Below are positions 1 through 41,480 of a DNA stretch of 41,480 nucleotides, in pieces (positions within the stretch are counted from its first letter, which is position 1; each line of letters opens with the position of its first letter). The position numbers were made by a program, and so were the translations under genes. The notes under the pieces are model-generated. The model did no database searches. It was not told the DNA's origin and was given only the letters and a program-made list of their open reading frames with translations. The DNA is from a virus, in IMG/VR virus record IMGVR_UViG_3300044981_000104, positions 1 through 41,480 of that record; one strand, written 5' to 3'.

Positions 1-127
1 CGCCGCCCGATCGGAAAGCCGACGCCAAGCGCTATGCGGCGATGGCGGACTACCCGAAGATCGCCGACTTTGACACGCTCGAAGAGCACGCGGCCGCCGT
101 GCAGCTCTTCATGGGCGAGCAGCGGGC
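1..127. repeat. Terminal direct repeat, left copy
   Basis: These 127 bases are identical to positions 41354-41480. The scaffold gene reads in frame through the join, so the contig is circular or circularly permuted with a unit of 41,353 bp. A length of exactly 127 matches a common maximum assembly word size, so the repeat is more likely an assembly overlap than a physical terminal repeat of the virion DNA. Confidence 0.95.
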
Positions 128-728
128 CACCGAGCAGCGCCAGCGCGGCGCACTTGAGGCCACGCGCGACGCCCGCGGCCAACAACTCAAGGGGTTTGTC
201 GATCAGCTGACGGCCGCCAAAGCGGCGGATCCGACCTTCCTCGACAGCCTCGACCCCATCGTCAAAACCCAACTGAAGCCCTTCGACGCCTTGAAGCGGA
301 ATCCGGATGGCACCGCGGCCGAACCTGCGGGGCCGATCAACGTCATCGGCGAGCTCGTCTACCTCTCGCCGCAAGCGCCAAAGATGCTCCAGTATTTCTC
401 GACGCACATGGACGACCTCCGTCGCCTGTGTGCCTTGCCGCCGCATCTCGCGACTCTGCCCGAGACGCCCGTGCGCACGAACGCGCACATCTCGTGGATG
501 ACGCAGGAATACGGGAAGCTCGAAGCGAAAGTCGAAGGGGCGACTGCGACACCTGCGCCGCCGGCCGTCGTGCCGAAAACCCTGACCTCTGCCCCCGCGC
601 CGCCGAAGACGCTCGGATCGCGTCCGACGGAAGCCGCGGACCCGAAAGCGGCAGCCATTCGCAACAAAGATACCAGCGCCTACCGCGCCATCCGCCTCGC
701 GGAAAAACGCGCGCAAATGGGCCGTTAG
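1..728 (+). CDS. Scaffolding protein, C-terminal part (gene continues from 40951)
   Basis: This is the 3' part of the gene that starts at ATG 40951 and crosses the circular join. The joined product is 376 aa. The part seen here is charged and predicted helical with no transmembrane segment, then an Ala/Pro-rich stretch, then a basic C-terminal helix ending at R376. The last 21 residues carry D-T-x-A-Y-R-x-x-R-x-A-E-K (residues 358-370), which also occurs near the N-terminus at residues 35-47. In P22 the scaffold lies between portal and coat and binds coat through a basic C-terminal helix. The order portal, this gene, coat is the same here. The function is inferred from position, composition and the basic C-terminus, not from clear sequence identity. 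An internal ATG at 42 is unlikely to be the true start because the frame is open upstream. Confidence 0.75.
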   Translation, partial: PPDRKADAKRYAAMADYPKIADFDTLEEHAAAVQLFMGEQRATEQRQRGALEATRDARGQQLKGFVDQLTAAKAADPTFLDSLDPIVKTQLKPFDALKRNPDGTAAEPAGPINVIGELVYLSPQAPKMLQYFSTHMDDLRRLCALPPHLATLPETPVRTNAHISWMTQEYGKLEAKVEGATATPAPPAVVPKTLTSAPAPPKTLGSRPTEAADPKAAAIRNKDTSAYRAIRLAEKRAQMGR

Positions 729-753
729 CAGGTTCCCTATGTTCCACTTCTTG

Positions 754-1062
754 TCAGGGCGTTACCGTCGAATGGATCGCACGGTGGCAAGCTCGGCACA
801 ACCGCTGCACCAGCTCAGGTTGGTCGTAGTCTGGATGGTGGTTTTCCGCTGGATTGCCGCATTTCTCGCACGGACCGGTAGCACGTTTACCTCGTTGCTG
901 TTGCCTCAACGTGCGTTGTCGAACGCGATGCCGATGTCTGGCCTCCACAGACATTTCCGCAAAAGTTGGGCGATGCGACCGCATATAGGCCGCATGACAC
1001 GCTCGACAGTAACGCTGCCCTTTTCTGTTCTGCGGTTGCCCACATTTCGAACATGGTTTCAT
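754..1062 (-). CDS. HNH homing-type endonuclease, 102 aa
   Basis: This protein resembles the free-standing HNH nucleases that move between phage genomes. The N-terminus has a CxxC pair (CSKCGQ) and then YCRACH. The C-terminal half has CEKCG, HHPDY and LCRACHRAIH, the usual zinc-bound beta-beta-alpha HNH layout of phage nucleases (HH-x-DY, LC-x2-CH-x3-H). The start is ATG at 1062 (reverse strand); the same frame is open much further upstream, but that part lies antisense to the coat gene and is not credible. No clear Shine-Dalgarno is seen. It is the only minus-strand gene in the structural region and sits in the gap between scaffold and coat, a typical place for a mobile endonuclease. Its DNA target would be expected in the matching gap of relatives that lack it, by analogy with other homing nucleases. 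Confidence 0.85.
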   Translation of the reverse strand: MKPCSKCGQPQNRKGQRYCRACHAAYMRSHRPTFAEMSVEARHRHRVRQRTLRQQQRGKRATGPCEKCGNPAENHHPDYDQPELVQRLCRACHRAIHSTVTP

Positions 1063-1188
1063 GTGAGGGATTGTGGAACAAGTCGCTTTGCGAAACAACA
1101 GCGACCGACCTGGCGCCTGGGGATCTCGGCCCTGGCCGCGTGCGTGTCGGCGCTCGTGCTCCGGCACTTTGTCGCGGCCGAGACCGCG

Positions 1189-2442
1189 GTGTTCTGCGCC
1201 GTCAACAGCTTTGAAATCGTCGATTGGATGATGCAGGAATCGCTCGACCTGCTCATCAACAAGCTCGCCGTCGCGGCGATCATGAACACCGAAGTCCAGA
1301 AGGAATTCGAGCATGACTTCGCCCCCGGCGAAACCGTGCGCGTCAAATTCCCGCAGGAATACCTGATTCGGGACGGCTTGGCCTACACCGAGCAGGGCAT
1401 CAACCGCCGGAACACGACCGTCAGCTGTAACCAGATTTTCGGCGTCGATTTCGGCTGGGACAGCTTCGAGAAAGCCGTGAAGATGGAGCGCGGCGAAGCG
1501 CTCCTCCGCCGCGAGTATCTGGAGCCGGCCGTCGCGCAGATGGCGCAGGAAATCGAGAGCCGGTGCTGCAATTTCATGCGGCTCAATACCAGCAACGTGG
1601 TCGGCATTCTCGGCACGAATCCGGCGACGTTCGATGTCGCCTCCGCGGCCGCGCGCGAGCGGCTCATCGAGCTCGGCATGCCCGCGGGCAAAGACCGCGC
1701 GATGTTTGTGCCGCCGGCCGTCATGCGGGCCTTGAAGGCGTCGGCGATTTCCTACTTCAACCCGGTCACGGACATCAGCAAGCAGTTCCGCGAGGGCATT
1801 GTCGGATCGGGCGATGGGTTCGATTGGTATGAGTCGGTCTCGCTCTACCAGCACACCGCGGGCACCTGGGCAGCGGCCGTGACGGTCGCCACGAGCTCGA
1901 ATCAAGGGGACACGACGCTGGCGGTGACCTGCACGACCGGCGACACGTTCAATCAGGGCGACAAGTTCGCGATTGCGGCCGTCAATCCGACCAACCCGCG
2001 CACGCGGCGGAAAGTCGGCCCGAACACGCGGCAATTCGTGGTGTTGCAAGCCACCGTCGGCGCGGGGTCGGCGGCGACGCTGTCAATTTCGCCGGCGCTC
2101 TACGGGCCGGGGTCGCAGTATCAGAATGTGGACGCGCTTCCCTTGGCGGGCGCGGCGCTGACGCTCTTCCCTGGCACCGTGTCGCCGAACGGGCTCATCG
2201 GCACGGTCGGACTCGCCGCGCATACCGATGCCTTCGCCCTAGTCGGCGTCGAGTTCGAGAATCCGAAGAAGGGGTCGGTCGAAATCTCCGAGCAGCTCAA
2301 GGATGACGAAACGGGCATTCCGCTGGCGTTTGTGCGGGCGTTTGACCCGATCGGGCGCCGGTGGATCAATCGGTGGGACACCTGCATCGGCTTCGGGTCG
2401 CTCTGGAGCGACAACCTGGCCGTTGCGGTGCTGAGTTCCTAA
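1189..2442 (+). CDS. Major coat protein, P22 gp5-like
   Basis: This 417-aa protein is close in length to P22 coat (430 aa). The N-terminal NSFEIVDWMMQESL followed by a KEFEHDFAPGETVRVKFPQ-type segment, the central DVGV-type fold region, and the late GPGSQYQNVDALP, LFPGT and HRDAFALVG-type blocks (here HTDAFALVGV) are typical of P22-like coat proteins recalled from many phages. Relatives begin about four residues before NSFE, so the likely start is GTG 1189 (MFCAVNSFE). ATG 1228 would cut conserved residues. The frame stays open upstream to 739, but that part is antisense to the HNH gene and has no coat similarity. No good ribosome site precedes GTG 1189, which is odd for the most abundant virion protein and may reflect the HNH insertion displacing the original leader. 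Confidence 0.85.
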   Translation: MFCAVNSFEIVDWMMQESLDLLINKLAVAAIMNTEVQKEFEHDFAPGETVRVKFPQEYLIRDGLAYTEQGINRRNTTVSCNQIFGVDFGWDSFEKAVKMERGEALLRREYLEPAVAQMAQEIESRCCNFMRLNTSNVVGILGTNPATFDVASAAARERLIELGMPAGKDRAMFVPPAVMRALKASAISYFNPVTDISKQFREGIVGSGDGFDWYESVSLYQHTAGTWAAAVTVATSSNQGDTTLAVTCTTGDTFNQGDKFAIAAVNPTNPRTRRKVGPNTRQFVVLQATVGAGSAATLSISPALYGPGSQYQNVDALPLAGAALTLFPGTVSPNGLIGTVGLAAHTDAFALVGVEFENPKKGSVEISEQLKDDETGIPLAFVRAFDPIGRRWINRWDTCIGFGSLWSDNLAVAVLSS

Positions 2443-2444
2443 CC

Positions 2445-3197
2445 ATGCGACGCACCCTTCGCCTCATGCTCCTGAGCCTCCTGGCGATGACGGTCAGCGC
2501 CAGGGCGCAAACGACGCTGTCGTCCACGACGCTGGCGGCCGCCCTGGGCGACACGTCGAGCACGAATATCACGCTGACGGCGACGACCGGCTTCACGGCC
2601 ACCACCACCGCGCAGCAGACGTATGTGCTCATCGATCGCGAGATTCTGACCCTGCGCACGGTGAATACCACGACGAAAGTGGCCGCCGTCAGTCGAGGGC
2701 AGCAAGCGAGTCGGGCGGCGTCGCATATCTCCGGCGCGACGGTGTGGTTTGCCCCGCAGGGCGCCTTCTTCACCTACATCCCGTCTGGGCAATGCACGCG
2801 CACGACGCTGGCCTATGTGCCGACGATCGTGGGTGGCCTGATTGGCCTCGCGGGCTCCGATGTCGGGGGCCTCTGGGATTGTCTCGGCGTCGGCACGTCG
2901 GGGCAGTGGACGCAAACGGCGCCGTCCGTGGGCGTGCAAACGATCGGCAGCGTCGTCGCGTCGGCGACCTCGATTACGCCGACCGGCACCTATTTCCAGG
3001 TCAGCGGCACGACGGCGGTCAACACGATTGTCGTGCCGGCTGGGTGGTTGTCGGGCAATTGCTTGGCGCTCGAACCGACGGGGGTGTTCACGACGGGCAC
3101 GAGCGGCAACATCAATGTCGCGTCGACGGCCGTCGTCGGAAAAATCCTCTATGAATGCTGGAATGGCGTGTCCGGCAAATGGAATGGGTCGTACTGA
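2445..3197 (+). CDS. Secreted-type virion/surface protein with 'VTRG'-like domain
   Basis: The start is ATG 2445, two bases after the coat stop. This 250-aa product has a clear Sec signal peptide: MRRT, a hydrophobic LMLLSLLAMTV core and ARA-Q as the cleavage site near residue 22. Residues about 23-105 hold a beta domain with the pattern T-T-L, LIDREI, VSRGQ, ASH-x-SGATV. This is a small domain common in phage head and tail accessory proteins (typically ending in TRG...AAHAAGATV). The rest is Ser/Thr/Gly-rich beta sequence ending in YECWNGVSGKW. The next gene carries the same domain without a signal peptide. The stop overlaps the next start (TGATG), so the two are translationally coupled. The role is unknown; a decoration or host-surface role is inferred. 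Confidence 0.7.
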   Translation: MRRTLRLMLLSLLAMTVSARAQTTLSSTTLAAALGDTSSTNITLTATTGFTATTTAQQTYVLIDREILTLRTVNTTTKVAAVSRGQQASRAASHISGATVWFAPQGAFFTYIPSGQCTRTTLAYVPTIVGGLIGLAGSDVGGLWDCLGVGTSGQWTQTAPSVGVQTIGSVVASATSITPTGTYFQVSGTTAVNTIVVPAGWLSGNCLALEPTGVFTTGTSGNINVASTAVVGKILYECWNGVSGKWNGSY

Positions 3198-3667
3198 TGC
3201 CGTCCATCATCCCGAACAAAACGAGCCTGACGAGCGGGGTCGCCACGAGTGATACGTTCATTTACCTCGCCAGCGTGGCCAACATCAACATCGGCGATCT
3301 CCTCCTGATTGACCAGGAAGTGCTGCCGACGCGCGCCTACCCCAAGGTCTCGATCCTCACGGGGAATCTGCCGGGCGTGTTCGTGACGCGCACCGGGCGT
3401 GCGGCGACGCACGGCGTCGGGGCGACCGTCTATACGGGGCCGTCCTCGTTCTTTCAGACCGTGGATCCGGTCGGCGTACCGCCGCCGGGCTCGCAGCCGT
3501 ATTGGATCAACGTCAAAACCGGCGTCATTTGGGTCGCGCAGGGCGACGAGGCGGGGCCGGGTGCGTTGAATCGCTGGTGGCAACCGCAATCGAACATTTG
3601 GGCGCCGACATCGGCCGTGAGCCGCGACGATCTCAGCCAGCGCGCGCCAATCATCACGCCGGTGTAA
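3197..3667 (+). CDS. Putative virion accessory protein, paralogue of the preceding domain
   Basis: The start is ATG 3197, inside the TGATG overlap with the gene before. The product is 156 aa and has no signal peptide. Residues about 5-80 match the domain of the preceding protein in layout: T-S-L at the start, GDLLLIDQEV, a VTRTGRAATHGVGATV block and then a short linker. The C-terminal half holds PYWINVKTGVIWVAQGD and NRWWQP, a short beta pattern often seen at the ends of phage appendage proteins. A strong ribosome site follows its stop and serves the next gene. The function is not known; a structural role is inferred from its place right after coat. Confidence 0.6.
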   Translation: MPSIIPNKTSLTSGVATSDTFIYLASVANINIGDLLLIDQEVLPTRAYPKVSILTGNLPGVFVTRTGRAATHGVGATVYTGPSSFFQTVDPVGVPPPGSQPYWINVKTGVIWVAQGDEAGPGALNRWWQPQSNIWAPTSAVSRDDLSQRAPIITPV

Positions 3668-3693
3668 CGCAGTTTTTGTGAGGAGTTGGATCC

Positions 3694-4419
3694 ATGTCTG
3701 TCAATCGCATCATTCCCTCGGCGCCGATTGCGGCCGATGGCACGCAGGCGGTGCTCCCCTCGCGCACCGGGATGTATGGGGAAGCCGCGACCTACGGCTT
3801 CGGCGCCGACAACGCCGCGTTCGCGGATGAAGGCTCCGGCTATGTGGTGATGAACGCCACGACCGGCACGGGCCTCACCGGCAATGCGGCGCCGATCGGG
3901 GCCACCTCGCTCTTGCCGTTCCTGCACGTGTTCAACAACGGCAGCTTGACGATCATTCCGCGGTTCGCGTGGGTGCGCGTGGCGACGGCGCCGAGCGCGG
4001 GCGCGACCACCACCGAATTCCTCTGCTGGTCCGACCAGGGCAGCGGCGCGAGCACCTGGACCAGCGGCGGCACGGCGATCACGCAGGTCAATACCAATGG
4101 CGGCGTCTCGGGGATCGGCGGCGGCATCTGGCATGCGGGCGCGCTCGTCATCACGGGCGTGTTGCCGCGCAAGCTCTGGCATGTGCAGGCGCGGTCGGTC
4201 ATCAGCGTGGTACAGGACAGCTACTTCATCACGTTCGGCGGCACGGTGCCGGGACTCCCGGCGGGCGTGGCGACGAGCGGCACGACCATCATGGCGGGGC
4301 ATATCGCGATGCCGGCGATGGCGTGCCCCTCGAAAACGAACTGGTCGCTCTCGATCGATGGGCTCGCGCAGTCCGGCGCGGGTGCCTACGAGTTCTCGCT
4401 GTTCTACACCGAAAGGTGA
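3694..4419 (+). CDS. Hypothetical virion protein, beta-rich, 241 aa
   Basis: I do not recognise this family. The start is ATG 3694 with a strong AGGAG about 10 bases upstream, one of the best ribosome sites in this region, which suggests high expression. The protein has no signal peptide, is rich in Gly, Ala, Thr and Ser, and has alternating hydrophobic strands. The last segment (SLSIDGLAQSG, then AYEFSLFYTER) looks like the closing strands of a jelly-roll. The setting among coat-proximal accessory genes suggests a decoration protein or minor capsid protein, but no motif proves it. Confidence 0.6.
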   Translation: MSVNRIIPSAPIAADGTQAVLPSRTGMYGEAATYGFGADNAAFADEGSGYVVMNATTGTGLTGNAAPIGATSLLPFLHVFNNGSLTIIPRFAWVRVATAPSAGATTTEFLCWSDQGSGASTWTSGGTAITQVNTNGGVSGIGGGIWHAGALVITGVLPRKLWHVQARSVISVVQDSYFITFGGTVPGLPAGVATSGTTIMAGHIAMPAMACPSKTNWSLSIDGLAQSGAGAYEFSLFYTER

Positions 4420-4492
4420 TGATCAACCTAAAGACGTGACTACGGCCGAGTGGATCATGGCGGTCCTCTCGGCCGCGCAGCAGGACGCTCCT

Positions 4493-4717
4493 ATGGCGAG
4501 ATTTCGGGAATCGCAGCCGGCGCCGGACACGAAAGAGGGCTATCACTCGACGGAGGCCCCGCGGCCGACGCCGGTCGTGCCGGCCGCGTATCCGCATCAG
4601 CTCCCGCGGTTGCTGCACAAACCGGGCGTGCCGCAGCGCCGCGTCGATACGCCGGAGCAATGTGAGGCGGCCTTCGCGGACGGCTGGACGCTGCTGCCGC
4701 CCAAGACCCCGGCATAA
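4493..4717 (+). CDS. Small hypothetical protein, 74 aa
   Basis: The frame is open from well upstream, so the start is uncertain. ATG 4493 (MARFRESQ) is preceded by AGGA at a usable distance; ATG 4457 and GTG 4436 are alternatives in the same frame. The product is Pro-rich in the middle and contains PHQLPRLLHKPG and a C-terminal TPEQCEAAFADGWTLLPP segment. The latter resembles the short phage motif in which a residue run 'V.t.eE...a...GW' closes a small protein. It overlaps the next start by one base (TAATG). Short proteins of this kind are frequent in phage head modules; the function is unknown. Confidence 0.55.
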   Translation: MARFRESQPAPDTKEGYHSTEAPRPTPVVPAAYPHQLPRLLHKPGVPQRRVDTPEQCEAAFADGWTLLPPKTPA

Positions 4718-4992
4718 TGGCCACCGAGATCGTGCCCTTCGTGGCGGTGCCGGTGGGCTGGATGCCCTGCGTGGCGTGTCGCGACTTCAAGGCGCAGCCC
4801 GGGCGCATGTGGCTCGGCTACTCGCGCGGCGGAGACGATTTGACCATCGAGTGTCCCGTCTGTCAGGGCACCGCGCAGGTCGAACGCTTCCGCCATTTCG
4901 ATGTGCGCACCGGGCAGGAAATTGACTACGAAAACCCCGCGCACCACTTTGTCTATTTGGGGCGCCGCACACAGGCCACACAAGGAGTCTAG
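4717..4992 (+). CDS. Small zinc-ribbon-like protein, 91 aa
   Basis: The start is ATG 4717, which overlaps the stop of the previous gene by one base. Two CxxC knuckles are visible, MPCVACRD (residues 16-23) and IECPVCQG (residues 45-52), spaced as in a zinc ribbon or a DnaJ-type CxxCxG knuckle. The rest is hydrophilic, ending YENPAHHFVYLGRR. There is no signal peptide or transmembrane segment. It lies between structural genes, so a virion-associated or assembly-factor role is possible, but zinc-ribbon proteins of this size occur in many phage contexts and no specific role can be given. Confidence 0.6.
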   Translation: MATEIVPFVAVPVGWMPCVACRDFKAQPGRMWLGYSRGGDDLTIECPVCQGTAQVERFRHFDVRTGQEIDYENPAHHFVYLGRRTQATQGV

Positions 4993-4994
4993 CG

Positions 4995-5498
4995 ATGGCG
5001 CGTGAATATTCGGTGAATGCGCAGTCGATTACCGTCACCTCGGGCGCCACGGCGCAACTCGTCTTCTTGAATCCGTCGGCGGGCGGTGCGGGCGTGCCGG
5101 GCTTCGAAATCCTGCGCTGCTGGGTCAGTCAAAACGCGAACGCCACCTCGGCGCAGCAAGGCGTGCGGCTGGGCACGAAGGTCACTGCGTTTCCGACGCT
5201 CACCTCGAACACGCCGTCGAAGCTCAAGTTGGGGGATCCGACCGCGAACCTCGCCGGGAATACCACCGGGGCGGCGGGCACGTGTGGCATCAACAGTTCG
5301 GCGTCGGGGGCGGGTACCGAAATCGGCATCTATCCGGACAACTTCAACGTGTTGAACGGCTGGTTGTGGGTCGCCACGCCGCCGGAAACCATCGTGTTCA
5401 TGCCGGGGGGCACGTCCGGCTTCTTCCATCAATTCGTCGGCGCCCCGGGCACCCTGACCGGCTGGGCGTTCGGCGTCATCTATCGCGAGATCGGCTAA
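4995..5498 (+). CDS. Putative decoration or fibre-accessory protein, 167 aa
   Basis: The start is ATG 4995 with AAGGAG about 9 bases upstream. The product is all-beta in appearance: ITVTSGATAQLVFLNP near the N-terminus, a Ser/Thr/Gly-rich middle, and a C-terminal LTGWAFGVIYREIG. There is no signal peptide. The good ribosome site and its place in the coat-proximal block suggest a virion component made in quantity. I do not recognise a named family. Capsid decoration is an inference from position and composition only. Confidence 0.6.
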   Translation: MAREYSVNAQSITVTSGATAQLVFLNPSAGGAGVPGFEILRCWVSQNANATSAQQGVRLGTKVTAFPTLTSNTPSKLKLGDPTANLAGNTTGAAGTCGINSSASGAGTEIGIYPDNFNVLNGWLWVATPPETIVFMPGGTSGFFHQFVGAPGTLTGWAFGVIYREIG

Positions 5499-5512
5499 GG
5501 GGGTCGAGGGCG

Positions 5513-5830
5513 GTGCCCTCTACCTACTATCTGCGTCGGCCGGTGTCGCTGCCCGTGCCGGCGGCCGTGGCGGCCTCGCCTCCGCTCCAAGGCACTGGCC
5601 AAGCGGGCTTGGTCATGGTGACGTGGGCGAGCGTTGGGGGGGCGACCGATTACCTCGTCTCCGTCGGCACCGCCCCTGGCGCGAGCGACATCGGCACCTT
5701 TGACACGGGGAGCACCGCCCTGGCCTATGACGTGGCGCTGCCGTCCGGCGTCTATTACGTGCGCGTGGCCGCGGTCGTAGGCGGCGTGACGCAAAGTCCC
5801 TCCTCGCCAGATGTGGTGTTTAATGTCTAA
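5513..5830 (+). CDS. Fibronectin type III-like protein, 105 aa
   Basis: The start is GTG 5513 with GAGGG just upstream; no ATG is available in the N-terminal part. After a short leader (PSTYYLRRP) there is one beta-sandwich domain with the FN3 pattern: a Trp in VMVTWASV, then GATDYLVSVG, and later YYVRVAAV followed by a Ser/Pro-rich strand. FN3 modules are common in phage surface proteins and are thought to help attachment to cell-surface carbohydrate. Its stop lies inside the start region of the GH16 gene, so the two are coupled and may work together. Confidence 0.65.
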   Translation: MPSTYYLRRPVSLPVPAAVAASPPLQGTGQAGLVMVTWASVGGATDYLVSVGTAPGASDIGTFDTGSTALAYDVALPSGVYYVRVAAVVGGVTQSPSSPDVVFNV

Positions 5831-6659
5831 AGTCTGGGTCATCGGTGTCCTCGTGGCGTGTCTCTGCTGCGTGCCGCAGGCCCAACAAGTCACCGGGGTG
5901 ACGGCCTCCGTCCTGTGGACCCCGTTCAATCGCGCCGGCTCCTCGAGTAGCAACGGGCAATGTTTCACGCCCGCCAACGTCGCGCTAGGGAGCGGGCTGT
6001 TGACCTTGACGGCGCTGATCCAGAGCGCGACCTGTAGCAGCATTGACGAAGCGCCGGAAACGCTCGGGTATACGGCGGGCTATGTCGCCATGCGGTCGTT
6101 CAACTTCCTTTATGGGACGGTGGAGTTTCGCGCGAAGTTCGGGCCGTGCAATGGGGCCTCCTGCACCAATGTCGGCTACTGGCCCTCGGTGTGGATGAAT
6201 AGCGTCGGGTGCCAAGCGAGCGATCCGACCGGCACGGACAACAACTGCGATGAGGGCGAGATCGACATTGCGGAACTCTGGGGCGACTTCACGCATATCA
6301 ATCAGGCGCTGCATCGGCCCGATAGTAGCTGCGGCTACAACTGTGGCGGCGGCGTGACCGCCGGCCCCGACGACATGAGCACGCACTTCCATGTCTACGA
6401 TCTGGTGTGGACGTCGGGGTCGCTCAGTTGGTATATCGACGGGACGCTCACCACGGGCCCGTTGACCACGGGCGTGCCGACCGAAGCCTATTACGTGAAG
6501 ATGGATCAATTCGTGGGGGGGGCGATTGGCGGGGCGATTAATAACGCCTCGTTTCCCTGGCTCGAACAGATTGACTATCTGAAGGTCGGCTTCGGGTGCA
6601 GCGGCGTGAATCCGATGTCGGGCTGTTCGTCGATTCCCTTCGACGATGAGTTCTACTAA
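5823..6659 (+). CDS. Secreted GH16-family glucanase (laminarinase-like)
   Basis: This 278-aa product from ATG 5823 starts with a signal peptide (MSKVW, hydrophobic VIGVLVACLCC, cleavage near QAQ at residue 21). The mature part is a glycoside hydrolase family 16 beta-jelly-roll. It has the catalytic signature E-I-D-I-A-E at residues 146-151 (nucleophile E146, acid/base E151), preceded by GTVEFRAKF and WPSVWM and followed by HFHVYDLVWTSGSLSWYIDG, all in GH16 order. GH16 enzymes cut beta-1,3 or mixed-linkage glucans, agar or carrageenan; the substrate cannot be told here. Several Cys residues suggest disulphides in an exported protein. ATG 5811 is an alternative start but would lengthen the signal peptide without need. 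A depolymerase for host capsule or matrix is the likely role. Confidence 0.85.
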   Translation: MSKVWVIGVLVACLCCVPQAQQVTGVTASVLWTPFNRAGSSSSNGQCFTPANVALGSGLLTLTALIQSATCSSIDEAPETLGYTAGYVAMRSFNFLYGTVEFRAKFGPCNGASCTNVGYWPSVWMNSVGCQASDPTGTDNNCDEGEIDIAELWGDFTHINQALHRPDSSCGYNCGGGVTAGPDDMSTHFHVYDLVWTSGSLSWYIDGTLTTGPLTTGVPTEAYYVKMDQFVGGAIGGAINNASFPWLEQIDYLKVGFGCSGVNPMSGCSSIPFDDEFY

Positions 6660-7862
6660 GTGGCCACGATCACCTTCCTCGAACCCGGCAGCGACGCGAC
6701 GCAGGACTTGTCGTTCTTTCCAGCCGCCAATCTGCAAGGACAAAGCGGCGGCAATTCGATGGTCTCAGCCTCCGATCAGGCCCATACGGGGCTGCGCGCC
6801 TTCAAGGTCGTGAATACGGGCGGGGGCAATCCCGCAACCGCGTCGGCCGATGGCGTCGTCAGTGACAATGGCACCAGAATCTCGATGTGGGTGCGCCTGA
6901 GCACGGTCTCGCCCGGGACGCGGACGATGATCTGCGAAGTCACGACGGCGGGTTTTCAGGCCAGTCTGATTTGTGTCGGCATCGACAGTACCGGCGTCCT
7001 GGTGGTGTGTGGCACGGGCTGCACAGCGGTATTGGGGACGACGGCACTCCCCGCGAATACGTGGTTCCGACTGGGCTTGTCCTACACCATCACGACGGGA
7101 ACGGGAACGACGTGGAGCGCCAAGGTCTTCCTCAACGGGAGCCTCGAAATCACGACCGGCAATGCCCAGGGCACCCTCCTGAACGGGGCCACGGCGTCCT
7201 CTGACCTGGGGATCGGCAATGACACCTCCCCGGGGTGCCATTTCCCGAGTTCCGGCACGATTACGATGTGGATCGATGACATCTACGTCGATAACGGATC
7301 GACGCTCGATGATCCCGGCAACATCTCCGTCACGGCCAAGCGGCCCTTTGCCAACGGCACGACGAACGGCTTCTCGACCAACGGCTCGGCCTCCGGCTAT
7401 GGCAGTGGCAATGCCCAGTATGTGAATGGGAACTATCCGCTCGGGACTGACACGACCACCTACAACTCGGTCGTGGTGGTGGCATCCGCCATCACGGAGG
7501 AATACAACCTCGAAGGCGTATCGGTCGGTGACGCCAATCTGACCGGCGCCACGATCAAGGGCGTGCAAGGTTGGATCTACGCCTCCTCGACGCTCACCGA
7601 GTCCGACAAGATCGTCGTGGATGGCACCCAGACGACAATCTCCGTCACATCTACGGCAACTCTGTTCGTCCAGAATTCGCCCAATCCGACCACCTATCCT
7701 GCTGGGACTGGCACCGACATTGGGATGGTCACGAACGCCACGGCCGCGACCGCGAAGCTCTTTGGGGCCGGCGTCCTGGTCGCCTACATCCCCGCCGTGG
7801 TCGCGTCCACACAGGTGCCCTATCAACCGCAATATTTCATGGGACCGGCGCAGGGCTACTAG
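6660..7862 (+). CDS. LamG/concanavalin-like domain virion protein, 400 aa
   Basis: The start is GTG 6660, directly after the GH16 stop. Residues about 1-215 look like a concanavalin A-like (LamG) sandwich: RAFKVVNTGG, RISMWVRLSTV, NTWFRLGLSYTI, AKVFLNG and ITMWIDDIYVDNG are the strand patterns expected for that fold. Residues about 220-400 form a second beta domain ending in AGVLVAYIP, like the C-terminal modules of many phage receptor-binding or tail-surface proteins. There is no signal peptide. It sits beside the GH16 enzyme and a proline-rich repeat protein, so a carbohydrate-binding surface role is inferred. Confidence 0.7.
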   Translation: MATITFLEPGSDATQDLSFFPAANLQGQSGGNSMVSASDQAHTGLRAFKVVNTGGGNPATASADGVVSDNGTRISMWVRLSTVSPGTRTMICEVTTAGFQASLICVGIDSTGVLVVCGTGCTAVLGTTALPANTWFRLGLSYTITTGTGTTWSAKVFLNGSLEITTGNAQGTLLNGATASSDLGIGNDTSPGCHFPSSGTITMWIDDIYVDNGSTLDDPGNISVTAKRPFANGTTNGFSTNGSASGYGSGNAQYVNGNYPLGTDTTTYNSVVVVASAITEEYNLEGVSVGDANLTGATIKGVQGWIYASSTLTESDKIVVDGTQTTISVTSTATLFVQNSPNPTTYPAGTGTDIGMVTNATAATAKLFGAGVLVAYIPAVVASTQVPYQPQYFMGPAQGY

Positions 7863-9290
7863 ATGAGTCTGTTCCAGACCCCGCCGCCGCCCCAGCCGAC
7901 GCAAGGCGCGTTCAGCAGCACGCCGCCGTGGCCCCCGGCGCCCATTGGCACGCAAGGGACGGCGCCTCCGCTCCGACAAGTCGGGGGCGTCCTGGCCATG
8001 TGTGCGGTGCTCGCGTCGTGGCCGGCCGATCTCGAGCCCGTCCTCCAGCGCCCAAACAATACGCATCAGCAGATCGCGCCCCTGACGCTCCCCTCGGGCA
8101 GCCAGCCGCGCCCCGTGGCGTTCGTGTCCGCGCCGAATCTCTCGACCATTGTGGCGGCGTGGCCGCTGGACTATCCGCCGCGGCAAGCCTCCCCGCTGTC
8201 GGCTGTCACGATTCCGCCGCCGCCCATCCCGATTATTCAGCCGTATAACCCCTTCCGGTATGACGTGCTCGCGTCGACGCTCGACACCTATGAGGTCGAG
8301 GTCGTGCCGACGGCCGTCGTGGCGCAATCGAGCACGGGCCAGCCGCCCGGCCAGAATCCCTTCGGCGCGGTGACGCTGGGAATCGTGCTGCAAGCGTGGA
8401 CGCCGGACGCGCCGCTGATCTGGCGGGTCGCCTCGAATGCCGTAGCGAGCGTGCCGGGGGCCAGCGCGCCGGCGCCCTCGCCCTTCCTCTCGGCCTCGAT
8501 GCTGGGGCAGATCGTCGCGGCCTGGGGCGCCGAGGTTGGGCCCCTGGAACCGGGCCCAGCGCTGCTCGCGCCGCACGTCGCGCCGCTCACGCTGACCTAT
8601 GGCTCGGCTCCGCCGCTCCGGCCCTTCCTGGCTCCCGCGCTGCTGACGCAAATCGTCAGTGCGTGGCCGACCGACACCGGGCCGCTCGCGCCGTGGCCTC
8701 TGGACACGACGCCGCACATCGCGCCGCAGACCTTGCCCACCGGGACGCCGCCCCCGACGGCTGCGTTCCTCTCGCCGACGCAGTTGCGGCAGATCGTCGA
8801 GACCTGGCAGGTGGACTGGGCGGCGCAAGCGGCGCCCCGGAATGCCTGGATCAATGCGGCGCCGAACCTGACCGTCATTCCCTACGCGCCGCTCCCGAAG
8901 CATCTCTGGACGGCCCAGGAGCCGCCCTGGCAGGCGCCGCCGCGGCCCGTCATGGAGGCGCCGCTGACGCTGTCCTACGGCATGCCGCCCGTGCCGCGCG
9001 CGGCGCTGGCGGTGACGACGCTGACGCAGATCGTGTCCGCGTGGTCGGTCGATTGGCCTGCGCAGACTTATAAGAAGAACGCGGCCGTCAATCCGCCGCC
9101 CAGCTTCGTGGTGATACCCTATAGGCGGCTGCACCCGGCCATTCTGCTGGCCAATGAAGTCGTGTGGTGGGCGCCGCCCCGCCCCGTGACGGTCTATGCC
9201 GCGACCCTCAAGCGCTTGTTTCAGCCGCAATGGGCGCTCGGCAGTAACGTCATCGCGGGCCCGATTGCCCCGCAACCGGAAACGCATTGA
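7863..9290 (+). CDS. Proline-rich repeat protein with 47-residue periodicity
   Basis: The product is 475 aa with very high Pro, Ala and Trp content and no signal peptide or transmembrane segment. It is built from repeats of the form P-L-T-L-x2-G-x2-P-P, F-L, L-x-Q-I-V-x-A-W-x2-D. The AW tryptophans lie at residues 53, 100, 179, 221, 268, 315 and 394, giving gaps of 47, 79, 42, 47, 47 and 79. The 79-residue gaps equal one 47-residue unit plus about 32 residues. In the C-terminal part this extra piece contains IPYAPLPKHLW and PPRPV, and it recurs 79 residues later as IPYRRLHPAIL and PPRPV. I know no family with this layout. A rod-like virion or host-contact protein is a guess from its place between a LamG-like protein and the connector genes. 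Confidence 0.7.
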   Translation: MSLFQTPPPPQPTQGAFSSTPPWPPAPIGTQGTAPPLRQVGGVLAMCAVLASWPADLEPVLQRPNNTHQQIAPLTLPSGSQPRPVAFVSAPNLSTIVAAWPLDYPPRQASPLSAVTIPPPPIPIIQPYNPFRYDVLASTLDTYEVEVVPTAVVAQSSTGQPPGQNPFGAVTLGIVLQAWTPDAPLIWRVASNAVASVPGASAPAPSPFLSASMLGQIVAAWGAEVGPLEPGPALLAPHVAPLTLTYGSAPPLRPFLAPALLTQIVSAWPTDTGPLAPWPLDTTPHIAPQTLPTGTPPPTAAFLSPTQLRQIVETWQVDWAAQAAPRNAWINAAPNLTVIPYAPLPKHLWTAQEPPWQAPPRPVMEAPLTLSYGMPPVPRAALAVTTLTQIVSAWSVDWPAQTYKKNAAVNPPPSFVVIPYRRLHPAILLANEVVWWAPPRPVTVYAATLKRLFQPQWALGSNVIAGPIAPQPETH

Positions 9291-9300
9291 GGACCGCCCC

Positions 9301-9501
9301 ATGTTTGCCAAACTCGAAGTGATTCTCGAAGACGATGGCCAGATTCGCGTGACCTGGTCCCGCTGGGATCTCGTGCTGTGCTATGGGATGCTCGAACTCG
9401 CCAGGACCGCCATCACGGACCATGCAAAGGCCTTGCAGCCGCGGATCGCGTCGCCGACGCCAGCCGATGTGCTGCAGCTCCGATCGCGAAACGGGACGTA
9501 A
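9301..9501 (+). CDS. Small hypothetical protein, 66 aa
   Basis: The start is ATG 9301 (MFAKLEVILEDDG), ten bases after the preceding stop; the frame is open further upstream only as a shadow of that gene. The protein is a compact alpha/beta sequence: two N-terminal strands (KLEVILED, QIRVTW) then a helix (LVLCYGMLELARTAITDHAKAL). There is no signal peptide. It precedes the head-closure gene by six bases and is probably co-translated with it. No family is recognised; small proteins with this strand-strand-helix layout occur beside connector genes of P22-like phages, but the role is unknown. Confidence 0.6.
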   Translation: MFAKLEVILEDDGQIRVTWSRWDLVLCYGMLELARTAITDHAKALQPRIASPTPADVLQLRSRNGT

Positions 9502-9507
9502 CCGCCC

Positions 9508-10545
9508 ATGATTCTCGGGCTCGCCGGACAAACGGCCGCGGCGGAACTGGTCAACGCCAGCACGGGCGGTCCCTTCTCGGGCACCGTGACGGTCTACGTG
9601 ACCATCAACGGCCTTCAGGCGCTCGGCGGCGTGGGTGGCGGACTGGCCACCGCGATCGGCAATGGCCTCTACGAATATTATCCGGCGGCCGGCGAAACGG
9701 CGGCGCCGCTGGTGCTCTTTACCTTCACGGGCCCGGGCGCGATTCCGGTCACGGTGCAGTATGCGACCGTCACCGCCGCGCAGCAGGCGGCGCTCGTGGC
9801 TGCGGGATCGATTGGGGCGATTGTCGTCTCGCAGCTCATCACGGGGGCGCTCTTCGAGATCAAGGTCGCGCGCGCCGGCGACCAGGTCGCGCCCGAAACG
9901 CTGCAATACGGCCTGCAACTCTTCAACGAACTGCTCGATGGCTGGAACGGGATCCCCGACCATCGGGCCATCTATGCCGTCGACATCTCGACCTTCACGC
10001 TGGTGCCGAGCCTCGTGCCGCACACGATCGGGCCGACGGGCACGTTTGTCACCGCGAGTCGCCCCGTGAATATTGCCTTCGCGCAAGTGGACCTCGGGGG
10101 CGGGCCGCCTGATGTCTATCGCCCCATCTGGCTGCGCGACAAGCGCTGGTATGCGAATCAATCGGTGCCGGCGCTGACGAGTACCTTTCCAACGGATCTG
10201 TATTACGCGCCGGACTGGCCGAACGGGTCGCTCTATTTCTGGCCCGTGCCGACGACGGCCTACACGGTGCGCCTCTGGCTCCAAGCGCTCTTGCTCACGG
10301 CGAACCTGTCGACGACGGTGTCCTTTCCGCCGGGCTATCAGCTCGCGCTGCGGTTGACGCTCGCGGAACGGCTCGCGCGTGGCATGGGGCAACCGCTTTC
10401 GGCCGATCTGAAGCAGGATGCGCGGGACGCGCGCACGGCGATTTTCGCAAACAACGAGGAGATGCCGGCGCTGCACACGGCCGATAGCGGCCTCGGGACG
10501 GCGGCGCCGTCGACGTTCAACTGGATGGATCGAAGTTCACGCTGA
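9508..10545 (+). CDS. Head-closure / tail accessory factor, P22 gp4-like, with N-terminal beta domain
   Basis: This 345-aa protein has two parts. Residues about 1-105 form a beta domain with the pattern GPFSGTVTVYVT, YEYYPAAGE, LFTFTGPGAIPVTVQY, which is absent from P22 gp4. Residues about 110-345 are typical of the gp4 family: an N-terminal helix with PETLQYGLQLFNELLDGWN, then FTLVPSL, YRPIWLRDKRWY, DLYYAPDWPNGSLYFWPVP and a C-terminal helix (GYQLALRLTLAERLARGMG, DARDAR). P22 gp4 (166 aa) binds the portal after packaging, closes the head and seats gp10. The stop overlaps the next gene's start by one base, and that gene is gp10-like, as in P22 order. The N-terminal fusion is the unusual part. 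Confidence 0.8.
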   Translation: MILGLAGQTAAAELVNASTGGPFSGTVTVYVTINGLQALGGVGGGLATAIGNGLYEYYPAAGETAAPLVLFTFTGPGAIPVTVQYATVTAAQQAALVAAGSIGAIVVSQLITGALFEIKVARAGDQVAPETLQYGLQLFNELLDGWNGIPDHRAIYAVDISTFTLVPSLVPHTIGPTGTFVTASRPVNIAFAQVDLGGGPPDVYRPIWLRDKRWYANQSVPALTSTFPTDLYYAPDWPNGSLYFWPVPTTAYTVRLWLQALLLTANLSTTVSFPPGYQLALRLTLAERLARGMGQPLSADLKQDARDARTAIFANNEEMPALHTADSGLGTAAPSTFNWMDRSSR

Positions 10546-12005
10546 TGCCCCGCTTCGCGGCGATGATCGGCGGCTCCGGCATTGTCCAGTCGATGCTCGT
10601 CGACTCCGAGCGCACCGTGAACTGGTATGTGGAAACCTCGCAGTCGCCGACCGCAACCAGTCCGCGCGCGCTCTATCCGACGCCGGGCTTTCAGCCGTGG
10701 AGTCAACCGCTGACCGACACGATTGGGCGCGCCTCCTGCAACGCCGGCGGCCGCATCTTCTTCATCCTCGGGTCGACCCTCTTTGAAGTGAACGGCGATG
10801 GCTCGTGGACCCCGCGCGGCACCGTGCTCCGCGACCAGAACCCGGCGCAACTCCTCTACAACGGCATGATCGGCGGCCAGATCGGCATCAGCAGCGGCGG
10901 CAACTTCTACTGCTACGTCCTCGCCACGAACACCTTGACGCTCGAGCTGACGGGCCTCTGCACGATGGCGGCCTATGCCGACGGCTTCTTTCTCGCGCTC
11001 AACAGCGCAACCGGGCTCGTCTTGCTCTCGGCTTTGAACGATGGCACGACCTGGAATCTCGGCGGCGCGCTCGAGGCCTTCTTTCAGCGCGAACTCTTCC
11101 CCGATCCGTGGCAAACGCTCTTCGCCGATAGCAACAATCTCATCTGGCTCATCGGCACCGAAACCTTTGAAGTCTGGTACAACACCGGCGTCGGCCTTCA
11201 GCCGTGGGCGCCGCTCAGTGGCCTGAATGGCCTCTACGGCATCCTCTCGTCGTGGGCGTTTGTCGTCACCGCGCTCGGCAATTTCTGGCTGAGCGCGAAT
11301 CGGCAGGGCGCGGGGCAGTTTGTCGGCACGAGCGGCTCCATCCCGCAGCCGATCCTGAGTTATGCCTTCGATACCGCCGTCGGCACGTATTTCCATGCGG
11401 GCCAGGTCGTGAACGCCGAGTGCATGGCCTATCAGCAGCTCGGGCATACGTTCGTGCTCATTCACTTTCCGAGCGTGCCGGCGACCTGGTGCTACGACGT
11501 GACCGAGCAGTCCTGGGCGGAACGCGGGCAGTGGAACCCGACGACCGGACTCTTCGGCCTCTGGACGCCGCGCGTCTATCAACGCGCGTTCGGCAAAGAT
11601 GTGGTCGCGGGCTGGACGGGGAATGTGCTGTGCGACATGAATCCGGCCTATACGACGGAGTTTGACGGCGTGACCGGCATCGTGCGCGAGCGGACCACGC
11701 CCGGGCTCGTGGATGAGCACAAGCGGCGACCCATTACGCAAATGGAACTACTGATGGATGTGGGGATCACGCCACTCCAAACCGGGCTCGGCAGTAATCC
11801 GCTCGTGACGCTGCGCACGTCGGTCGATGGCGGTCGCACCTTCGGGAACGAGCGGCAGGCGAGCCTGGGGAAGATTGGCGCCTATCGCACGCGCGTCTAT
11901 TGGCAGCAGCTCGGCGCGCCGGCCGATGCCGTCTTCCGCGTACGCTCGAGCGATCCGGCGCCGAGTCGCATCGTCGATGCGTTCATCAACAACCTGGAAG
12001 CCTGA
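10545..12005 (+). CDS. Packaged DNA stabilisation protein, P22 gp10-like
   Basis: The product is 486 aa, near P22 gp10 (472 aa). The start MPRFAAMIGGSG, then TVNWYVE, RALYPTPGF, LFEVNGDG and later LIGTETFEVWYNTG, FVVTALGNFWLSAN, TFVLIHFPS, TWCYDVTEQSWAERG and SDPAPSRIVDAF are typical of this family, which folds as a beta-propeller-like plug. In P22, gp10 binds gp4 and forms the base to which tail needle and tailspikes attach. The start overlaps the previous stop (TGATG) and its own stop overlaps the next start in the same way, so the connector genes are tightly coupled. Confidence 0.85.
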   Translation: MPRFAAMIGGSGIVQSMLVDSERTVNWYVETSQSPTATSPRALYPTPGFQPWSQPLTDTIGRASCNAGGRIFFILGSTLFEVNGDGSWTPRGTVLRDQNPAQLLYNGMIGGQIGISSGGNFYCYVLATNTLTLELTGLCTMAAYADGFFLALNSATGLVLLSALNDGTTWNLGGALEAFFQRELFPDPWQTLFADSNNLIWLIGTETFEVWYNTGVGLQPWAPLSGLNGLYGILSSWAFVVTALGNFWLSANRQGAGQFVGTSGSIPQPILSYAFDTAVGTYFHAGQVVNAECMAYQQLGHTFVLIHFPSVPATWCYDVTEQSWAERGQWNPTTGLFGLWTPRVYQRAFGKDVVAGWTGNVLCDMNPAYTTEFDGVTGIVRERTTPGLVDEHKRRPITQMELLMDVGITPLQTGLGSNPLVTLRTSVDGGRTFGNERQASLGKIGAYRTRVYWQQLGAPADAVFRVRSSDPAPSRIVDAFINNLEA

Positions 12006-12466
12006 TGCCGCTGCCCCCGCAACCCATTCCGGCCGGCGTGGCGCTCGTGGACCTCAAAACCGGGGCGCCCACGGTCTATTTCCGCCTCTTCTTGCAGCAA
12101 CTGCTGAACGCGATTGTGACCGACCTCGCGAGCCTCTCGTTCGCTGGCCAGACGGCCTCGATTGCCGTGACGACGGCGTTCGTGCCCGCCACGGCGGGGC
12201 TCTACCGGATCAGCTACTACCTGGCGAAAACGGTCGCGGACGGGGTGTCGAGCTCGCTGACCTTTGAATACGGCTGGACGGACCACGGCGCGGCGCGCAC
12301 GGAGAGCGAGACCCCGTTGACGACGGATACCGTGGGCGCGGAGCAGAGCGGGAGTAAAGTGGTGTATAGCGATGCGAACGCGCCACTGCAATACGCGGTC
12401 ACCTATGCCTCGCACACGGCGGCGAAGATGACCTACAACGTCTGGGTCACGGTGGAGGCCTTCTGA
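12005..12466 (+). CDS. Hypothetical virion protein, beta-rich, 153 aa
   Basis: The start is ATG 12005, overlapping the gp10-like stop by one base. The N-terminus (MPLPPQPIPAGVALVDLKTGAP) leads to a short helix (VYFRLFLQQLLNAIV) and then a beta-sandwich-like region: FAGQTASIAVTTAF, GLYRISYYL, SSLTFEYGWTD, YAVTYASHTAAKMTYNVWVTVE. The strand pattern is that of a small jelly-roll, often found at the ends of tail needles or fibres. It has no signal peptide. Right after gp10, P22 encodes the tail needle gp26; this protein takes that place but lacks the long trimeric coiled coil, so needle function is not claimed. Confidence 0.55.
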   Translation: MPLPPQPIPAGVALVDLKTGAPTVYFRLFLQQLLNAIVTDLASLSFAGQTASIAVTTAFVPATAGLYRISYYLAKTVADGVSSSLTFEYGWTDHGAARTESETPLTTDTVGAEQSGSKVVYSDANAPLQYAVTYASHTAAKMTYNVWVTVEAF

Positions 12467-12810
12467 TGACAACGCGCCTGCTCCCGCCAGCGGAATGGCC
12501 GCGCTTGTCGGAGACGCTGCTGGCGACGATCTGGCCGACGCTCAATCCGCGCTATGCGGAGGTCATCGTGGTCGAAGCGGACGGGGCGATTCTGGGCAGT
12601 GTCGCCTTGCTGCAAGTGCTTCATGCCGAATGTCTCTCGCTGAATGGCAGTCCGGCCGTCGCGCGGGCCCTGTGGAAGGCCTTGCGGGATCGGGTACGGC
12701 ACGCGGGCGGCCTGGCCGTCTGGGGCGCGGCCATCGAAGAGCCGATGCAGCGATTACTCACGCGCCATGCCGAACCGATTCCCGGCGCGCATTTTTTGGT
12801 GAGGATGTAA
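12466..12810 (+). CDS. Small GNAT-like protein, 114 aa
   Basis: The start is ATG 12466, overlapping the previous stop by one base. The order of secondary structure resembles a short GNAT fold: YAEVIVVEADGAILGSVALLQVLHAECLSL as the central strands, then ARALWKALRDRVRHAGG as a helix, then GGLAVWGAA and EEPMQRLLTRHAEPIPGAHFLVRM as the last helix and strand. The acetyl-CoA loop (Q/R-x2-G-x-G/A) is not visible, so enzyme activity is doubtful. Similar short proteins lie beside ejection-protein genes in other podovirus-like genomes, to my recollection. The role is unknown. Confidence 0.55.
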   Translation: MTTRLLPPAEWPRLSETLLATIWPTLNPRYAEVIVVEADGAILGSVALLQVLHAECLSLNGSPAVARALWKALRDRVRHAGGLAVWGAAIEEPMQRLLTRHAEPIPGAHFLVRM

Positions 12811-13629
12811 ATGCCTCCTCTTGTGGCTGGTGCCGCCATTGCGGCCGGTGGTCTGATTGTCGCGGGCCTGGAAAATGAGAGCGCCGTCAATACGGCGAGC
12901 ACGGCGCAGTCCACGGCCGCTGCGGATACGCTCGACTTTCAAAAACAGCAGGCGCAACTGCTCGCGCAGCAGCAGAACACGACGGCGCAGGCAAACTATG
13001 ACCAGTGGGCCGCTGGGGTGCAGCAAATGAACGGGGTCCGGTCCGCGCTCGGGCTCCCGACCGAAACGGTGCCGGCGTTTGTCCCACAGCCGCAGCCGAA
13101 TTTCACGGGGGCGCCATCGAGCGCCACGCCGAGTCCGACGCCGAGCCCGAGTCCGACCCCCGGTGCGACCCCCGCGCCGACACCAGGATCGACGGGCGCC
13201 CCGCCAGCGCCGTCCTCCACCGTTGGGGCAGGCGCGACGCCGACGGATGCGCAGGCGCTTTCCTACGCGCAGACCCTGCTCAATCAGGGCATGTCGCCGC
13301 AACAGGTCGCCACGACCGTCGCGCAGCTCTACCCGACGGCGGGCGCGGTGTTCTATGCGAACCCGTCGGCGCCTGGCGGCGGCACGGTGAACATGGCGGG
13401 CGGGTATCTCACGCAGAACCCGCAAACCCAACAGTGGGGGCCGGTCGCCAAAGCCGTCACCTCGGGCACGGGCACGACGCCGCAGTCGGTCAGTAGCTAT
13501 CTGCAAGCGCCGATGCCGATGACGACGCCGCAGCAGGTCGCCCCGACCACGCCCTACACGCCGCAGCCCTACTATTCGCCGCAATCGGTCGATCAGTATC
13601 TCCAGAATCCGTTTGGAGGCGCGGCCTAA
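12811..13629 (+). CDS. Putative internal virion / DNA-ejection protein, Pro/Gln-rich
   Basis: The start is ATG 12811, directly after the previous stop. It begins with a hydrophobic Ala/Gly segment (LVAGAAIAAGGLIVAGL, residues 4-20), then a Gln-rich helix (QKQQAQLLAQQQNTTAQANYDQ), a low-complexity Pro/Ser/Thr run (residues about 95-140, repeated 'TPSP'-like units), a small ordered region (DAQALSYAQTLLNQGMSPQQVATTVAQLY) and a Tyr/Gln/Pro-rich C-terminus. A membrane-active N-terminus plus helical low-complexity body is typical of ejection proteins (P22 gp7, gp16, gp20 class). The C-terminal region repeats QSVxxYLQxP twice (residues about 226-234 and 260-268). Function is inferred from composition and position. 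Confidence 0.6.
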   Translation: MPPLVAGAAIAAGGLIVAGLENESAVNTASTAQSTAAADTLDFQKQQAQLLAQQQNTTAQANYDQWAAGVQQMNGVRSALGLPTETVPAFVPQPQPNFTGAPSSATPSPTPSPSPTPGATPAPTPGSTGAPPAPSSTVGAGATPTDAQALSYAQTLLNQGMSPQQVATTVAQLYPTAGAVFYANPSAPGGGTVNMAGGYLTQNPQTQQWGPVAKAVTSGTGTTPQSVSSYLQAPMPMTTPQQVAPTTPYTPQPYYSPQSVDQYLQNPFGGAA

Positions 13630-14457
13630 ATGCCGACCTCGTATCTCGGTCCCGGCGGCCAGCCGCTCACGCTGCCTCCCGATTGGGGCGGCTGGAATTC
13701 CGGCCAGCAACAGAGCTGGCTGTATCAAAACGGCGGCTATCCGGCGGGCGGCACGCCGCCAGCGGCGCCGACCGTGCCGACGCCGCTCGATGCGAACGGC
13801 AACCCGATCAGTTATCCCGGGGGCACGAGCGTTACGGGGCAATCGGTCACGCCGGCGGGGGTGGCCCCGCCGCCTGGCGCGACCCCCCCAGCGGCGACCC
13901 CGCCGCCGGCCTCCAGCGGCGATGGCGGGGGCGGCGGGGGTGGCGGCTCGAACATTCCACCGCTCGGCCCTCCGAGCCCCTTCGGCGCCCCGTTCCCGAC
14001 GCTGCCATCGACGCCCGTCTTCACGCCGCCGTCCTACACGCCGCCGCCCGCGTTCCAGGCGCCGAGCGTCGCGCAGGCGATGGCGGCTCCCGGCTACCAG
14101 TTTCAGGAACAGCAAGGCCTGACGGACTTGCAGAACTGGGCCGCCGCGAAAGGCACCCTCAACGATTCCGACACCGGGCAAGCGCTCGAACAGTTCGGGC
14201 AGCAGTCGGCGCAGTCCGATTACGCGAACGTCTACAATCAGGCGCTCCAGGGCTACAACACGAACTATCAGACGCAGTATACGGACCCGTATGCGATTGC
14301 CTTCCAGGGCGCGCAGGCGGCGTTCGCGCCGCAGATGACCGGCTACACGACGCAGGCCAATCAGGGGCAGGCGAACTGGCAGGATGCGTATAACCTGTGG
14401 TTATCGCAGAACCAGCTCACGCAAGGCACGCAGGGCCTCGCGATTCAGGCAGGCTAA
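13630..14457 (+). CDS. Putative internal virion / DNA-ejection protein with PGYxF helix motif
   Basis: The start is ATG 13630, immediately after the previous stop. The first half is low complexity: Pro/Gly/Thr with a run of eight glycines near residue 100 and the phrase LDANGNPI near residue 56, which also occurs in the protein at 17201. The second half has APGYQFQEQQGL, then LQNWAAAKGTL, TGQALEQFGQQSAQSDYANVYNQALQGY. This helix pattern (PGY-x-F, AARG-like turn, Q-x-YA-x2-EY-x-N) recurs in ejection or tail-tip proteins of many podovirus-like and siphovirus-like phages. The C-terminus is Gln/Tyr-rich. Assigned as an ejection protein by that pattern and by neighbours on both sides. Confidence 0.6.
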   Translation: MPTSYLGPGGQPLTLPPDWGGWNSGQQQSWLYQNGGYPAGGTPPAAPTVPTPLDANGNPISYPGGTSVTGQSVTPAGVAPPPGATPPAATPPPASSGDGGGGGGGGSNIPPLGPPSPFGAPFPTLPSTPVFTPPSYTPPPAFQAPSVAQAMAAPGYQFQEQQGLTDLQNWAAAKGTLNDSDTGQALEQFGQQSAQSDYANVYNQALQGYNTNYQTQYTDPYAIAFQGAQAAFAPQMTGYTTQANQGQANWQDAYNLWLSQNQLTQGTQGLAIQAG

Positions 14458-14460
14458 CCG

Positions 14461-16146
14461 ATGGCCCTGACGCCTTCGCCCTACGTCTACCCGCAGCCGC
14501 AGCCGTCGCCATACGCGATGTCGATCTCCGAGCTGATGGAAAAGCAAGGAGAAATCGCGAGCCAGCGCGCGCTCGCGCTCGGGAACATCAACGCGCAGGC
14601 GGTGCAGGGCGTGGCCGGCGCCGTCGGCGGCGCGATCCAGCAGGCCACCGATCCGACCCGGCAACTGAATCAGCAGAAGGTGGCGGCGAACGCGCGCCTT
14701 GTGAAGATGCAGCAATCGCTCGCCACGCTGCGTCAACAGGCGACGAATCCGGACGGCACGCCGAACGATGAGATCTATGGCGAGCTGATCAAGAAAGGCG
14801 GCTTTCCGCCGGACATCGAAGCGCAAGCGCTCGGCGAACTCGGCTCGATTCAGGACTACACGCGGAAGGGCCAAGCGGCGTCGGCGGAAGGGCTGGCCAG
14901 TGTCGGCGCGGCGCTGTTCCATACCGTGGGCGCACTTCCGCCTGGGGATGCGCGCGATGCCGCGGTCGTCACGGCCGCGCATCTTGCCTCGCAGATTCCG
15001 GGCGTGCCGCCTGACAAGGTGCAGCAGGTCATGGCGCAGATTGCGAACGGCGCGGACCCCTCGCAAGTCGGTCTCGCGTTGATGGGCATGTCGCCCTCAA
15101 AGCGCTATGAGGACGAGCTGAAGCCGTTCACGACGGCACGCGGCGCGGTAACGACGACACCCGCGCGCGCAGCCGCCGGAATGCCACCGCTCGCCGAAGG
15201 GCAGCCCGTGCCCCCGCCGCAACCAACGAAAGCGGGATTGGCGGCTGCGGCACATCCTGGCGATCCGGAAGCCGCCCTCGCCGCGATGACGCCGCCGAAA
15301 ACCGATCCGCTGGATGAGGTCGTCACGCTCAAGACGGTCGTTGACGGCAAAAACGTAGAACTGCCGGTCACGCGCCGGGACATGCTTGCACACGGTCCCT
15401 ATCCCTCGCAGCCCAATGCCACGACCGGCAACGCCGACATGGAGCAGGAAAACGCGAAAACGGTCGCCGCCGGCATCATCGCTGGGGATACCGCGCCATC
15501 GATTCTCGAAGGCACGCGCGGCACGTCACAGGGCATGGCGCTGCTCGCCGAAATCAAACGGCAGGGCGGCGACTCCGACAAGATTCTGCGCGACTGGACC
15601 GCGACGAAAACCGCCATCCGCTCGCTCGATTCCCCGCAACAGCTCCGCCTCGCGGAAGTCATCAACAAGGCGTCGGCCTCGACCGACCAGCTCGAAACGC
15701 TCAATCAGCAGTGGCAGGACGTCGGCGCACGCTTCGGCATCAAAGCCTTCAATCGCGCCTCGCTCACCGCTGCGCAGAACGGCTTTTATGGGCCGCAGGC
15801 GCAGAGCATCGCCCAGCGGCTTGATGCGCAGATCGCCGACGTGACCAGCGAACTCGGCCAGGGCATCATGGGCGGCGCCTCGCCGACCGACCATGCGCTC
15901 TCGCTCGCGTCGAAGAACTTGTCGAGCGACTGGACGGCCGCGACACTCAGCGATTCGATCAAGCAGGTGCGCTACAACTTGAACCTCGCGCAGAACGCAC
16001 GCAACGATTTGCTCGGGCAGATGGGCGTGACCAGCACGCAGGTCCAGACGCCGCCGCCGAAAGCCGCCGCACCGCCCACTGCGCCGACCGGCTGGCACTA
16101 CGTCGCGAAACCCGGCGGCGGCTGGACCGCCGTGGAGGATAAGTGA
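14461..16146 (+). CDS. Putative internal virion / DNA-ejection protein, 561 aa
   Basis: The start is ATG 14461, three bases after the previous stop. The protein is mostly helical and rich in Ala and Gln. It has an N-terminal SISELMEKQGEIASQRALALG segment, a Gly/Ala-rich AVQGVAGAVGGAIQQATDP segment that could insert in a membrane, long amphipathic helices to residue about 215, a Pro-rich linker (about 225-285) and a second helical block (about 325-545). The C-terminus ends in GWHYVAKPGGGWTAVED, a short tail seen in several phage internal proteins. Its size and composition fit the large ejection proteins. The stop overlaps the next gene's GTG by four bases (GTGA), so the deoxyhypusine-synthase-like gene is coupled to it. 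Confidence 0.6.
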   Translation: MALTPSPYVYPQPQPSPYAMSISELMEKQGEIASQRALALGNINAQAVQGVAGAVGGAIQQATDPTRQLNQQKVAANARLVKMQQSLATLRQQATNPDGTPNDEIYGELIKKGGFPPDIEAQALGELGSIQDYTRKGQAASAEGLASVGAALFHTVGALPPGDARDAAVVTAAHLASQIPGVPPDKVQQVMAQIANGADPSQVGLALMGMSPSKRYEDELKPFTTARGAVTTTPARAAAGMPPLAEGQPVPPPQPTKAGLAAAAHPGDPEAALAAMTPPKTDPLDEVVTLKTVVDGKNVELPVTRRDMLAHGPYPSQPNATTGNADMEQENAKTVAAGIIAGDTAPSILEGTRGTSQGMALLAEIKRQGGDSDKILRDWTATKTAIRSLDSPQQLRLAEVINKASASTDQLETLNQQWQDVGARFGIKAFNRASLTAAQNGFYGPQAQSIAQRLDAQIADVTSELGQGIMGGASPTDHALSLASKNLSSDWTAATLSDSIKQVRYNLNLAQNARNDLLGQMGVTSTQVQTPPPKAAAPPTAPTGWHYVAKPGGGWTAVEDK

Positions 16147-17201
16147 ACCCGCGCGAGATGCGCCAAGGCCGCGATGGCGCAATGCAGCCGCGCGCGAATG
16201 AGCCGCGGCGCTTGCGACCCGTGCAAGCTGGCCCGATCTCAGATTTCATTGGGCATCATTTCCGTCACTTCAACGCCCTTGCGCTCGCTTCGGCGGCTGA
16301 TGGCTATCGCGAATTGATCGCTCGCGGTGGCGCGATGCTGATTTCATTAGCTGGAGCGATGAGCACCGGCGAACTCGGGTTGACGCTGTCCGAGATGATT
16401 CGCCAAAAGAAAGTGCAGGCGATTAGTTGCACGGCGGCGAACTGCGAGGAATCGGCCTTTAACTTAGTGGCACAAAATGAATACGTGCCCATTCCGGACT
16501 ACCGAGATAAAACACCGGCCGACGATCAGCAACTCGGTGAGCAAGGCTTAAACCGCGTGACCGATGTGGCCTTGCCTGAGCATGGTGGCATGGACATTAT
16601 CGAGGATGGCCTCATCGACCTCTGGAAGAAAGCGGAGCGGCAGCACCAACGGTACTTTTGGCATGAGTATTTCTATGAACTGCTGACATCAGGCGCGCTG
16701 AAGAGTCACTATCAGAGTGACCCTGAGGATTGCTGGCTTCTGGCTGCCGCCAACGCCAAGCTCCCCTTGTATGTCCCTGGCGTTGAGGATTCGACCACTG
16801 GGAATGTCTTCGCCGCGTTGATGCTAAAGGATGACATTCGAGATCCGAGCATTATCAAAACGGGCTTTGAATACATGGTGGATCTCGCACGGTGGTACGT
16901 ATACACATCGAATGAGGACCGACCGATAGGATTTTTTCAAATTGGCGGCGGTTTGGCAGGCGACTTTGCTATTTGCTGCGTGCCGCTCTTGAAGCTCGAT
17001 TATGGGAGAGAGCAAACGCCGGAATGGTCCTACTTCTGTCAAATCACAGACGCGGTAGAAAGCTATGGCGGTTACAGCGGCGCCTCGGCCGCCGAAAAAA
17101 ATTCGTGGCGAAAATTGAACTTGGACACCAAGCGGTTCATGATTCAAAGCGATGCCTCCATTTGCGCCCCCCTGATCTTTGCGTCGGTCCTGGGCTGGTA
17201 A
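16143..17201 (+). CDS. Deoxyhypusine synthase-family protein (bacterial DHS-like subfamily)
   Basis: The 352-aa product starts at GTG 16143. It is recognisable as a deoxyhypusine synthase homologue: GPISDFIGHHFRHFNA, MLISLAGAMSTGELGL, CTAANCEESAFNLVA, a YRD-T-P block, YFWHEYFYELL, VPGVEDSTTGN, IGFFQIGGGLAGDF, SYGGYSGAS and SDASICAPLIFA appear in family order and at full length. Comparison with human DHS from memory puts E318, W322 and K324 at the positions of E323, W327 and catalytic K329, while the human 'GGGVVKHH' His is replaced by GGGLAGDF, as in bacterial homologues. True DHS modifies eIF5A, which bacteria lack; DHS-type enzymes transfer an aminobutyl group from spermidine, so a polyamine reaction is likely. 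GC is visibly lower (29/60 in 16441-16500) and codon use differs from neighbours, a sign of transfer. Confidence 0.9.
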   Translation: MNPREMRQGRDGAMQPRANEPRRLRPVQAGPISDFIGHHFRHFNALALASAADGYRELIARGGAMLISLAGAMSTGELGLTLSEMIRQKKVQAISCTAANCEESAFNLVAQNEYVPIPDYRDKTPADDQQLGEQGLNRVTDVALPEHGGMDIIEDGLIDLWKKAERQHQRYFWHEYFYELLTSGALKSHYQSDPEDCWLLAAANAKLPLYVPGVEDSTTGNVFAALMLKDDIRDPSIIKTGFEYMVDLARWYVYTSNEDRPIGFFQIGGGLAGDFAICCVPLLKLDYGREQTPEWSYFCQITDAVESYGGYSGASAAEKNSWRKLNLDTKRFMIQSDASICAPLIFASVLGW

Positions 17202-18661
17202 TGCCGCCGCAGACGCCGCGCCCGCCCGATCTCGACGCGAACGGCAACCCCGTGCCGACCACGAATGCCGATGGGTCCGTGAGCACCACGCTGTCGGCGC
17301 GCGGCCCTAAGCCGCCGGATCTTGACGCAAACGGCAATCCGGTGCCGGACGCTCCTGCGCCGACCTACCCCTGGCGGCGTGCGATGACGGCAGGCGCCGA
17401 CAAGCCTGGCATTCCCCCGGATGTGGCCGCGCAGATGCGCGCAATGGGCGCCGGGACGCCCGTGCCCTCCAGTCCGGCCGTCGTTGGCGATGTGCGGGGC
17501 GCGGTCGCCGGTGTCGCGCCAGCGGTGGGCGGGATGGTCGGCGGCATGGTGGGCGGCATTCCTGGCGCCGCGGTGGGCGGGATGGCGGGCGACGTCGTGC
17601 GACAAGCGCTCACGCCCGCGCCGAGCGGCGACCGCGGCTCAACATTGGGACGCATGGGGCGCGAAGTGGTGGATCTCGGCGAATCGGGGGCTGCGCAAGG
17701 GGCCGCGCAGGCGGCCGGCGAAGGGGTGGCATGGACCGGGGGCAAGCTGGCGTCCTGGCTGATGAATCGGGCCACGACGCGTGTAACCGCGCAGCTCGCA
17801 CGCGAGTTTCCCGACCTGAGCGATACGCTCATCGACAATGCCCTGACGGTCTCGAAGGGCGGCTATGAAAAAGCGAAAGGCATGTTGGTCGCGGCAAAAG
17901 CGGTCGCCAATGATGCGCTGAAAACCGCCGATGCGACGGGTGCGACGATTCCCGTCAGCATGAATGCCGATCTCGCCGACAGTTTCAAAACCGCCGTGCT
18001 TGATCAAGCGCTCAAACGGGGCCAAGTGCCGACGCATCCCGATACACCGCTCGCCGTGGCCTCGCAGCGGCTCTCCCCCGAGCTCCAGGCACTCTTTGAC
18101 CAGGTGGATGCGTCCGTTGGCAAGACGTTCGATCTGACGCCCTCGCAAGCGGACTTGTTCAAAACGCAACTGCAGAAGGAATCGCGCGCGCTGTATCTTA
18201 ACCGGGTCGCGCCAAACGGGCCACGGGCCTTGCAGGCCGAAGCAATAGAGAAAGCGGATTTTGCCACGCAGCTGAACAGCGCGATTGATGGTGTGGCGTC
18301 CGGCTACAAAGCGGCAAACGCCGCCGCGAAACCGCTCATCGGGGCGGTGCGAGGCATTCAACAAGCGATTCGCCCGAGCGGGAATCTACTACAGGCGATG
18401 GTGCGACCCGCCGTAGGAGTCGCGCTGGGCGGATCGGCGGGCAGTTACGAGGGCGGCACACCGGGAGCCTTGGCGGGGGCGGTCATCGGGGGGGCCATGA
18501 CGTCGCCGGAAGGGATGTCGCGCGAAGCGATCACGCTGGCGCATCCGGTGACACAAGCGATTCTCCGACAACTCCCGCGGGCCTTGGCCGCGGCGGTCGC
18601 GAAGTATCTGCCTAGTGGCCCAACAGCGCCATCAGGAACAGCACTGGCACCAGCACCGTGA
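17201..18661 (+). CDS. Putative DNA-ejection protein with glycine-zipper segment, 486 aa
   Basis: The start is ATG 17201, overlapping the previous stop by one base (TAATG). The N-terminus carries two copies of PPDLDANGNPVP (residues about 7-18 and 37-48). Next comes a Gly/Ala/Val-rich region with GGMVGGMVGGIPGAAVGG (residues about 112-129), a glycine zipper that could form a membrane channel. A long helical block follows (about 190-400), and then a second Gly/Ala-rich segment (VGVALGGSAGSYEGG, GALAGAVIGGAM). This plan of two membrane-active Gly zippers around a helical body fits the large internal proteins that form a trans-envelope conduit during DNA ejection. The stop overlaps a GTG, but the next gene more likely starts at 18694. 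Confidence 0.6.
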   Translation: MPPQTPRPPDLDANGNPVPTTNADGSVSTTLSARGPKPPDLDANGNPVPDAPAPTYPWRRAMTAGADKPGIPPDVAAQMRAMGAGTPVPSSPAVVGDVRGAVAGVAPAVGGMVGGMVGGIPGAAVGGMAGDVVRQALTPAPSGDRGSTLGRMGREVVDLGESGAAQGAAQAAGEGVAWTGGKLASWLMNRATTRVTAQLAREFPDLSDTLIDNALTVSKGGYEKAKGMLVAAKAVANDALKTADATGATIPVSMNADLADSFKTAVLDQALKRGQVPTHPDTPLAVASQRLSPELQALFDQVDASVGKTFDLTPSQADLFKTQLQKESRALYLNRVAPNGPRALQAEAIEKADFATQLNSAIDGVASGYKAANAAAKPLIGAVRGIQQAIRPSGNLLQAMVRPAVGVALGGSAGSYEGGTPGALAGAVIGGAMTSPEGMSREAITLAHPVTQAILRQLPRALAAAVAKYLPSGPTAPSGTALAPAP

Positions 18662-18693
18662 GCGCGAGCGCACACAGGCCACAGAGGACCGCA

Positions 18694-19866
18694 ATGCAGT
18701 CAATCACGCCATCAATCACAACAGCACCTCTAGCTGAGCCTACGCCACGTCGCAGGGCGAAAGTCAATCTGCACGCGATTGCACTGGTTCTGGGCCTCTG
18801 CTTGCTTGGCATCCTCCGGCCGCACGCGCAGGGCTTCAGCCTGTCGCCGGCGCCCGTGCTCGAGGTCACCGACACGACCGGCGCCATCGTCCCGCTCGCC
18901 TGCGTGTGGTCCTACAATTCTGGCACTACGACCCCGGCCACGACCTATAGCGACACGCTCGGCACGGCGAACACGAATCCGATCATCGCGGGCGCCGATG
19001 GCACCTTCAAGGTCTATCTGCCGCTCGGCGTGACGCTCAAATACGTCGAGGAGAACGTGCCGTGCTCGTCGGCCTCGCACGGGCCGGTGCTGCGGACCAT
19101 CGACCCCGTCGCGGCGGTGCCCGCCTACACCTATACACCGTGGACGGTCGGCCAGCCGACCGATGCCGGGGTCGTCAATAACTGGGTGCCGAATTCCGGG
19201 GCCATCAGTGGGAGCACCGAGCTCTTTATCAACACGACCGGCCTCACGATTACCGGGTTTGCCGGCGGGAAGGTGGCCGGGCAGCAGATCCTGTTGCAGA
19301 ACATCGGCACGGGCATTGTCTCGCTGGTGCATCAATCCTCCTCGTCCAGCGCCGGCAATAAGATCAATAACTTGGTCGCCTCGGGGCCGACGTCGCTCGC
19401 GCCGGGCGGCGTGGCGCTCTACACCTATGACGGCACGACCTATTGGCGCCTGGTGAGTTATGACCAGGGCGCGTGGATTAGCCTGCCGTTCGGGGCCTTG
19501 GCCTATACGGGCGATGCCGGGGGCCTCATGACCTGGACCGTGACGGCGGGCGAGGTGATGACGCAAGCCTACAAACTGCGCGGGACCGATGTCACGGTGA
19601 CCTGGGATATTCAAGGCTCGACCACCAGTGGCACCGCGGCGAATTATGTGCAAATCTCGAATCGCGCCTGGGGGGGGTTCGTGCCCGCCTTCACGAAGCT
19701 GGATGCCGTCGCCTATCTCAATGACGGCACGACGGTGAGCAGTGGCTTTGCCGCCGTCGCGGCGAGTGGCACGTCCTTCTCCATCTACCGCGTCTCAGCG
19801 GCGAATTATGCGCTCGTCTCGGGTGGCTTCTACACTTATGGCACCGTGACGATTCCCGTGCAATGA
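18694..19866 (+). CDS. Tail fibre-like protein with N-terminal signal/anchor, 390 aa
   Basis: ATG 18694 is preceded by AGAGGA at good spacing; GTG 18658 is an in-frame alternative that overlaps the previous stop. After about 27 polar and basic residues there is a hydrophobic segment (ALVLGLCLLGIL) ending in AQG, which looks like a signal peptide or anchor. Residues about 47-120 match the widespread fibre N-terminal module: VLEVTDTTGAIVPLACVWSYNSGTTTPATTYSD in pattern, then NTNPIIAGADGTFKVYLPLG (usually 'NTNPIVLDANGRA-x-IWL'). The rest is repetitive beta sequence with a C-terminal jelly-roll look. It is the best candidate in this half of the genome for a host-binding fibre. The hydrophobic N-terminus is unusual for a fibre. 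Confidence 0.65.
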   Translation: MQSITPSITTAPLAEPTPRRRAKVNLHAIALVLGLCLLGILRPHAQGFSLSPAPVLEVTDTTGAIVPLACVWSYNSGTTTPATTYSDTLGTANTNPIIAGADGTFKVYLPLGVTLKYVEENVPCSSASHGPVLRTIDPVAAVPAYTYTPWTVGQPTDAGVVNNWVPNSGAISGSTELFINTTGLTITGFAGGKVAGQQILLQNIGTGIVSLVHQSSSSSAGNKINNLVASGPTSLAPGGVALYTYDGTTYWRLVSYDQGAWISLPFGALAYTGDAGGLMTWTVTAGEVMTQAYKLRGTDVTVTWDIQGSTTSGTAANYVQISNRAWGGFVPAFTKLDAVAYLNDGTTVSSGFAAVAASGTSFSIYRVSAANYALVSGGFYTYGTVTIPVQ

Positions 19867-19869
19867 TCC

Positions 19870-20124
19870 ATGCTGCAACTCAACTGGCCCCTCCTCATTC
19901 CGCTGATCTTCGTCGGGATCGGGCAGCTGATCACGACCACGTTCACCGCCTATGGCACCTATCGGAATGGGAAAAAGGCCGACGAGATTCACGTCCTCGT
20001 GAACAGCAACATGACCCAGGTAAAAAGCGATTTGGTCGCCGCCAACCTGCGCATCGAAGCGTTGGAGGCCATGATCACGAAACTCGTGCACGAGGCGCAC
20101 GTGCCCGAGCTCCCTGCGCCATGA
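19870..20124 (+). CDS. Small membrane protein with coiled coil, holin-like position
   Basis: The 84-aa product from ATG 19870 has one transmembrane helix at the N-terminus (LLIPLIFVGIGQLITTTFTAY, residues about 8-28), a basic turn (RNGKKAD) and a helical, probably coiled-coil C-terminal half (VKSDLVAANLRIEALEAMITKLV). It is the first of a run of small genes that leads to a lysozyme gene 250 bases later. Holins and their partners often have this size and position. A single transmembrane helix with a coiled coil would also fit a spanin-like or scaffold-like membrane protein. Its stop overlaps the next start (ATGA). Confidence 0.55.
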   Translation: MLQLNWPLLIPLIFVGIGQLITTTFTAYGTYRNGKKADEIHVLVNSNMTQVKSDLVAANLRIEALEAMITKLVHEAHVPELPAP

Positions 20125-20327
20125 CGCCCGGCGGGATCTCCGACCACGCAGCGGTGATGGGGGATGACGTGGCGCTGGCGCACGCGCGGCGGTGCCTCGG
20201 CGCCTACGCGCCCCTCGACACCCTGGATCGGCTCAAGACGCTCGTGCAGCAGGTCTACGCGCAAGGGGTCTCCGCCGGGTATTCGATTGCCAAGCGACCC
20301 AGTGAACGCAAGAAAGAGACGCCCTGA
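20121..20327 (+). CDS. Small hypothetical protein, 68 aa
   Basis: ATG 20121 overlaps the previous stop as ATGA. The product is hydrophilic and mostly helical (DDVALAHARRCLGAY, TLDRLKTLVQQVYAQGVSAGY) with a very basic C-terminus (AKRPSERKKE). There is no signal peptide or transmembrane segment. It lies between the small membrane protein and the lysozyme, so it belongs to the lysis cassette by position. No family is recognised. Confidence 0.55.
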   Translation: MTPGGISDHAAVMGDDVALAHARRCLGAYAPLDTLDRLKTLVQQVYAQGVSAGYSIAKRPSERKKETP

Positions 20328-20370
20328 TGTGGGCCACTGGGATGACGCCATGCGGCGCGGAGTGCTCCCG

Positions 20371-20793
20371 ATGACGCCAGCCGATTTCGCGCTCACGCTC
20401 GCGTCCATCAAGGAGCACGAGGGCTTCTCGCCGAAGCCGGTGCCCGATACCGATGATACGCTGCAAGTGGGGTACGGGTTGAACCTGACCACCGATGGCC
20501 TCACCGAACCGGAGGCCAACTGGCTCGCTCAGAGCAAGATGACCGAGCGGATCGCGCAGCTCACCGCCGCGTGGCCGACGTTTGCGACATGCGACGGGCC
20601 GCGGCAGCGATTTGTCCTGGAGTTAGCCTACCAGTGTGGGACGGCGGGGGCGCTCGGCTTCAAAGACACCCTCCACGCCATTGCCGTGAGGAATTATCCA
20701 GCGGCGATCACGGCGCTGCTCGACTCCGACGTGGCGCGGAAGGATCCGGCCCGGACAAAGGATTACATCGCCTTGCTACAGGAGCCTGCATGA
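20371..20793 (+). CDS. Endolysin, GH24 (T4 lysozyme-like)
   Basis: The 140-aa product matches GH24 lysozymes, which cut peptidoglycan between N-acetylmuramic acid and N-acetylglucosamine. From ATG 20371 (GGAG about 9 bases upstream) it reads IKEHEGFSPKPVPDTDD, QVGYGLNL, LTEPEANWL and a helical domain with FVLELAYQCGTAGALGF. E17 and D26 have the same spacing as E11 and D20 of T4 lysozyme. The third catalytic position (T26 in T4) is Q32 here. ATG 20350 in the same frame is a possible longer start. No export signal is present, so a holin should be needed. The stop overlaps the lipoprotein start (ATGA), and AGGAG for the next gene lies inside this one. Confidence 0.85.
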   Translation: MTPADFALTLASIKEHEGFSPKPVPDTDDTLQVGYGLNLTTDGLTEPEANWLAQSKMTERIAQLTAAWPTFATCDGPRQRFVLELAYQCGTAGALGFKDTLHAIAVRNYPAAITALLDSDVARKDPARTKDYIALLQEPA

Positions 20794-22085
20794 CCCGCTG
20801 GCTGCTCGCGCTCGCCCTGCTGGTCTCGGGCTGCACGAGTCCCGCCACGCCCGTGCTCCCGGTGCCCCCGGTCCTTCCCATGACCACGGTTGGCGTCTCG
20901 GTGTGGGATGCCCCGGGTGTCCCCGCGCTCGCCGCCACGGGTGTCCTAGTGCCGTGGGATGGCACCGCCGATCTCCAGGGGGTCAACGTGGCGGGGCGCT
21001 TCACGTTCCGGACGACGTCGACGGGCGGCTCGACGCTCCTTTTCAGCCAGGCCGGGTATCAGACCTCCTCGACGCCGTTCACCATCGCGGCCACGGGACC
21101 GGACATCACGCTGACGCCGGCCTTTCCCGCCTTTCCAACGCGTGCCCAGATGCTCGCGTCCCATGAGTCCTTCCAGGGGTCCGTCCTCCAGACGACCCAG
21201 TTCGGCCCGCTCAACTGGTGGCCCGCCGCCTGGGTCTCGCTCTCCCCCGCCGACCAAGCTGCCAGCTACGCCCAGATCAAAGCCTGGGGCGACACGGACA
21301 TCACGGTCTCCGTGCTCTGGGACTACGGGGAAGCCGGACAACCCTACGGAACCGGCCAACAGGTGCCGGCCGCCGACTTTCGGACGCGGCTTCCTGCCTA
21401 CCGCGCGCTGGTGGAACAGGTGGTGCAGCATGGCTTCATCCCGGTGTTCTTCCTCGACTGCGATAACGGCTACGCCATGTGCCTGGCCGAGATCCCCTCG
21501 GTCGTCCAAGCGCTGCAGCCCCAGCCGACCGATGCCGTGGACCTGACCCAATACGGGAAGTTCCGCCTCTGTTACGACTCGTGCATCCCCGGCTGGCAAC
21601 CGCCGACCGAGATCGACGCCGTGCTGCTCGCGCTGCGGCAGAACTGCCCCCTCTGCGTGATCGGGATGGAGTTCTCGACCGGCTACCCCTTCTGGGGCGG
21701 TGACGGCGGGGGCACGGCGGACTTCCTCTCCCCAGCGGGCCAAGCGCTCGACGAACTGCTCTTCGAGGGCAACGCCTGGCCCCCGCCCGCCGCGACCCCG
21801 AGCGGCGGCGACCAATATTGGCAGGTGATCGACCGCTGGCTCGGGCCGTGCTGGGTGCGCCCCCCGGACATGCCCGCCACCGATGACACGACCCCGCCGT
21901 GGTATCTTGGCGCGGGCACACCGCGCGGCGTCTACGGCGTGCACGCCTTCGAGAACCTGACGTATCAGTGGGTGCGTGGCCAACTGCCACACTCGGTCGT
22001 GCCGCTCGACCTCGCGCTGTTCCGATCCTTCTACGCGCCGGCTTCGTCGACGTGTCCGATCTATGCGGTGGACCTTCCCCAATGA
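20790..22085 (+). CDS. Lipoprotein with carboxypeptidase-regulatory-like domain and glycosidase-like domain
   Basis: ATG 20790 has AGGAG 6-10 bases upstream. The 431-aa product has a lipoprotein signal: MTRWLLALALLVSGC, lipobox LVSGC with Cys15. After a Pro-rich linker comes a small beta domain (residues about 33-115: VGVSVWDAPGVPA, VAGRFTFRTTS, LLFSQAGYQ, ITLTPAFP) like carboxypeptidase regulatory-like domains. From about 125 on the pattern suggests a TIM-barrel glycosidase-like fold: QTTQFGPLNWWPAAW, AWGDTDITVSVLWDYGEAG, YRALVEQVVQHGFIPVFFLD, CVIGMEFSTGYPFWGG, PPWYLGAGTPRGVYGVHAFE. Similar proteins recur in uncultured podovirus-like genomes, to my recollection, without known function. Acid residues in strand ends (E in GMEFSTG, D in FFLDCD) could be catalytic. 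Attachment to a membrane is unusual for a phage enzyme. Confidence 0.65.
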   Translation: MTRWLLALALLVSGCTSPATPVLPVPPVLPMTTVGVSVWDAPGVPALAATGVLVPWDGTADLQGVNVAGRFTFRTTSTGGSTLLFSQAGYQTSSTPFTIAATGPDITLTPAFPAFPTRAQMLASHESFQGSVLQTTQFGPLNWWPAAWVSLSPADQAASYAQIKAWGDTDITVSVLWDYGEAGQPYGTGQQVPAADFRTRLPAYRALVEQVVQHGFIPVFFLDCDNGYAMCLAEIPSVVQALQPQPTDAVDLTQYGKFRLCYDSCIPGWQPPTEIDAVLLALRQNCPLCVIGMEFSTGYPFWGGDGGGTADFLSPAGQALDELLFEGNAWPPPAATPSGGDQYWQVIDRWLGPCWVRPPDMPATDDTTPPWYLGAGTPRGVYGVHAFENLTYQWVRGQLPHSVVPLDLALFRSFYAPASSTCPIYAVDLPQ

Positions 22086-22789
22086 TGAAACTGCTCGCCC
22101 TCCTGCTCGGCGGAGCGACCCTGCTCCTGGCGCTGTCCCTCCTGGCCCAATCGCAAGCGCCCCCCGCGCGCCCGCCGGTCGTGACCCTCGTGCAGCACAC
22201 GGTCGATCTCCCCCAGCTCCCCGGCTCGGCCGTGGGCTTCGTGCTCCCGACGCTCCCGGTGCCCGGCGATCTCCTGCTCGCGTTCACGTCCTATTCGCAT
22301 TTTGGGGCCGCTCGCGAGCTGACCGCCCCCGGTCCCGGCTGGGTGAAAGTCGCCGACCTGACGCGCCAGTTCGACGCCCTCGCGGTCTGGTGGCACCTCG
22401 TCGTGGCTAAGGATGGCGCCCAGTGGAGTTTCCCGGTCATCGGGCCGCCGGAATGGCACTCAGGGGTGCTGCTCGAACTTCGCGGCGCCTCGCCGACGAT
22501 GCCGGTCGCCACGTCGAGCATTCTCGGGTCCAGCACCGTCACGGCGGGCACGCCCATCTCGGCGCTCGGCCTCAGGTGTCTGCCCCTGAGCGGTGTCACG
22601 CTCGATCAACCCTCGACCGTGGCGAGCCTTGCTGTCGGATGGACCCTGACAGCGCTGGCGCCGTCGAGCTACCATCAGACATTCGTGGCGGTCCATGCGC
22701 CAACCTCAACGCTGGCCCCGCTCAGTGACGGCTGGTCGTTCACGGGCGGCGGGGTCGGGGTCGATGCCCTGGTCCTGGTCTGTCCATGA
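22082..22789 (+). CDS. Secreted beta-sandwich surface protein, 235 aa
   Basis: The start is ATG 22082 (or the ATG right after it), overlapping the lipoprotein stop. A signal peptide is clear: MMKLLALLLGGATLLLALSLLAQSQA, cleavage near residue 25. The mature part is a jelly-roll-like domain common in phage fibres and secreted adhesins: GDLLLAFTSYSHFG, ELTAPGPGWVKVADL, LAVWWHLVVAKDGAQWSFPV, SGVLLELRGA, and a final VGVDALVLVCP. The motif chain 'L-TAP-x-GW-x-K' followed by a 'WYRVA/WWHLV' strand is typical. It is coupled to the lipoprotein gene before it and may be its partner at the cell surface. The function is unknown. Confidence 0.65.
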   Translation: MMKLLALLLGGATLLLALSLLAQSQAPPARPPVVTLVQHTVDLPQLPGSAVGFVLPTLPVPGDLLLAFTSYSHFGAARELTAPGPGWVKVADLTRQFDALAVWWHLVVAKDGAQWSFPVIGPPEWHSGVLLELRGASPTMPVATSSILGSSTVTAGTPISALGLRCLPLSGVTLDQPSTVASLAVGWTLTALAPSSYHQTFVAVHAPTSTLAPLSDGWSFTGGGVGVDALVLVCP

Positions 22790-23052
22790 AGCGCCTGTCA
22801 GGCACATGGCACCACTCGCGCCACGGCCAGCCGCGTCGGACCCCCCTAACCCCGGCACAAGTCCGCGACATCCGTCGGGCCGGCCGCATCGCCCAGGAGC
22901 AGCACGTGCCCTGGCTGAAAGCGAAGGAAGTGCATCGCCTGCTGAACGCGGCCTGTTCCGTGGCGGTCATCCATCACGTGCTCGCGGGGCACACCTTCCG
23001 GGGGGTGCCGCTGTCTCGTCCCCGGCAGCAGGGGCGGTTCTGCAAGCCGTGA
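22786..23052 (+). CDS. Small HTH-like DNA-binding protein, 88 aa
   Basis: ATG 22786 overlaps the previous stop (ATGA). The protein is very basic and begins with GTWHHSRHGQPRR, followed by LTPAQVRDIRRAGR, a spacer, and CSVAVIHHVLAGHTFRGV. This pattern (L-T-x2-Q-V-x-x-I-R-R, then a second helix, then I-x2-V-L-x-G-x-T) is that of the small helix-turn-helix modules also found attached to phage HNH nucleases. No nuclease domain is present. It could be a regulator or a remnant of such a nuclease. Its position among lysis and surface genes gives no further hint. Confidence 0.55.
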   Translation: MKRLSGTWHHSRHGQPRRTPLTPAQVRDIRRAGRIAQEQHVPWLKAKEVHRLLNAACSVAVIHHVLAGHTFRGVPLSRPRQQGRFCKP

Positions 23053-23378
23053 CGCCGCGCTGGTGTGCCCTTCTGCACAGGCCCCTGGCCCGTTCCATGC
23101 TACGCTCGTCCGTGGTTCCTGTCGGCTCGTGTCTGGAGCGGCGGGCAGAACGCTGGCGGCGTCTGGCCCTGATCCTGTCCTCGCTGGAGCGGGCCGTGGC
23201 CGGCGCGAGTCGGTTGGATGTCTACCGGCCGGCCTTGCCGGGACCGGCCCCGCGCGTCAGCAACCTGGACGCGACCCTCGCCCGCCTCGCCGCGCGCATC
23301 GACCGGGAACTCGACCGCTTGACGGCGGACCTGCTGACCGCCCGGTTGTCGCAGCAGCAGCAGCGAAAGGCCTCATGA
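23049..23378 (+). CDS. Hypothetical helical protein, 109 aa
   Basis: The start is GTG 23049, which overlaps the previous stop as GTGA; ATG 23097 is the alternative start. The protein is Arg- and Leu-rich and mostly helical, with a C-terminal region (NLDATLARLAARIDRELDRLTADLLTAR in pattern) that should form a coiled coil. There is no clear transmembrane segment, though VVPVGS is mildly hydrophobic. The stop overlaps the next start (ATGA). No family is recognised. Its place in the lysis region would allow a spanin-like or accessory role, but no signal sequence or lipobox is present. Confidence 0.5.
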   Translation: MTPRWCALLHRPLARSMLRSSVVPVGSCLERRAERWRRLALILSSLERAVAGASRLDVYRPALPGPAPRVSNLDATLARLAARIDRELDRLTADLLTARLSQQQQRKAS

Positions 23379-23689
23379 CCCTCCTCGGTTTCGACCTGAC
23401 GCCAGACGCCCCGACGATCGCGCAGATCGCGCAAGGGGATCTCCCGGTCACGCCAGCCCCGCCCGCGCCGGTCCCGTCCACCATTCTCGTCTGCACGCGC
23501 ACGCCGACCGGCTGGTCCACGACGTACATCAACTTCAACCCGCGCTTTCAGACTGGCGCGTCGCTCTACGTCATGACCATCGCGCTCCCCGCCGCGAGTC
23601 TGCCCGTGGGCCTGACGGCGTTCGACATCGGCACGCTTGAGGTGGGGCATACCAAAGTCGTGGTCCGCAACGAAGGGGATCCCCCCTAA
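23375..23689 (+). CDS. Hypothetical protein, 104 aa
   Basis: ATG 23375 overlaps the previous stop as ATGA. The product starts MTLLGFDLTPDAPTIAQIAQGD, then a Pro/Ala linker (VTPAPPAPVPS), then a beta region: TILVCTRTPTGWSTTYINFNP, ASLYVMTIALPAASLPVG, FDIGTLEVGHTKVVVRNEG. This looks like one small beta-sandwich. There is no signal peptide. It is the last gene of the coupled run that starts with the lipoprotein. The function is unknown. Confidence 0.5.
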   Translation: MTLLGFDLTPDAPTIAQIAQGDLPVTPAPPAPVPSTILVCTRTPTGWSTTYINFNPRFQTGASLYVMTIALPAASLPVGLTAFDIGTLEVGHTKVVVRNEGDPP

Positions 23690-23725
23690 TGTCGGCCCCT
23701 GCTCAAGCCGATACGGAGGATTGAC

Positions 23726-23869
23726 ATGAATCTCCAGTTCATCCTGCTCGTGTTTGCGTTCGTCCTCTTTGTACTGGCAGCACTCCCGTTCCCGCCGAGT
23801 GAACCGTACTGGCACCGTCTCATCGGGGCCGGTCTTGCGTGCTGGGTCGCGTCGCTCTTGTTTCACTGA
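23726..23869 (+). CDS. Tiny two-helix membrane protein, 47 aa
   Basis: The start is ATG 23726 with CGGAGGA upstream at ideal spacing. The 47-aa product has two hydrophobic segments, FILLVFAFVLFVLAAL and LIGAGLACWVASLLF, joined by a Pro-rich turn (PFPPSEPYWHR). Small two-helix proteins like this are common in phage genomes near lysis genes. It is a good candidate for a class II-type holin or holin regulator. The strong ribosome site and clean boundaries support a real gene despite the length. Confidence 0.65.
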   Translation: MNLQFILLVFAFVLFVLAALPFPPSEPYWHRLIGAGLACWVASLLFH

Positions 23870-23872
23870 ACC

Positions 23873-24196
23873 GTGCTAGACTCAGCCGTGTCGCCGCGCA
23901 AGAAACCCGCGCCGAAGCCTACACCGTCGCCGTCCACCCTGCTCCCGCAACTCGCCCAACTGCTAGGACAACTGATGACCACTGTCGCGAGTATCCAAAG
24001 CCAGCTTTCGACGCTCACAACCGCGATCACGACCCTCGGCACGGCCATCGCCGCCATCGAGGCACCCGTCGCCTCGCAAGCCGATCTCGACGCCATCGCG
24101 CTGTCCATCACCAACGCCCAGACCGCACTCGGCGCCATCGTGGTTCCCGCGCCGGCTGCTGCTCCCGCGTCCACCGCGCCTCCGGCCACCTCCTAG
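23873..24196 (+). CDS. Hypothetical coiled-coil protein, 107 aa
   Basis: The start is uncertain: GTG 23873, GTG 23888 and ATG 23975 are in frame, and none has a strong ribosome site. The N-terminal part is basic and Pro-rich (SPRKKPAPKPTPSPS). The body is a heptad-like helix, LLPQLAQLLGQLMTTVASIQ followed by LSTLTTAITTLGTAIAAIEA and a second such segment ending IVVPAPAAAPAS. Such a protein is likely a trimeric or dimeric coiled coil. It lies between the tiny membrane protein and the next small gene. Phages often carry short coiled-coil proteins of this type in the late region without known role. Confidence 0.5.
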   Translation: MLDSAVSPRKKPAPKPTPSPSTLLPQLAQLLGQLMTTVASIQSQLSTLTTAITTLGTAIAAIEAPVASQADLDAIALSITNAQTALGAIVVPAPAAAPASTAPPATS

Positions 24197-24209
24197 GAGG
24201 GGGTGTATC

Positions 24210-24590
24210 ATGGGCCTCTCCTTCTCCAAGTTCTTCAGCATCCTGACCGCCATCGCGCCGATCATCCTGATGGCGGTCCCCGGGGGTGCCGCCCTCGCGC
24301 CGCTGGTCCCCGTCATCGTCCAGGGCGTCGCCGACGCCCAGCAGAAGCCGGGCGCCACCGGGGCGACCAAGAAGGCCTATGTCATGGCGCTGGTCACCGA
24401 CGCGGTCACGGGGGCCAACACGGTCAAACCCGGGACCATCGACGCCCCGACCGCGCTCACCGCCGCCTCCGAGGGCATCGACGCGGTGATCACCTCGGTG
24501 AACGCGGTGCAACTGGCCCACCAGAACCAGCCGACCGCGCCGCCGGCGCTGCTCGCGGCGCCGCCTACGTCAGCGCCGCCTGTGGCCTGA
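24210..24590 (+). CDS. Small hydrophobic protein, 126 aa
   Basis: ATG 24210 has a very strong AGGAGGGGG upstream. The N-terminal half is hydrophobic: FFSILTAIAPIILMAVPGGAALAPLVPVIVQGV, enough for one or two membrane helices. The rest is helical with Ala/Thr and a Pro-rich C-terminus. It is the last plus-strand gene of the late block and ends four bases from the stop of a convergent minus-strand gene. A holin-related or virion-internal role is possible; no family is recognised. Confidence 0.6.
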   Translation: MGLSFSKFFSILTAIAPIILMAVPGGAALAPLVPVIVQGVADAQQKPGATGATKKAYVMALVTDAVTGANTVKPGTIDAPTALTAASEGIDAVITSVNAVQLAHQNQPTAPPALLAAPPTSAPPVA

Positions 24591-24594
24591 ACGC

Positions 24595-24819
24595 TCACTT
24601 GTCGGCCTCCGGGGCGTCGGCGGCTCTAAATCCATGCTCAGACAACCATTCGCGGGCCTCGCAACATCCGCAGAGCTCACGCGGTGTTTCTATCACACTG
24701 CTTTCCGGCGGTTCGTCGCAATCACTTGCGCAGCCGTAGGAGGCCAGTAGACGTGTGAACGCAATCAGGCGTAACCGCTCGTCCACCGTCAATTTTGCAG
24801 CTCGCTGCCTCTGTGTCAC
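24595..24819 (-). CDS. Small hypothetical protein with AADAPE C-terminus, 74 aa
   Basis: This is the last gene of the minus-strand operon. ATG (24819) overlaps the stop of the gene before it as ATGA. The product has a helical N-terminus (LTVDERLRLIAFTRLLASYG), an acidic middle with two cysteines (CASDCDE), a CGCC motif and a helix (EAREWLSEHGF), and ends RAADAPEADK. The last residues are encoded by the same 18-base sequence that ends three neighbouring genes. The cysteines (C, C, CxCC) could bind metal. No family is recognised. Confidence 0.6.
   Translation of the reverse strand: MTQRQRAAKLTVDERLRLIAFTRLLASYGCASDCDEPPESSVIETPRELCGCCEAREWLSEHGFRAADAPEADK
24607..24624 (-). repeat. 18-base repeat copy 1 (codes AADAPE)
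   Basis: On the plus strand this reads ctccggggcgtcggcggc, and on the coding minus strand it gives GCC GCC GAC GCC CCG GAG. The same bases recur at 24828, 25075 (one change) and 25608, each time at the 3' end of a minus-strand gene. Confidence 0.85.
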
Positions 24820-25055
24820 TTTTCCCCCTCCGGGGCGTCGGCGGCGGCCACCACCACACCAACAAATTCATAGCCACCATGCCAGGGCAGACGCGCGCCA
24901 GTCCGTTGAGCACTCTGCTTGATTCTGTCTCGACATCCCACACACCACGCGGCGTAGCCCTGCACAAGATGGGAAGGTTCAAGCAGACAGCCACCACAGC
25001 CCTGACAGTGGTTGTGCCGCCGATGGTCGAGAGCGAAGATTTCAAACTCGGTCAT
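24816..25055 (-). CDS. Small zinc-knuckle protein with AADAPE C-terminus, 79 aa
   Basis: The start is ATG at 25055 (MTEFEIFALDHRRH), five bases after the stop of the upstream gene; a longer upstream frame is Arg/Pro-rich and not credible. It has two cysteine pairs, CQGCGGC and WCVGCRDR, that should form a zinc knuckle, with nearby His residues (DHRRHNHCQ). The end is VVVAAADAPEGEK, so it carries the shared C-terminal motif. Its stop overlaps the next start as ATGA. No family is recognised; nucleic-acid binding is possible. Confidence 0.6.
   Translation of the reverse strand: MTEFEIFALDHRRHNHCQGCGGCLLEPSHLVQGYAAWCVGCRDRIKQSAQRTGARLPWHGGYEFVGVVVAAADAPEGEK
24828..24845 (-). repeat. 18-base repeat copy 2 (codes AADAPE)
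   Basis: The 18 bases are identical to copy 1. They lie nine bases before the stop codon of the 79-aa gene, so the motif sits at the same place in the protein as in the other three. Confidence 0.85.
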
Positions 25056-25059
25056 GGCT

Positions 25060-25599
25060 TCATGGTTCCTTCGGGTCCGGGGCGTCGGCGGCGGCCGCAA
25101 TCAGACGATCCCAGTGTGCGCGCACGGCTGGATGGGCCCGACCATTCGATGAGTCCGCTATCTTCCTCTTTGCTTCTTCGGCCAACCACGCCCGCTGACC
25201 TCGAATGAACTCCTCGACGCGGCCAGGAACGTCATATTGCGGATAGAGCAGGTCTTCGCCGTTCACGATCATGAAGGGGCCAGTCATGTGCCGCGTGCGC
25301 TTCAGAATATCGAGGTCCGCGCAACTGGCTTGGAAGCCGGTCACGCCGAGCACGTGCGCGACGTAGTGGAACGCGGCGACGGCGGCCATGCTCATCGCGT
25401 AACAGCACGTCCCGTAATCGTGGGGTCGATCCACGAGTTTCGCGATGTAAGCCGAGAGTTCTTCGGGCGTCTTGAGCCACGGCACCTCGGCGTCACGCAT
25501 CTGCGCCTCGGTAAGCACACCCGCCTCGGCAATCTTCTCAGCCCACTCGCGCTCCATGCGGTCCGTCTCGATAGCGGGATTGTCTTTGTCGTCGCTCAT
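25060..25599 (-). CDS. Conserved-type phage protein, 179 aa, AADAPD C-terminus
   Basis: The start is ATG at 25599 (MSDDKDNP), which overlaps the upstream gene's stop as ATGA. The protein is mostly helical with conserved-looking blocks: WLKTPEELSAYIAKLVDRPH, YGTCCYAMSMAAVAAFHYVA, GFQASCADLDILKRTRHM, GPFMIVNGEDLLYPQYD and EEFIRGQRAWLAEEAKRKI. I recall this protein type from many unrelated phage genomes, where it is of unknown function. The end is LIAAAADAPDPKEP, where the shared C-terminal motif shows one base change (Glu to Asp). It is the most conserved-looking protein of the minus-strand operon. Confidence 0.7.
   Translation of the reverse strand: MSDDKDNPAIETDRMEREWAEKIAEAGVLTEAQMRDAEVPWLKTPEELSAYIAKLVDRPHDYGTCCYAMSMAAVAAFHYVAHVLGVTGFQASCADLDILKRTRHMTGPFMIVNGEDLLYPQYDVPGRVEEFIRGQRAWLAEEAKRKIADSSNGRAHPAVRAHWDRLIAAAADAPDPKEP
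25075..25092 (-). repeat. 18-base repeat copy 3 (codes AADAPD)
   Basis: One base differs from the other copies (first plus-strand base g instead of c). It codes AADAPD near the end of the 179-aa protein. Confidence 0.8.
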
Positions 25600-26213
25600 T
25601 TCTCGGCCTCCGGGGCGTCGGCGGCGGCGAGGGCCTCCACATAGACCTTCACCGCGATCAAGAGTTCGTCGCGCTGGCGCCAATCACCCAGATCAGCACG
25701 GTTCACCCATTTGTTCCATGCCCTGATGAGGACTGCACAGCGTTCTCGCAAGGTTGCCTGCGCCTGGCGGGCGGCCGTGAGCGCCGCTTCGGCCACTTTC
25801 CGTTCATCATCGGCATGGACAGCTTCGCAGCAGGGACAGGACTTCCAGAGTTCTTGGTGCGCTTCACAGAACACGGCGAGGGCGCGGTCTCGCTCGGCTT
25901 CGGCCGCCGCGAGCTGCCGCTGTGCCGCATTTCTCTCCCCCACCAGCCGACGCAGTTCGTCCTCTGACTCGCAGATCAGTTCGATGGCGTCTGACCCTGC
26001 ACCCTTGCTGTCATCCTCGCGCCATTGCACGATGCGCCCAATCAGCGACAGTTCCGGCTCGGTTGAATGTTCCTTGGCGCGCGATGTCACAGTGACCTCC
26101 TGCGCTTGCCACGTCGCCGTGGGACACAAGTAAGAGAACTCGTTATGCGAACTCCGCGCCTTGATATGCTCGGCCTGCACGTGACCGCAGCGGGCGCAGC
26201 GGGGATCGGTCAT
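25596..26213 (-). CDS. Coiled-coil protein with N-terminal zinc knuckle and AADAPE C-terminus, 205 aa
   Basis: The start is ATG at 26213 (MTDPRCARCGHVQAEH), which overlaps the stop of the small gene upstream as ATGA. The N-terminus has C-x2-C-x6-H and a later Cys (YLCPTA), a likely zinc ribbon. The middle is a long coiled coil (ELRRLVGERNAAQRQLAAAEAERDRALAVF in pattern), then a CPCC motif (KSCPCCEAVHADDE), then more helix ending VEALAAADAPEAEK. A longer open frame upstream (to 26618) is an antisense shadow of plus-strand genes. Coiled coil plus zinc knuckles would suit a DNA- or protein-binding hub; the function is unknown. Confidence 0.6.
   Translation of the reverse strand: MTDPRCARCGHVQAEHIKARSSHNEFSYLCPTATWQAQEVTVTSRAKEHSTEPELSLIGRIVQWREDDSKGAGSDAIELICESEDELRRLVGERNAAQRQLAAAEAERDRALAVFCEAHQELWKSCPCCEAVHADDERKVAEAALTAARQAQATLRERCAVLIRAWNKWVNRADLGDWRQRDELLIAVKVYVEALAAADAPEAEK
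25608..25625 (-). repeat. 18-base repeat copy 4 (codes AADAPE)
   Basis: The 18 bases are identical to copies 1 and 2; with copy 1 the identity extends a few bases further on the plus-strand left side (tcggc). It lies nine bases before the stop codon of the 205-aa gene. Confidence 0.85.
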
Positions 26214-26383
26214 GCGTCGCGCTCGCGCGCCTCGCGCGCCTCGCGCGCGAAATAGTGCATTCGGCCGACGGCGATGATCCGCGCCTTCGCGGCGTCGTAG
26301 GCTGTCCAGTTCACGCCATCGGCCGTCGTCAGCGCGTTGAACAGCGCCGCGAGTTCCTCGTCCGTGAAATGCACGATCGGCAT
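26210..26383 (-). CDS. Small hypothetical protein, 57 aa (first gene of the minus operon)
   Basis: The start is ATG at 26383 and the stop overlaps the next gene as ATGA. The product reads MPIVHFTDEELAALFNALT, then WTAYDAAKARIIAVGRMH, and ends in an Arg/Glu-rich tail made by a nine-base tandem repeat (AREAREARERDA). It is helical and hydrophilic. A candidate promoter lies directly upstream with its predicted start of transcription at or within one base of the ATG, so the message may be leaderless. No family is recognised. Confidence 0.6.
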   Translation of the reverse strand: MPIVHFTDEELAALFNALTTADGVNWTAYDAAKARIIAVGRMHYFAREAREARERDA

Positions 26384-26387
26384 GCGC

Positions 26388-26416
26388 TAGACAATACACG
26401 AGCCTTCGCTTAGAAT
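26388..26416 (+). promoter_or_regulatory. Candidate sigma70-type promoter, plus strand
   Basis: TAGACA (26388-26393) and TAGAAT (26411-26416) are separated by 17 bases. Predicted transcription start is about 26423, only a few bases before ATG 26427, so the early transcript may be nearly leaderless. Confidence 0.5.
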
Positions 26417-26419
26417 CAA
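26391..26419 (-). promoter_or_regulatory. Candidate sigma70-type promoter, minus strand
   Basis: Read on the minus strand, TTGATT (26419-26414) and TATTGT (26396-26391) are 17 bases apart. The predicted start is next to ATG 26383. The -35 box overlaps the -10 box of the plus promoter and the -10 box overlaps its -35 box, so the two should exclude each other. Confidence 0.5.
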
Positions 26420-26426
26420 GGCGCTG

Positions 26427-26576
26427 ATGAAGAAGAACGCGCAGGCGCAAGCCGCCGGGCGGTTGGGCGGCCAAGCGAAAAGCGCCAAGAAAACGGCAGC
26501 AAATCGCAAGAAAGCCGAGACGACCTCGCGTCTGTGGAAGGCCATGAAAACAGTGCTTGCAAAACCTCACGCTTAG
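26427..26576 (+). CDS. Small basic protein, 49 aa (first gene of early operon)
   Basis: ATG 26427 follows the candidate plus promoter by about ten bases. The 49-aa product is very basic: MKKNAQAQAAGRLGGQAKSA, then KKTAANRKKA and a short helix (SRLWKAMKTVLAK). The A-x-GRLGG-x-AKS pattern is seen in small bacterial and phage basic proteins with histone-like or HTH character. A role in DNA binding or early control is likely but unproved. The sequence around its start (CGCTTAGAA...AAG) is loosely repeated around its stop, just before the next gene. Confidence 0.55.
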   Translation: MKKNAQAQAAGRLGGQAKSAKKTAANRKKAETTSRLWKAMKTVLAKPHA

Positions 26577-26591
26577 AACTAAGCTCTGTTC

Positions 26592-26801
26592 ATGAGCAAC
26601 CACACCACGCGCCTGCACCGCATGTCAGCTAGCCAGCTTTTGCGTCAGGGCATCGGCACCGTGCCGACTATCGTCGACGTCGTGCGTCTTCGCGTCACGC
26701 TTCGCTGCAACGAGTGTGGCCATACCTGGCGCGTGTCGCCGAACGCCAGCGACCCGCAGTGCGCCCGCTGCAACTCGGTGGATTGGGAGGTGAAGGCATG
26801 A
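26592..26801 (+). CDS. Small zinc-ribbon protein, 69 aa
   Basis: ATG 26592 lies 15 bases after the previous stop. After a basic N-terminus (MSNHTTRLHRMSASQLL) there is a zinc ribbon with two CxxC knuckles: RCNECGHTWRV (residues about 38-48) and QCARCNSVDWEV (residues about 56-67). The spacing and the Trp after the first knuckle resemble zinc ribbons of transcription factors and nucleic-acid-binding proteins. Its 3' end carries GGGAGG, the ribosome site of the next gene, whose start overlaps its stop (ATGA). Confidence 0.65.
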   Translation: MSNHTTRLHRMSASQLLRQGIGTVPTIVDVVRLRVTLRCNECGHTWRVSPNASDPQCARCNSVDWEVKA

Positions 26802-27013
26802 CCACCCACTACCTGCCGGCGTATACCGTTCACAAGCACCGGCTCCAGCAAGCGGCGTGCGGCCTCTTCATTTCGTCGGCGCAGCATTCCACCACGCCGA
26901 CCTGCGCGCCCTGCGCCGCGTGGCTGAAGGCGCTCGACGAGGACGATGAAGCGACCGCCGTCGCGCTCGAGGCGGAATTCCCCGAATTCCGCGGGAAGCT
27001 GAGGACGCGATGA
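26798..27013 (+). CDS. Small hypothetical protein, 71 aa
   Basis: ATG 26798 has GGGAGG upstream and overlaps the previous stop. The product contains HYLPAYTVHKHRLQQAACG, then a C-x2-C pair (CAPCAAWLKALDED) and an acidic helix (DDEATAVALEAEF). It could bind a metal through H-H-C-C-type residues. Its stop overlaps the next start as ATGA. No family is recognised. Confidence 0.6.
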   Translation: MTTHYLPAYTVHKHRLQQAACGLFISSAQHSTTPTCAPCAAWLKALDEDDEATAVALEAEFPEFRGKLRTR

Positions 27014-27231
27014 AGGTCATCCGCCATCGCTTCAATATCTGGGTCGATGTGCCTGCCGTCTATGGCGATGGGTGGTCAAAGTATCCCGACTATTCGGCTG
27101 GCGAAGTCGGTCGCATGCTGCGCCGCGCGTTGCATGATCGGTTCGAACTCAAAGCCGTTGTCGAACACGCCGACAGCGTGACCGTTGATGAACAGGAACC
27201 GCCAGTGGATCATCGGCTGGTGGGACGATGA
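27010..27231 (+). CDS. Small hypothetical protein, 73 aa
   Basis: ATG 27010 overlaps the previous stop as ATGA, and its own stop overlaps the exonuclease start in the same way. The product is an alpha/beta sequence: MKVIRHRFNIWVDVPAVYGD, then PDYSAGEVGRMLRRALHDRF and AVVEHADSVTVDEQEP. There is no signal peptide or cysteine motif. It probably belongs with the recombination genes by coupling. The function is unknown. Confidence 0.6.
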   Translation: MKVIRHRFNIWVDVPAVYGDGWSKYPDYSAGEVGRMLRRALHDRFELKAVVEHADSVTVDEQEPPVDHRLVGR

Positions 27232-28856
27232 GCGACACCGTCGTCCTCATCGACATGGGATCTTTAGCCCATCCACTGTGGCACGTATCGCAGTCGGACC
27301 CGAATCCCGATACCACGTCGATCAAGATCGTCGAGCGCGTGCGCGCCCTCGCCAGCGGCCAGCCGCACGTCGCCGTCTGCTACGACACCGGCCGCAGCTT
27401 TCGGCACGACATCGACCCGACCTACAAATCGCAACGGCCTGAGCACCTCGCGACGCTCCAGTATCAAATCGACCTCGCGCTCGATACGCTGCGCGCCGAC
27501 GGGTTTCCGTGCTACGGCGTGAAAGATTACGAGGCCGACGACGTGATCGCGTCCATCGCTGCGCGTGTGCTCGCGCGTGACCTCGGCACGTCGGTGGTGG
27601 TGGTGTCCAGTGACAAGGATCTGTGTGCGCTGATCGGCGGCGGCGTCGTCGTGCGCTCGCTGACGAACGGCGCCGTCTACGATGCCGAGGGCGTCAAGGC
27701 AAAGTTCGGCGTCGCGCCGGAGCAGATCGTCGATTACCTCGCGCTCGTGGGCGATACGAGCGACGGCGTGAAGGGTGCGCGCGGCATCGGGGCCAAGACG
27801 GCCGCCGCGCTGCTCCAGAAATACGGCACGCTGGAGGATCTCTACACGCAGCTCACCGAACACGGCACCCAGTTCACGCCCGCGATGGCGACCGCGCTCC
27901 GCGAGTTTCAGCCGCGCCTGCCCACCGTGCGCGCGCTGCTGACGCTGCACGCCGACGTGCCGCTCGACATCGACGCGATCTGGAAGCCGCGCGTGCCGGC
28001 GGACGCCGATGCGTTCGTCGATGACATCGATTTCGCCATGCCGACGTTAGGAGCGAGCGAGATGGAAAGCTCACAGCCTGATACGAGGGGCGCCACAAAC
28101 GGTCAGGCGCCGGTGACATCACGGGCCGCTCCAGTTCGCGTCAAATGCGACGGCAACCACGCGATGCCGCGCTGCGATGACCCGGAATGCTGGCAAGATA
28201 ATCCGGTGATTCTTGCGAGTGGGCTGCCTGGACCGCGACTATCGCGCGCAGCGTCTGAGGCAGCGGCCGCGTCGCAGAATAGTTCCGGGCGCGATCCGAT
28301 CCTCGTGCCGCAAATGGCCATCCCAAGCCCTGGACCCGTCGGCCTAGCGCCCGTGCCCTACGAGCGCCAACTGGAGCCCACGTCGCTGCGCGAGTGCGCG
28401 GCCTTGGCGAGCGAGATGTTCAAGTCGCGCCTGTTCTCCGCGTACGGCACGCCCCAGGGGGTGCTCTCGACGTTGCTCGCCGGGCGCGAACTCGGGCTCT
28501 CGGCCATGAGCTCGCTGCGCAGTTTCCACATCATCGACGGCAAGCCGTCGCTCTCAGCCGACCTGATTCGCGCGCTCGTGCTCCGATCGGGCATGGCGGA
28601 ATCGTTCCGCTGCACGGCGCGCAGCGCGGAGTCGGTCACCTTCACGACGAAACGGAAGGGCGATCCCGAATTCTCGCTCACGTATACGCTGGACGAAGCG
28701 AAAGCGGCGTGGTCGAAAGACGAACGCGCCTGGAAGGCGAGCGGCTGGGGGCGCCATCCCGCCGACATGCTCGTCGCCCGGTGCTCCGCGAAGCTAGCCC
28801 GGCTGGTCTATGCGGACGTGGTGACGGGGCTCTATTCGCCAGAGGAACTGGAATGA
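27228..28856 (+). CDS. 5'-3' exonuclease fused to RecT-like single-strand annealing domain
   Basis: This 542-aa protein joins two recombination activities. Residues 1-275 are a FEN/PolA-type 5'-3' exonuclease: LIDMGS, YKSQRP, YEADDVIASIA (101-111), VSSDKDL (126-132), GDTSDGV (175-181) and RGIGAKTAAALLQKYG (185-200) give the metal-binding acids and the helix-hairpin-helix. A linker (about 280-380) holds C307, H311, C316 and C321, a possible zinc site. Residues about 385-542 look like RecT: LREC-ALASEMFKSRLF, GVLSTLLAGRELGLS, FHIIDGKPSLSADLIRALV, FTLDEAK-like YTLDEAKAAW, WGRHPADMLVARCSAK, VTGLYSPEEL. Usually exonuclease and annealase are separate genes. An AGGAG (28049-28053) sits 8 bases before in-frame ATG 28062 (M279), so a free annealase may also be made. 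It would act in strand-annealing recombination and concatemer formation. Confidence 0.85.
   Translation: MSDTVVLIDMGSLAHPLWHVSQSDPNPDTTSIKIVERVRALASGQPHVAVCYDTGRSFRHDIDPTYKSQRPEHLATLQYQIDLALDTLRADGFPCYGVKDYEADDVIASIAARVLARDLGTSVVVVSSDKDLCALIGGGVVVRSLTNGAVYDAEGVKAKFGVAPEQIVDYLALVGDTSDGVKGARGIGAKTAAALLQKYGTLEDLYTQLTEHGTQFTPAMATALREFQPRLPTVRALLTLHADVPLDIDAIWKPRVPADADAFVDDIDFAMPTLGASEMESSQPDTRGATNGQAPVTSRAAPVRVKCDGNHAMPRCDDPECWQDNPVILASGLPGPRLSRAASEAAAASQNSSGRDPILVPQMAIPSPGPVGLAPVPYERQLEPTSLRECAALASEMFKSRLFSAYGTPQGVLSTLLAGRELGLSAMSSLRSFHIIDGKPSLSADLIRALVLRSGMAESFRCTARSAESVTFTTKRKGDPEFSLTYTLDEAKAAWSKDERAWKASGWGRHPADMLVARCSAKLARLVYADVVTGLYSPEELE
28049..28064 (+). promoter_or_regulatory. Candidate internal ribosome binding site and start in the fusion gene
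   Basis: AGGAG (28049-28053) is 8 bases before ATG 28062, in frame at residue 279, exactly in the linker between the exonuclease and RecT-like parts. Initiation here would give a 264-residue product with the linker cysteines and the annealing domain only. Confidence 0.5.
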
Positions 28857-29362
28857 TCGACGAGCATGCGGTGCTGGCGATTCTGCGCGGGGCGCTGGCG
28901 GCGATCGAGCAACTGGCGGCCGCGCACCCAAACGGAGGCCCCATGAAGCCCGCGACGAGCGTCGTGAACGGCCTCCGCATCGATGACCGCGACCTCGATG
29001 GTCCCTATGGCAATCCGGTCATCAAGGCCGCAGACCCGCGCGACTGGATTGGCCCGAGCATGAAAGGGAAGACCCTGAGCGAATGCTCGCCCGAATACCT
29101 CTTCCTCCTAGCCTCGCGCCATGATTACTTCGCGGCGAAGGCCGAAGAGGAGGGCGCGGTGACGTCGAGCGGGAAGCCGAAGGCGCCCTATGAGCGGCGG
29201 GAGGCCGCGCGGTGCCGCGGCTGGGCGCAGCGGAAGCTGAACGGCTGGCGGCCGCCGGCGCCGGAGCCGAGCGCGCTCGACGCCGACCGCATGCCGACGC
29301 ACGACGAGATCTTCGGAAGCGTGTTCGGCACCCGCGAGCCGGGCGAGGATGATGTGTTTTGA
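28853..29362 (+). CDS. Recombination-associated hypothetical protein, 169 aa
   Basis: ATG 28853 overlaps the fusion gene's stop (ATGA). After an N-terminal helix (HAVLAILRGALAAIEQLAAA) comes a conserved-looking block: LRIDDRDLDGPYGNPVIKA, DPRDWIGPSMKGKTLSECS, PEYLFLLASRHDYFAAKAEEEG, SSGKPKAPYERREAARCRGWAQRK. This block is one I recall beside RecT/ERF-type annealing genes in other phages, where it has no assigned function. The C-terminus is acidic (MPTHDEIFGSVFG, EDDVF), a feature of single-strand-binding-protein partners. A role as an SSB-like or annealase partner is an inference. Confidence 0.65.
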   Translation: MIDEHAVLAILRGALAAIEQLAAAHPNGGPMKPATSVVNGLRIDDRDLDGPYGNPVIKAADPRDWIGPSMKGKTLSECSPEYLFLLASRHDYFAAKAEEEGAVTSSGKPKAPYERREAARCRGWAQRKLNGWRPPAPEPSALDADRMPTHDEIFGSVFGTREPGEDDVF

Positions 29363-29373
29363 TTGGAGACGAT

Positions 29374-29589
29374 ATGAACTTTAGCAACTTGGTGGGCACT
29401 GGCTCAAACTATCCGGCACAAGAGAAGCTGGCGGCTGCAGGCGCCGTGCTGAAGATGCGAACGCTGCGCGAGCAACTTCAGGATCAGATCGCGTACCACG
29501 AAGCGAAGATCGCCGACCTAAAAGCCGCGTGTGACGCGCTTACGCCGGATGTCGAGAAGGCGCTCGATGCGCTGCAGAAGTTGAGTTGA
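29374..29589 (+). CDS. Small coiled-coil protein, 71 aa
   Basis: ATG 29374 (MNFSNLVGTG) has GGAGA upstream; a TTG at 29359 is possible but less likely. The product is mostly helix: QEKLAAAGAVLKMRTLREQL, then IAYHEAKIADLKAACDALT and VEKALDALQKLS, with heptad-like spacing. Its GC is lower than that of the flanking genes. There is no membrane segment. No family is recognised. Confidence 0.55.
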   Translation: MNFSNLVGTGSNYPAQEKLAAAGAVLKMRTLREQLQDQIAYHEAKIADLKAACDALTPDVEKALDALQKLS

Positions 29590-29595
29590 CGAGTC

Positions 29596-29817
29596 ATGGT
29601 AAAACTCGGCGCGACTGGGAAGTTTCCGCAGGGGAAACTCGACGAACACGATGACGGTGGGTTGAACATGGCCTTCGTCACCGATCAGCGCAATGGCGTG
29701 GTGCGCGTGGAGTTCGGAAAATCACTGACGTGGTTCGCATTGCCAGCCAAAGAAGCAAGAGAGATGGCCGCGCTTCTTGTGGAAATCGCGAACGAACTCG
29801 ATCGGCTCCGCTCATGA
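29596..29817 (+). CDS. Small hypothetical protein, 73 aa
   Basis: ATG 29596 is six bases after the previous stop. The product starts MVKLGATGKFPQGKLDEHDDG, followed by two strands (NMAFVTDQRNGVVRVEFG, LTWFALPA) and a helix (EAREMAALLVEIANELDRLR). The strand-strand-helix form with 'FG-x-x-x-TWFAL-x-x-x-EA' is typical of small phage early proteins. Its stop overlaps the next start (ATGA). Lower GC, like the gene before it, suggests that the pair was acquired together. Confidence 0.6.
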   Translation: MVKLGATGKFPQGKLDEHDDGGLNMAFVTDQRNGVVRVEFGKSLTWFALPAKEAREMAALLVEIANELDRLRS

Positions 29818-30053
29818 TGCTATTCCTGGTCGACCCGGCGCAGCAGACGCGCACGCTGGTGGCGAACGCCGCCCGCGCCCACCGCGTGAACGCGCTCGCG
29901 CCGGACCGCCGCGAGGCCGTGCTCGCCGCCGAGCGCTACCTCCGCGATGCCTCCGTCTACGGCGCCGCCGCCGAGCAGATCCTGTCCCGCTGGCGCCGCG
30001 GCGCGCCCGGACTGGCCTGGATGTCCGACGCCTGGCGCAAGAGCCTCAAGTGA
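29814..30053 (+). CDS. Small helical protein, 79 aa
   Basis: ATG 29814 overlaps the previous stop; a second ATG follows directly. The protein is Ala/Arg-rich and helical: TRTLVANAARAHRVNALAP, RREAVLAAERYLRDASVYG, AAEQILSRWRRG. It has no cysteine motif or membrane segment. The stop overlaps the GTG start of the helicase (GTGA), so the two are coupled. No family is recognised. Confidence 0.55.
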   Translation: MMLFLVDPAQQTRTLVANAARAHRVNALAPDRREAVLAAERYLRDASVYGAAAEQILSRWRRGAPGLAWMSDAWRKSLK

Positions 30054-31453
30054 CCTACGCCGACTTTCTCGAGCGCAAGCGACAGCTCGGCGGGAATCAC
30101 GGATTCGCGCCAACGTTCCTGCCCTCCTGGCTTTACGACTTTCAAGCCTCTCTCGTCGAGTGGGCGACACGGAAAGGCCGCGCCGCGGTATTCGCCGATT
30201 GCGGGCTCGGCAAAACCCCGATGCAGCTCGTGTGGGCGCAGAACGTGGTCGAGCACACGAATCGGTCGGTCCTGCTACTCACGCCGCTCGCCGTCGGAGC
30301 CCAAACCCTGGCCGAAGCCGAGAAGTTTGCGATTCCCGCGGTGCGGTCCCGCGATGGCGCCGTCCCTGCCCAGCCGACGATAGTCATTACGAACTACGAA
30401 AAGCTGCATCTGTTTACGCCTGAGGACTTCGCCGGTGTCGTGTGCGATGAATCGAGCATCCTCAAGCACTTCGCGGGCGCGACGCAGAAAGCCGTGACGC
30501 GGTTCATGTGGAATATGCCCTATCGGTCCTTGTGGACCGCGACGGCTGCCCCCAATGATTATGTCGAACTCGGCACCTCCTCTGAAGCGCTCGGCGAACT
30601 CGGCATGGTGGATATGCTCAGTCGATTCTTCAAGATGGACAAACAGGTCCATCAATTAAACCAACTGAAGCACGGACGAGATATTACGGCAGGTGTCAAT
30701 GTAAGCGGAACCGGCAGTAGTTGGCGGCTCAAAGGCCATGCGGTGACGCCCTTCTGGCGGTGGATTGCGTCCTGGGCGCGCGCGTGTCGGCGTCCGAGCG
30801 ACCTCGGCTTCGCAGATGACCGCTTCGTCTTGCCTCCCCTCGAGGAGCGGCATCACATCGTCATCCCGACACGTCCACAAGACGGGATGCTCTTCACGGT
30901 ACCGGTCGTGGGCCTGCAAGAAGAGCGCGACGAACGGCGGCGCACGCTGGACGAGCGCGTCGCGCTGGTCGCCTCCCTGGTCGATCATCGCCAACCGGCG
31001 GTCGTCTGGTGTCACATGAACATCGAAGGCGATGCCCTCGTGCGCGCGATTCCTGGTGCGCGTCAAGTGAAAGGCGCCGACACCGATGACGAGAAAGAGG
31101 ACGCCTATCGCGCGTTCGCGACCGGCGAGCTGCGCGTGCTCGTCATCAAACCGAAAATCGGCGCGTGGGGGATGAACTGGCAGCACTGCGCGCACGTCGT
31201 GACGTTCGCCTCGCACAGTTACGAGCAGTTCTATCAGTCCGTGCGGCGGTGCTGGCGCTTCGGCCAGACACAGCCGGTGCGCGTGGATATCGTCTCGACC
31301 GAAGGCGAGGCGCATGTGCGTGAGAATATGGCGCGCAAAGCCGCCGCCGCCGATGTGATGTTCGCGGAACTCGTGCGCCTGATGCACGACGCGACCGGTC
31401 TCGAGCGGTCCATGCAGGAAGGCGCACCTGTGGAGGTGCCAGCATGGGTGTGA
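30050..31453 (+). CDS. SNF2/DEAD-type helicase, 467 aa
   Basis: The start is GTG 30050 in a GTGA overlap. The product is a superfamily 2 helicase of SNF2-like type. Motif I is FADCGLGKT (48-56), motif Ia LLLTPLAV (77-84 region), motif II VVCDESS (130-136), motif III-like LWTATAAPND (161-170). The C-terminal RecA domain has AVVWCHMN (317-324) and LVIKPKIGAWGMNWQHC, and motif VI is QSVRRCWRFGQTQPV (396-410), which is the arginine-finger region. Residues about 195-300 form an insertion. Such single-protein helicases are common in phage early regions, often beside a methyltransferase, as here. It could remodel replication or recombination intermediates. It overlaps the methyltransferase gene by ten bases. 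Confidence 0.85.
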   Translation: MTYADFLERKRQLGGNHGFAPTFLPSWLYDFQASLVEWATRKGRAAVFADCGLGKTPMQLVWAQNVVEHTNRSVLLLTPLAVGAQTLAEAEKFAIPAVRSRDGAVPAQPTIVITNYEKLHLFTPEDFAGVVCDESSILKHFAGATQKAVTRFMWNMPYRSLWTATAAPNDYVELGTSSEALGELGMVDMLSRFFKMDKQVHQLNQLKHGRDITAGVNVSGTGSSWRLKGHAVTPFWRWIASWARACRRPSDLGFADDRFVLPPLEERHHIVIPTRPQDGMLFTVPVVGLQEERDERRRTLDERVALVASLVDHRQPAVVWCHMNIEGDALVRAIPGARQVKGADTDDEKEDAYRAFATGELRVLVIKPKIGAWGMNWQHCAHVVTFASHSYEQFYQSVRRCWRFGQTQPVRVDIVSTEGEAHVRENMARKAAAADVMFAELVRLMHDATGLERSMQEGAPVEVPAWV

Positions 31454-32457
31454 TGAGGCCCGGCACTGTCGTGCTATTCACGTGGAGAAATATCGTGCCA
31501 GTCGCTAATCAAGTCATCACAGACCGTTATGCTCTCTATCTAGGCGACGCGATGGACGTGATGGGATCGCTGCCGGCCGAGTCGGTGCATCTCTCGCTCT
31601 ATTCGCCGCCGTTCGGTGGCCTCTACCAATACAGTTCCGACGAGCGTGACCTCTCGAATTGCCTGAACTATGGAGAGTTTTTCGAGCACTACACCTTCGT
31701 CGTGCGCGCGCTGCACCGGCTCACGCGCCCGGGTCGCATGTCGGCCGTGCATTGCATGGACATTCCGACCGGCAATACCGGCCTCGATCATCTGCGCGAC
31801 TTTCCCGGCGACATCATCCGCCTGCACGAGCGCGAAGGCTGGGCGTATGTCGCGCGCTATCACGTCTGGAAAGAGCCGCTCACGGTGCGAAACCGGACGA
31901 TGACGAAGACGCTCTCGCACAAGGTGGTCACGGTGGACTCGACGCGGTGCAGTATTGCCAATGCGGATTACGTGCTCATCTTTCGGCGCTCGGGCACGAA
32001 CACGATTCCCGTCGAGCATCCCACAGGCTTGACCGACTACTACGGGGAGCGGAAACCGCCGGCAGAAGATTTACGCTTTCGCGGCTGGCAGGGCAGTCAG
32101 CTCGAAAACCGCTATTCGCAGTGGGTGTGGCGACAATATGCCTCTGCGTTTTGGGACGATGTGCGTCTCGATCGGGTGCTTCCGCATACGCAGGCACGCG
32201 TCGAAGAGGACGAGCGACACGTGCATCCATTGCAGCTTGATGTTATCGAGCGCGCGCTCGTGCTGTGGAGCAATCCCGGCGAAACCGTGCTGACGCCATT
32301 CATGGGTGTCGGCTCGGAAGTCTACGGCGCGGTGCGCAACGGGCGCAAAGGCGTGGGCATCGAACTGAAGGCGTCCTACTTCCACCAGGCGGTCAAGAAT
32401 GTCGAGGCCGCGCTCAGCGAACGCACCGCGGAGCAAACGCCGCTCTTTGCCGAATGA
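31444..32457 (+). CDS. DNA methyltransferase, N4-cytosine/N6-adenine type (beta order)
   Basis: ATG 31444 has GGAGG about 7 bases upstream inside the helicase gene; ATG 31453 is a weaker alternative. The 337-aa product is an amino-methyltransferase: motif IV is SPPF (54-57), after LYLGDAMDVM and before GGLYQYSS. The S-adenosylmethionine motif I is at the C-terminus, TPFMGVGSEVYGAVRNGRKGVGIEL in pattern (FMGVGS at 286-291). The order IV before I is the beta class. SPP[FY] is more frequent in N4-cytosine enzymes, but N6-adenine cannot be excluded. It likely modifies phage DNA to avoid host restriction. No partner restriction enzyme is seen; a PD-(D/E)xK resolvase-like gene follows directly. Confidence 0.85.
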   Translation: MGVMRPGTVVLFTWRNIVPVANQVITDRYALYLGDAMDVMGSLPAESVHLSLYSPPFGGLYQYSSDERDLSNCLNYGEFFEHYTFVVRALHRLTRPGRMSAVHCMDIPTGNTGLDHLRDFPGDIIRLHEREGWAYVARYHVWKEPLTVRNRTMTKTLSHKVVTVDSTRCSIANADYVLIFRRSGTNTIPVEHPTGLTDYYGERKPPAEDLRFRGWQGSQLENRYSQWVWRQYASAFWDDVRLDRVLPHTQARVEEDERHVHPLQLDVIERALVLWSNPGETVLTPFMGVGSEVYGAVRNGRKGVGIELKASYFHQAVKNVEAALSERTAEQTPLFAE

Positions 32458-32735
32458 ACGCGAAAGCCAAAGGCTCACGAGCCGAGCGCCGCGCCATGCG
32501 CATCCTCGAAGCGGCCGGCTACCGCTGCACGAAGGCCGGCGGCTCTCTCGGTCTCTTCGACGTCATCGGCATCGGCGCGCACGACGTGCGCTGCATCCAG
32601 GTCAAAAGCGGCAGCGCGTATCTCTCAGGCGTCGAACGCGAGCAGATCCAGGCGCTCGCGGTGCCGGCGAACGTCACGCGCGAGAGTTGGAGATTTCCGG
32701 ACCGATGCCGCGTCCCCCTGATTGAGCGGTTGTGA
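32454..32735 (+). CDS. Holliday junction resolvase-like nuclease (Hjc/PD-(D/E)xK type), 93 aa
   Basis: ATG 32454 overlaps the methyltransferase stop (ATGA). The product starts MNAKAKGSRAERRAMRILEAAG, like archaeal Hjc resolvases (KG-x-RAER). It then has SLGLFDVIGIGAHDVRCIQVKSG, the core of a PD-(D/E)xK nuclease. Proposed metal residues are E11, D36 and K51. The usual Glu of the E-x-K pair is Gln49, a change also seen in some phage homologues. Substrate could be branched DNA from replication and recombination, fitting the neighbouring helicase and annealase. A Vsr- or restriction-like role is an alternative given the adjacent methyltransferase. Confidence 0.75.
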   Translation: MNAKAKGSRAERRAMRILEAAGYRCTKAGGSLGLFDVIGIGAHDVRCIQVKSGSAYLSGVEREQIQALAVPANVTRESWRFPDRCRVPLIERL

Positions 32736-32881
32736 TGAGCGAGGCGGAGCTCTACCGCGAGATGTTGCAGATCGCGCTCGCGCAGGTGCACGAGGCCGGC
32801 CAGCGATATGCGGCGCTGGCGCGCTGCTGCCAGGCGCTCGAGGACGAGCTCCGCCGCTACATCGCCATGCAGATTCGCTAA
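32735..32881 (+). CDS. Tiny helical protein, 48 aa
   Basis: ATG 32735 (or GTG 32732) overlaps the resolvase stop. The product is one or two helices: MSEAELYREMLQIALAQVHE, then QRYAALARCCQALEDELRRY. It is amphipathic with a heptad-like pattern. It is the last gene of the run before a strong promoter. The coupling and clean boundaries support it as real despite its length. The function is unknown. Confidence 0.5.
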   Translation: MSEAELYREMLQIALAQVHEAGQRYAALARCCQALEDELRRYIAMQIR

Positions 32882-32887
32882 CTCCTC

Positions 32888-32896
32888 TGATATAAT
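32888..32896 (+). promoter_or_regulatory. Extended -10 promoter (TGA-TATAAT)
   Basis: TGATATAAT is a perfect extended -10 box, rare in this GC-rich sequence. The -35 region (about 32868-32873) is poor, as is usual for extended -10 promoters. Transcription would start near 32903 and give a leader of about 100 bases before the small frame at 33009 and about 225 before the primase gene. Confidence 0.65.
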
Positions 32897-32908
32897 TCGC
32901 AGCGCACC

Positions 32909-32969
32909 GAGCGGGCTTGGCCGGCCCCGCTCCGTGGGATCTGCGTGTGCGGTGCTTTCCCATCGCACA
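32909..32969 (+). other. Structured leader: two hairpins
   Basis: GAGCGGG (32909-32915) pairs with CCCGCTC (32926-32932), and TGTGCG (32946-32951) pairs with CGCACA (32964-32969). Both lie in the predicted leader of the primase transcript. No U-run follows either stem, so they are not simple terminators. A control element or small RNA is possible. Confidence 0.4.
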
Positions 32970-33008
32970 GCTCGGTGTTCCCCTCCTTCGCCTGGAAAGA
33001 GGCGCCGC

Positions 33009-33125
33009 GTGGCATCTGTTTTTAAACGCGCGATCGTTGGGCTATTGTGCCGTCTCCCGCTGCGGGTCTCGTCGCCGTTGGCGCGCGTCATTCTTCGGCT
33101 CTGGCCCGGTTTCCGATCGGCCTAA
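33009..33125 (+). CDS. Possible leader peptide, 38 aa, basic and amphipathic
   Basis: GTG 33009 is preceded by AAAGAGG at good spacing, the only good ribosome site in this leader. The product (MASVFKRAIVGLLC, then basic and hydrophobic residues to LRLWPGFRSA) is a cationic amphipathic peptide. Its stop (33123-33125) lies three bases before the GTG start of the primase-helicase, which itself has no ribosome site, so translation of this frame may be needed to start the primase. The rest of the leader has no convincing gene. It could also be a chance frame. Confidence 0.4.
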   Translation: MASVFKRAIVGLLCRLPLRVSSPLARVILRLWPGFRSA

Positions 33126-33128
33126 CCC

Positions 33129-34910
33129 GTGCTCAGCTTTGCCGAGATTCTCGCGCATTTCGATCCCGCCAAAAAAATCGGGCTGAACTATCGCACCCGC
33201 TGTCCGGCTCATCCGGACGCCACGGCGTCGCTGGACATTGCCGAAGGCGTCGAAGTCCCCGTGTTCATCTGCCGTAGTGCCGGCTGTACGACCTCGGACA
33301 TCCTCCGGACGGCGGGCCTCACCTGGAACGACGTGTTGCCGCCACGGACAAATGGCACGCCGCTCGAGCAGGTCTATGACTACCGCGACGCCACGGGCGT
33401 GCTCCGGTACCAAGTCGTGCGCACGCTGTCGCCGAAAGGCTTTCGTCAACGCCAACCAGACGGCGCCGGGGGCTATTTGTGGAAGATGACCGGCGTCGAA
33501 CGCCTGCCCTATCGTTTACCGGAGCTCGCCGGCCATGCGCGCGTGTTCCTCTGCGAGGGCGAAAAGGACGTGGATCGGCTCTGGACACTGGGCCTGCCGG
33601 CGACCTGCAACACCGGCGGCGCGAAAAAATGGGGGCCGAGCGAATCGCTCGCGCTGAAGGCGCTCGGCGTGCAGCGCGTGATTCTCTTACAGGATTTCGA
33701 CGCAGAAGGCGCCGCGCATGTCGCCGTTGCCGCGCAGCATTTGCAGACCGCAGGGTTGTCCTGTCTGACGCTGCCGCCGTTCCCGGGCCCTCCCAAAAGC
33801 GATATCAGTGATTGGCTGGATGCCGGGCATACGGTCGAGGAGCTCGACGCGCTCATCCTCGCCGTCCCGCGGCCCGTGCCAGTCGATGCGCTCGACCCGG
33901 CGTTTTTAGCGGACGGCCCGGTCGTCGCGCAGGAGGGGCAACGCATCGCGGCGGAAGGCGTGCGCTATGTCGTGGACGGCATGATTCCGGCCTACGGCAC
34001 GCTCGGCCTCTTGGTCGCTTACGCCAAGGTCGGCAAAACCACTTTCGCGCAAGGGCTCGCAGCCGCCGTCGCGATGGGCCAGCCGTTCCTTGAGCGAGAC
34101 ACGGTCGCCGCGCGCGTCTTGCTCATTGCCGCTGAAGATCCCCCCGAATATACGGCCTACCTCGCGCGCACGCTCGTCCTCGACCCAGACCGCTTGACCT
34201 TTTACCGCGCGCCCATCCAGCTCGACGCCGACGGTCTGCGTCGTATTGTCGGGACCGTCACGGCGGGCCACTACGGGCTGGTTCTGATTGCCTCCTGGCA
34301 AGCCGTAGTGTCCACGCTCGTGAAGGACGAAAACGACAACGCCGGTGCGGTGCGCGTCGTGGAGCAGGTCAAAGCGGCAACGCGCGTCACCGGCGTCCCG
34401 TGGCTGGCGGATGCGCACGCCGGCAAAAACGAGGACCAGGCAGACGGCGCGGACCCCTCGCGGGCCATGCGAGGTGCCTCCGCGTTGGCGGCAGCTGCTG
34501 ATTACGCGCTGTGGCTGCGCTATGCCAAAGGCGCGTTTGCCTCAACCCGTAAGCTGAGCGGCAAAGGGCGATTCGTGGACTTTACCGAACTGACGGTGGA
34601 CTACGACCGCACGTCTGGCGCGCTCACGGTCGTCGGGGACACGCAGTCGCTCGCTGCGGAGAGCAATTGGAAGTTGATTTGTGAGACCGGCGCGCTCTCC
34701 AGCACGCCGCGCAGCGCGTCGGCCATTGCCTATGCGGCGGGGCTCGTCCCGGCCGGGACAAAAGCGACGAATACGCATCGCCGGCTCGTGCGGCAGGCCT
34801 TGCGCGGCCGACCGTCCGTGGGCCACCACGATGCGGTCATCAAAGGCTGGAAAACCGTGTGTTATGTGCGCCTTGAGTCTGCCGAGGATTCGTCTAGTGA
34901 GGACCGCTAG
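33129..34910 (+). CDS. Primase-helicase (CHC2-like zinc, TOPRIM, RecA-like ATPase), 593 aa
   Basis: The start is GTG 33129; the first ATG is too far inside. The N-terminus has a zinc-binding primase site with C25, H28, C48 and C53 (CPAHPD, CRSAGC). A TOPRIM domain follows, with CEGEKDVDRLW (142-152) and LLQDFDAEG (186-194) supplying the metal acids. The C-terminal half is a RepA/KaiC-like hexameric ATPase with Walker A AYAKVGKTT (297-305), LLIAAEDPPE, and a later DAHAGKNED and GASALAAAADYAL typical of AAA_25 proteins. The expected Walker B Asp is not evident (VLIASWQA). It should unwind and prime phage DNA for host polymerase, since no phage DNA polymerase is present. The AT-richer gap right after it may be the site where it acts. 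Confidence 0.85.
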   Translation: MLSFAEILAHFDPAKKIGLNYRTRCPAHPDATASLDIAEGVEVPVFICRSAGCTTSDILRTAGLTWNDVLPPRTNGTPLEQVYDYRDATGVLRYQVVRTLSPKGFRQRQPDGAGGYLWKMTGVERLPYRLPELAGHARVFLCEGEKDVDRLWTLGLPATCNTGGAKKWGPSESLALKALGVQRVILLQDFDAEGAAHVAVAAQHLQTAGLSCLTLPPFPGPPKSDISDWLDAGHTVEELDALILAVPRPVPVDALDPAFLADGPVVAQEGQRIAAEGVRYVVDGMIPAYGTLGLLVAYAKVGKTTFAQGLAAAVAMGQPFLERDTVAARVLLIAAEDPPEYTAYLARTLVLDPDRLTFYRAPIQLDADGLRRIVGTVTAGHYGLVLIASWQAVVSTLVKDENDNAGAVRVVEQVKAATRVTGVPWLADAHAGKNEDQADGADPSRAMRGASALAAAADYALWLRYAKGAFASTRKLSGKGRFVDFTELTVDYDRTSGALTVVGDTQSLAAESNWKLICETGALSSTPRSASAIAYAAGLVPAGTKATNTHRRLVRQALRGRPSVGHHDAVIKGWKTVCYVRLESAEDSSSEDR

Positions 34911-34934
34911 TGACAGTTAGCATCTCTGTCACTA
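34908..34934. repeat. 9-bp perfect inverted repeat
   Basis: TAGTGACAG (34908-34916) and CTGTCACTA (34926-34934) flank nine bases. The left arm includes the last bases of the primase-helicase gene. There is no U-run after it. It may be an operator or an origin element. Confidence 0.65.
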
Positions 34935-35112
34935 TCTGTAACTATGACTGCGACTGGCCAAACTGGGTGTCGTGCCTATATCGCGGGGGGGAAGGTTACA
35001 GACCTTCCCCTATATAGGCACCATTGGCACGTTGGAATCATCGATATTCCCTTATGTCATATTTACTATTTTCAAAGGTTATAGCCTCATCCCTGTACCT
35101 GTGGAACCATCC
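34911..35112. other. AT-richer intergenic region with inverted repeats (candidate origin or control site)
   Basis: This 202-bp gap is clearly richer in A and T than the rest, with runs such as cttatgtcatatttactatt. It holds two strong inverted repeats (listed separately) and a shorter one, GGAAT (35034-35038) with ATTCC (35046-35050) around ATCGAT. It follows the primase-helicase and precedes a small gene and TerS. A frame open from 34972 crosses the hairpin and is not credible upstream of 35113. An origin of replication or a transcription control site is the best reading. Confidence 0.5.
34972..35021. repeat. Strong hairpin with two perfect stems (10 bp and 9 bp)
   Basis: GTGCCTATAT (34972-34981) pairs with ATATAGGCAC (35012-35021). 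Inside it GGGGAAGGT (34988-34996) pairs with ACCTTCCCC (35002-35010) around a five-base loop TACAG. Only cgcggg on one side and a t on the other are unpaired. This is the strongest hairpin I see in the window. No U-run follows, so a simple terminator is unlikely. Confidence 0.8.
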
Positions 35113-35316
35113 ATGAAACGACCCATGCTACGTTCGGTACCCCTCGACTCCGTGCTCCCCCTCAAGCCTGGCACGCTGACGATCACAATGTCCGTCGGTC
35201 AATGGGATACGCTGCTCGCGATCGCATATGACACTGGGGTGGTGCTGCTCGAGCTCGACGGGGAGGAGCAACCCGTCGCCGCCTATCAGCGAGAATCCTA
35301 TTGCGCCTATACTTAG
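35113..35316 (+). CDS. Small hypothetical protein, 67 aa
   Basis: ATG 35113 (MKRPMLRSVPLDSVLPL) is the likely start; the upstream part of the frame crosses the hairpin. The product is alpha/beta: GTLTITMSVGQWDTLLAIAYD, then TGVVLLELDGEEQPVAAYQR. The helix after TMSVGQW and the paired strands suggest a small folded domain. It precedes TerS and may be cotranscribed with it. I see no family signature. The ribosome site is weak. Confidence 0.5.
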   Translation: MKRPMLRSVPLDSVLPLKPGTLTITMSVGQWDTLLAIAYDTGVVLLELDGEEQPVAAYQRESYCAYT

Positions 35317-35318
35317 CT

Positions 35319-35741
35319 GTGTCGGTCCCGAAAGGTCAGCGTTACGGCGGCAAGCCCAAAGGCTATAAACATCAGAAAACGCTGGAAAAAGAGGCCGCGC
35401 GCGAGCTGACGCGCCAGATCATCACCGCGCATCTGGAGCCGATGACCCTTGCGCAAATCGCGCACGCGAAGGGGATCGCCTACATCGTCCTCCGCAATCC
35501 GGACGGCACCTTTACGCGCGCGACAAACGAGGCGCAGGTCGATGCGGCGTGCGCGGCCGGCGCCGAGGCATTCAAAATCTTCACGCAGGCGCCAAACACG
35601 CAGGCCTATACGGACCTCATGAACCGCGCGCTCGACAAACCGGCGGAACAGCTCCAGGTCCAGATGAGCGGCGCGCTCGAGCTCCAGATGGGGGATCGCT
35701 TGCGGGCGGCGCGCGCGCGCCTGGCAAAAGCGAAAGCGTGA
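35319..35741 (+). CDS. Terminase small subunit (TerS)
   Basis: The likely start is GTG 35319 (MSVPKGQRYGGKPKGYKHQKT); TTG 35301 is possible. The 140-aa product has a basic N-terminus, a helical DNA-binding region (LEKEAARELTRQIITAHLEPMTLAQIAHAKG in pattern), a small beta insertion (YIVLRNPDGTF), and a C-terminal LMNRALDKPAEQLQVQMSGALEL. The phrase 'NRALDKP-x-EQ' followed by a short strand is typical of TerS C-termini that contact the portal or TerL. It lies directly before TerL and overlaps it (GTGA). It should recognise the packaging site; none could be located from sequence alone. Confidence 0.75.
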   Translation: MSVPKGQRYGGKPKGYKHQKTLEKEAARELTRQIITAHLEPMTLAQIAHAKGIAYIVLRNPDGTFTRATNEAQVDAACAAGAEAFKIFTQAPNTQAYTDLMNRALDKPAEQLQVQMSGALELQMGDRLRAARARLAKAKA

Positions 35742-37261
35742 ACAATTTCGGTGCAGCCTGGCGCGTGACCGATGGGCGGGCCGCGCCCCCGTCGGCGGCG
35801 ATTGATGCCGAGCTCGAAGACTTCGTCGCGCAGTTCATTGACGACCCGCTCGGCTTCGTCTTGGCGTGTTATCCCTGGGGCGAACCCGGCACGCCGCTCG
35901 AGCACGAAATCGGCCCCGACGACAATCAGCGCCAGTTCCTCCTCGACCTCGGCGCCGAAGTGAAGACGCGCGCGTTCGACGGCCATACGCCGGTCCTGCC
36001 GATTCAGATGGCGGAAACGAGTGGCCACGACACCGGCAAGAGCGCGCAAGGTGCCTGGATCGCCGACTGGATTCTGAGCACACGGCCCGACAGCATCGGC
36101 ACCGTCACGGCCGGCACCGCCACGCAGCTTGAGGTGCGCACCTGGGCGGCGATCGTCTGGTGGACGAACCTCTGCATTACGAGCCACTGGTTTGTCATCC
36201 AGTCCCGGCTCATCTACGCCAAAAGCTCGCCCAAGAGCTGGAAACTGGTCGCGCAGACGGCCGATGCCGACAACGCGCACAGCTTCGCCGGCCAGCACGC
36301 ACGCACCTCGACGAGCTGGTATCTCTTCGACGAAGCCTCTGGCGTGCCCGATAAGATTTGGGAGGAAGCCTCGGGCGGCTTGATGGACGGCGAGCCCATG
36401 TGGTTCGCCTGGGGCCAGATGATTCGCAACACGGGCATGTTCTATCGCGTCTGCTTCGGCAACGAGGCGCCGCGCTGGAACCATCGGCGCATCGACTCGC
36501 GCACGTCGCGGTTCCCCAACCAGGCACTCATCGCCCAACACATCGCCGACTACGGCATCGACAGCGACTACGTGAAGGTGCGCATCCTCGGGTATCCGCC
36601 GAGCGCGAGCGAACTCCAATACATTGACAAGGCGCGGATTGATGCCGCGCGCAAGCGGAAGCCGCTGCCGATCGCCCGGGAGCCGCTGATTGCCGGCTTC
36701 GATGTCTCCGGCGGTGGCAAGGCGTGGAACGTCATTCGCTTCCGCCGCGGCCTGGACGGGAACGCGCTGCCGGCCATTCGAATTCCGGGCGAACGCGACC
36801 CGGAGCGGTCCGAGCGCGTCGGCATCTGTGCCGAACTCCTGGCCGACCGGCGCGAGGGACACGAACTCGCCGCGCTCTTCATCGATGCCGCGTTTGGCGC
36901 CGCGATTGCCGTGCGGCTGAAGGCGCTCGGCTATACGCACGTCTACGAGGTCAACTTCGGGGCCGGGTCGCCGGACGCGCACATGCTGAACATGCGGGCG
37001 TTCATGTATGCCAAGGCGAAGGACTGGCTCCTGTTGGGCGCGCTGCCCGATGAGGATACGCTCTGCGACCAGGCGGCGCTCGCCGGCTACCACCTGAACC
37101 AGAGCGGGAAGCTGGTCATCGAGTCCAAGGCGGACATTGCGGCACGGGGGGAGGCGAGCCCGGATGACTGGGATGCCTTCTGCCTGACGTTCGCGCAAGC
37201 GGTCGCGCCGCCGCCGCTGGCGCCAGAGCCGGTCTATCGGCCGGCGAGCACGTGGGGCTAG
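35738..37261 (+). CDS. Terminase large subunit (TerL), 507 aa
   Basis: GTG 35738 overlaps the TerS stop. The ATPase has Walker A SGHDTGKS after QMAET and Walker B WYLFDEASG. An adenine/Q-motif region lies upstream (QRQFLLDLG). The C-terminal RNase-H-like nuclease has IAGFDVSGGG, ALFIDAAFG and SPDDWDAFCLTFA, giving the three conserved aspartates at the expected spacing. Length is normal for TerL. The protein cuts concatemers and pumps DNA into the head through the portal. The pac or cos type cannot be told; with a P22-like portal, headful packaging is the likely mode. A hairpin (37275-37312) follows the stop. Confidence 0.9.
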   Translation: MNNFGAAWRVTDGRAAPPSAAIDAELEDFVAQFIDDPLGFVLACYPWGEPGTPLEHEIGPDDNQRQFLLDLGAEVKTRAFDGHTPVLPIQMAETSGHDTGKSAQGAWIADWILSTRPDSIGTVTAGTATQLEVRTWAAIVWWTNLCITSHWFVIQSRLIYAKSSPKSWKLVAQTADADNAHSFAGQHARTSTSWYLFDEASGVPDKIWEEASGGLMDGEPMWFAWGQMIRNTGMFYRVCFGNEAPRWNHRRIDSRTSRFPNQALIAQHIADYGIDSDYVKVRILGYPPSASELQYIDKARIDAARKRKPLPIAREPLIAGFDVSGGGKAWNVIRFRRGLDGNALPAIRIPGERDPERSERVGICAELLADRREGHELAALFIDAAFGAAIAVRLKALGYTHVYEVNFGAGSPDAHMLNMRAFMYAKAKDWLLLGALPDEDTLCDQAALAGYHLNQSGKLVIESKADIAARGEASPDDWDAFCLTFAQAVAPPPLAPEPVYRPASTWG

Positions 37262-37274
37262 GGAGGGCCTCACG

Positions 37275-37312
37275 AGGGCCTCAGAATCGAATCCTCGGCG
37301 GTTCTGAGCCCT
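37275..37312 (+). other. Inverted repeat after TerL
   Basis: AGGG-c-CTCAGAA (37275-37286) pairs with TTCTGAG-CCCT (37302-37312), one base bulged. It lies 14 bases after the TerL stop. No U-run follows, so termination would be weak or Rho-dependent. A direct repeat (gagggcctc) overlaps its left arm. Confidence 0.45.
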
Positions 37313-37332
37313 ATCGGGTGTAAGGTTACGAC

Positions 37333-37575
37333 ATGCCCAAACGGCATCCGGACGATCGGCCGTTCTACCGGACGCCGCAGCATCGCAAGATTTCGTCGTT
37401 TATTCGCCCGATCTACGTCACGAAGGACCTGACGACGCTCGACCCGCCGTGCGCCGTCTGCGGGCAGGCGAGCGGCCACGGGCGGTATGATTGGGGCCTG
37501 AAGGCGTGGATTTGCGCGCCGTGTGACAAGCTGTTGGACTTTGCCGTGGGGGCAGCGACGCATGCCGTGGAATGA
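37333..37575 (+). CDS. Small zinc-ribbon protein, 80 aa
   Basis: ATG 37333 starts an 80-aa protein. The N-terminus is basic (MPKRHPDDRPFYRTPQHRK), then comes YVTKDLTTLDPPCAVCGQASG and KAWICAPCDKLLDF, two CxxC knuckles about 22 residues apart that should form a zinc ribbon. It lies between TerL and portal, a place where phages often carry small nucleases or packaging helpers, but no HNH or nuclease signature is seen. Its 3' end overlaps the next gene by 14 bases. Confidence 0.6.
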   Translation: MPKRHPDDRPFYRTPQHRKISSFIRPIYVTKDLTTLDPPCAVCGQASGHGRYDWGLKAWICAPCDKLLDFAVGAATHAVE

Positions 37576-37807
37576 AGTCATGCACAAATGGGGCACGGGC
37601 CGGCTGAAATCCGGCGGGAGCGGCAAGCCGGTCAAGGCCCAGAAACAGGCCGTCGCCATCATGCTGAGCGAAAAGCGCGCGGCCGCGGGCGGCAAGCAAG
37701 AGTACCAGGCGAAACCGGGGTCGCTGCTCGCGGCGTCGCAACGCGGCTTCTCGGCGTCCCATCCCAGCCGGAATCTGGGCAAGTTCCTGCACCCGAAGCG
37801 CGCATGA
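37562..37807 (+). CDS. Small basic protein, DUF6496-like, 81 aa
   Basis: The start is ATG 37562 (MPWNEVMHKWGTGRLKSG), overlapping the previous gene; ATG 37580 is an alternative. The block KPVKAQKQAVAIMLSEKRAA is the pattern of the small DUF6496-type proteins found in phages and bacteria (K-x2-QA-x-AI-x-LS-x-KR). The C-terminal half (QEYQAKPGSLLAASQRGFSA) is less conserved. It is very basic and probably binds nucleic acid. It sits between TerL and portal, so a link to packaging is possible but unproved. Confidence 0.65.
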   Translation: MPWNEVMHKWGTGRLKSGGSGKPVKAQKQAVAIMLSEKRAAAGGKQEYQAKPGSLLAASQRGFSASHPSRNLGKFLHPKRA

Positions 37808-38088
37808 CCGGGTCTGGCGCGCACCGCCCGCTGCAGACCTCGCCGCTGGCGACGGGCCTGCCGACGCTACTCAAAGCCGAACACGTCCTCACGCGCGCGA
37901 CCTTCAAGAAGTTCTTCCGGCTGGCGGGCTGGTGCAAAGAGCAGGGGATGACCGCGTTCTGCCGCTGTGGCCTGTGCCACGACGAAGTCCAGATGCTGGC
38001 AACGCCGAGCGTGCAGCTGACCGACGGGGCCTCATCTGCGCCAGCGCTGCGCCTGGAGTGCGCGTGTAGTCGGTGGATCATCCGATGA
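37804..38088 (+). CDS. Small cysteine-rich protein, 94 aa
   Basis: ATG 37804 overlaps the previous stop as ATGA. The product has a helical N-terminal half (LLKAEHVLTRATFKKFFRLAGWCKEQG) and then CRCGLCHDEV, a later ECACSRW, and a basic end. The C-x-C-x2-C-H and C-x-C pattern suggests a zinc site. Its stop overlaps the next tiny frame as ATGA. No family is recognised. Confidence 0.55.
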   Translation: MTGSGAHRPLQTSPLATGLPTLLKAEHVLTRATFKKFFRLAGWCKEQGMTAFCRCGLCHDEVQMLATPSVQLTDGASSAPALRLECACSRWIIR

Positions 38089-38186
38089 GTCCGCTCAATC
38101 TCGGCCGGGCGCAGCCGCCGTTGACGCATGCGTGGTGCGTGTGGCTGTGGGCGTGTTGGCTCACTCATGAGAGTGGCTGGACCTAG
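38085..38186 (+). CDS. Tiny Trp-rich protein, 33 aa
   Basis: The frame is ATG 38085 to TAG 38186, overlapping the previous stop (ATGA) and ending directly before the portal ATG. The product has five Trp in 17 residues (HAWCVWLWACWLTHESGWT). It could be a membrane-interfacial peptide or only a coupling frame for portal translation. The tight joins on both sides favour a translated frame. Confidence 0.4.
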   Translation: MSPLNLGRAQPPLTHAWCVWLWACWLTHESGWT

Positions 38187-40436
38187 ATGGCATCGGATGC
38201 CGCGCTCCTCGAGGAGATTCGCGACCGCCATGTCATCGCCGCGCGCGAGTGGGCCGCGATTCTCGACGAGGCGCGCACCGATCGCCTCTGCGTCGCCGGC
38301 GATCCCTGGCAAGCCCTCGACCCGCATGGCAAGAAGCAGCGCACCAGCGCGAAACGGCCGTGTCTCGCCTCCGACGAACTCAACCAATACATCAACCAGG
38401 CGGTGAACGGCGTGCGGGCGAACCCGCGCGCGATTCACTTCGCGCCGACCGGGAACGGCGCGAACGACACAGGCGCGGAGTTCTACGAGAACCACACGCG
38501 CGAAGTGGAATACCGCTCGCACGCGCAGATGGCCTATTGCACGGCGTTCGCCGATGCCGTGACGAGCTCGATTGGCTGGCTCGTGGTGCGCGCCAAGCGG
38601 GAGCACCCGCGCACGTTCAATCAGAACCTCTGGATTGAGCCGGTGGTCAATCCCGATCAAGTGCTCCCGGGGCCGAATGGCGTGTGGCCGGATGGGCGCG
38701 ACCTGAAATATCTGTTCTACCTGAATCCCTTTACCCTGGCCGAATTCAATCGCCAGTTCCCAAAGGCGACGCGCAAGAGTTTCGGCGGGGAGGCGCGCGG
38801 CCTGGCGCCCGGCTGGATTATGCGCGATGCCGGCCTCGGGCGCGATCTCATCTACGTTGCCGAATACTGGACGCTGCGCGCGGAGACCCGCAAGCTCATC
38901 GCCTTTCGGCCGACGGGGATGAGCGATGAGGCCGCGCTCATGGCGCTCGAAGATGAGTTACCAGACGGCAAGCTGCCGGAGGGCATGGAGAACATTCGCG
39001 AAGAGGACGTCGATGACGAGCGCGTTGAGGCCTGCCTCACGAACGGCTTTGAGATTCTCGATGCGATTCCGTGGCAGGGCCGGCATCTGCCGTTCGTGTC
39101 GTGCCGCGGCAAGGCGCTCTATGTCGATGACGGCGGCGCGGGCTCGAGTCTGCGCCTCTTGAGCCTCACGCGGCTCGCGCGCGACCCCTACATGCTCTAC
39201 TGCTACATGGTCTCGAGCGTGGCGGAAGCGATTGGCGGCGTCACGCGCTCGAGCTATATCGCCTATGAGGGCCAGATCGTGCATCCGGACCTGTGGGCGA
39301 AGGCGGCGCACGAGCCGGTGCCGGTGCTGACCGTGCGCGAACGCACGGAGATCACGCCCCCGACGGTCACGCTGCCGCTGCCGCAAAAGCAATCCTGGGA
39401 TCCGCCGCTTGAGAACGTCGAAGCCGCGAAAGAAGGCGCGCGGCGGGCGATCCAAGCCGCGATGGGCATCTTGCCGCAGGCGACACCGATGCAGGAGCAA
39501 CAAGACCAGCGCTCCGGCGTCGCGCATCAGCAGATTGAGTCGGGCTCGCAGCGTGGCGCGTTTCACTTCGTCGATAACTACGACCTGATGATCGAGCGCG
39601 TCGGCATCATCCTCGAAGAGCAAATCGAACTGCGGCTCGATACGAAGCGCCAGGTGCCGGTGCGCGAAGCCGTGCAGGGCAAAGGCTCCGTCGTCACCAT
39701 CAACGACCCGAGCGATCCCGACGGCATCTTCACGAAGGGCGATTACCGCGTGACCGTGAGCACGGGGCCCGCGACCGAAAGCCAGCGGGTCGAGGCCGCC
39801 GAGTTCGTGGATGGCATGGTGGGCGCGCTGCCGATGATTGCCCAGATCGCCGGCGCGCCCGATGCCAAGAAGCTCTTGGCGAAATCGATCAAGCTGAAGA
39901 ACCTCGGCCCGATTGGCGAGGAGATTGTCGACTTGCTGGATCCGCCGCCGCCGCCCGGGCCGAATGGGAAGCCACTGCCCCCGGAGATGCAAGCGCTAAT
40001 GGGCAAGCTGCAACAAGCGCAGCAGCAGATTCAACAGTTGACGCAGCAACAGCAAACGGAGAGCCTGAAGTATCAGAGCGCTGAGAAGCTGAAAACGATG
40101 GATCTCACGTTCCAGCGCGAAAAGCTCGAGCGCGATTCCGAGACGAAGCTCGCCGTGGCCGAGCTGTCGGCGAAAGTCGACCGGATTGCGCTGTTCCTCG
40201 AAGAGCGGGACCGGATGGGCCTGCGGGTCCAGGGCGTGCAAGACAAGATTCACGAGGCGCGGGAGGCGGTGAAGGACCGGCTGCACGAGGTCGTGCTCGC
40301 GTCGGGCGCGCATCACAGCGACATGATCCAGCAGACGCAGGCGCACCAGCACGGCCTCGAAGCGGGCGCGGTGGCGCATCAGCAAGCGCTCGAGGCCCAA
40401 CCGCCGGACGCGGGCGTGAACGGGAATGGCACGTAA
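38187..40436 (+). CDS. Portal protein, P22 gp1-like, 749 aa
   Basis: ATG 38187 starts a 749-aa protein, close to P22 portal (725 aa). Blocks such as LASDELNQYINQAVNGVRANPRAI, GNGANDTGAEFYENHTREVEY, CTAFADAVTSSIGWLVV, IEPVVNPDQVLPGP, EYWTLRAET and QQDQRSGVAHQQIESGSQRGAF (in pattern) are typical of the P22-like portal family. Residues about 600-700 form a Gln-rich helix and coiled coil (QQAQQQIQQLTQQQQTE), as in the barrel of P22-like portals. The ring is the gate for DNA packaging by TerL and the seat for the gp4-like protein. The C-terminus (HHSDMIQQTQAHQHGLEAG) is His/Gln-rich. Confidence 0.9.
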   Translation: MASDAALLEEIRDRHVIAAREWAAILDEARTDRLCVAGDPWQALDPHGKKQRTSAKRPCLASDELNQYINQAVNGVRANPRAIHFAPTGNGANDTGAEFYENHTREVEYRSHAQMAYCTAFADAVTSSIGWLVVRAKREHPRTFNQNLWIEPVVNPDQVLPGPNGVWPDGRDLKYLFYLNPFTLAEFNRQFPKATRKSFGGEARGLAPGWIMRDAGLGRDLIYVAEYWTLRAETRKLIAFRPTGMSDEAALMALEDELPDGKLPEGMENIREEDVDDERVEACLTNGFEILDAIPWQGRHLPFVSCRGKALYVDDGGAGSSLRLLSLTRLARDPYMLYCYMVSSVAEAIGGVTRSSYIAYEGQIVHPDLWAKAAHEPVPVLTVRERTEITPPTVTLPLPQKQSWDPPLENVEAAKEGARRAIQAAMGILPQATPMQEQQDQRSGVAHQQIESGSQRGAFHFVDNYDLMIERVGIILEEQIELRLDTKRQVPVREAVQGKGSVVTINDPSDPDGIFTKGDYRVTVSTGPATESQRVEAAEFVDGMVGALPMIAQIAGAPDAKKLLAKSIKLKNLGPIGEEIVDLLDPPPPPGPNGKPLPPEMQALMGKLQQAQQQIQQLTQQQQTESLKYQSAEKLKTMDLTFQREKLERDSETKLAVAELSAKVDRIALFLEERDRMGLRVQGVQDKIHEAREAVKDRLHEVVLASGAHHSDMIQQTQAHQHGLEAGAVAHQQALEAQPPDAGVNGNGT

Positions 40437-40557
40437 GCTGCCCCCGGTCGTCTGTCCGCACTGCGGCGGCCCGCTGCATCAGCTGGGGTCGTCGAACCTC
40501 TGGGGGTGCGCGAATGGGCATGAAATCAAGATTTCCGTCGTGGCGCCGACAAAATGA
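40426..40557 (+). CDS. Tiny zinc-ribbon protein, 43 aa
   Basis: ATG 40426 overlaps the end of the portal gene in another frame. The product reads MARKLPPVVCPHCGGPLHQL, then SSNLWGCANGHEIKI. CPHCGG and GCANGHE form a short zinc knuckle (C10, C13, C28, H32). Tiny zinc-ribbon proteins are frequent between portal and scaffold genes in phages. The clean motif supports a real gene despite its length. Confidence 0.55.
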   Translation: MARKLPPVVCPHCGGPLHQLGSSNLWGCANGHEIKISVVAPTK

Positions 40558-40765
40558 AGTAAGGTAAACGCCAACGCTTTGCGCGTGTGCTAGGGTCGCT
40601 CCCGAAACCTGCCGTTGTCCAGCAGTGCACTCGCCGACAAGGACCGCACGACGGACGGCGTGATGCTCACCTCGCAGTGGATGGCGGGGGTCGAGCCACG
40701 CCGTTTGTCGTTGTGGTGCTCACTGAGGGACACGTCGCGCGAGGGACAGCGTGCGCGGAGCTGGC
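40558..40765 (+). other. Intergenic region before the scaffold operon
   Basis: Several frames are open here but none has a ribosome site or a recognisable product. TGTGCTAGGGT (40586-40596) fits a TGnTAnnnT extended -10 box and is the only candidate promoter before the scaffold and coat genes; no matching -35 box is seen. The rest holds nothing I can name. Confidence 0.3.
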
Positions 40766-40954
40766 ATGACGACGCAGCCGCAGGCGCACCCGCATCCGCA
40801 TCCGCATCCGCAGACGCCGCCCTCGTCGGCGCCGGCGCCGCCCGTCGATCCCGCCGGCAAGGTGCCGCCGGCCCCTGCGCCTCCCCCTGACCCGGCCCCC
40901 ACGCCGGCGACGGAATCGCCCATTCAGAAGACGCACCACCCGCACGGCCAATGA
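40766..40954 (+). CDS. Pro/His-repeat protein, 62 aa
   Basis: ATG 40766 has GGAG upstream at usable spacing. The 62-aa product has an HP repeat (HPHPHPHPQ, residues 8-16) made by a six-base tandem repeat (cgcatc), then a Pro/Ala-rich stretch and a final HHPHG. It is likely disordered and could bind divalent metals. The stop overlaps the scaffold start (ATGA). It may be a scaffold or coat accessory, or a low-complexity frame; the overlap favours a real gene. Confidence 0.5.
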   Translation: MTTQPQAHPHPHPHPQTPPSSAPAPPVDPAGKVPPAPAPPPDPAPTPATESPIQKTHHPHGQ

Positions 40955-41480
40955 GCGAGCCTGCTGCGGCCGTCGCGACGCCCCCGGCCCCTGCGCCGGC
41001 TGCGGTGAGTCCCGAGACGATTCCCGCCAGCGCGGCGGCCATCGTGTCGGGCGACACGGGCGCCTACCGCGAGGCCCGTCGCGCCGAGAAGCTGGGCAAG
41101 CCGCTCGCGGCCGTGCCCGCGCCGGTCGAGACGCCAACGTCTGACACGCCGGCGGCCGCCGACGGCGCGCCCCCGGCCGAACGGCATGTCTCCCGTCGCC
41201 AGCAAGCGATCAACGACGCCGCCCAGAAAGCCGCGGAAAGTGCCACCACGGCGCTCCGCGACGAGAACGCCCGCCTCAAAGCGCAACTCGCGTCGCGTCC
41301 GGCGGCGCCGGCACCCGCGCCGGCACCCGAGACCCCCAAGCCAGCGGCACCCGCGCCGCCCGATCGGAAAGCCGACGCCAAGCGCTATGCGGCGATGGCG
41401 GACTACCCGAAGATCGCCGACTTTGACACGCTCGAAGAGCACGCGGCCGCCGTGCAGCTCTTCATGGGCGAGCAGCGGGC
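40951..41480 (+). CDS. Scaffolding protein, N-terminal part (gene continues at 1..728)
   Basis: ATG 40951 overlaps the previous stop as ATGA. The gene runs off the end of the window and continues in frame at its start to TAG 728, for a 376-aa product. The N-terminal 30 residues are Ala/Pro-rich. Residues 33-51 hold SGDTGAYREARRAEKLGKP. A Pro/Ala linker follows, then a helix-rich segment (RQQAINDAAQKAAESATTAL and RDENARLKAQL, a likely coiled coil). Another Pro/Ala linker leads into the part at 1..728. Scaffold function is inferred from its place between portal and coat and from the helical, Pro/Ala-linked composition. See the left-end entry for the C-terminal features. Confidence 0.75.
   Translation, partial: MSEPAAAVATPPAPAPAAVSPETIPASAAAIVSGDTGAYREARRAEKLGKPLAAVPAPVETPTSDTPAAADGAPPAERHVSRRQQAINDAAQKAAESATTALRDENARLKAQLASRPAAPAPAPAPETPKPAAPAPPDRKADAKRYAAMADYPKIADFDTLEEHAAAVQLFMGEQR
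41053..41091 (+). repeat. N-terminal copy of the DTxAYRxxRxAEK motif in scaffold
   Basis: These bases code residues 35-47 (DTGAYREARRAEK). A second copy, residues 358-370 (DTSAYRAIRLAEK), is coded at 669-707. The DNA of the two differs at several synonymous sites, so the likeness is kept at protein level. Confidence 0.75.
41354..41480. repeat. Terminal direct repeat, right copy
   Basis: Identical to positions 1-127. See the left copy. The scaffold reading frame is preserved when the two copies are merged. Confidence 0.95.

Follow-up and report, generated by a model that had tools for sequence, protein, structure and literature searches.

Homospermidine is made in bacteria such as Anabaena and Ca. 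Pelagibacter by SpeY, a homospermidine synthase that resembles deoxyhypusine synthase (DHS) (Burnat et al. 2018, PMC9992855, PMC10407285), and gene clusters of the type ADC-agmatinase-speY are a described arrangement of this pathway (PMC10407285). Another DHS homologue, the caldomycin synthase CdmS of Thermus, couples two diamines via its catalytic lysine and carries F and L at the positions of human D243 and D316 (PMC10981699). In human DHS itself, K329 and H288 are catalytic and D243, D316, E323 and W327 bind spermidine (PMC9117371), and an N-terminal "ball-and-chain" element is essential (PMC7226451). Viruses are already known to synthesize homospermidine, through the HSS proteins of phages phiRSL1 and Motura and of chlorovirus PBCV-1; these belong to an unrelated family, relatives of carboxyspermidine dehydrogenase, and a SpeY homologue was reported absent from viruses and phages in the same 2023 PNAS survey (PMC9992855). 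Polyamines neutralize the packaged DNA of some phages (PMC3281028), and phage JG004 and N4-like phages depend on spermidine (PMC9992855; PMC3120641), JG004 requiring its synthesis by the host (PMC3120641).

The window analysed here, a whole stretch of 41,480 nucleotides that constitutes an entire IMG/VR record, encodes a member of the DS/DHS superfamily with a DHS fold and a catalytic lysine (Table 1). Translated from a GTG start codon, its product matches Pfam family DS with an E-value of 3.4e-35 (122 bits; cut-off 27) over positions 11-287 of the 288-position profile, and is thus the full-length DHS-like protein that a preliminary description of the locus had proposed; the start is backed by homologues that align at the N-terminus (NPREM in the window, MLPRE in the related phages G001 and L038). 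All seven NCBIfam matches are to DHS-family models and all fall short of their cut-offs; NF001980 (homospermidine biosynthesis protein; 99 bits, cut-off 450) scores best, with the DHS equivalog TIGR00321 at 79 bits (cut-off 304) and the bis-guanidino enzyme model NF002699 at 63 bits, likewise far under its own. The AlphaFold2 (AF2) model (pLDDT 89.6, pTM 0.87) adopts the DHS fold, as the best Foldseek matches in the PDB are all DHS (TM 0.73, by query, to 6p4v), with residues 1-20 unstructured. A motif at the N-terminus, (M)xPR[ED][MTI], occurs in the window's lineage and in a second lineage of ~45-kb phages and in none of the bacterial members; by analogy, it might represent a tetramer "ball-and-chain" element or a virion tag.

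Profile alignment to human DHS equates K324, E318 and W322 with K329, E323 and W327, in agreement with the earlier alignment by eye. All 48 aligned sequences share these three residues, which, together with D216 and R138, are among the 11 positions that do not vary in this set, two distant cellular sequences included. The other half of the six key human residues is replaced, H288, D243 and D316 corresponding to F275, N221 and Y311 of the window protein; across the clade, the H288 position is F in 27 of 30 viral and 16 of 16 bacterial rows, the D243 position is N in every row and the D316 position is Y with one exception. Judged by these residues, the window enzyme is not a classical deoxyhypusine synthase, which requires His288, Asp243 and Asp316, and the spermidine chemistry that the preliminary description had carried over from DHS gives way: with all three replaced in the whole clade, homocoupling of a diamine (putrescine or agmatine) is the better guess.

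These replacements apart, the phage enzyme shares with human and archaeal DHS the fold, the catalytic and spermidine-binding K329/E323/W327 equivalents and the NAD site region, at a structural identity of 15-16%; on the phage side, no gene for a substrate of the classical eIF5A/EF-P type is present in 12 phage records. SpeY is similar in its fold, in its catalytic Lys/Glu/Trp and in the polyamine operon context that it has in common with the bacterial sisters of the phage enzyme; moreover, a SpeY-like protein of Nostoc, with F, L and F at the D243, D316 and H288 positions, matches the phage clade at the last of them. However, SpeY-like proteins encoded by Nostoc plasmids are 22-25% identical to the window protein, and the phage enzyme, with its predicted activity, falls into a clade of its own marked by N/Y at D243/D316; its gene is without pathway partners and often lies in a virion block, whereas the bacterial sisters are clustered with putrescine-making genes. 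CdmS also lacks D243 and D316, but the residues that replace them (F/L) differ from those of the phage clade, whose substrate is putative.

Where tested, the phage copies are under strong purifying selection: dN/dS is about 0.04-0.10 in close pairs of other phages with usable dS, and about 0.15 in the window-L038 pair, for which dS is near saturation. At 118 conserved columns the window copy has 14 deviations, among them W214V, L101C and G98A, and the G001 copy 18, against 0-5 in most relatives; possibly, specificity has changed or constraint has relaxed in this pair, and the function may have shifted or weakened in this lineage.

The window bears an exact repeat at both termini, its ends run on continuously inside G001 (41.6 kb) and, conversely, both ends of G001 overlap a single stretch of the window; because of the repeat and the mutually continuous ends, both are complete circularly permuted genomes. 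The window's portal protein matches annotated P22-like portals in phage records, as well as portals of phages such as VvAW1, and a tRNA search of the window returned none. Located 3' of the head-closure gene and within the virion block, the DHS-family gene is coupled to both neighbours by overlaps, as originally noted: TAAGTGA at 16143 shares 4 nt with the upstream 561-aa ORF, and TAATG at 17201 shares 1 nt with the downstream 486-aa ORF. Placement between ejection-type genes, which the preliminary description had also asserted, stands as far as the virion block goes; neither flanking gene obtains a function from Pfam, PHROGs or the PDB, and calling them "ejection-type" is a judgement based on where they lie, on their composition and on Gly/Ala-rich segments. 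The lower GC content of the gene is borne out: it is 0.555 (GC3 0.645), and those structural genes that were measured range over 0.63-0.69 in GC and 0.74-0.84 in GC3.

Table 1. Features of the window and records carrying or lacking the DHS-family gene
Feature	Record	Position	Strand	Basis or remark
Terminal repeat, left copy, 127 bp	Window	1..127	.	Exact identity with right copy
Major head protein	Window	739..2442	+	phrog_283, E=1.4e-44
Head-closure Hc3-like protein	Window	10545..12005	+	phrog_578, E=3.6e-55
Virion-block gene, 275 aa, upstream of DHS	Window	13630..14457	+	tblastn to DHS-less capsid relatives L010, L009, L005, L006
Virion-block gene, 561 aa, ejection-type by position	Window	14461..16146	+	G001 counterpart 98% identical; weak similarity to L038
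DHS-family (PF01916) enzyme	Window	16143..17201	+	Pfam, alignments, AF2 model; 352 aa
Virion-block gene, 486 aa, directly downstream	Window	17201..18661	+	Gly/Ala-rich membrane-type segments, duplicated N-terminal motif
Weak phage depolymerase C-terminal domain match	Window	18658..19866	+	PF25692, E=1.5e-4, under Pfam cut-off
Portal protein, P22-like	Window	38187..40436	+	phrog_156, E=1.1e-57
Terminal repeat, right copy, 127 bp	Window	41354..41480	.	Exact identity with left copy
Second lineage, ~45 kb	L059, L060, L062-L067, L071, L111, L112			~300-aa gene, enzyme, 1000-1400-aa protein
Near second (~45-kb) lineage	L045, L072/L076
61-kb lineage	L041-L044			3330-aa ORF 3' of enzyme
Further lineage groups	L053/L054/L073; L040/L051/L052/L055/L057
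Further lineage groups	L047/L056/L058/L075; L046/L048/L049; plus single records
Empty site, second lineage	L110	5224
Empty site, second lineage	L113	4408
Empty site, second lineage	L115	2935
Empty site, second lineage	L117	5991

Two related phages, G001 and L038, carry the enzyme at the identical place, the three copies being 57-61% identical to one another. The structural and packaging regions of the window and G001 are mostly 91-97% identical (head protein, 93%), whereas the enzyme gene (61% at the protein level) and the gene that follows it are strongly diverged; the structural genes of L038 are about 36-73% identical to those of the window. Like a phage auxiliary metabolic gene, the enzyme gene thus belongs to a true phage genome and keeps its place there, as the terminal repeat, the portal and head proteins and the synteny of the three phages show. 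Among more distant capsid relatives, the enzyme gene was not found in 13 of 14 fetched records, many of which are fragments. A recent gain, suggested earlier on the basis of GC content, is therefore tenable in so far as these relatives are without the gene, but not as a last-minute acquisition, because three phages share it at the same place at 57-61% identity. An empty site cannot be proven in the window's own lineage, where BLASTP of the flanking proteins against the same-position genes of the DHS-less capsid relatives gave no significant match; it is provable in the second lineage only. Directly after the DHS gene, G001 (record L016, 2441-3064) has a 208-aa Cys/His-rich ORF that is absent from the window; although without Pfam matches, by eye it looks like a homing-endonuclease-type gene, which could explain why the enzyme gene and the one following it are mosaic between such close phages.

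A profile built from 14 phage and bacterial sequences retrieved 42 loci with a DHS-family gene from IMG/VR, where a single-sequence scan had given no match, and the enzyme is accordingly not the lone curiosity of one phage. Gene neighbourhood sorts the carriers into at least seven lineages of phages, namely that of the window and at least six unrelated groups, with lengths between ~41 kb and the 465 kb of one contig; a terminase (phrog_2) is present on 10 of 38 records, the 465-kb contig included. In four enzyme-less members of the second lineage, homologues of both neighbours abut directly; the enzyme gene of that lineage is therefore an optional one, inserted between two genes of the virion block. 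One protein in each of two neighbour sets scanned matched the DarB-like antirestriction family (E 0 and 1.1e-11); the match tables give no member name, and the most obvious candidate for the match at E 0 is the 3330-aa ORF of L044. DarB belongs to the virion head of phage P1, and polyvalent proteins of this sort are presumed to enter the cell together with the injected DNA (PMC5512222). On two viral contigs (L039, 9174-10972; L070, 1334-3417), the DHS-family gene directly adjoins an agmatinase-family gene, and either the phage has a two-step polyamine module there or the DNA comes from a host.

Outside IMG/VR, three different members found no match in INPHARED (50,697 records, isolate-based), PHROGs hold no counterpart, the BFVD viral structure library has none at E below 0.001, and plasmid records yield solely distant cyanobacterial and archaeal homologues. 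Together with the published survey (PMC9992855), these searches uphold the earlier statement that no phage system built on this enzyme has been described. About six changes of label between phage and bacterial are needed on the tree, at least two of them forced by its starred branches, and a single origin of the phage copies is unsupported.

The bacterial members of the clade, 48-57% identical to the window protein, come from Binatota, Verrucomicrobiota, Planctomycetota, Bacteroidota and others, and of 45 neighbours of their genes 11 are pyridoxal Orn/Arg decarboxylases and 11 are arginase-family agmatinases. It is these operons and the replacement of H288, D243 and D316 that suggest an enzyme coupling small amines. 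None of 36 phage records encodes a decarboxylase, and 2 of 38 have an agmatinase-family gene; the substrate amines would therefore come from the host. The phage enzyme is probably, though far from certainly, an NAD-dependent synthase of a homospermidine-type triamine that draws on host amines and is made late, with the virion proteins; what it uses and makes, when it is expressed and what it does for the phage are all inferred. On this reading, the gene encodes a functional amine transferase that has the DHS fold, depends on NAD and resembles bacterial SpeY, and it would be translated late, coupled to virion proteins; NAD would take a hydride off one molecule of host putrescine (or agmatine), and the 4-carbon piece, held on K324 as an imine, would be handed to a second amine. 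The product would be homospermidine, or a bis-guanidino form if agmatine is used, and the extra triamine may enlarge the polyamine pool during DNA packaging, neutralizing DNA charge or sustaining late translation. Use in packaging would fit late co-expression with virion genes, and a diffusible product, as opposed to one virion partner, fits the occurrence of the enzyme beside unrelated genes in seven or more lineages. A plain metabolic role does, however, leave the tight virion-gene coupling and the conserved N-terminal motif unexplained.

An alternative is a protein target: in a phage deoxyhypusination, a lysine in a virion protein encoded alongside, or in a host protein such as EF-P, would receive an aminobutyl group. 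The enzyme has the fold and catalytic lysine for it, the gene is wedged by overlaps among virion genes in two lineages with non-matching structural genes, DarB-like matches lie among the neighbours in some lineages, and the faster divergence of the copies in the window and in G001 would be in keeping with a co-evolving partner. We nevertheless regard such a target as unlikely, as the human spermidine-binding and catalytic residues are replaced, polyamine operons hold the bacterial sisters, the neighbours are unrelated across lineages, other lineages are without a virion-gene neighbourhood of the window's type, and an EF-P-type gene (EFP_N) is found in none of the 12 phage records; rather improbable, too, is that a co-expressed protein of the virion, or an ejected one, receives the aminobutyl group on a lysine, or that the enzyme itself is packaged and ejected to carry out this modification in the host. 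The position in the virion block, the disordered (M)xPRE motif, conserved like a targeting tag in phage but not bacterial copies, and the many deviations of the window copy from conserved positions could also mean that the protein now serves in the virion, as a structural or an ejected component, and has lost its enzymatic role or kept it as a secondary one; this is very unlikely given that K324, E318, W322, D216 and R138 are retained in every copy, dN/dS is low in close pairs of other phages, and phage lineages that have neither the motif nor a virion neighbourhood still carry the enzyme.

There is also a minor chance that the enzyme's product is caldomycin or aminobutylagmatine from agmatine, as with Thermus CdmS, instead of homospermidine from putrescine: loss of D243 and D316 is common to both enzymes, and the bacterial sisters lie beside ADC and a ureohydrolase-family gene, fitting agmatine coupling followed by ureohydrolase action, but N/Y in the phage clade are not the F/L of CdmS, and the window protein scores lower with NF002699 than with NF001980, both far under cut-off. 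It is scarcely credible that host DNA caught up in viral contigs accounts for the gene, or that it is a passenger in decay. Its nearest cellular relatives are ordinary bacterial enzymes, its GC is unlike that of the phage and an agmatinase-family gene adjoins two viral-contig copies; yet it has the same location in three related phages, of which two are complete permuted genomes, terminases accompany it on 10 of 38 records, relatives have empty sites and dN/dS is well under 1.

The known polyamine toolkit of phages is thereby widened by an enzyme type found in at least seven uncultured phage groups, in several of which the gene is locked among virion genes, and which a 2023 biochemical survey of virus-borne polyamine enzymes had sought without finding. 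The set comprises directly testable enzymes and gives a way into two matters, the long-standing one of how packaged phage DNA is neutralized and that of why some phages need host spermidine; a protein-lysine target, if true, would be a hypusine-like protein modification new to bacteria and phages.

Several minor features of these genomes were also observed. Tandem short repeats open the large protein 3' of the enzyme: PPDLDANGNPVP occurs twice in the window (17201-17370), an ETDPYAGTPI-type repeat twice in the same start region of G001 (L016, 3070-3200), and the L059 group has a WKPPDYAKP-type repeat (L059, 10987 onward). In the virion region of the window, the ORF at 5811-6659 contains a Glycosyl hydrolase family 16 domain (PF00722, E 1.1e-9), and its product is perhaps a capsule or polysaccharide depolymerase. 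A 542-aa ORF (27228-28856) combines an N-terminal half assigned by Pfam to 5'-3' exonucleases with a C-terminus that resembles RecT-like annealing proteins in PHROGs (weakly in Pfam), and is possibly a fused exonuclease-annealing protein. Finally, a DNA N6/N4 methyltransferase gene (31444-32457) adjoins a helicase gene.

Follow-up and report, generated by a model that had tools for sequence, protein, structure and literature searches.

What could cause four neighbouring and otherwise unrelated phage genes to end in the same stretch of DNA? The question arises at one locus of the IMG/VR record IMGVR_UViG_3300044981_000104, positions 1 to 41,480 of which constitute the window, i.e., the whole stretch of DNA analyzed here (41,480 bp). 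A 17-bp sequence, GCCGCCGACGCCCCGGA, hereafter the seam, closes four adjoining genes on the minus strand (copies 1 to 4 at 25609-25625, 25076-25092, 24829-24845, and 24608-24624, respectively) and has zero copies elsewhere in the record, in agreement with an earlier note on this DNA that had pointed to a common end of these genes. The note had described an identical 18-mer; this holds exactly for three copies, in which base 18 is a G (E), while the copy in the 179-aa gene matches at 17 of 18 positions because base 18 is a C (D) there. The random positions and frames that the note had set against its own idea were looked for and not encountered: in all four genes the seam is read in frame as AADAP followed by E or D, a few codons from the stop. 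Gene 1 (25596-26213, minus strand, as are the others) encodes a coiled-coil-like mosaic protein of 205 aa with the C terminus AAADAPEAEK; gene 2 (25060-25599) encodes a 179-aa protein of unassigned function (AAADAPDPKEP); gene 3 (24816-25055) encodes a small, CxxC-containing protein of 79 aa (AAADAPEGEK); and gene 4 (24595-24819), the last of the array, encodes a 74-aa protein (RAADAPEADK). As the note had stated, the four proteins are otherwise unrelated, since BLASTP among their bodies revealed no mutual similarity; defence, PHROG, and Pfam scans assigned no function to any of them.

The repeated gene end is not due to chance. When the 2-kb region was dinucleotide-shuffled 200 times, a 17-mer never recurred, and 30 such shuffles of the complete window gave no 17-mer with more than two occurrences. 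The shared synonymous codons, which had previously been taken as a sign of a DNA-level reason, bear out that view: the probability that all synonymous choices would be common to the copies is approximately 1e-5 by the codon usage of the phage and approximately 2e-7 by the usage of the array genes themselves. An explanation by chance or by an assembly artefact could draw on the high GC content and the Ala/Pro-rich coding, which raise the background similarity; nevertheless, the shuffled regions contained no 17-mer repeat, the internal positions serving as the control of the survey below gave zero matches, and the same seam is present in a second, separate contig. We therefore consider this explanation negligible.

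Two features of the junctions had gone unmentioned in the note, namely, that the end of the motif is the Shine-Dalgarno (SD) sequence of the next gene and that the genes overlap or closely abut. The junction sequences surrounding the next start codon are CCGGAGGCCGAGAAATGAGC between genes 1 and 2, CCGGACCCGAAGGAACCATGAAGCCATGACC between genes 2 and 3, and CCGGAGGGGGAAAAGTGACA between genes 3 and 4; behind gene 4, the sequence is CCGGAGGCCGACAAGTGAGC. In three of the four seam copies, GGAGG is located exactly 7 nt from RTGA on the minus strand: at 25607-25611 ahead of the ATG of gene 2, at 24827-24831 ahead of the GTG of gene 4, and at 24606-24610 ahead of a GTGA behind gene 4. Stop and start share a 4-nt overlap both between genes 1 and 2 (ATGA) and between genes 3 and 4 (GTGA); genes 2 and 3 are separated by a 4-nt gap. 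In copy 2, at this gene 2-3 junction, the final G of the seam is a C (GGAC for GGAG past the 17-mer core), and GAAGGA farther on (25067-25072) can stand in as a substitute SD. Copy 4 is without a likely downstream gene because the frame behind gene 4 is antisense to a plus-strand frame (24210-24590), and its GGAGG appears to be an open or vestigial end. These SD sequences were read from the sequence and assume the standard anti-SD. Since the SD and the stop/start overlap are contained in the gene end, the shared end doubles as the region in which translation of the following gene begins. The suggestion of a binding site at each junction thus holds in a specific sense, the site being the ribosome-binding site of the next gene.

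Other signals were sparse at the junctions. A search against Rfam of positions 24000-27300 gave no family at the gathering threshold, and no promoter- or terminator-like sites were found inside the seams; a sigma-70-like match (24792-24819) is located in gene 4, adjoining seam 3 but outside it. A hairpin sequestering the SD, considered as a coupling device, yielded weak z-scores in most copies, the last copy of the sister phage introduced below excepted. The latter copy (L005:1315-1385, minus strand), located between convergent genes, is part of a strong hairpin (-31.7 kcal/mol, z -4.4) with the arms GAAGCAG/CTGCTTC, which possibly constitutes a bidirectional terminator. Upstream of gene 1, a 57-aa gene (26210-26383, minus strand; 98% amino acid identity in the sister phage) shares an ATGA overlap with gene 1 and carries no seam.

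Scanning for the seam pattern in its coding context returned one contig, IMGVR_UViG_3300043777_000088 (G001; 41,638 bp), here called the sister phage, which is circularly permuted with respect to the window and 91 to 97% identical to it across most blocks. The sister apart, the 17-mer matches in viral contigs (27 contigs) were all single-copy and outside a stop/start context; the 8 pattern matches in genome contigs were single and chance-like, and the genome contigs L039 and L041 had a match near a start or stop, yet not in multiple copies. Searches for relatives of genes 1 and 2 yielded none or the sister alone, and the portal protein search yielded the sister alone among viral contigs and matches of approximately 25 to 29% identity in INPHARED. 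Elsewhere in the window, the DNA of the region 30053-32863, which includes most of a helicase gene as well as a DNA methyltransferase gene, finds no match in the sister phage, and a long frame without a PHROG match (20571-22085) lies in a block that is 95% conserved there at the DNA level.

The window region of 23.7-26.2 kb is largely replaced in the sister phage, which carries at the same locus four minus-strand genes whose seam is either that of the window or partly diverged from it. These are gene 1′ (221 aa, ending in AAADDEAGT), a 110-aa gene with AAADATNEETHK approximately 20 residues ahead of its stop, an RNA ligase-like gene (208 aa, ending in AAADAPEAPNEHL), and a last gene of 94 aa ending in AAADAPEAQP. 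Three of the four bodies are unrelated to the window bodies, and the last two genes have only the seam in common with the window (21 to 27 bp, exact). Different gene bodies before the same seam, which the note had proposed to look for in other phages, were thus found. The final ~162 bp of gene 1 match gene 1′ at 98%, and this block stops at GCCGCCGACG, inside seam copy 1. On the other side, a 495-bp block of 99% identity stops after ATGACCGATCCCCGCTGCGCCCGC (26190-26213, minus strand), i.e., after the first codons of gene 1; a 20- to 25-bp copy of this 5′ seam opens another gene of the sister phage. Past the block, the sister contains a 17-codon remnant, an extra 162-aa gene, and then the gene opening with the same 20 bp. 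In the coordinates of the sister locus L033, this ~0.5-kb gene occupies 18601-19126, between two 20-bp gene-start copies, and the remnant reads MTDPRCARPLEHNNGLR up to its stop.

Gene bodies and ends proved to be separable, because a 46% identical relative of the 162-aa protein in another contig (L018) has a different end. INPHARED homologs of the sister's RNA ligase aligned to residues 1 to 183 of 208, so the seam lies outside the aligned domain. Breakpoints were located in seams once at a 3′ and once at a 5′ end, the left border of the replaced region falls outside any seam, and the exchange is a two-genome comparison because one close relative was found. As the seams occupy approximately 4% of the array, a single breakpoint in an 18-bp seam could be chance. 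The different bodies preceding the same seam, together with the high-identity block that ends in it, nonetheless make a recombination seam the best supported of the three options originally put forward.

Could the seam be only a conserved ribosome-binding element, copied or converged by selection for an efficient coupled start, with no special role in recombination? The SD with its fixed spacing is what such an element would look like, and the Start-Associated Sequences (SAS) of cluster K mycobacteriophages provide a precedent of a repeated SD-like element preceding starts (PMC3203893). However, the identity reaches 12 to 20 nt upstream of the SD, with identical synonymous codons, the identity block shared with the sister terminates inside the seam, and the last gene of both phages retains the seam though no downstream gene needs the SD. 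Moreover, in the relative L081, ordinary ATGA junctions are common and have no shared upstream sequence, and hence a shared end is not a necessary consequence of coupling alone. We consider this explanation unlikely. The retention in the last gene, where an SD is not needed, could equally be cited for AADAPE being a shared C-terminal tag for docking, localisation, or proteolysis, as could the fixed frame and near-stop place in all four window genes. The tag is very improbable given the identical codons (p ~1e-5) and the sister phage, in which APE is lost from two copies (AADDEAGT at the stop and AADATNEETHK...) and one copy lies ~20 residues from the stop; the same design is furthermore combined with unrelated peptides in other phages.

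We therefore favor, with a probability of about two in three, the reading that the repeat is a ribosome-binding site for translational coupling that is retained as a short stretch of homology, a seam at which gene bodies are exchanged. Ribosomes ending one gene would start the next from the built-in SD, and for this reason an incoming gene with a seam end would, as we propose, keep the operon translated. The 17 to 27 bp of identity would serve as a homology handle between copies of which bodies are inserted, lost, or replaced, permitting body exchange without breaking the frame or the coupling. DNA-level copying would hold the synonymous codons identical, and the AADAPE peptide would be a tolerated by-product. 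From the sequence we infer that the SD works in the host, that the seams are used in recombination, and which recombinase may be involved: approximately 1 kb from the array, a single 542-aa frame (27228-28856, plus strand) combines PolI-type 5′-3′ exonuclease domains with a RecT-like annealing domain. This fusion is the candidate agent, and the exchange would be homology-driven and probably RecT-like. Near full-length relatives of the fusion are encoded in several other viral contigs (L081 to L086).

The major capsid protein led to relatives at 47 to 53% identity, one of which, the distant relative IMGVR_UViG_3300033888_000029 (G005), carries an array whose small genes end in LAALPDSPKGEAR, LAALPDPPKGEVK, and LAALSDPPEGETR, each up to the stop, with AAGGGAG or GGAGGGAG ahead of GTGA/ATGA at each gene end. 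In this array (L061:517-2981, corresponding to G005 40517-42981), the genes have a common start segment, TPARPQSAEQ, and one body is a Nudix hydrolase. Judged by sequence, the layout is the same as in the window and the letters are other. The G005 genes are also alike in N-terminal and coil segments (~30% identity), and paralogy may account for part of this array because its bodies share that weak N-terminal similarity. This similarity, and a true tandem paralog pair found elsewhere (L101, which is not a seam), would fit an origin in which one ancestral gene was duplicated in tandem and its copies diverged everywhere except at the end. In the window and the sister, however, BLASTP among the bodies gave no mutual similarity except between gene 1 and its counterpart, and an RNA ligase is among them; besides, 17 to 18 bases could hardly stay exact during a divergence of the bodies past recognition. 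Tandem duplication is thus quite improbable as the general origin of the shared end, and exchange at coupled seams remains our preferred reading. A second contig of the G005 type (L073) is uninformative on exchange because it is identical across the compared 8.8 kb.

The prevalence of the layout was estimated by a survey of gene ends, in which the final 48 nt of every coupled frame were compared with those of others no more than 4 kb away and internal positions at offsets of 60, 90, and 120 nt served as the control; the counts are approximate because the survey was based on open reading frames and not on curated genes. Sharing of at least 21/24 nt was found for 8 pairs at gene ends versus 0 at internal offsets in the window, the sister, and G005, and for 2 pairs versus 0 in 26 other viral contigs (L018 and L024). 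The latter ends, RRKDLEAL and PRKGKEGSS, respectively, are accompanied by an SD and an adjacent or overlapping start. The L018 pair consists of two neighbouring genes (2542-3366) with GGAAGGATCT.GAGGCGCTCTGA and then ATG, and the L024 pair consists of two neighbouring small genes (7778-7939, minus-strand ends) with AAGGGCAAGGAAGGATC.TC.TGA and GTGA and ATGA overlaps. Gene ends of lambda, TM4, and BA3 gave 0 pairs at this threshold. Among 67 loci fetched solely by the exonuclease gene, without reference to seams, we found, besides tandem paralogs, one triple of consecutive genes (L088, ...ELEAQ/...ELETL, GGAGGCACAATGA); the internal control of this sample gave 2 matches at offset 120, one from tandem paralogs and one from repetitive sequence. 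In the triple, three consecutive small genes (L088:4079-4691) end in ELEAQ, ELETL, and ELEAQ, with TGGAGGCACAATGA or a near copy and an ATGA overlap. Several other candidates were rejected: repeats at 38.3-39.3 kb in G009 are internal to one long protein and hence not seams, a pair in G003 looks like a repeat rather than a seam, and ~20 bp of the G005 start seam inside another gene of L074 are probably there by chance.

The seam is a variant of two known arrangements. Conserved boundary, or linker, sequences are short stretches of identical DNA at module borders, at which homologous recombination has been proposed to seed phage mosaicism (PMC3029335). Like them, the same seam stands beside unrelated bodies in the window and in the sister; unlike them, it is repeated several times per genome, lies inside coding C termini, and carries the next ribosome-binding site. 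In the lambda nin region, the genes form a chain in which ATGA links one to the next (Kroger and Hobom 1982, described in PMC8022706), and the array resembles it, going by that description, in its tightly packed accessory genes and in 4-nt stop/start overlaps with the SD in the upstream gene. Some nin genes end in similar GGGAG...GCATGA, but these ends fall below the identity threshold used, whereas the seam is exact over 17 to 27 bp.

Other systems are more distant. The SAS of cluster K mycobacteriophages are asymmetric SD-like repeats ahead of starts of different gene families (PMC3203893); the SAS consensus, GGGATAGGAGCCC, is defined by its place before starts, whereas the seam belongs to the coding end of the gene before it, and no match to the consensus with up to 2 mismatches was found in the window. 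The PeSL of T4-type phages, a cassette of an early promoter and a stem-loop (Arbiol 2010, cited in PMC4503421), is, going by that citation, likewise a repeated element between accessory genes mediating modular shuffling, but the seams contain no promoter- or terminator-like site and resemble a translation signal instead. Phage Rad52-like recombinases perform relaxed homologous recombination on short, diverged homology, with substrates of at least 100 bp (PMC3945230); the exonuclease-RecT fusion is a candidate enzyme of this broad class, although its action on seams of 17 to 27 bp is an extrapolation. Integron-like cassettes would call for a site-specific recombinase, and neither the tyrosine nor the serine family (PF00589 and PF00239) gave a match in the record, which may be incomplete. 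The seam differs from SAS, PeSL, nin, and boundary sequences in lying within the last codons of the upstream gene, in being repeated within one array, and in having lineage-specific letters with a kept layout.

It has long been asked how phages come to exchange genes cleanly at gene borders, and boundary sequences have been proposed there but are usually not visible (PMC3029335). Here such a sequence is visible, repeated, and tied to starting the next gene, which would explain its retention. It provides a simple rule for finding exchangeable accessory arrays in phage genomes, and a mechanism that is easily testable. Tentatively, each lineage may have its own connector, consisting of a C-terminal end, an SD, and a stop/start unit, that makes the accessory operon a plug-in array in which the letters vary and the layout is kept; we regard this generalization as possible, though short of an even chance. 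If it is true, any body bearing the connector could be recombined in and translated at once, and the array would represent a homology-based equivalent of integron cassettes, with no need for a dedicated integrase.
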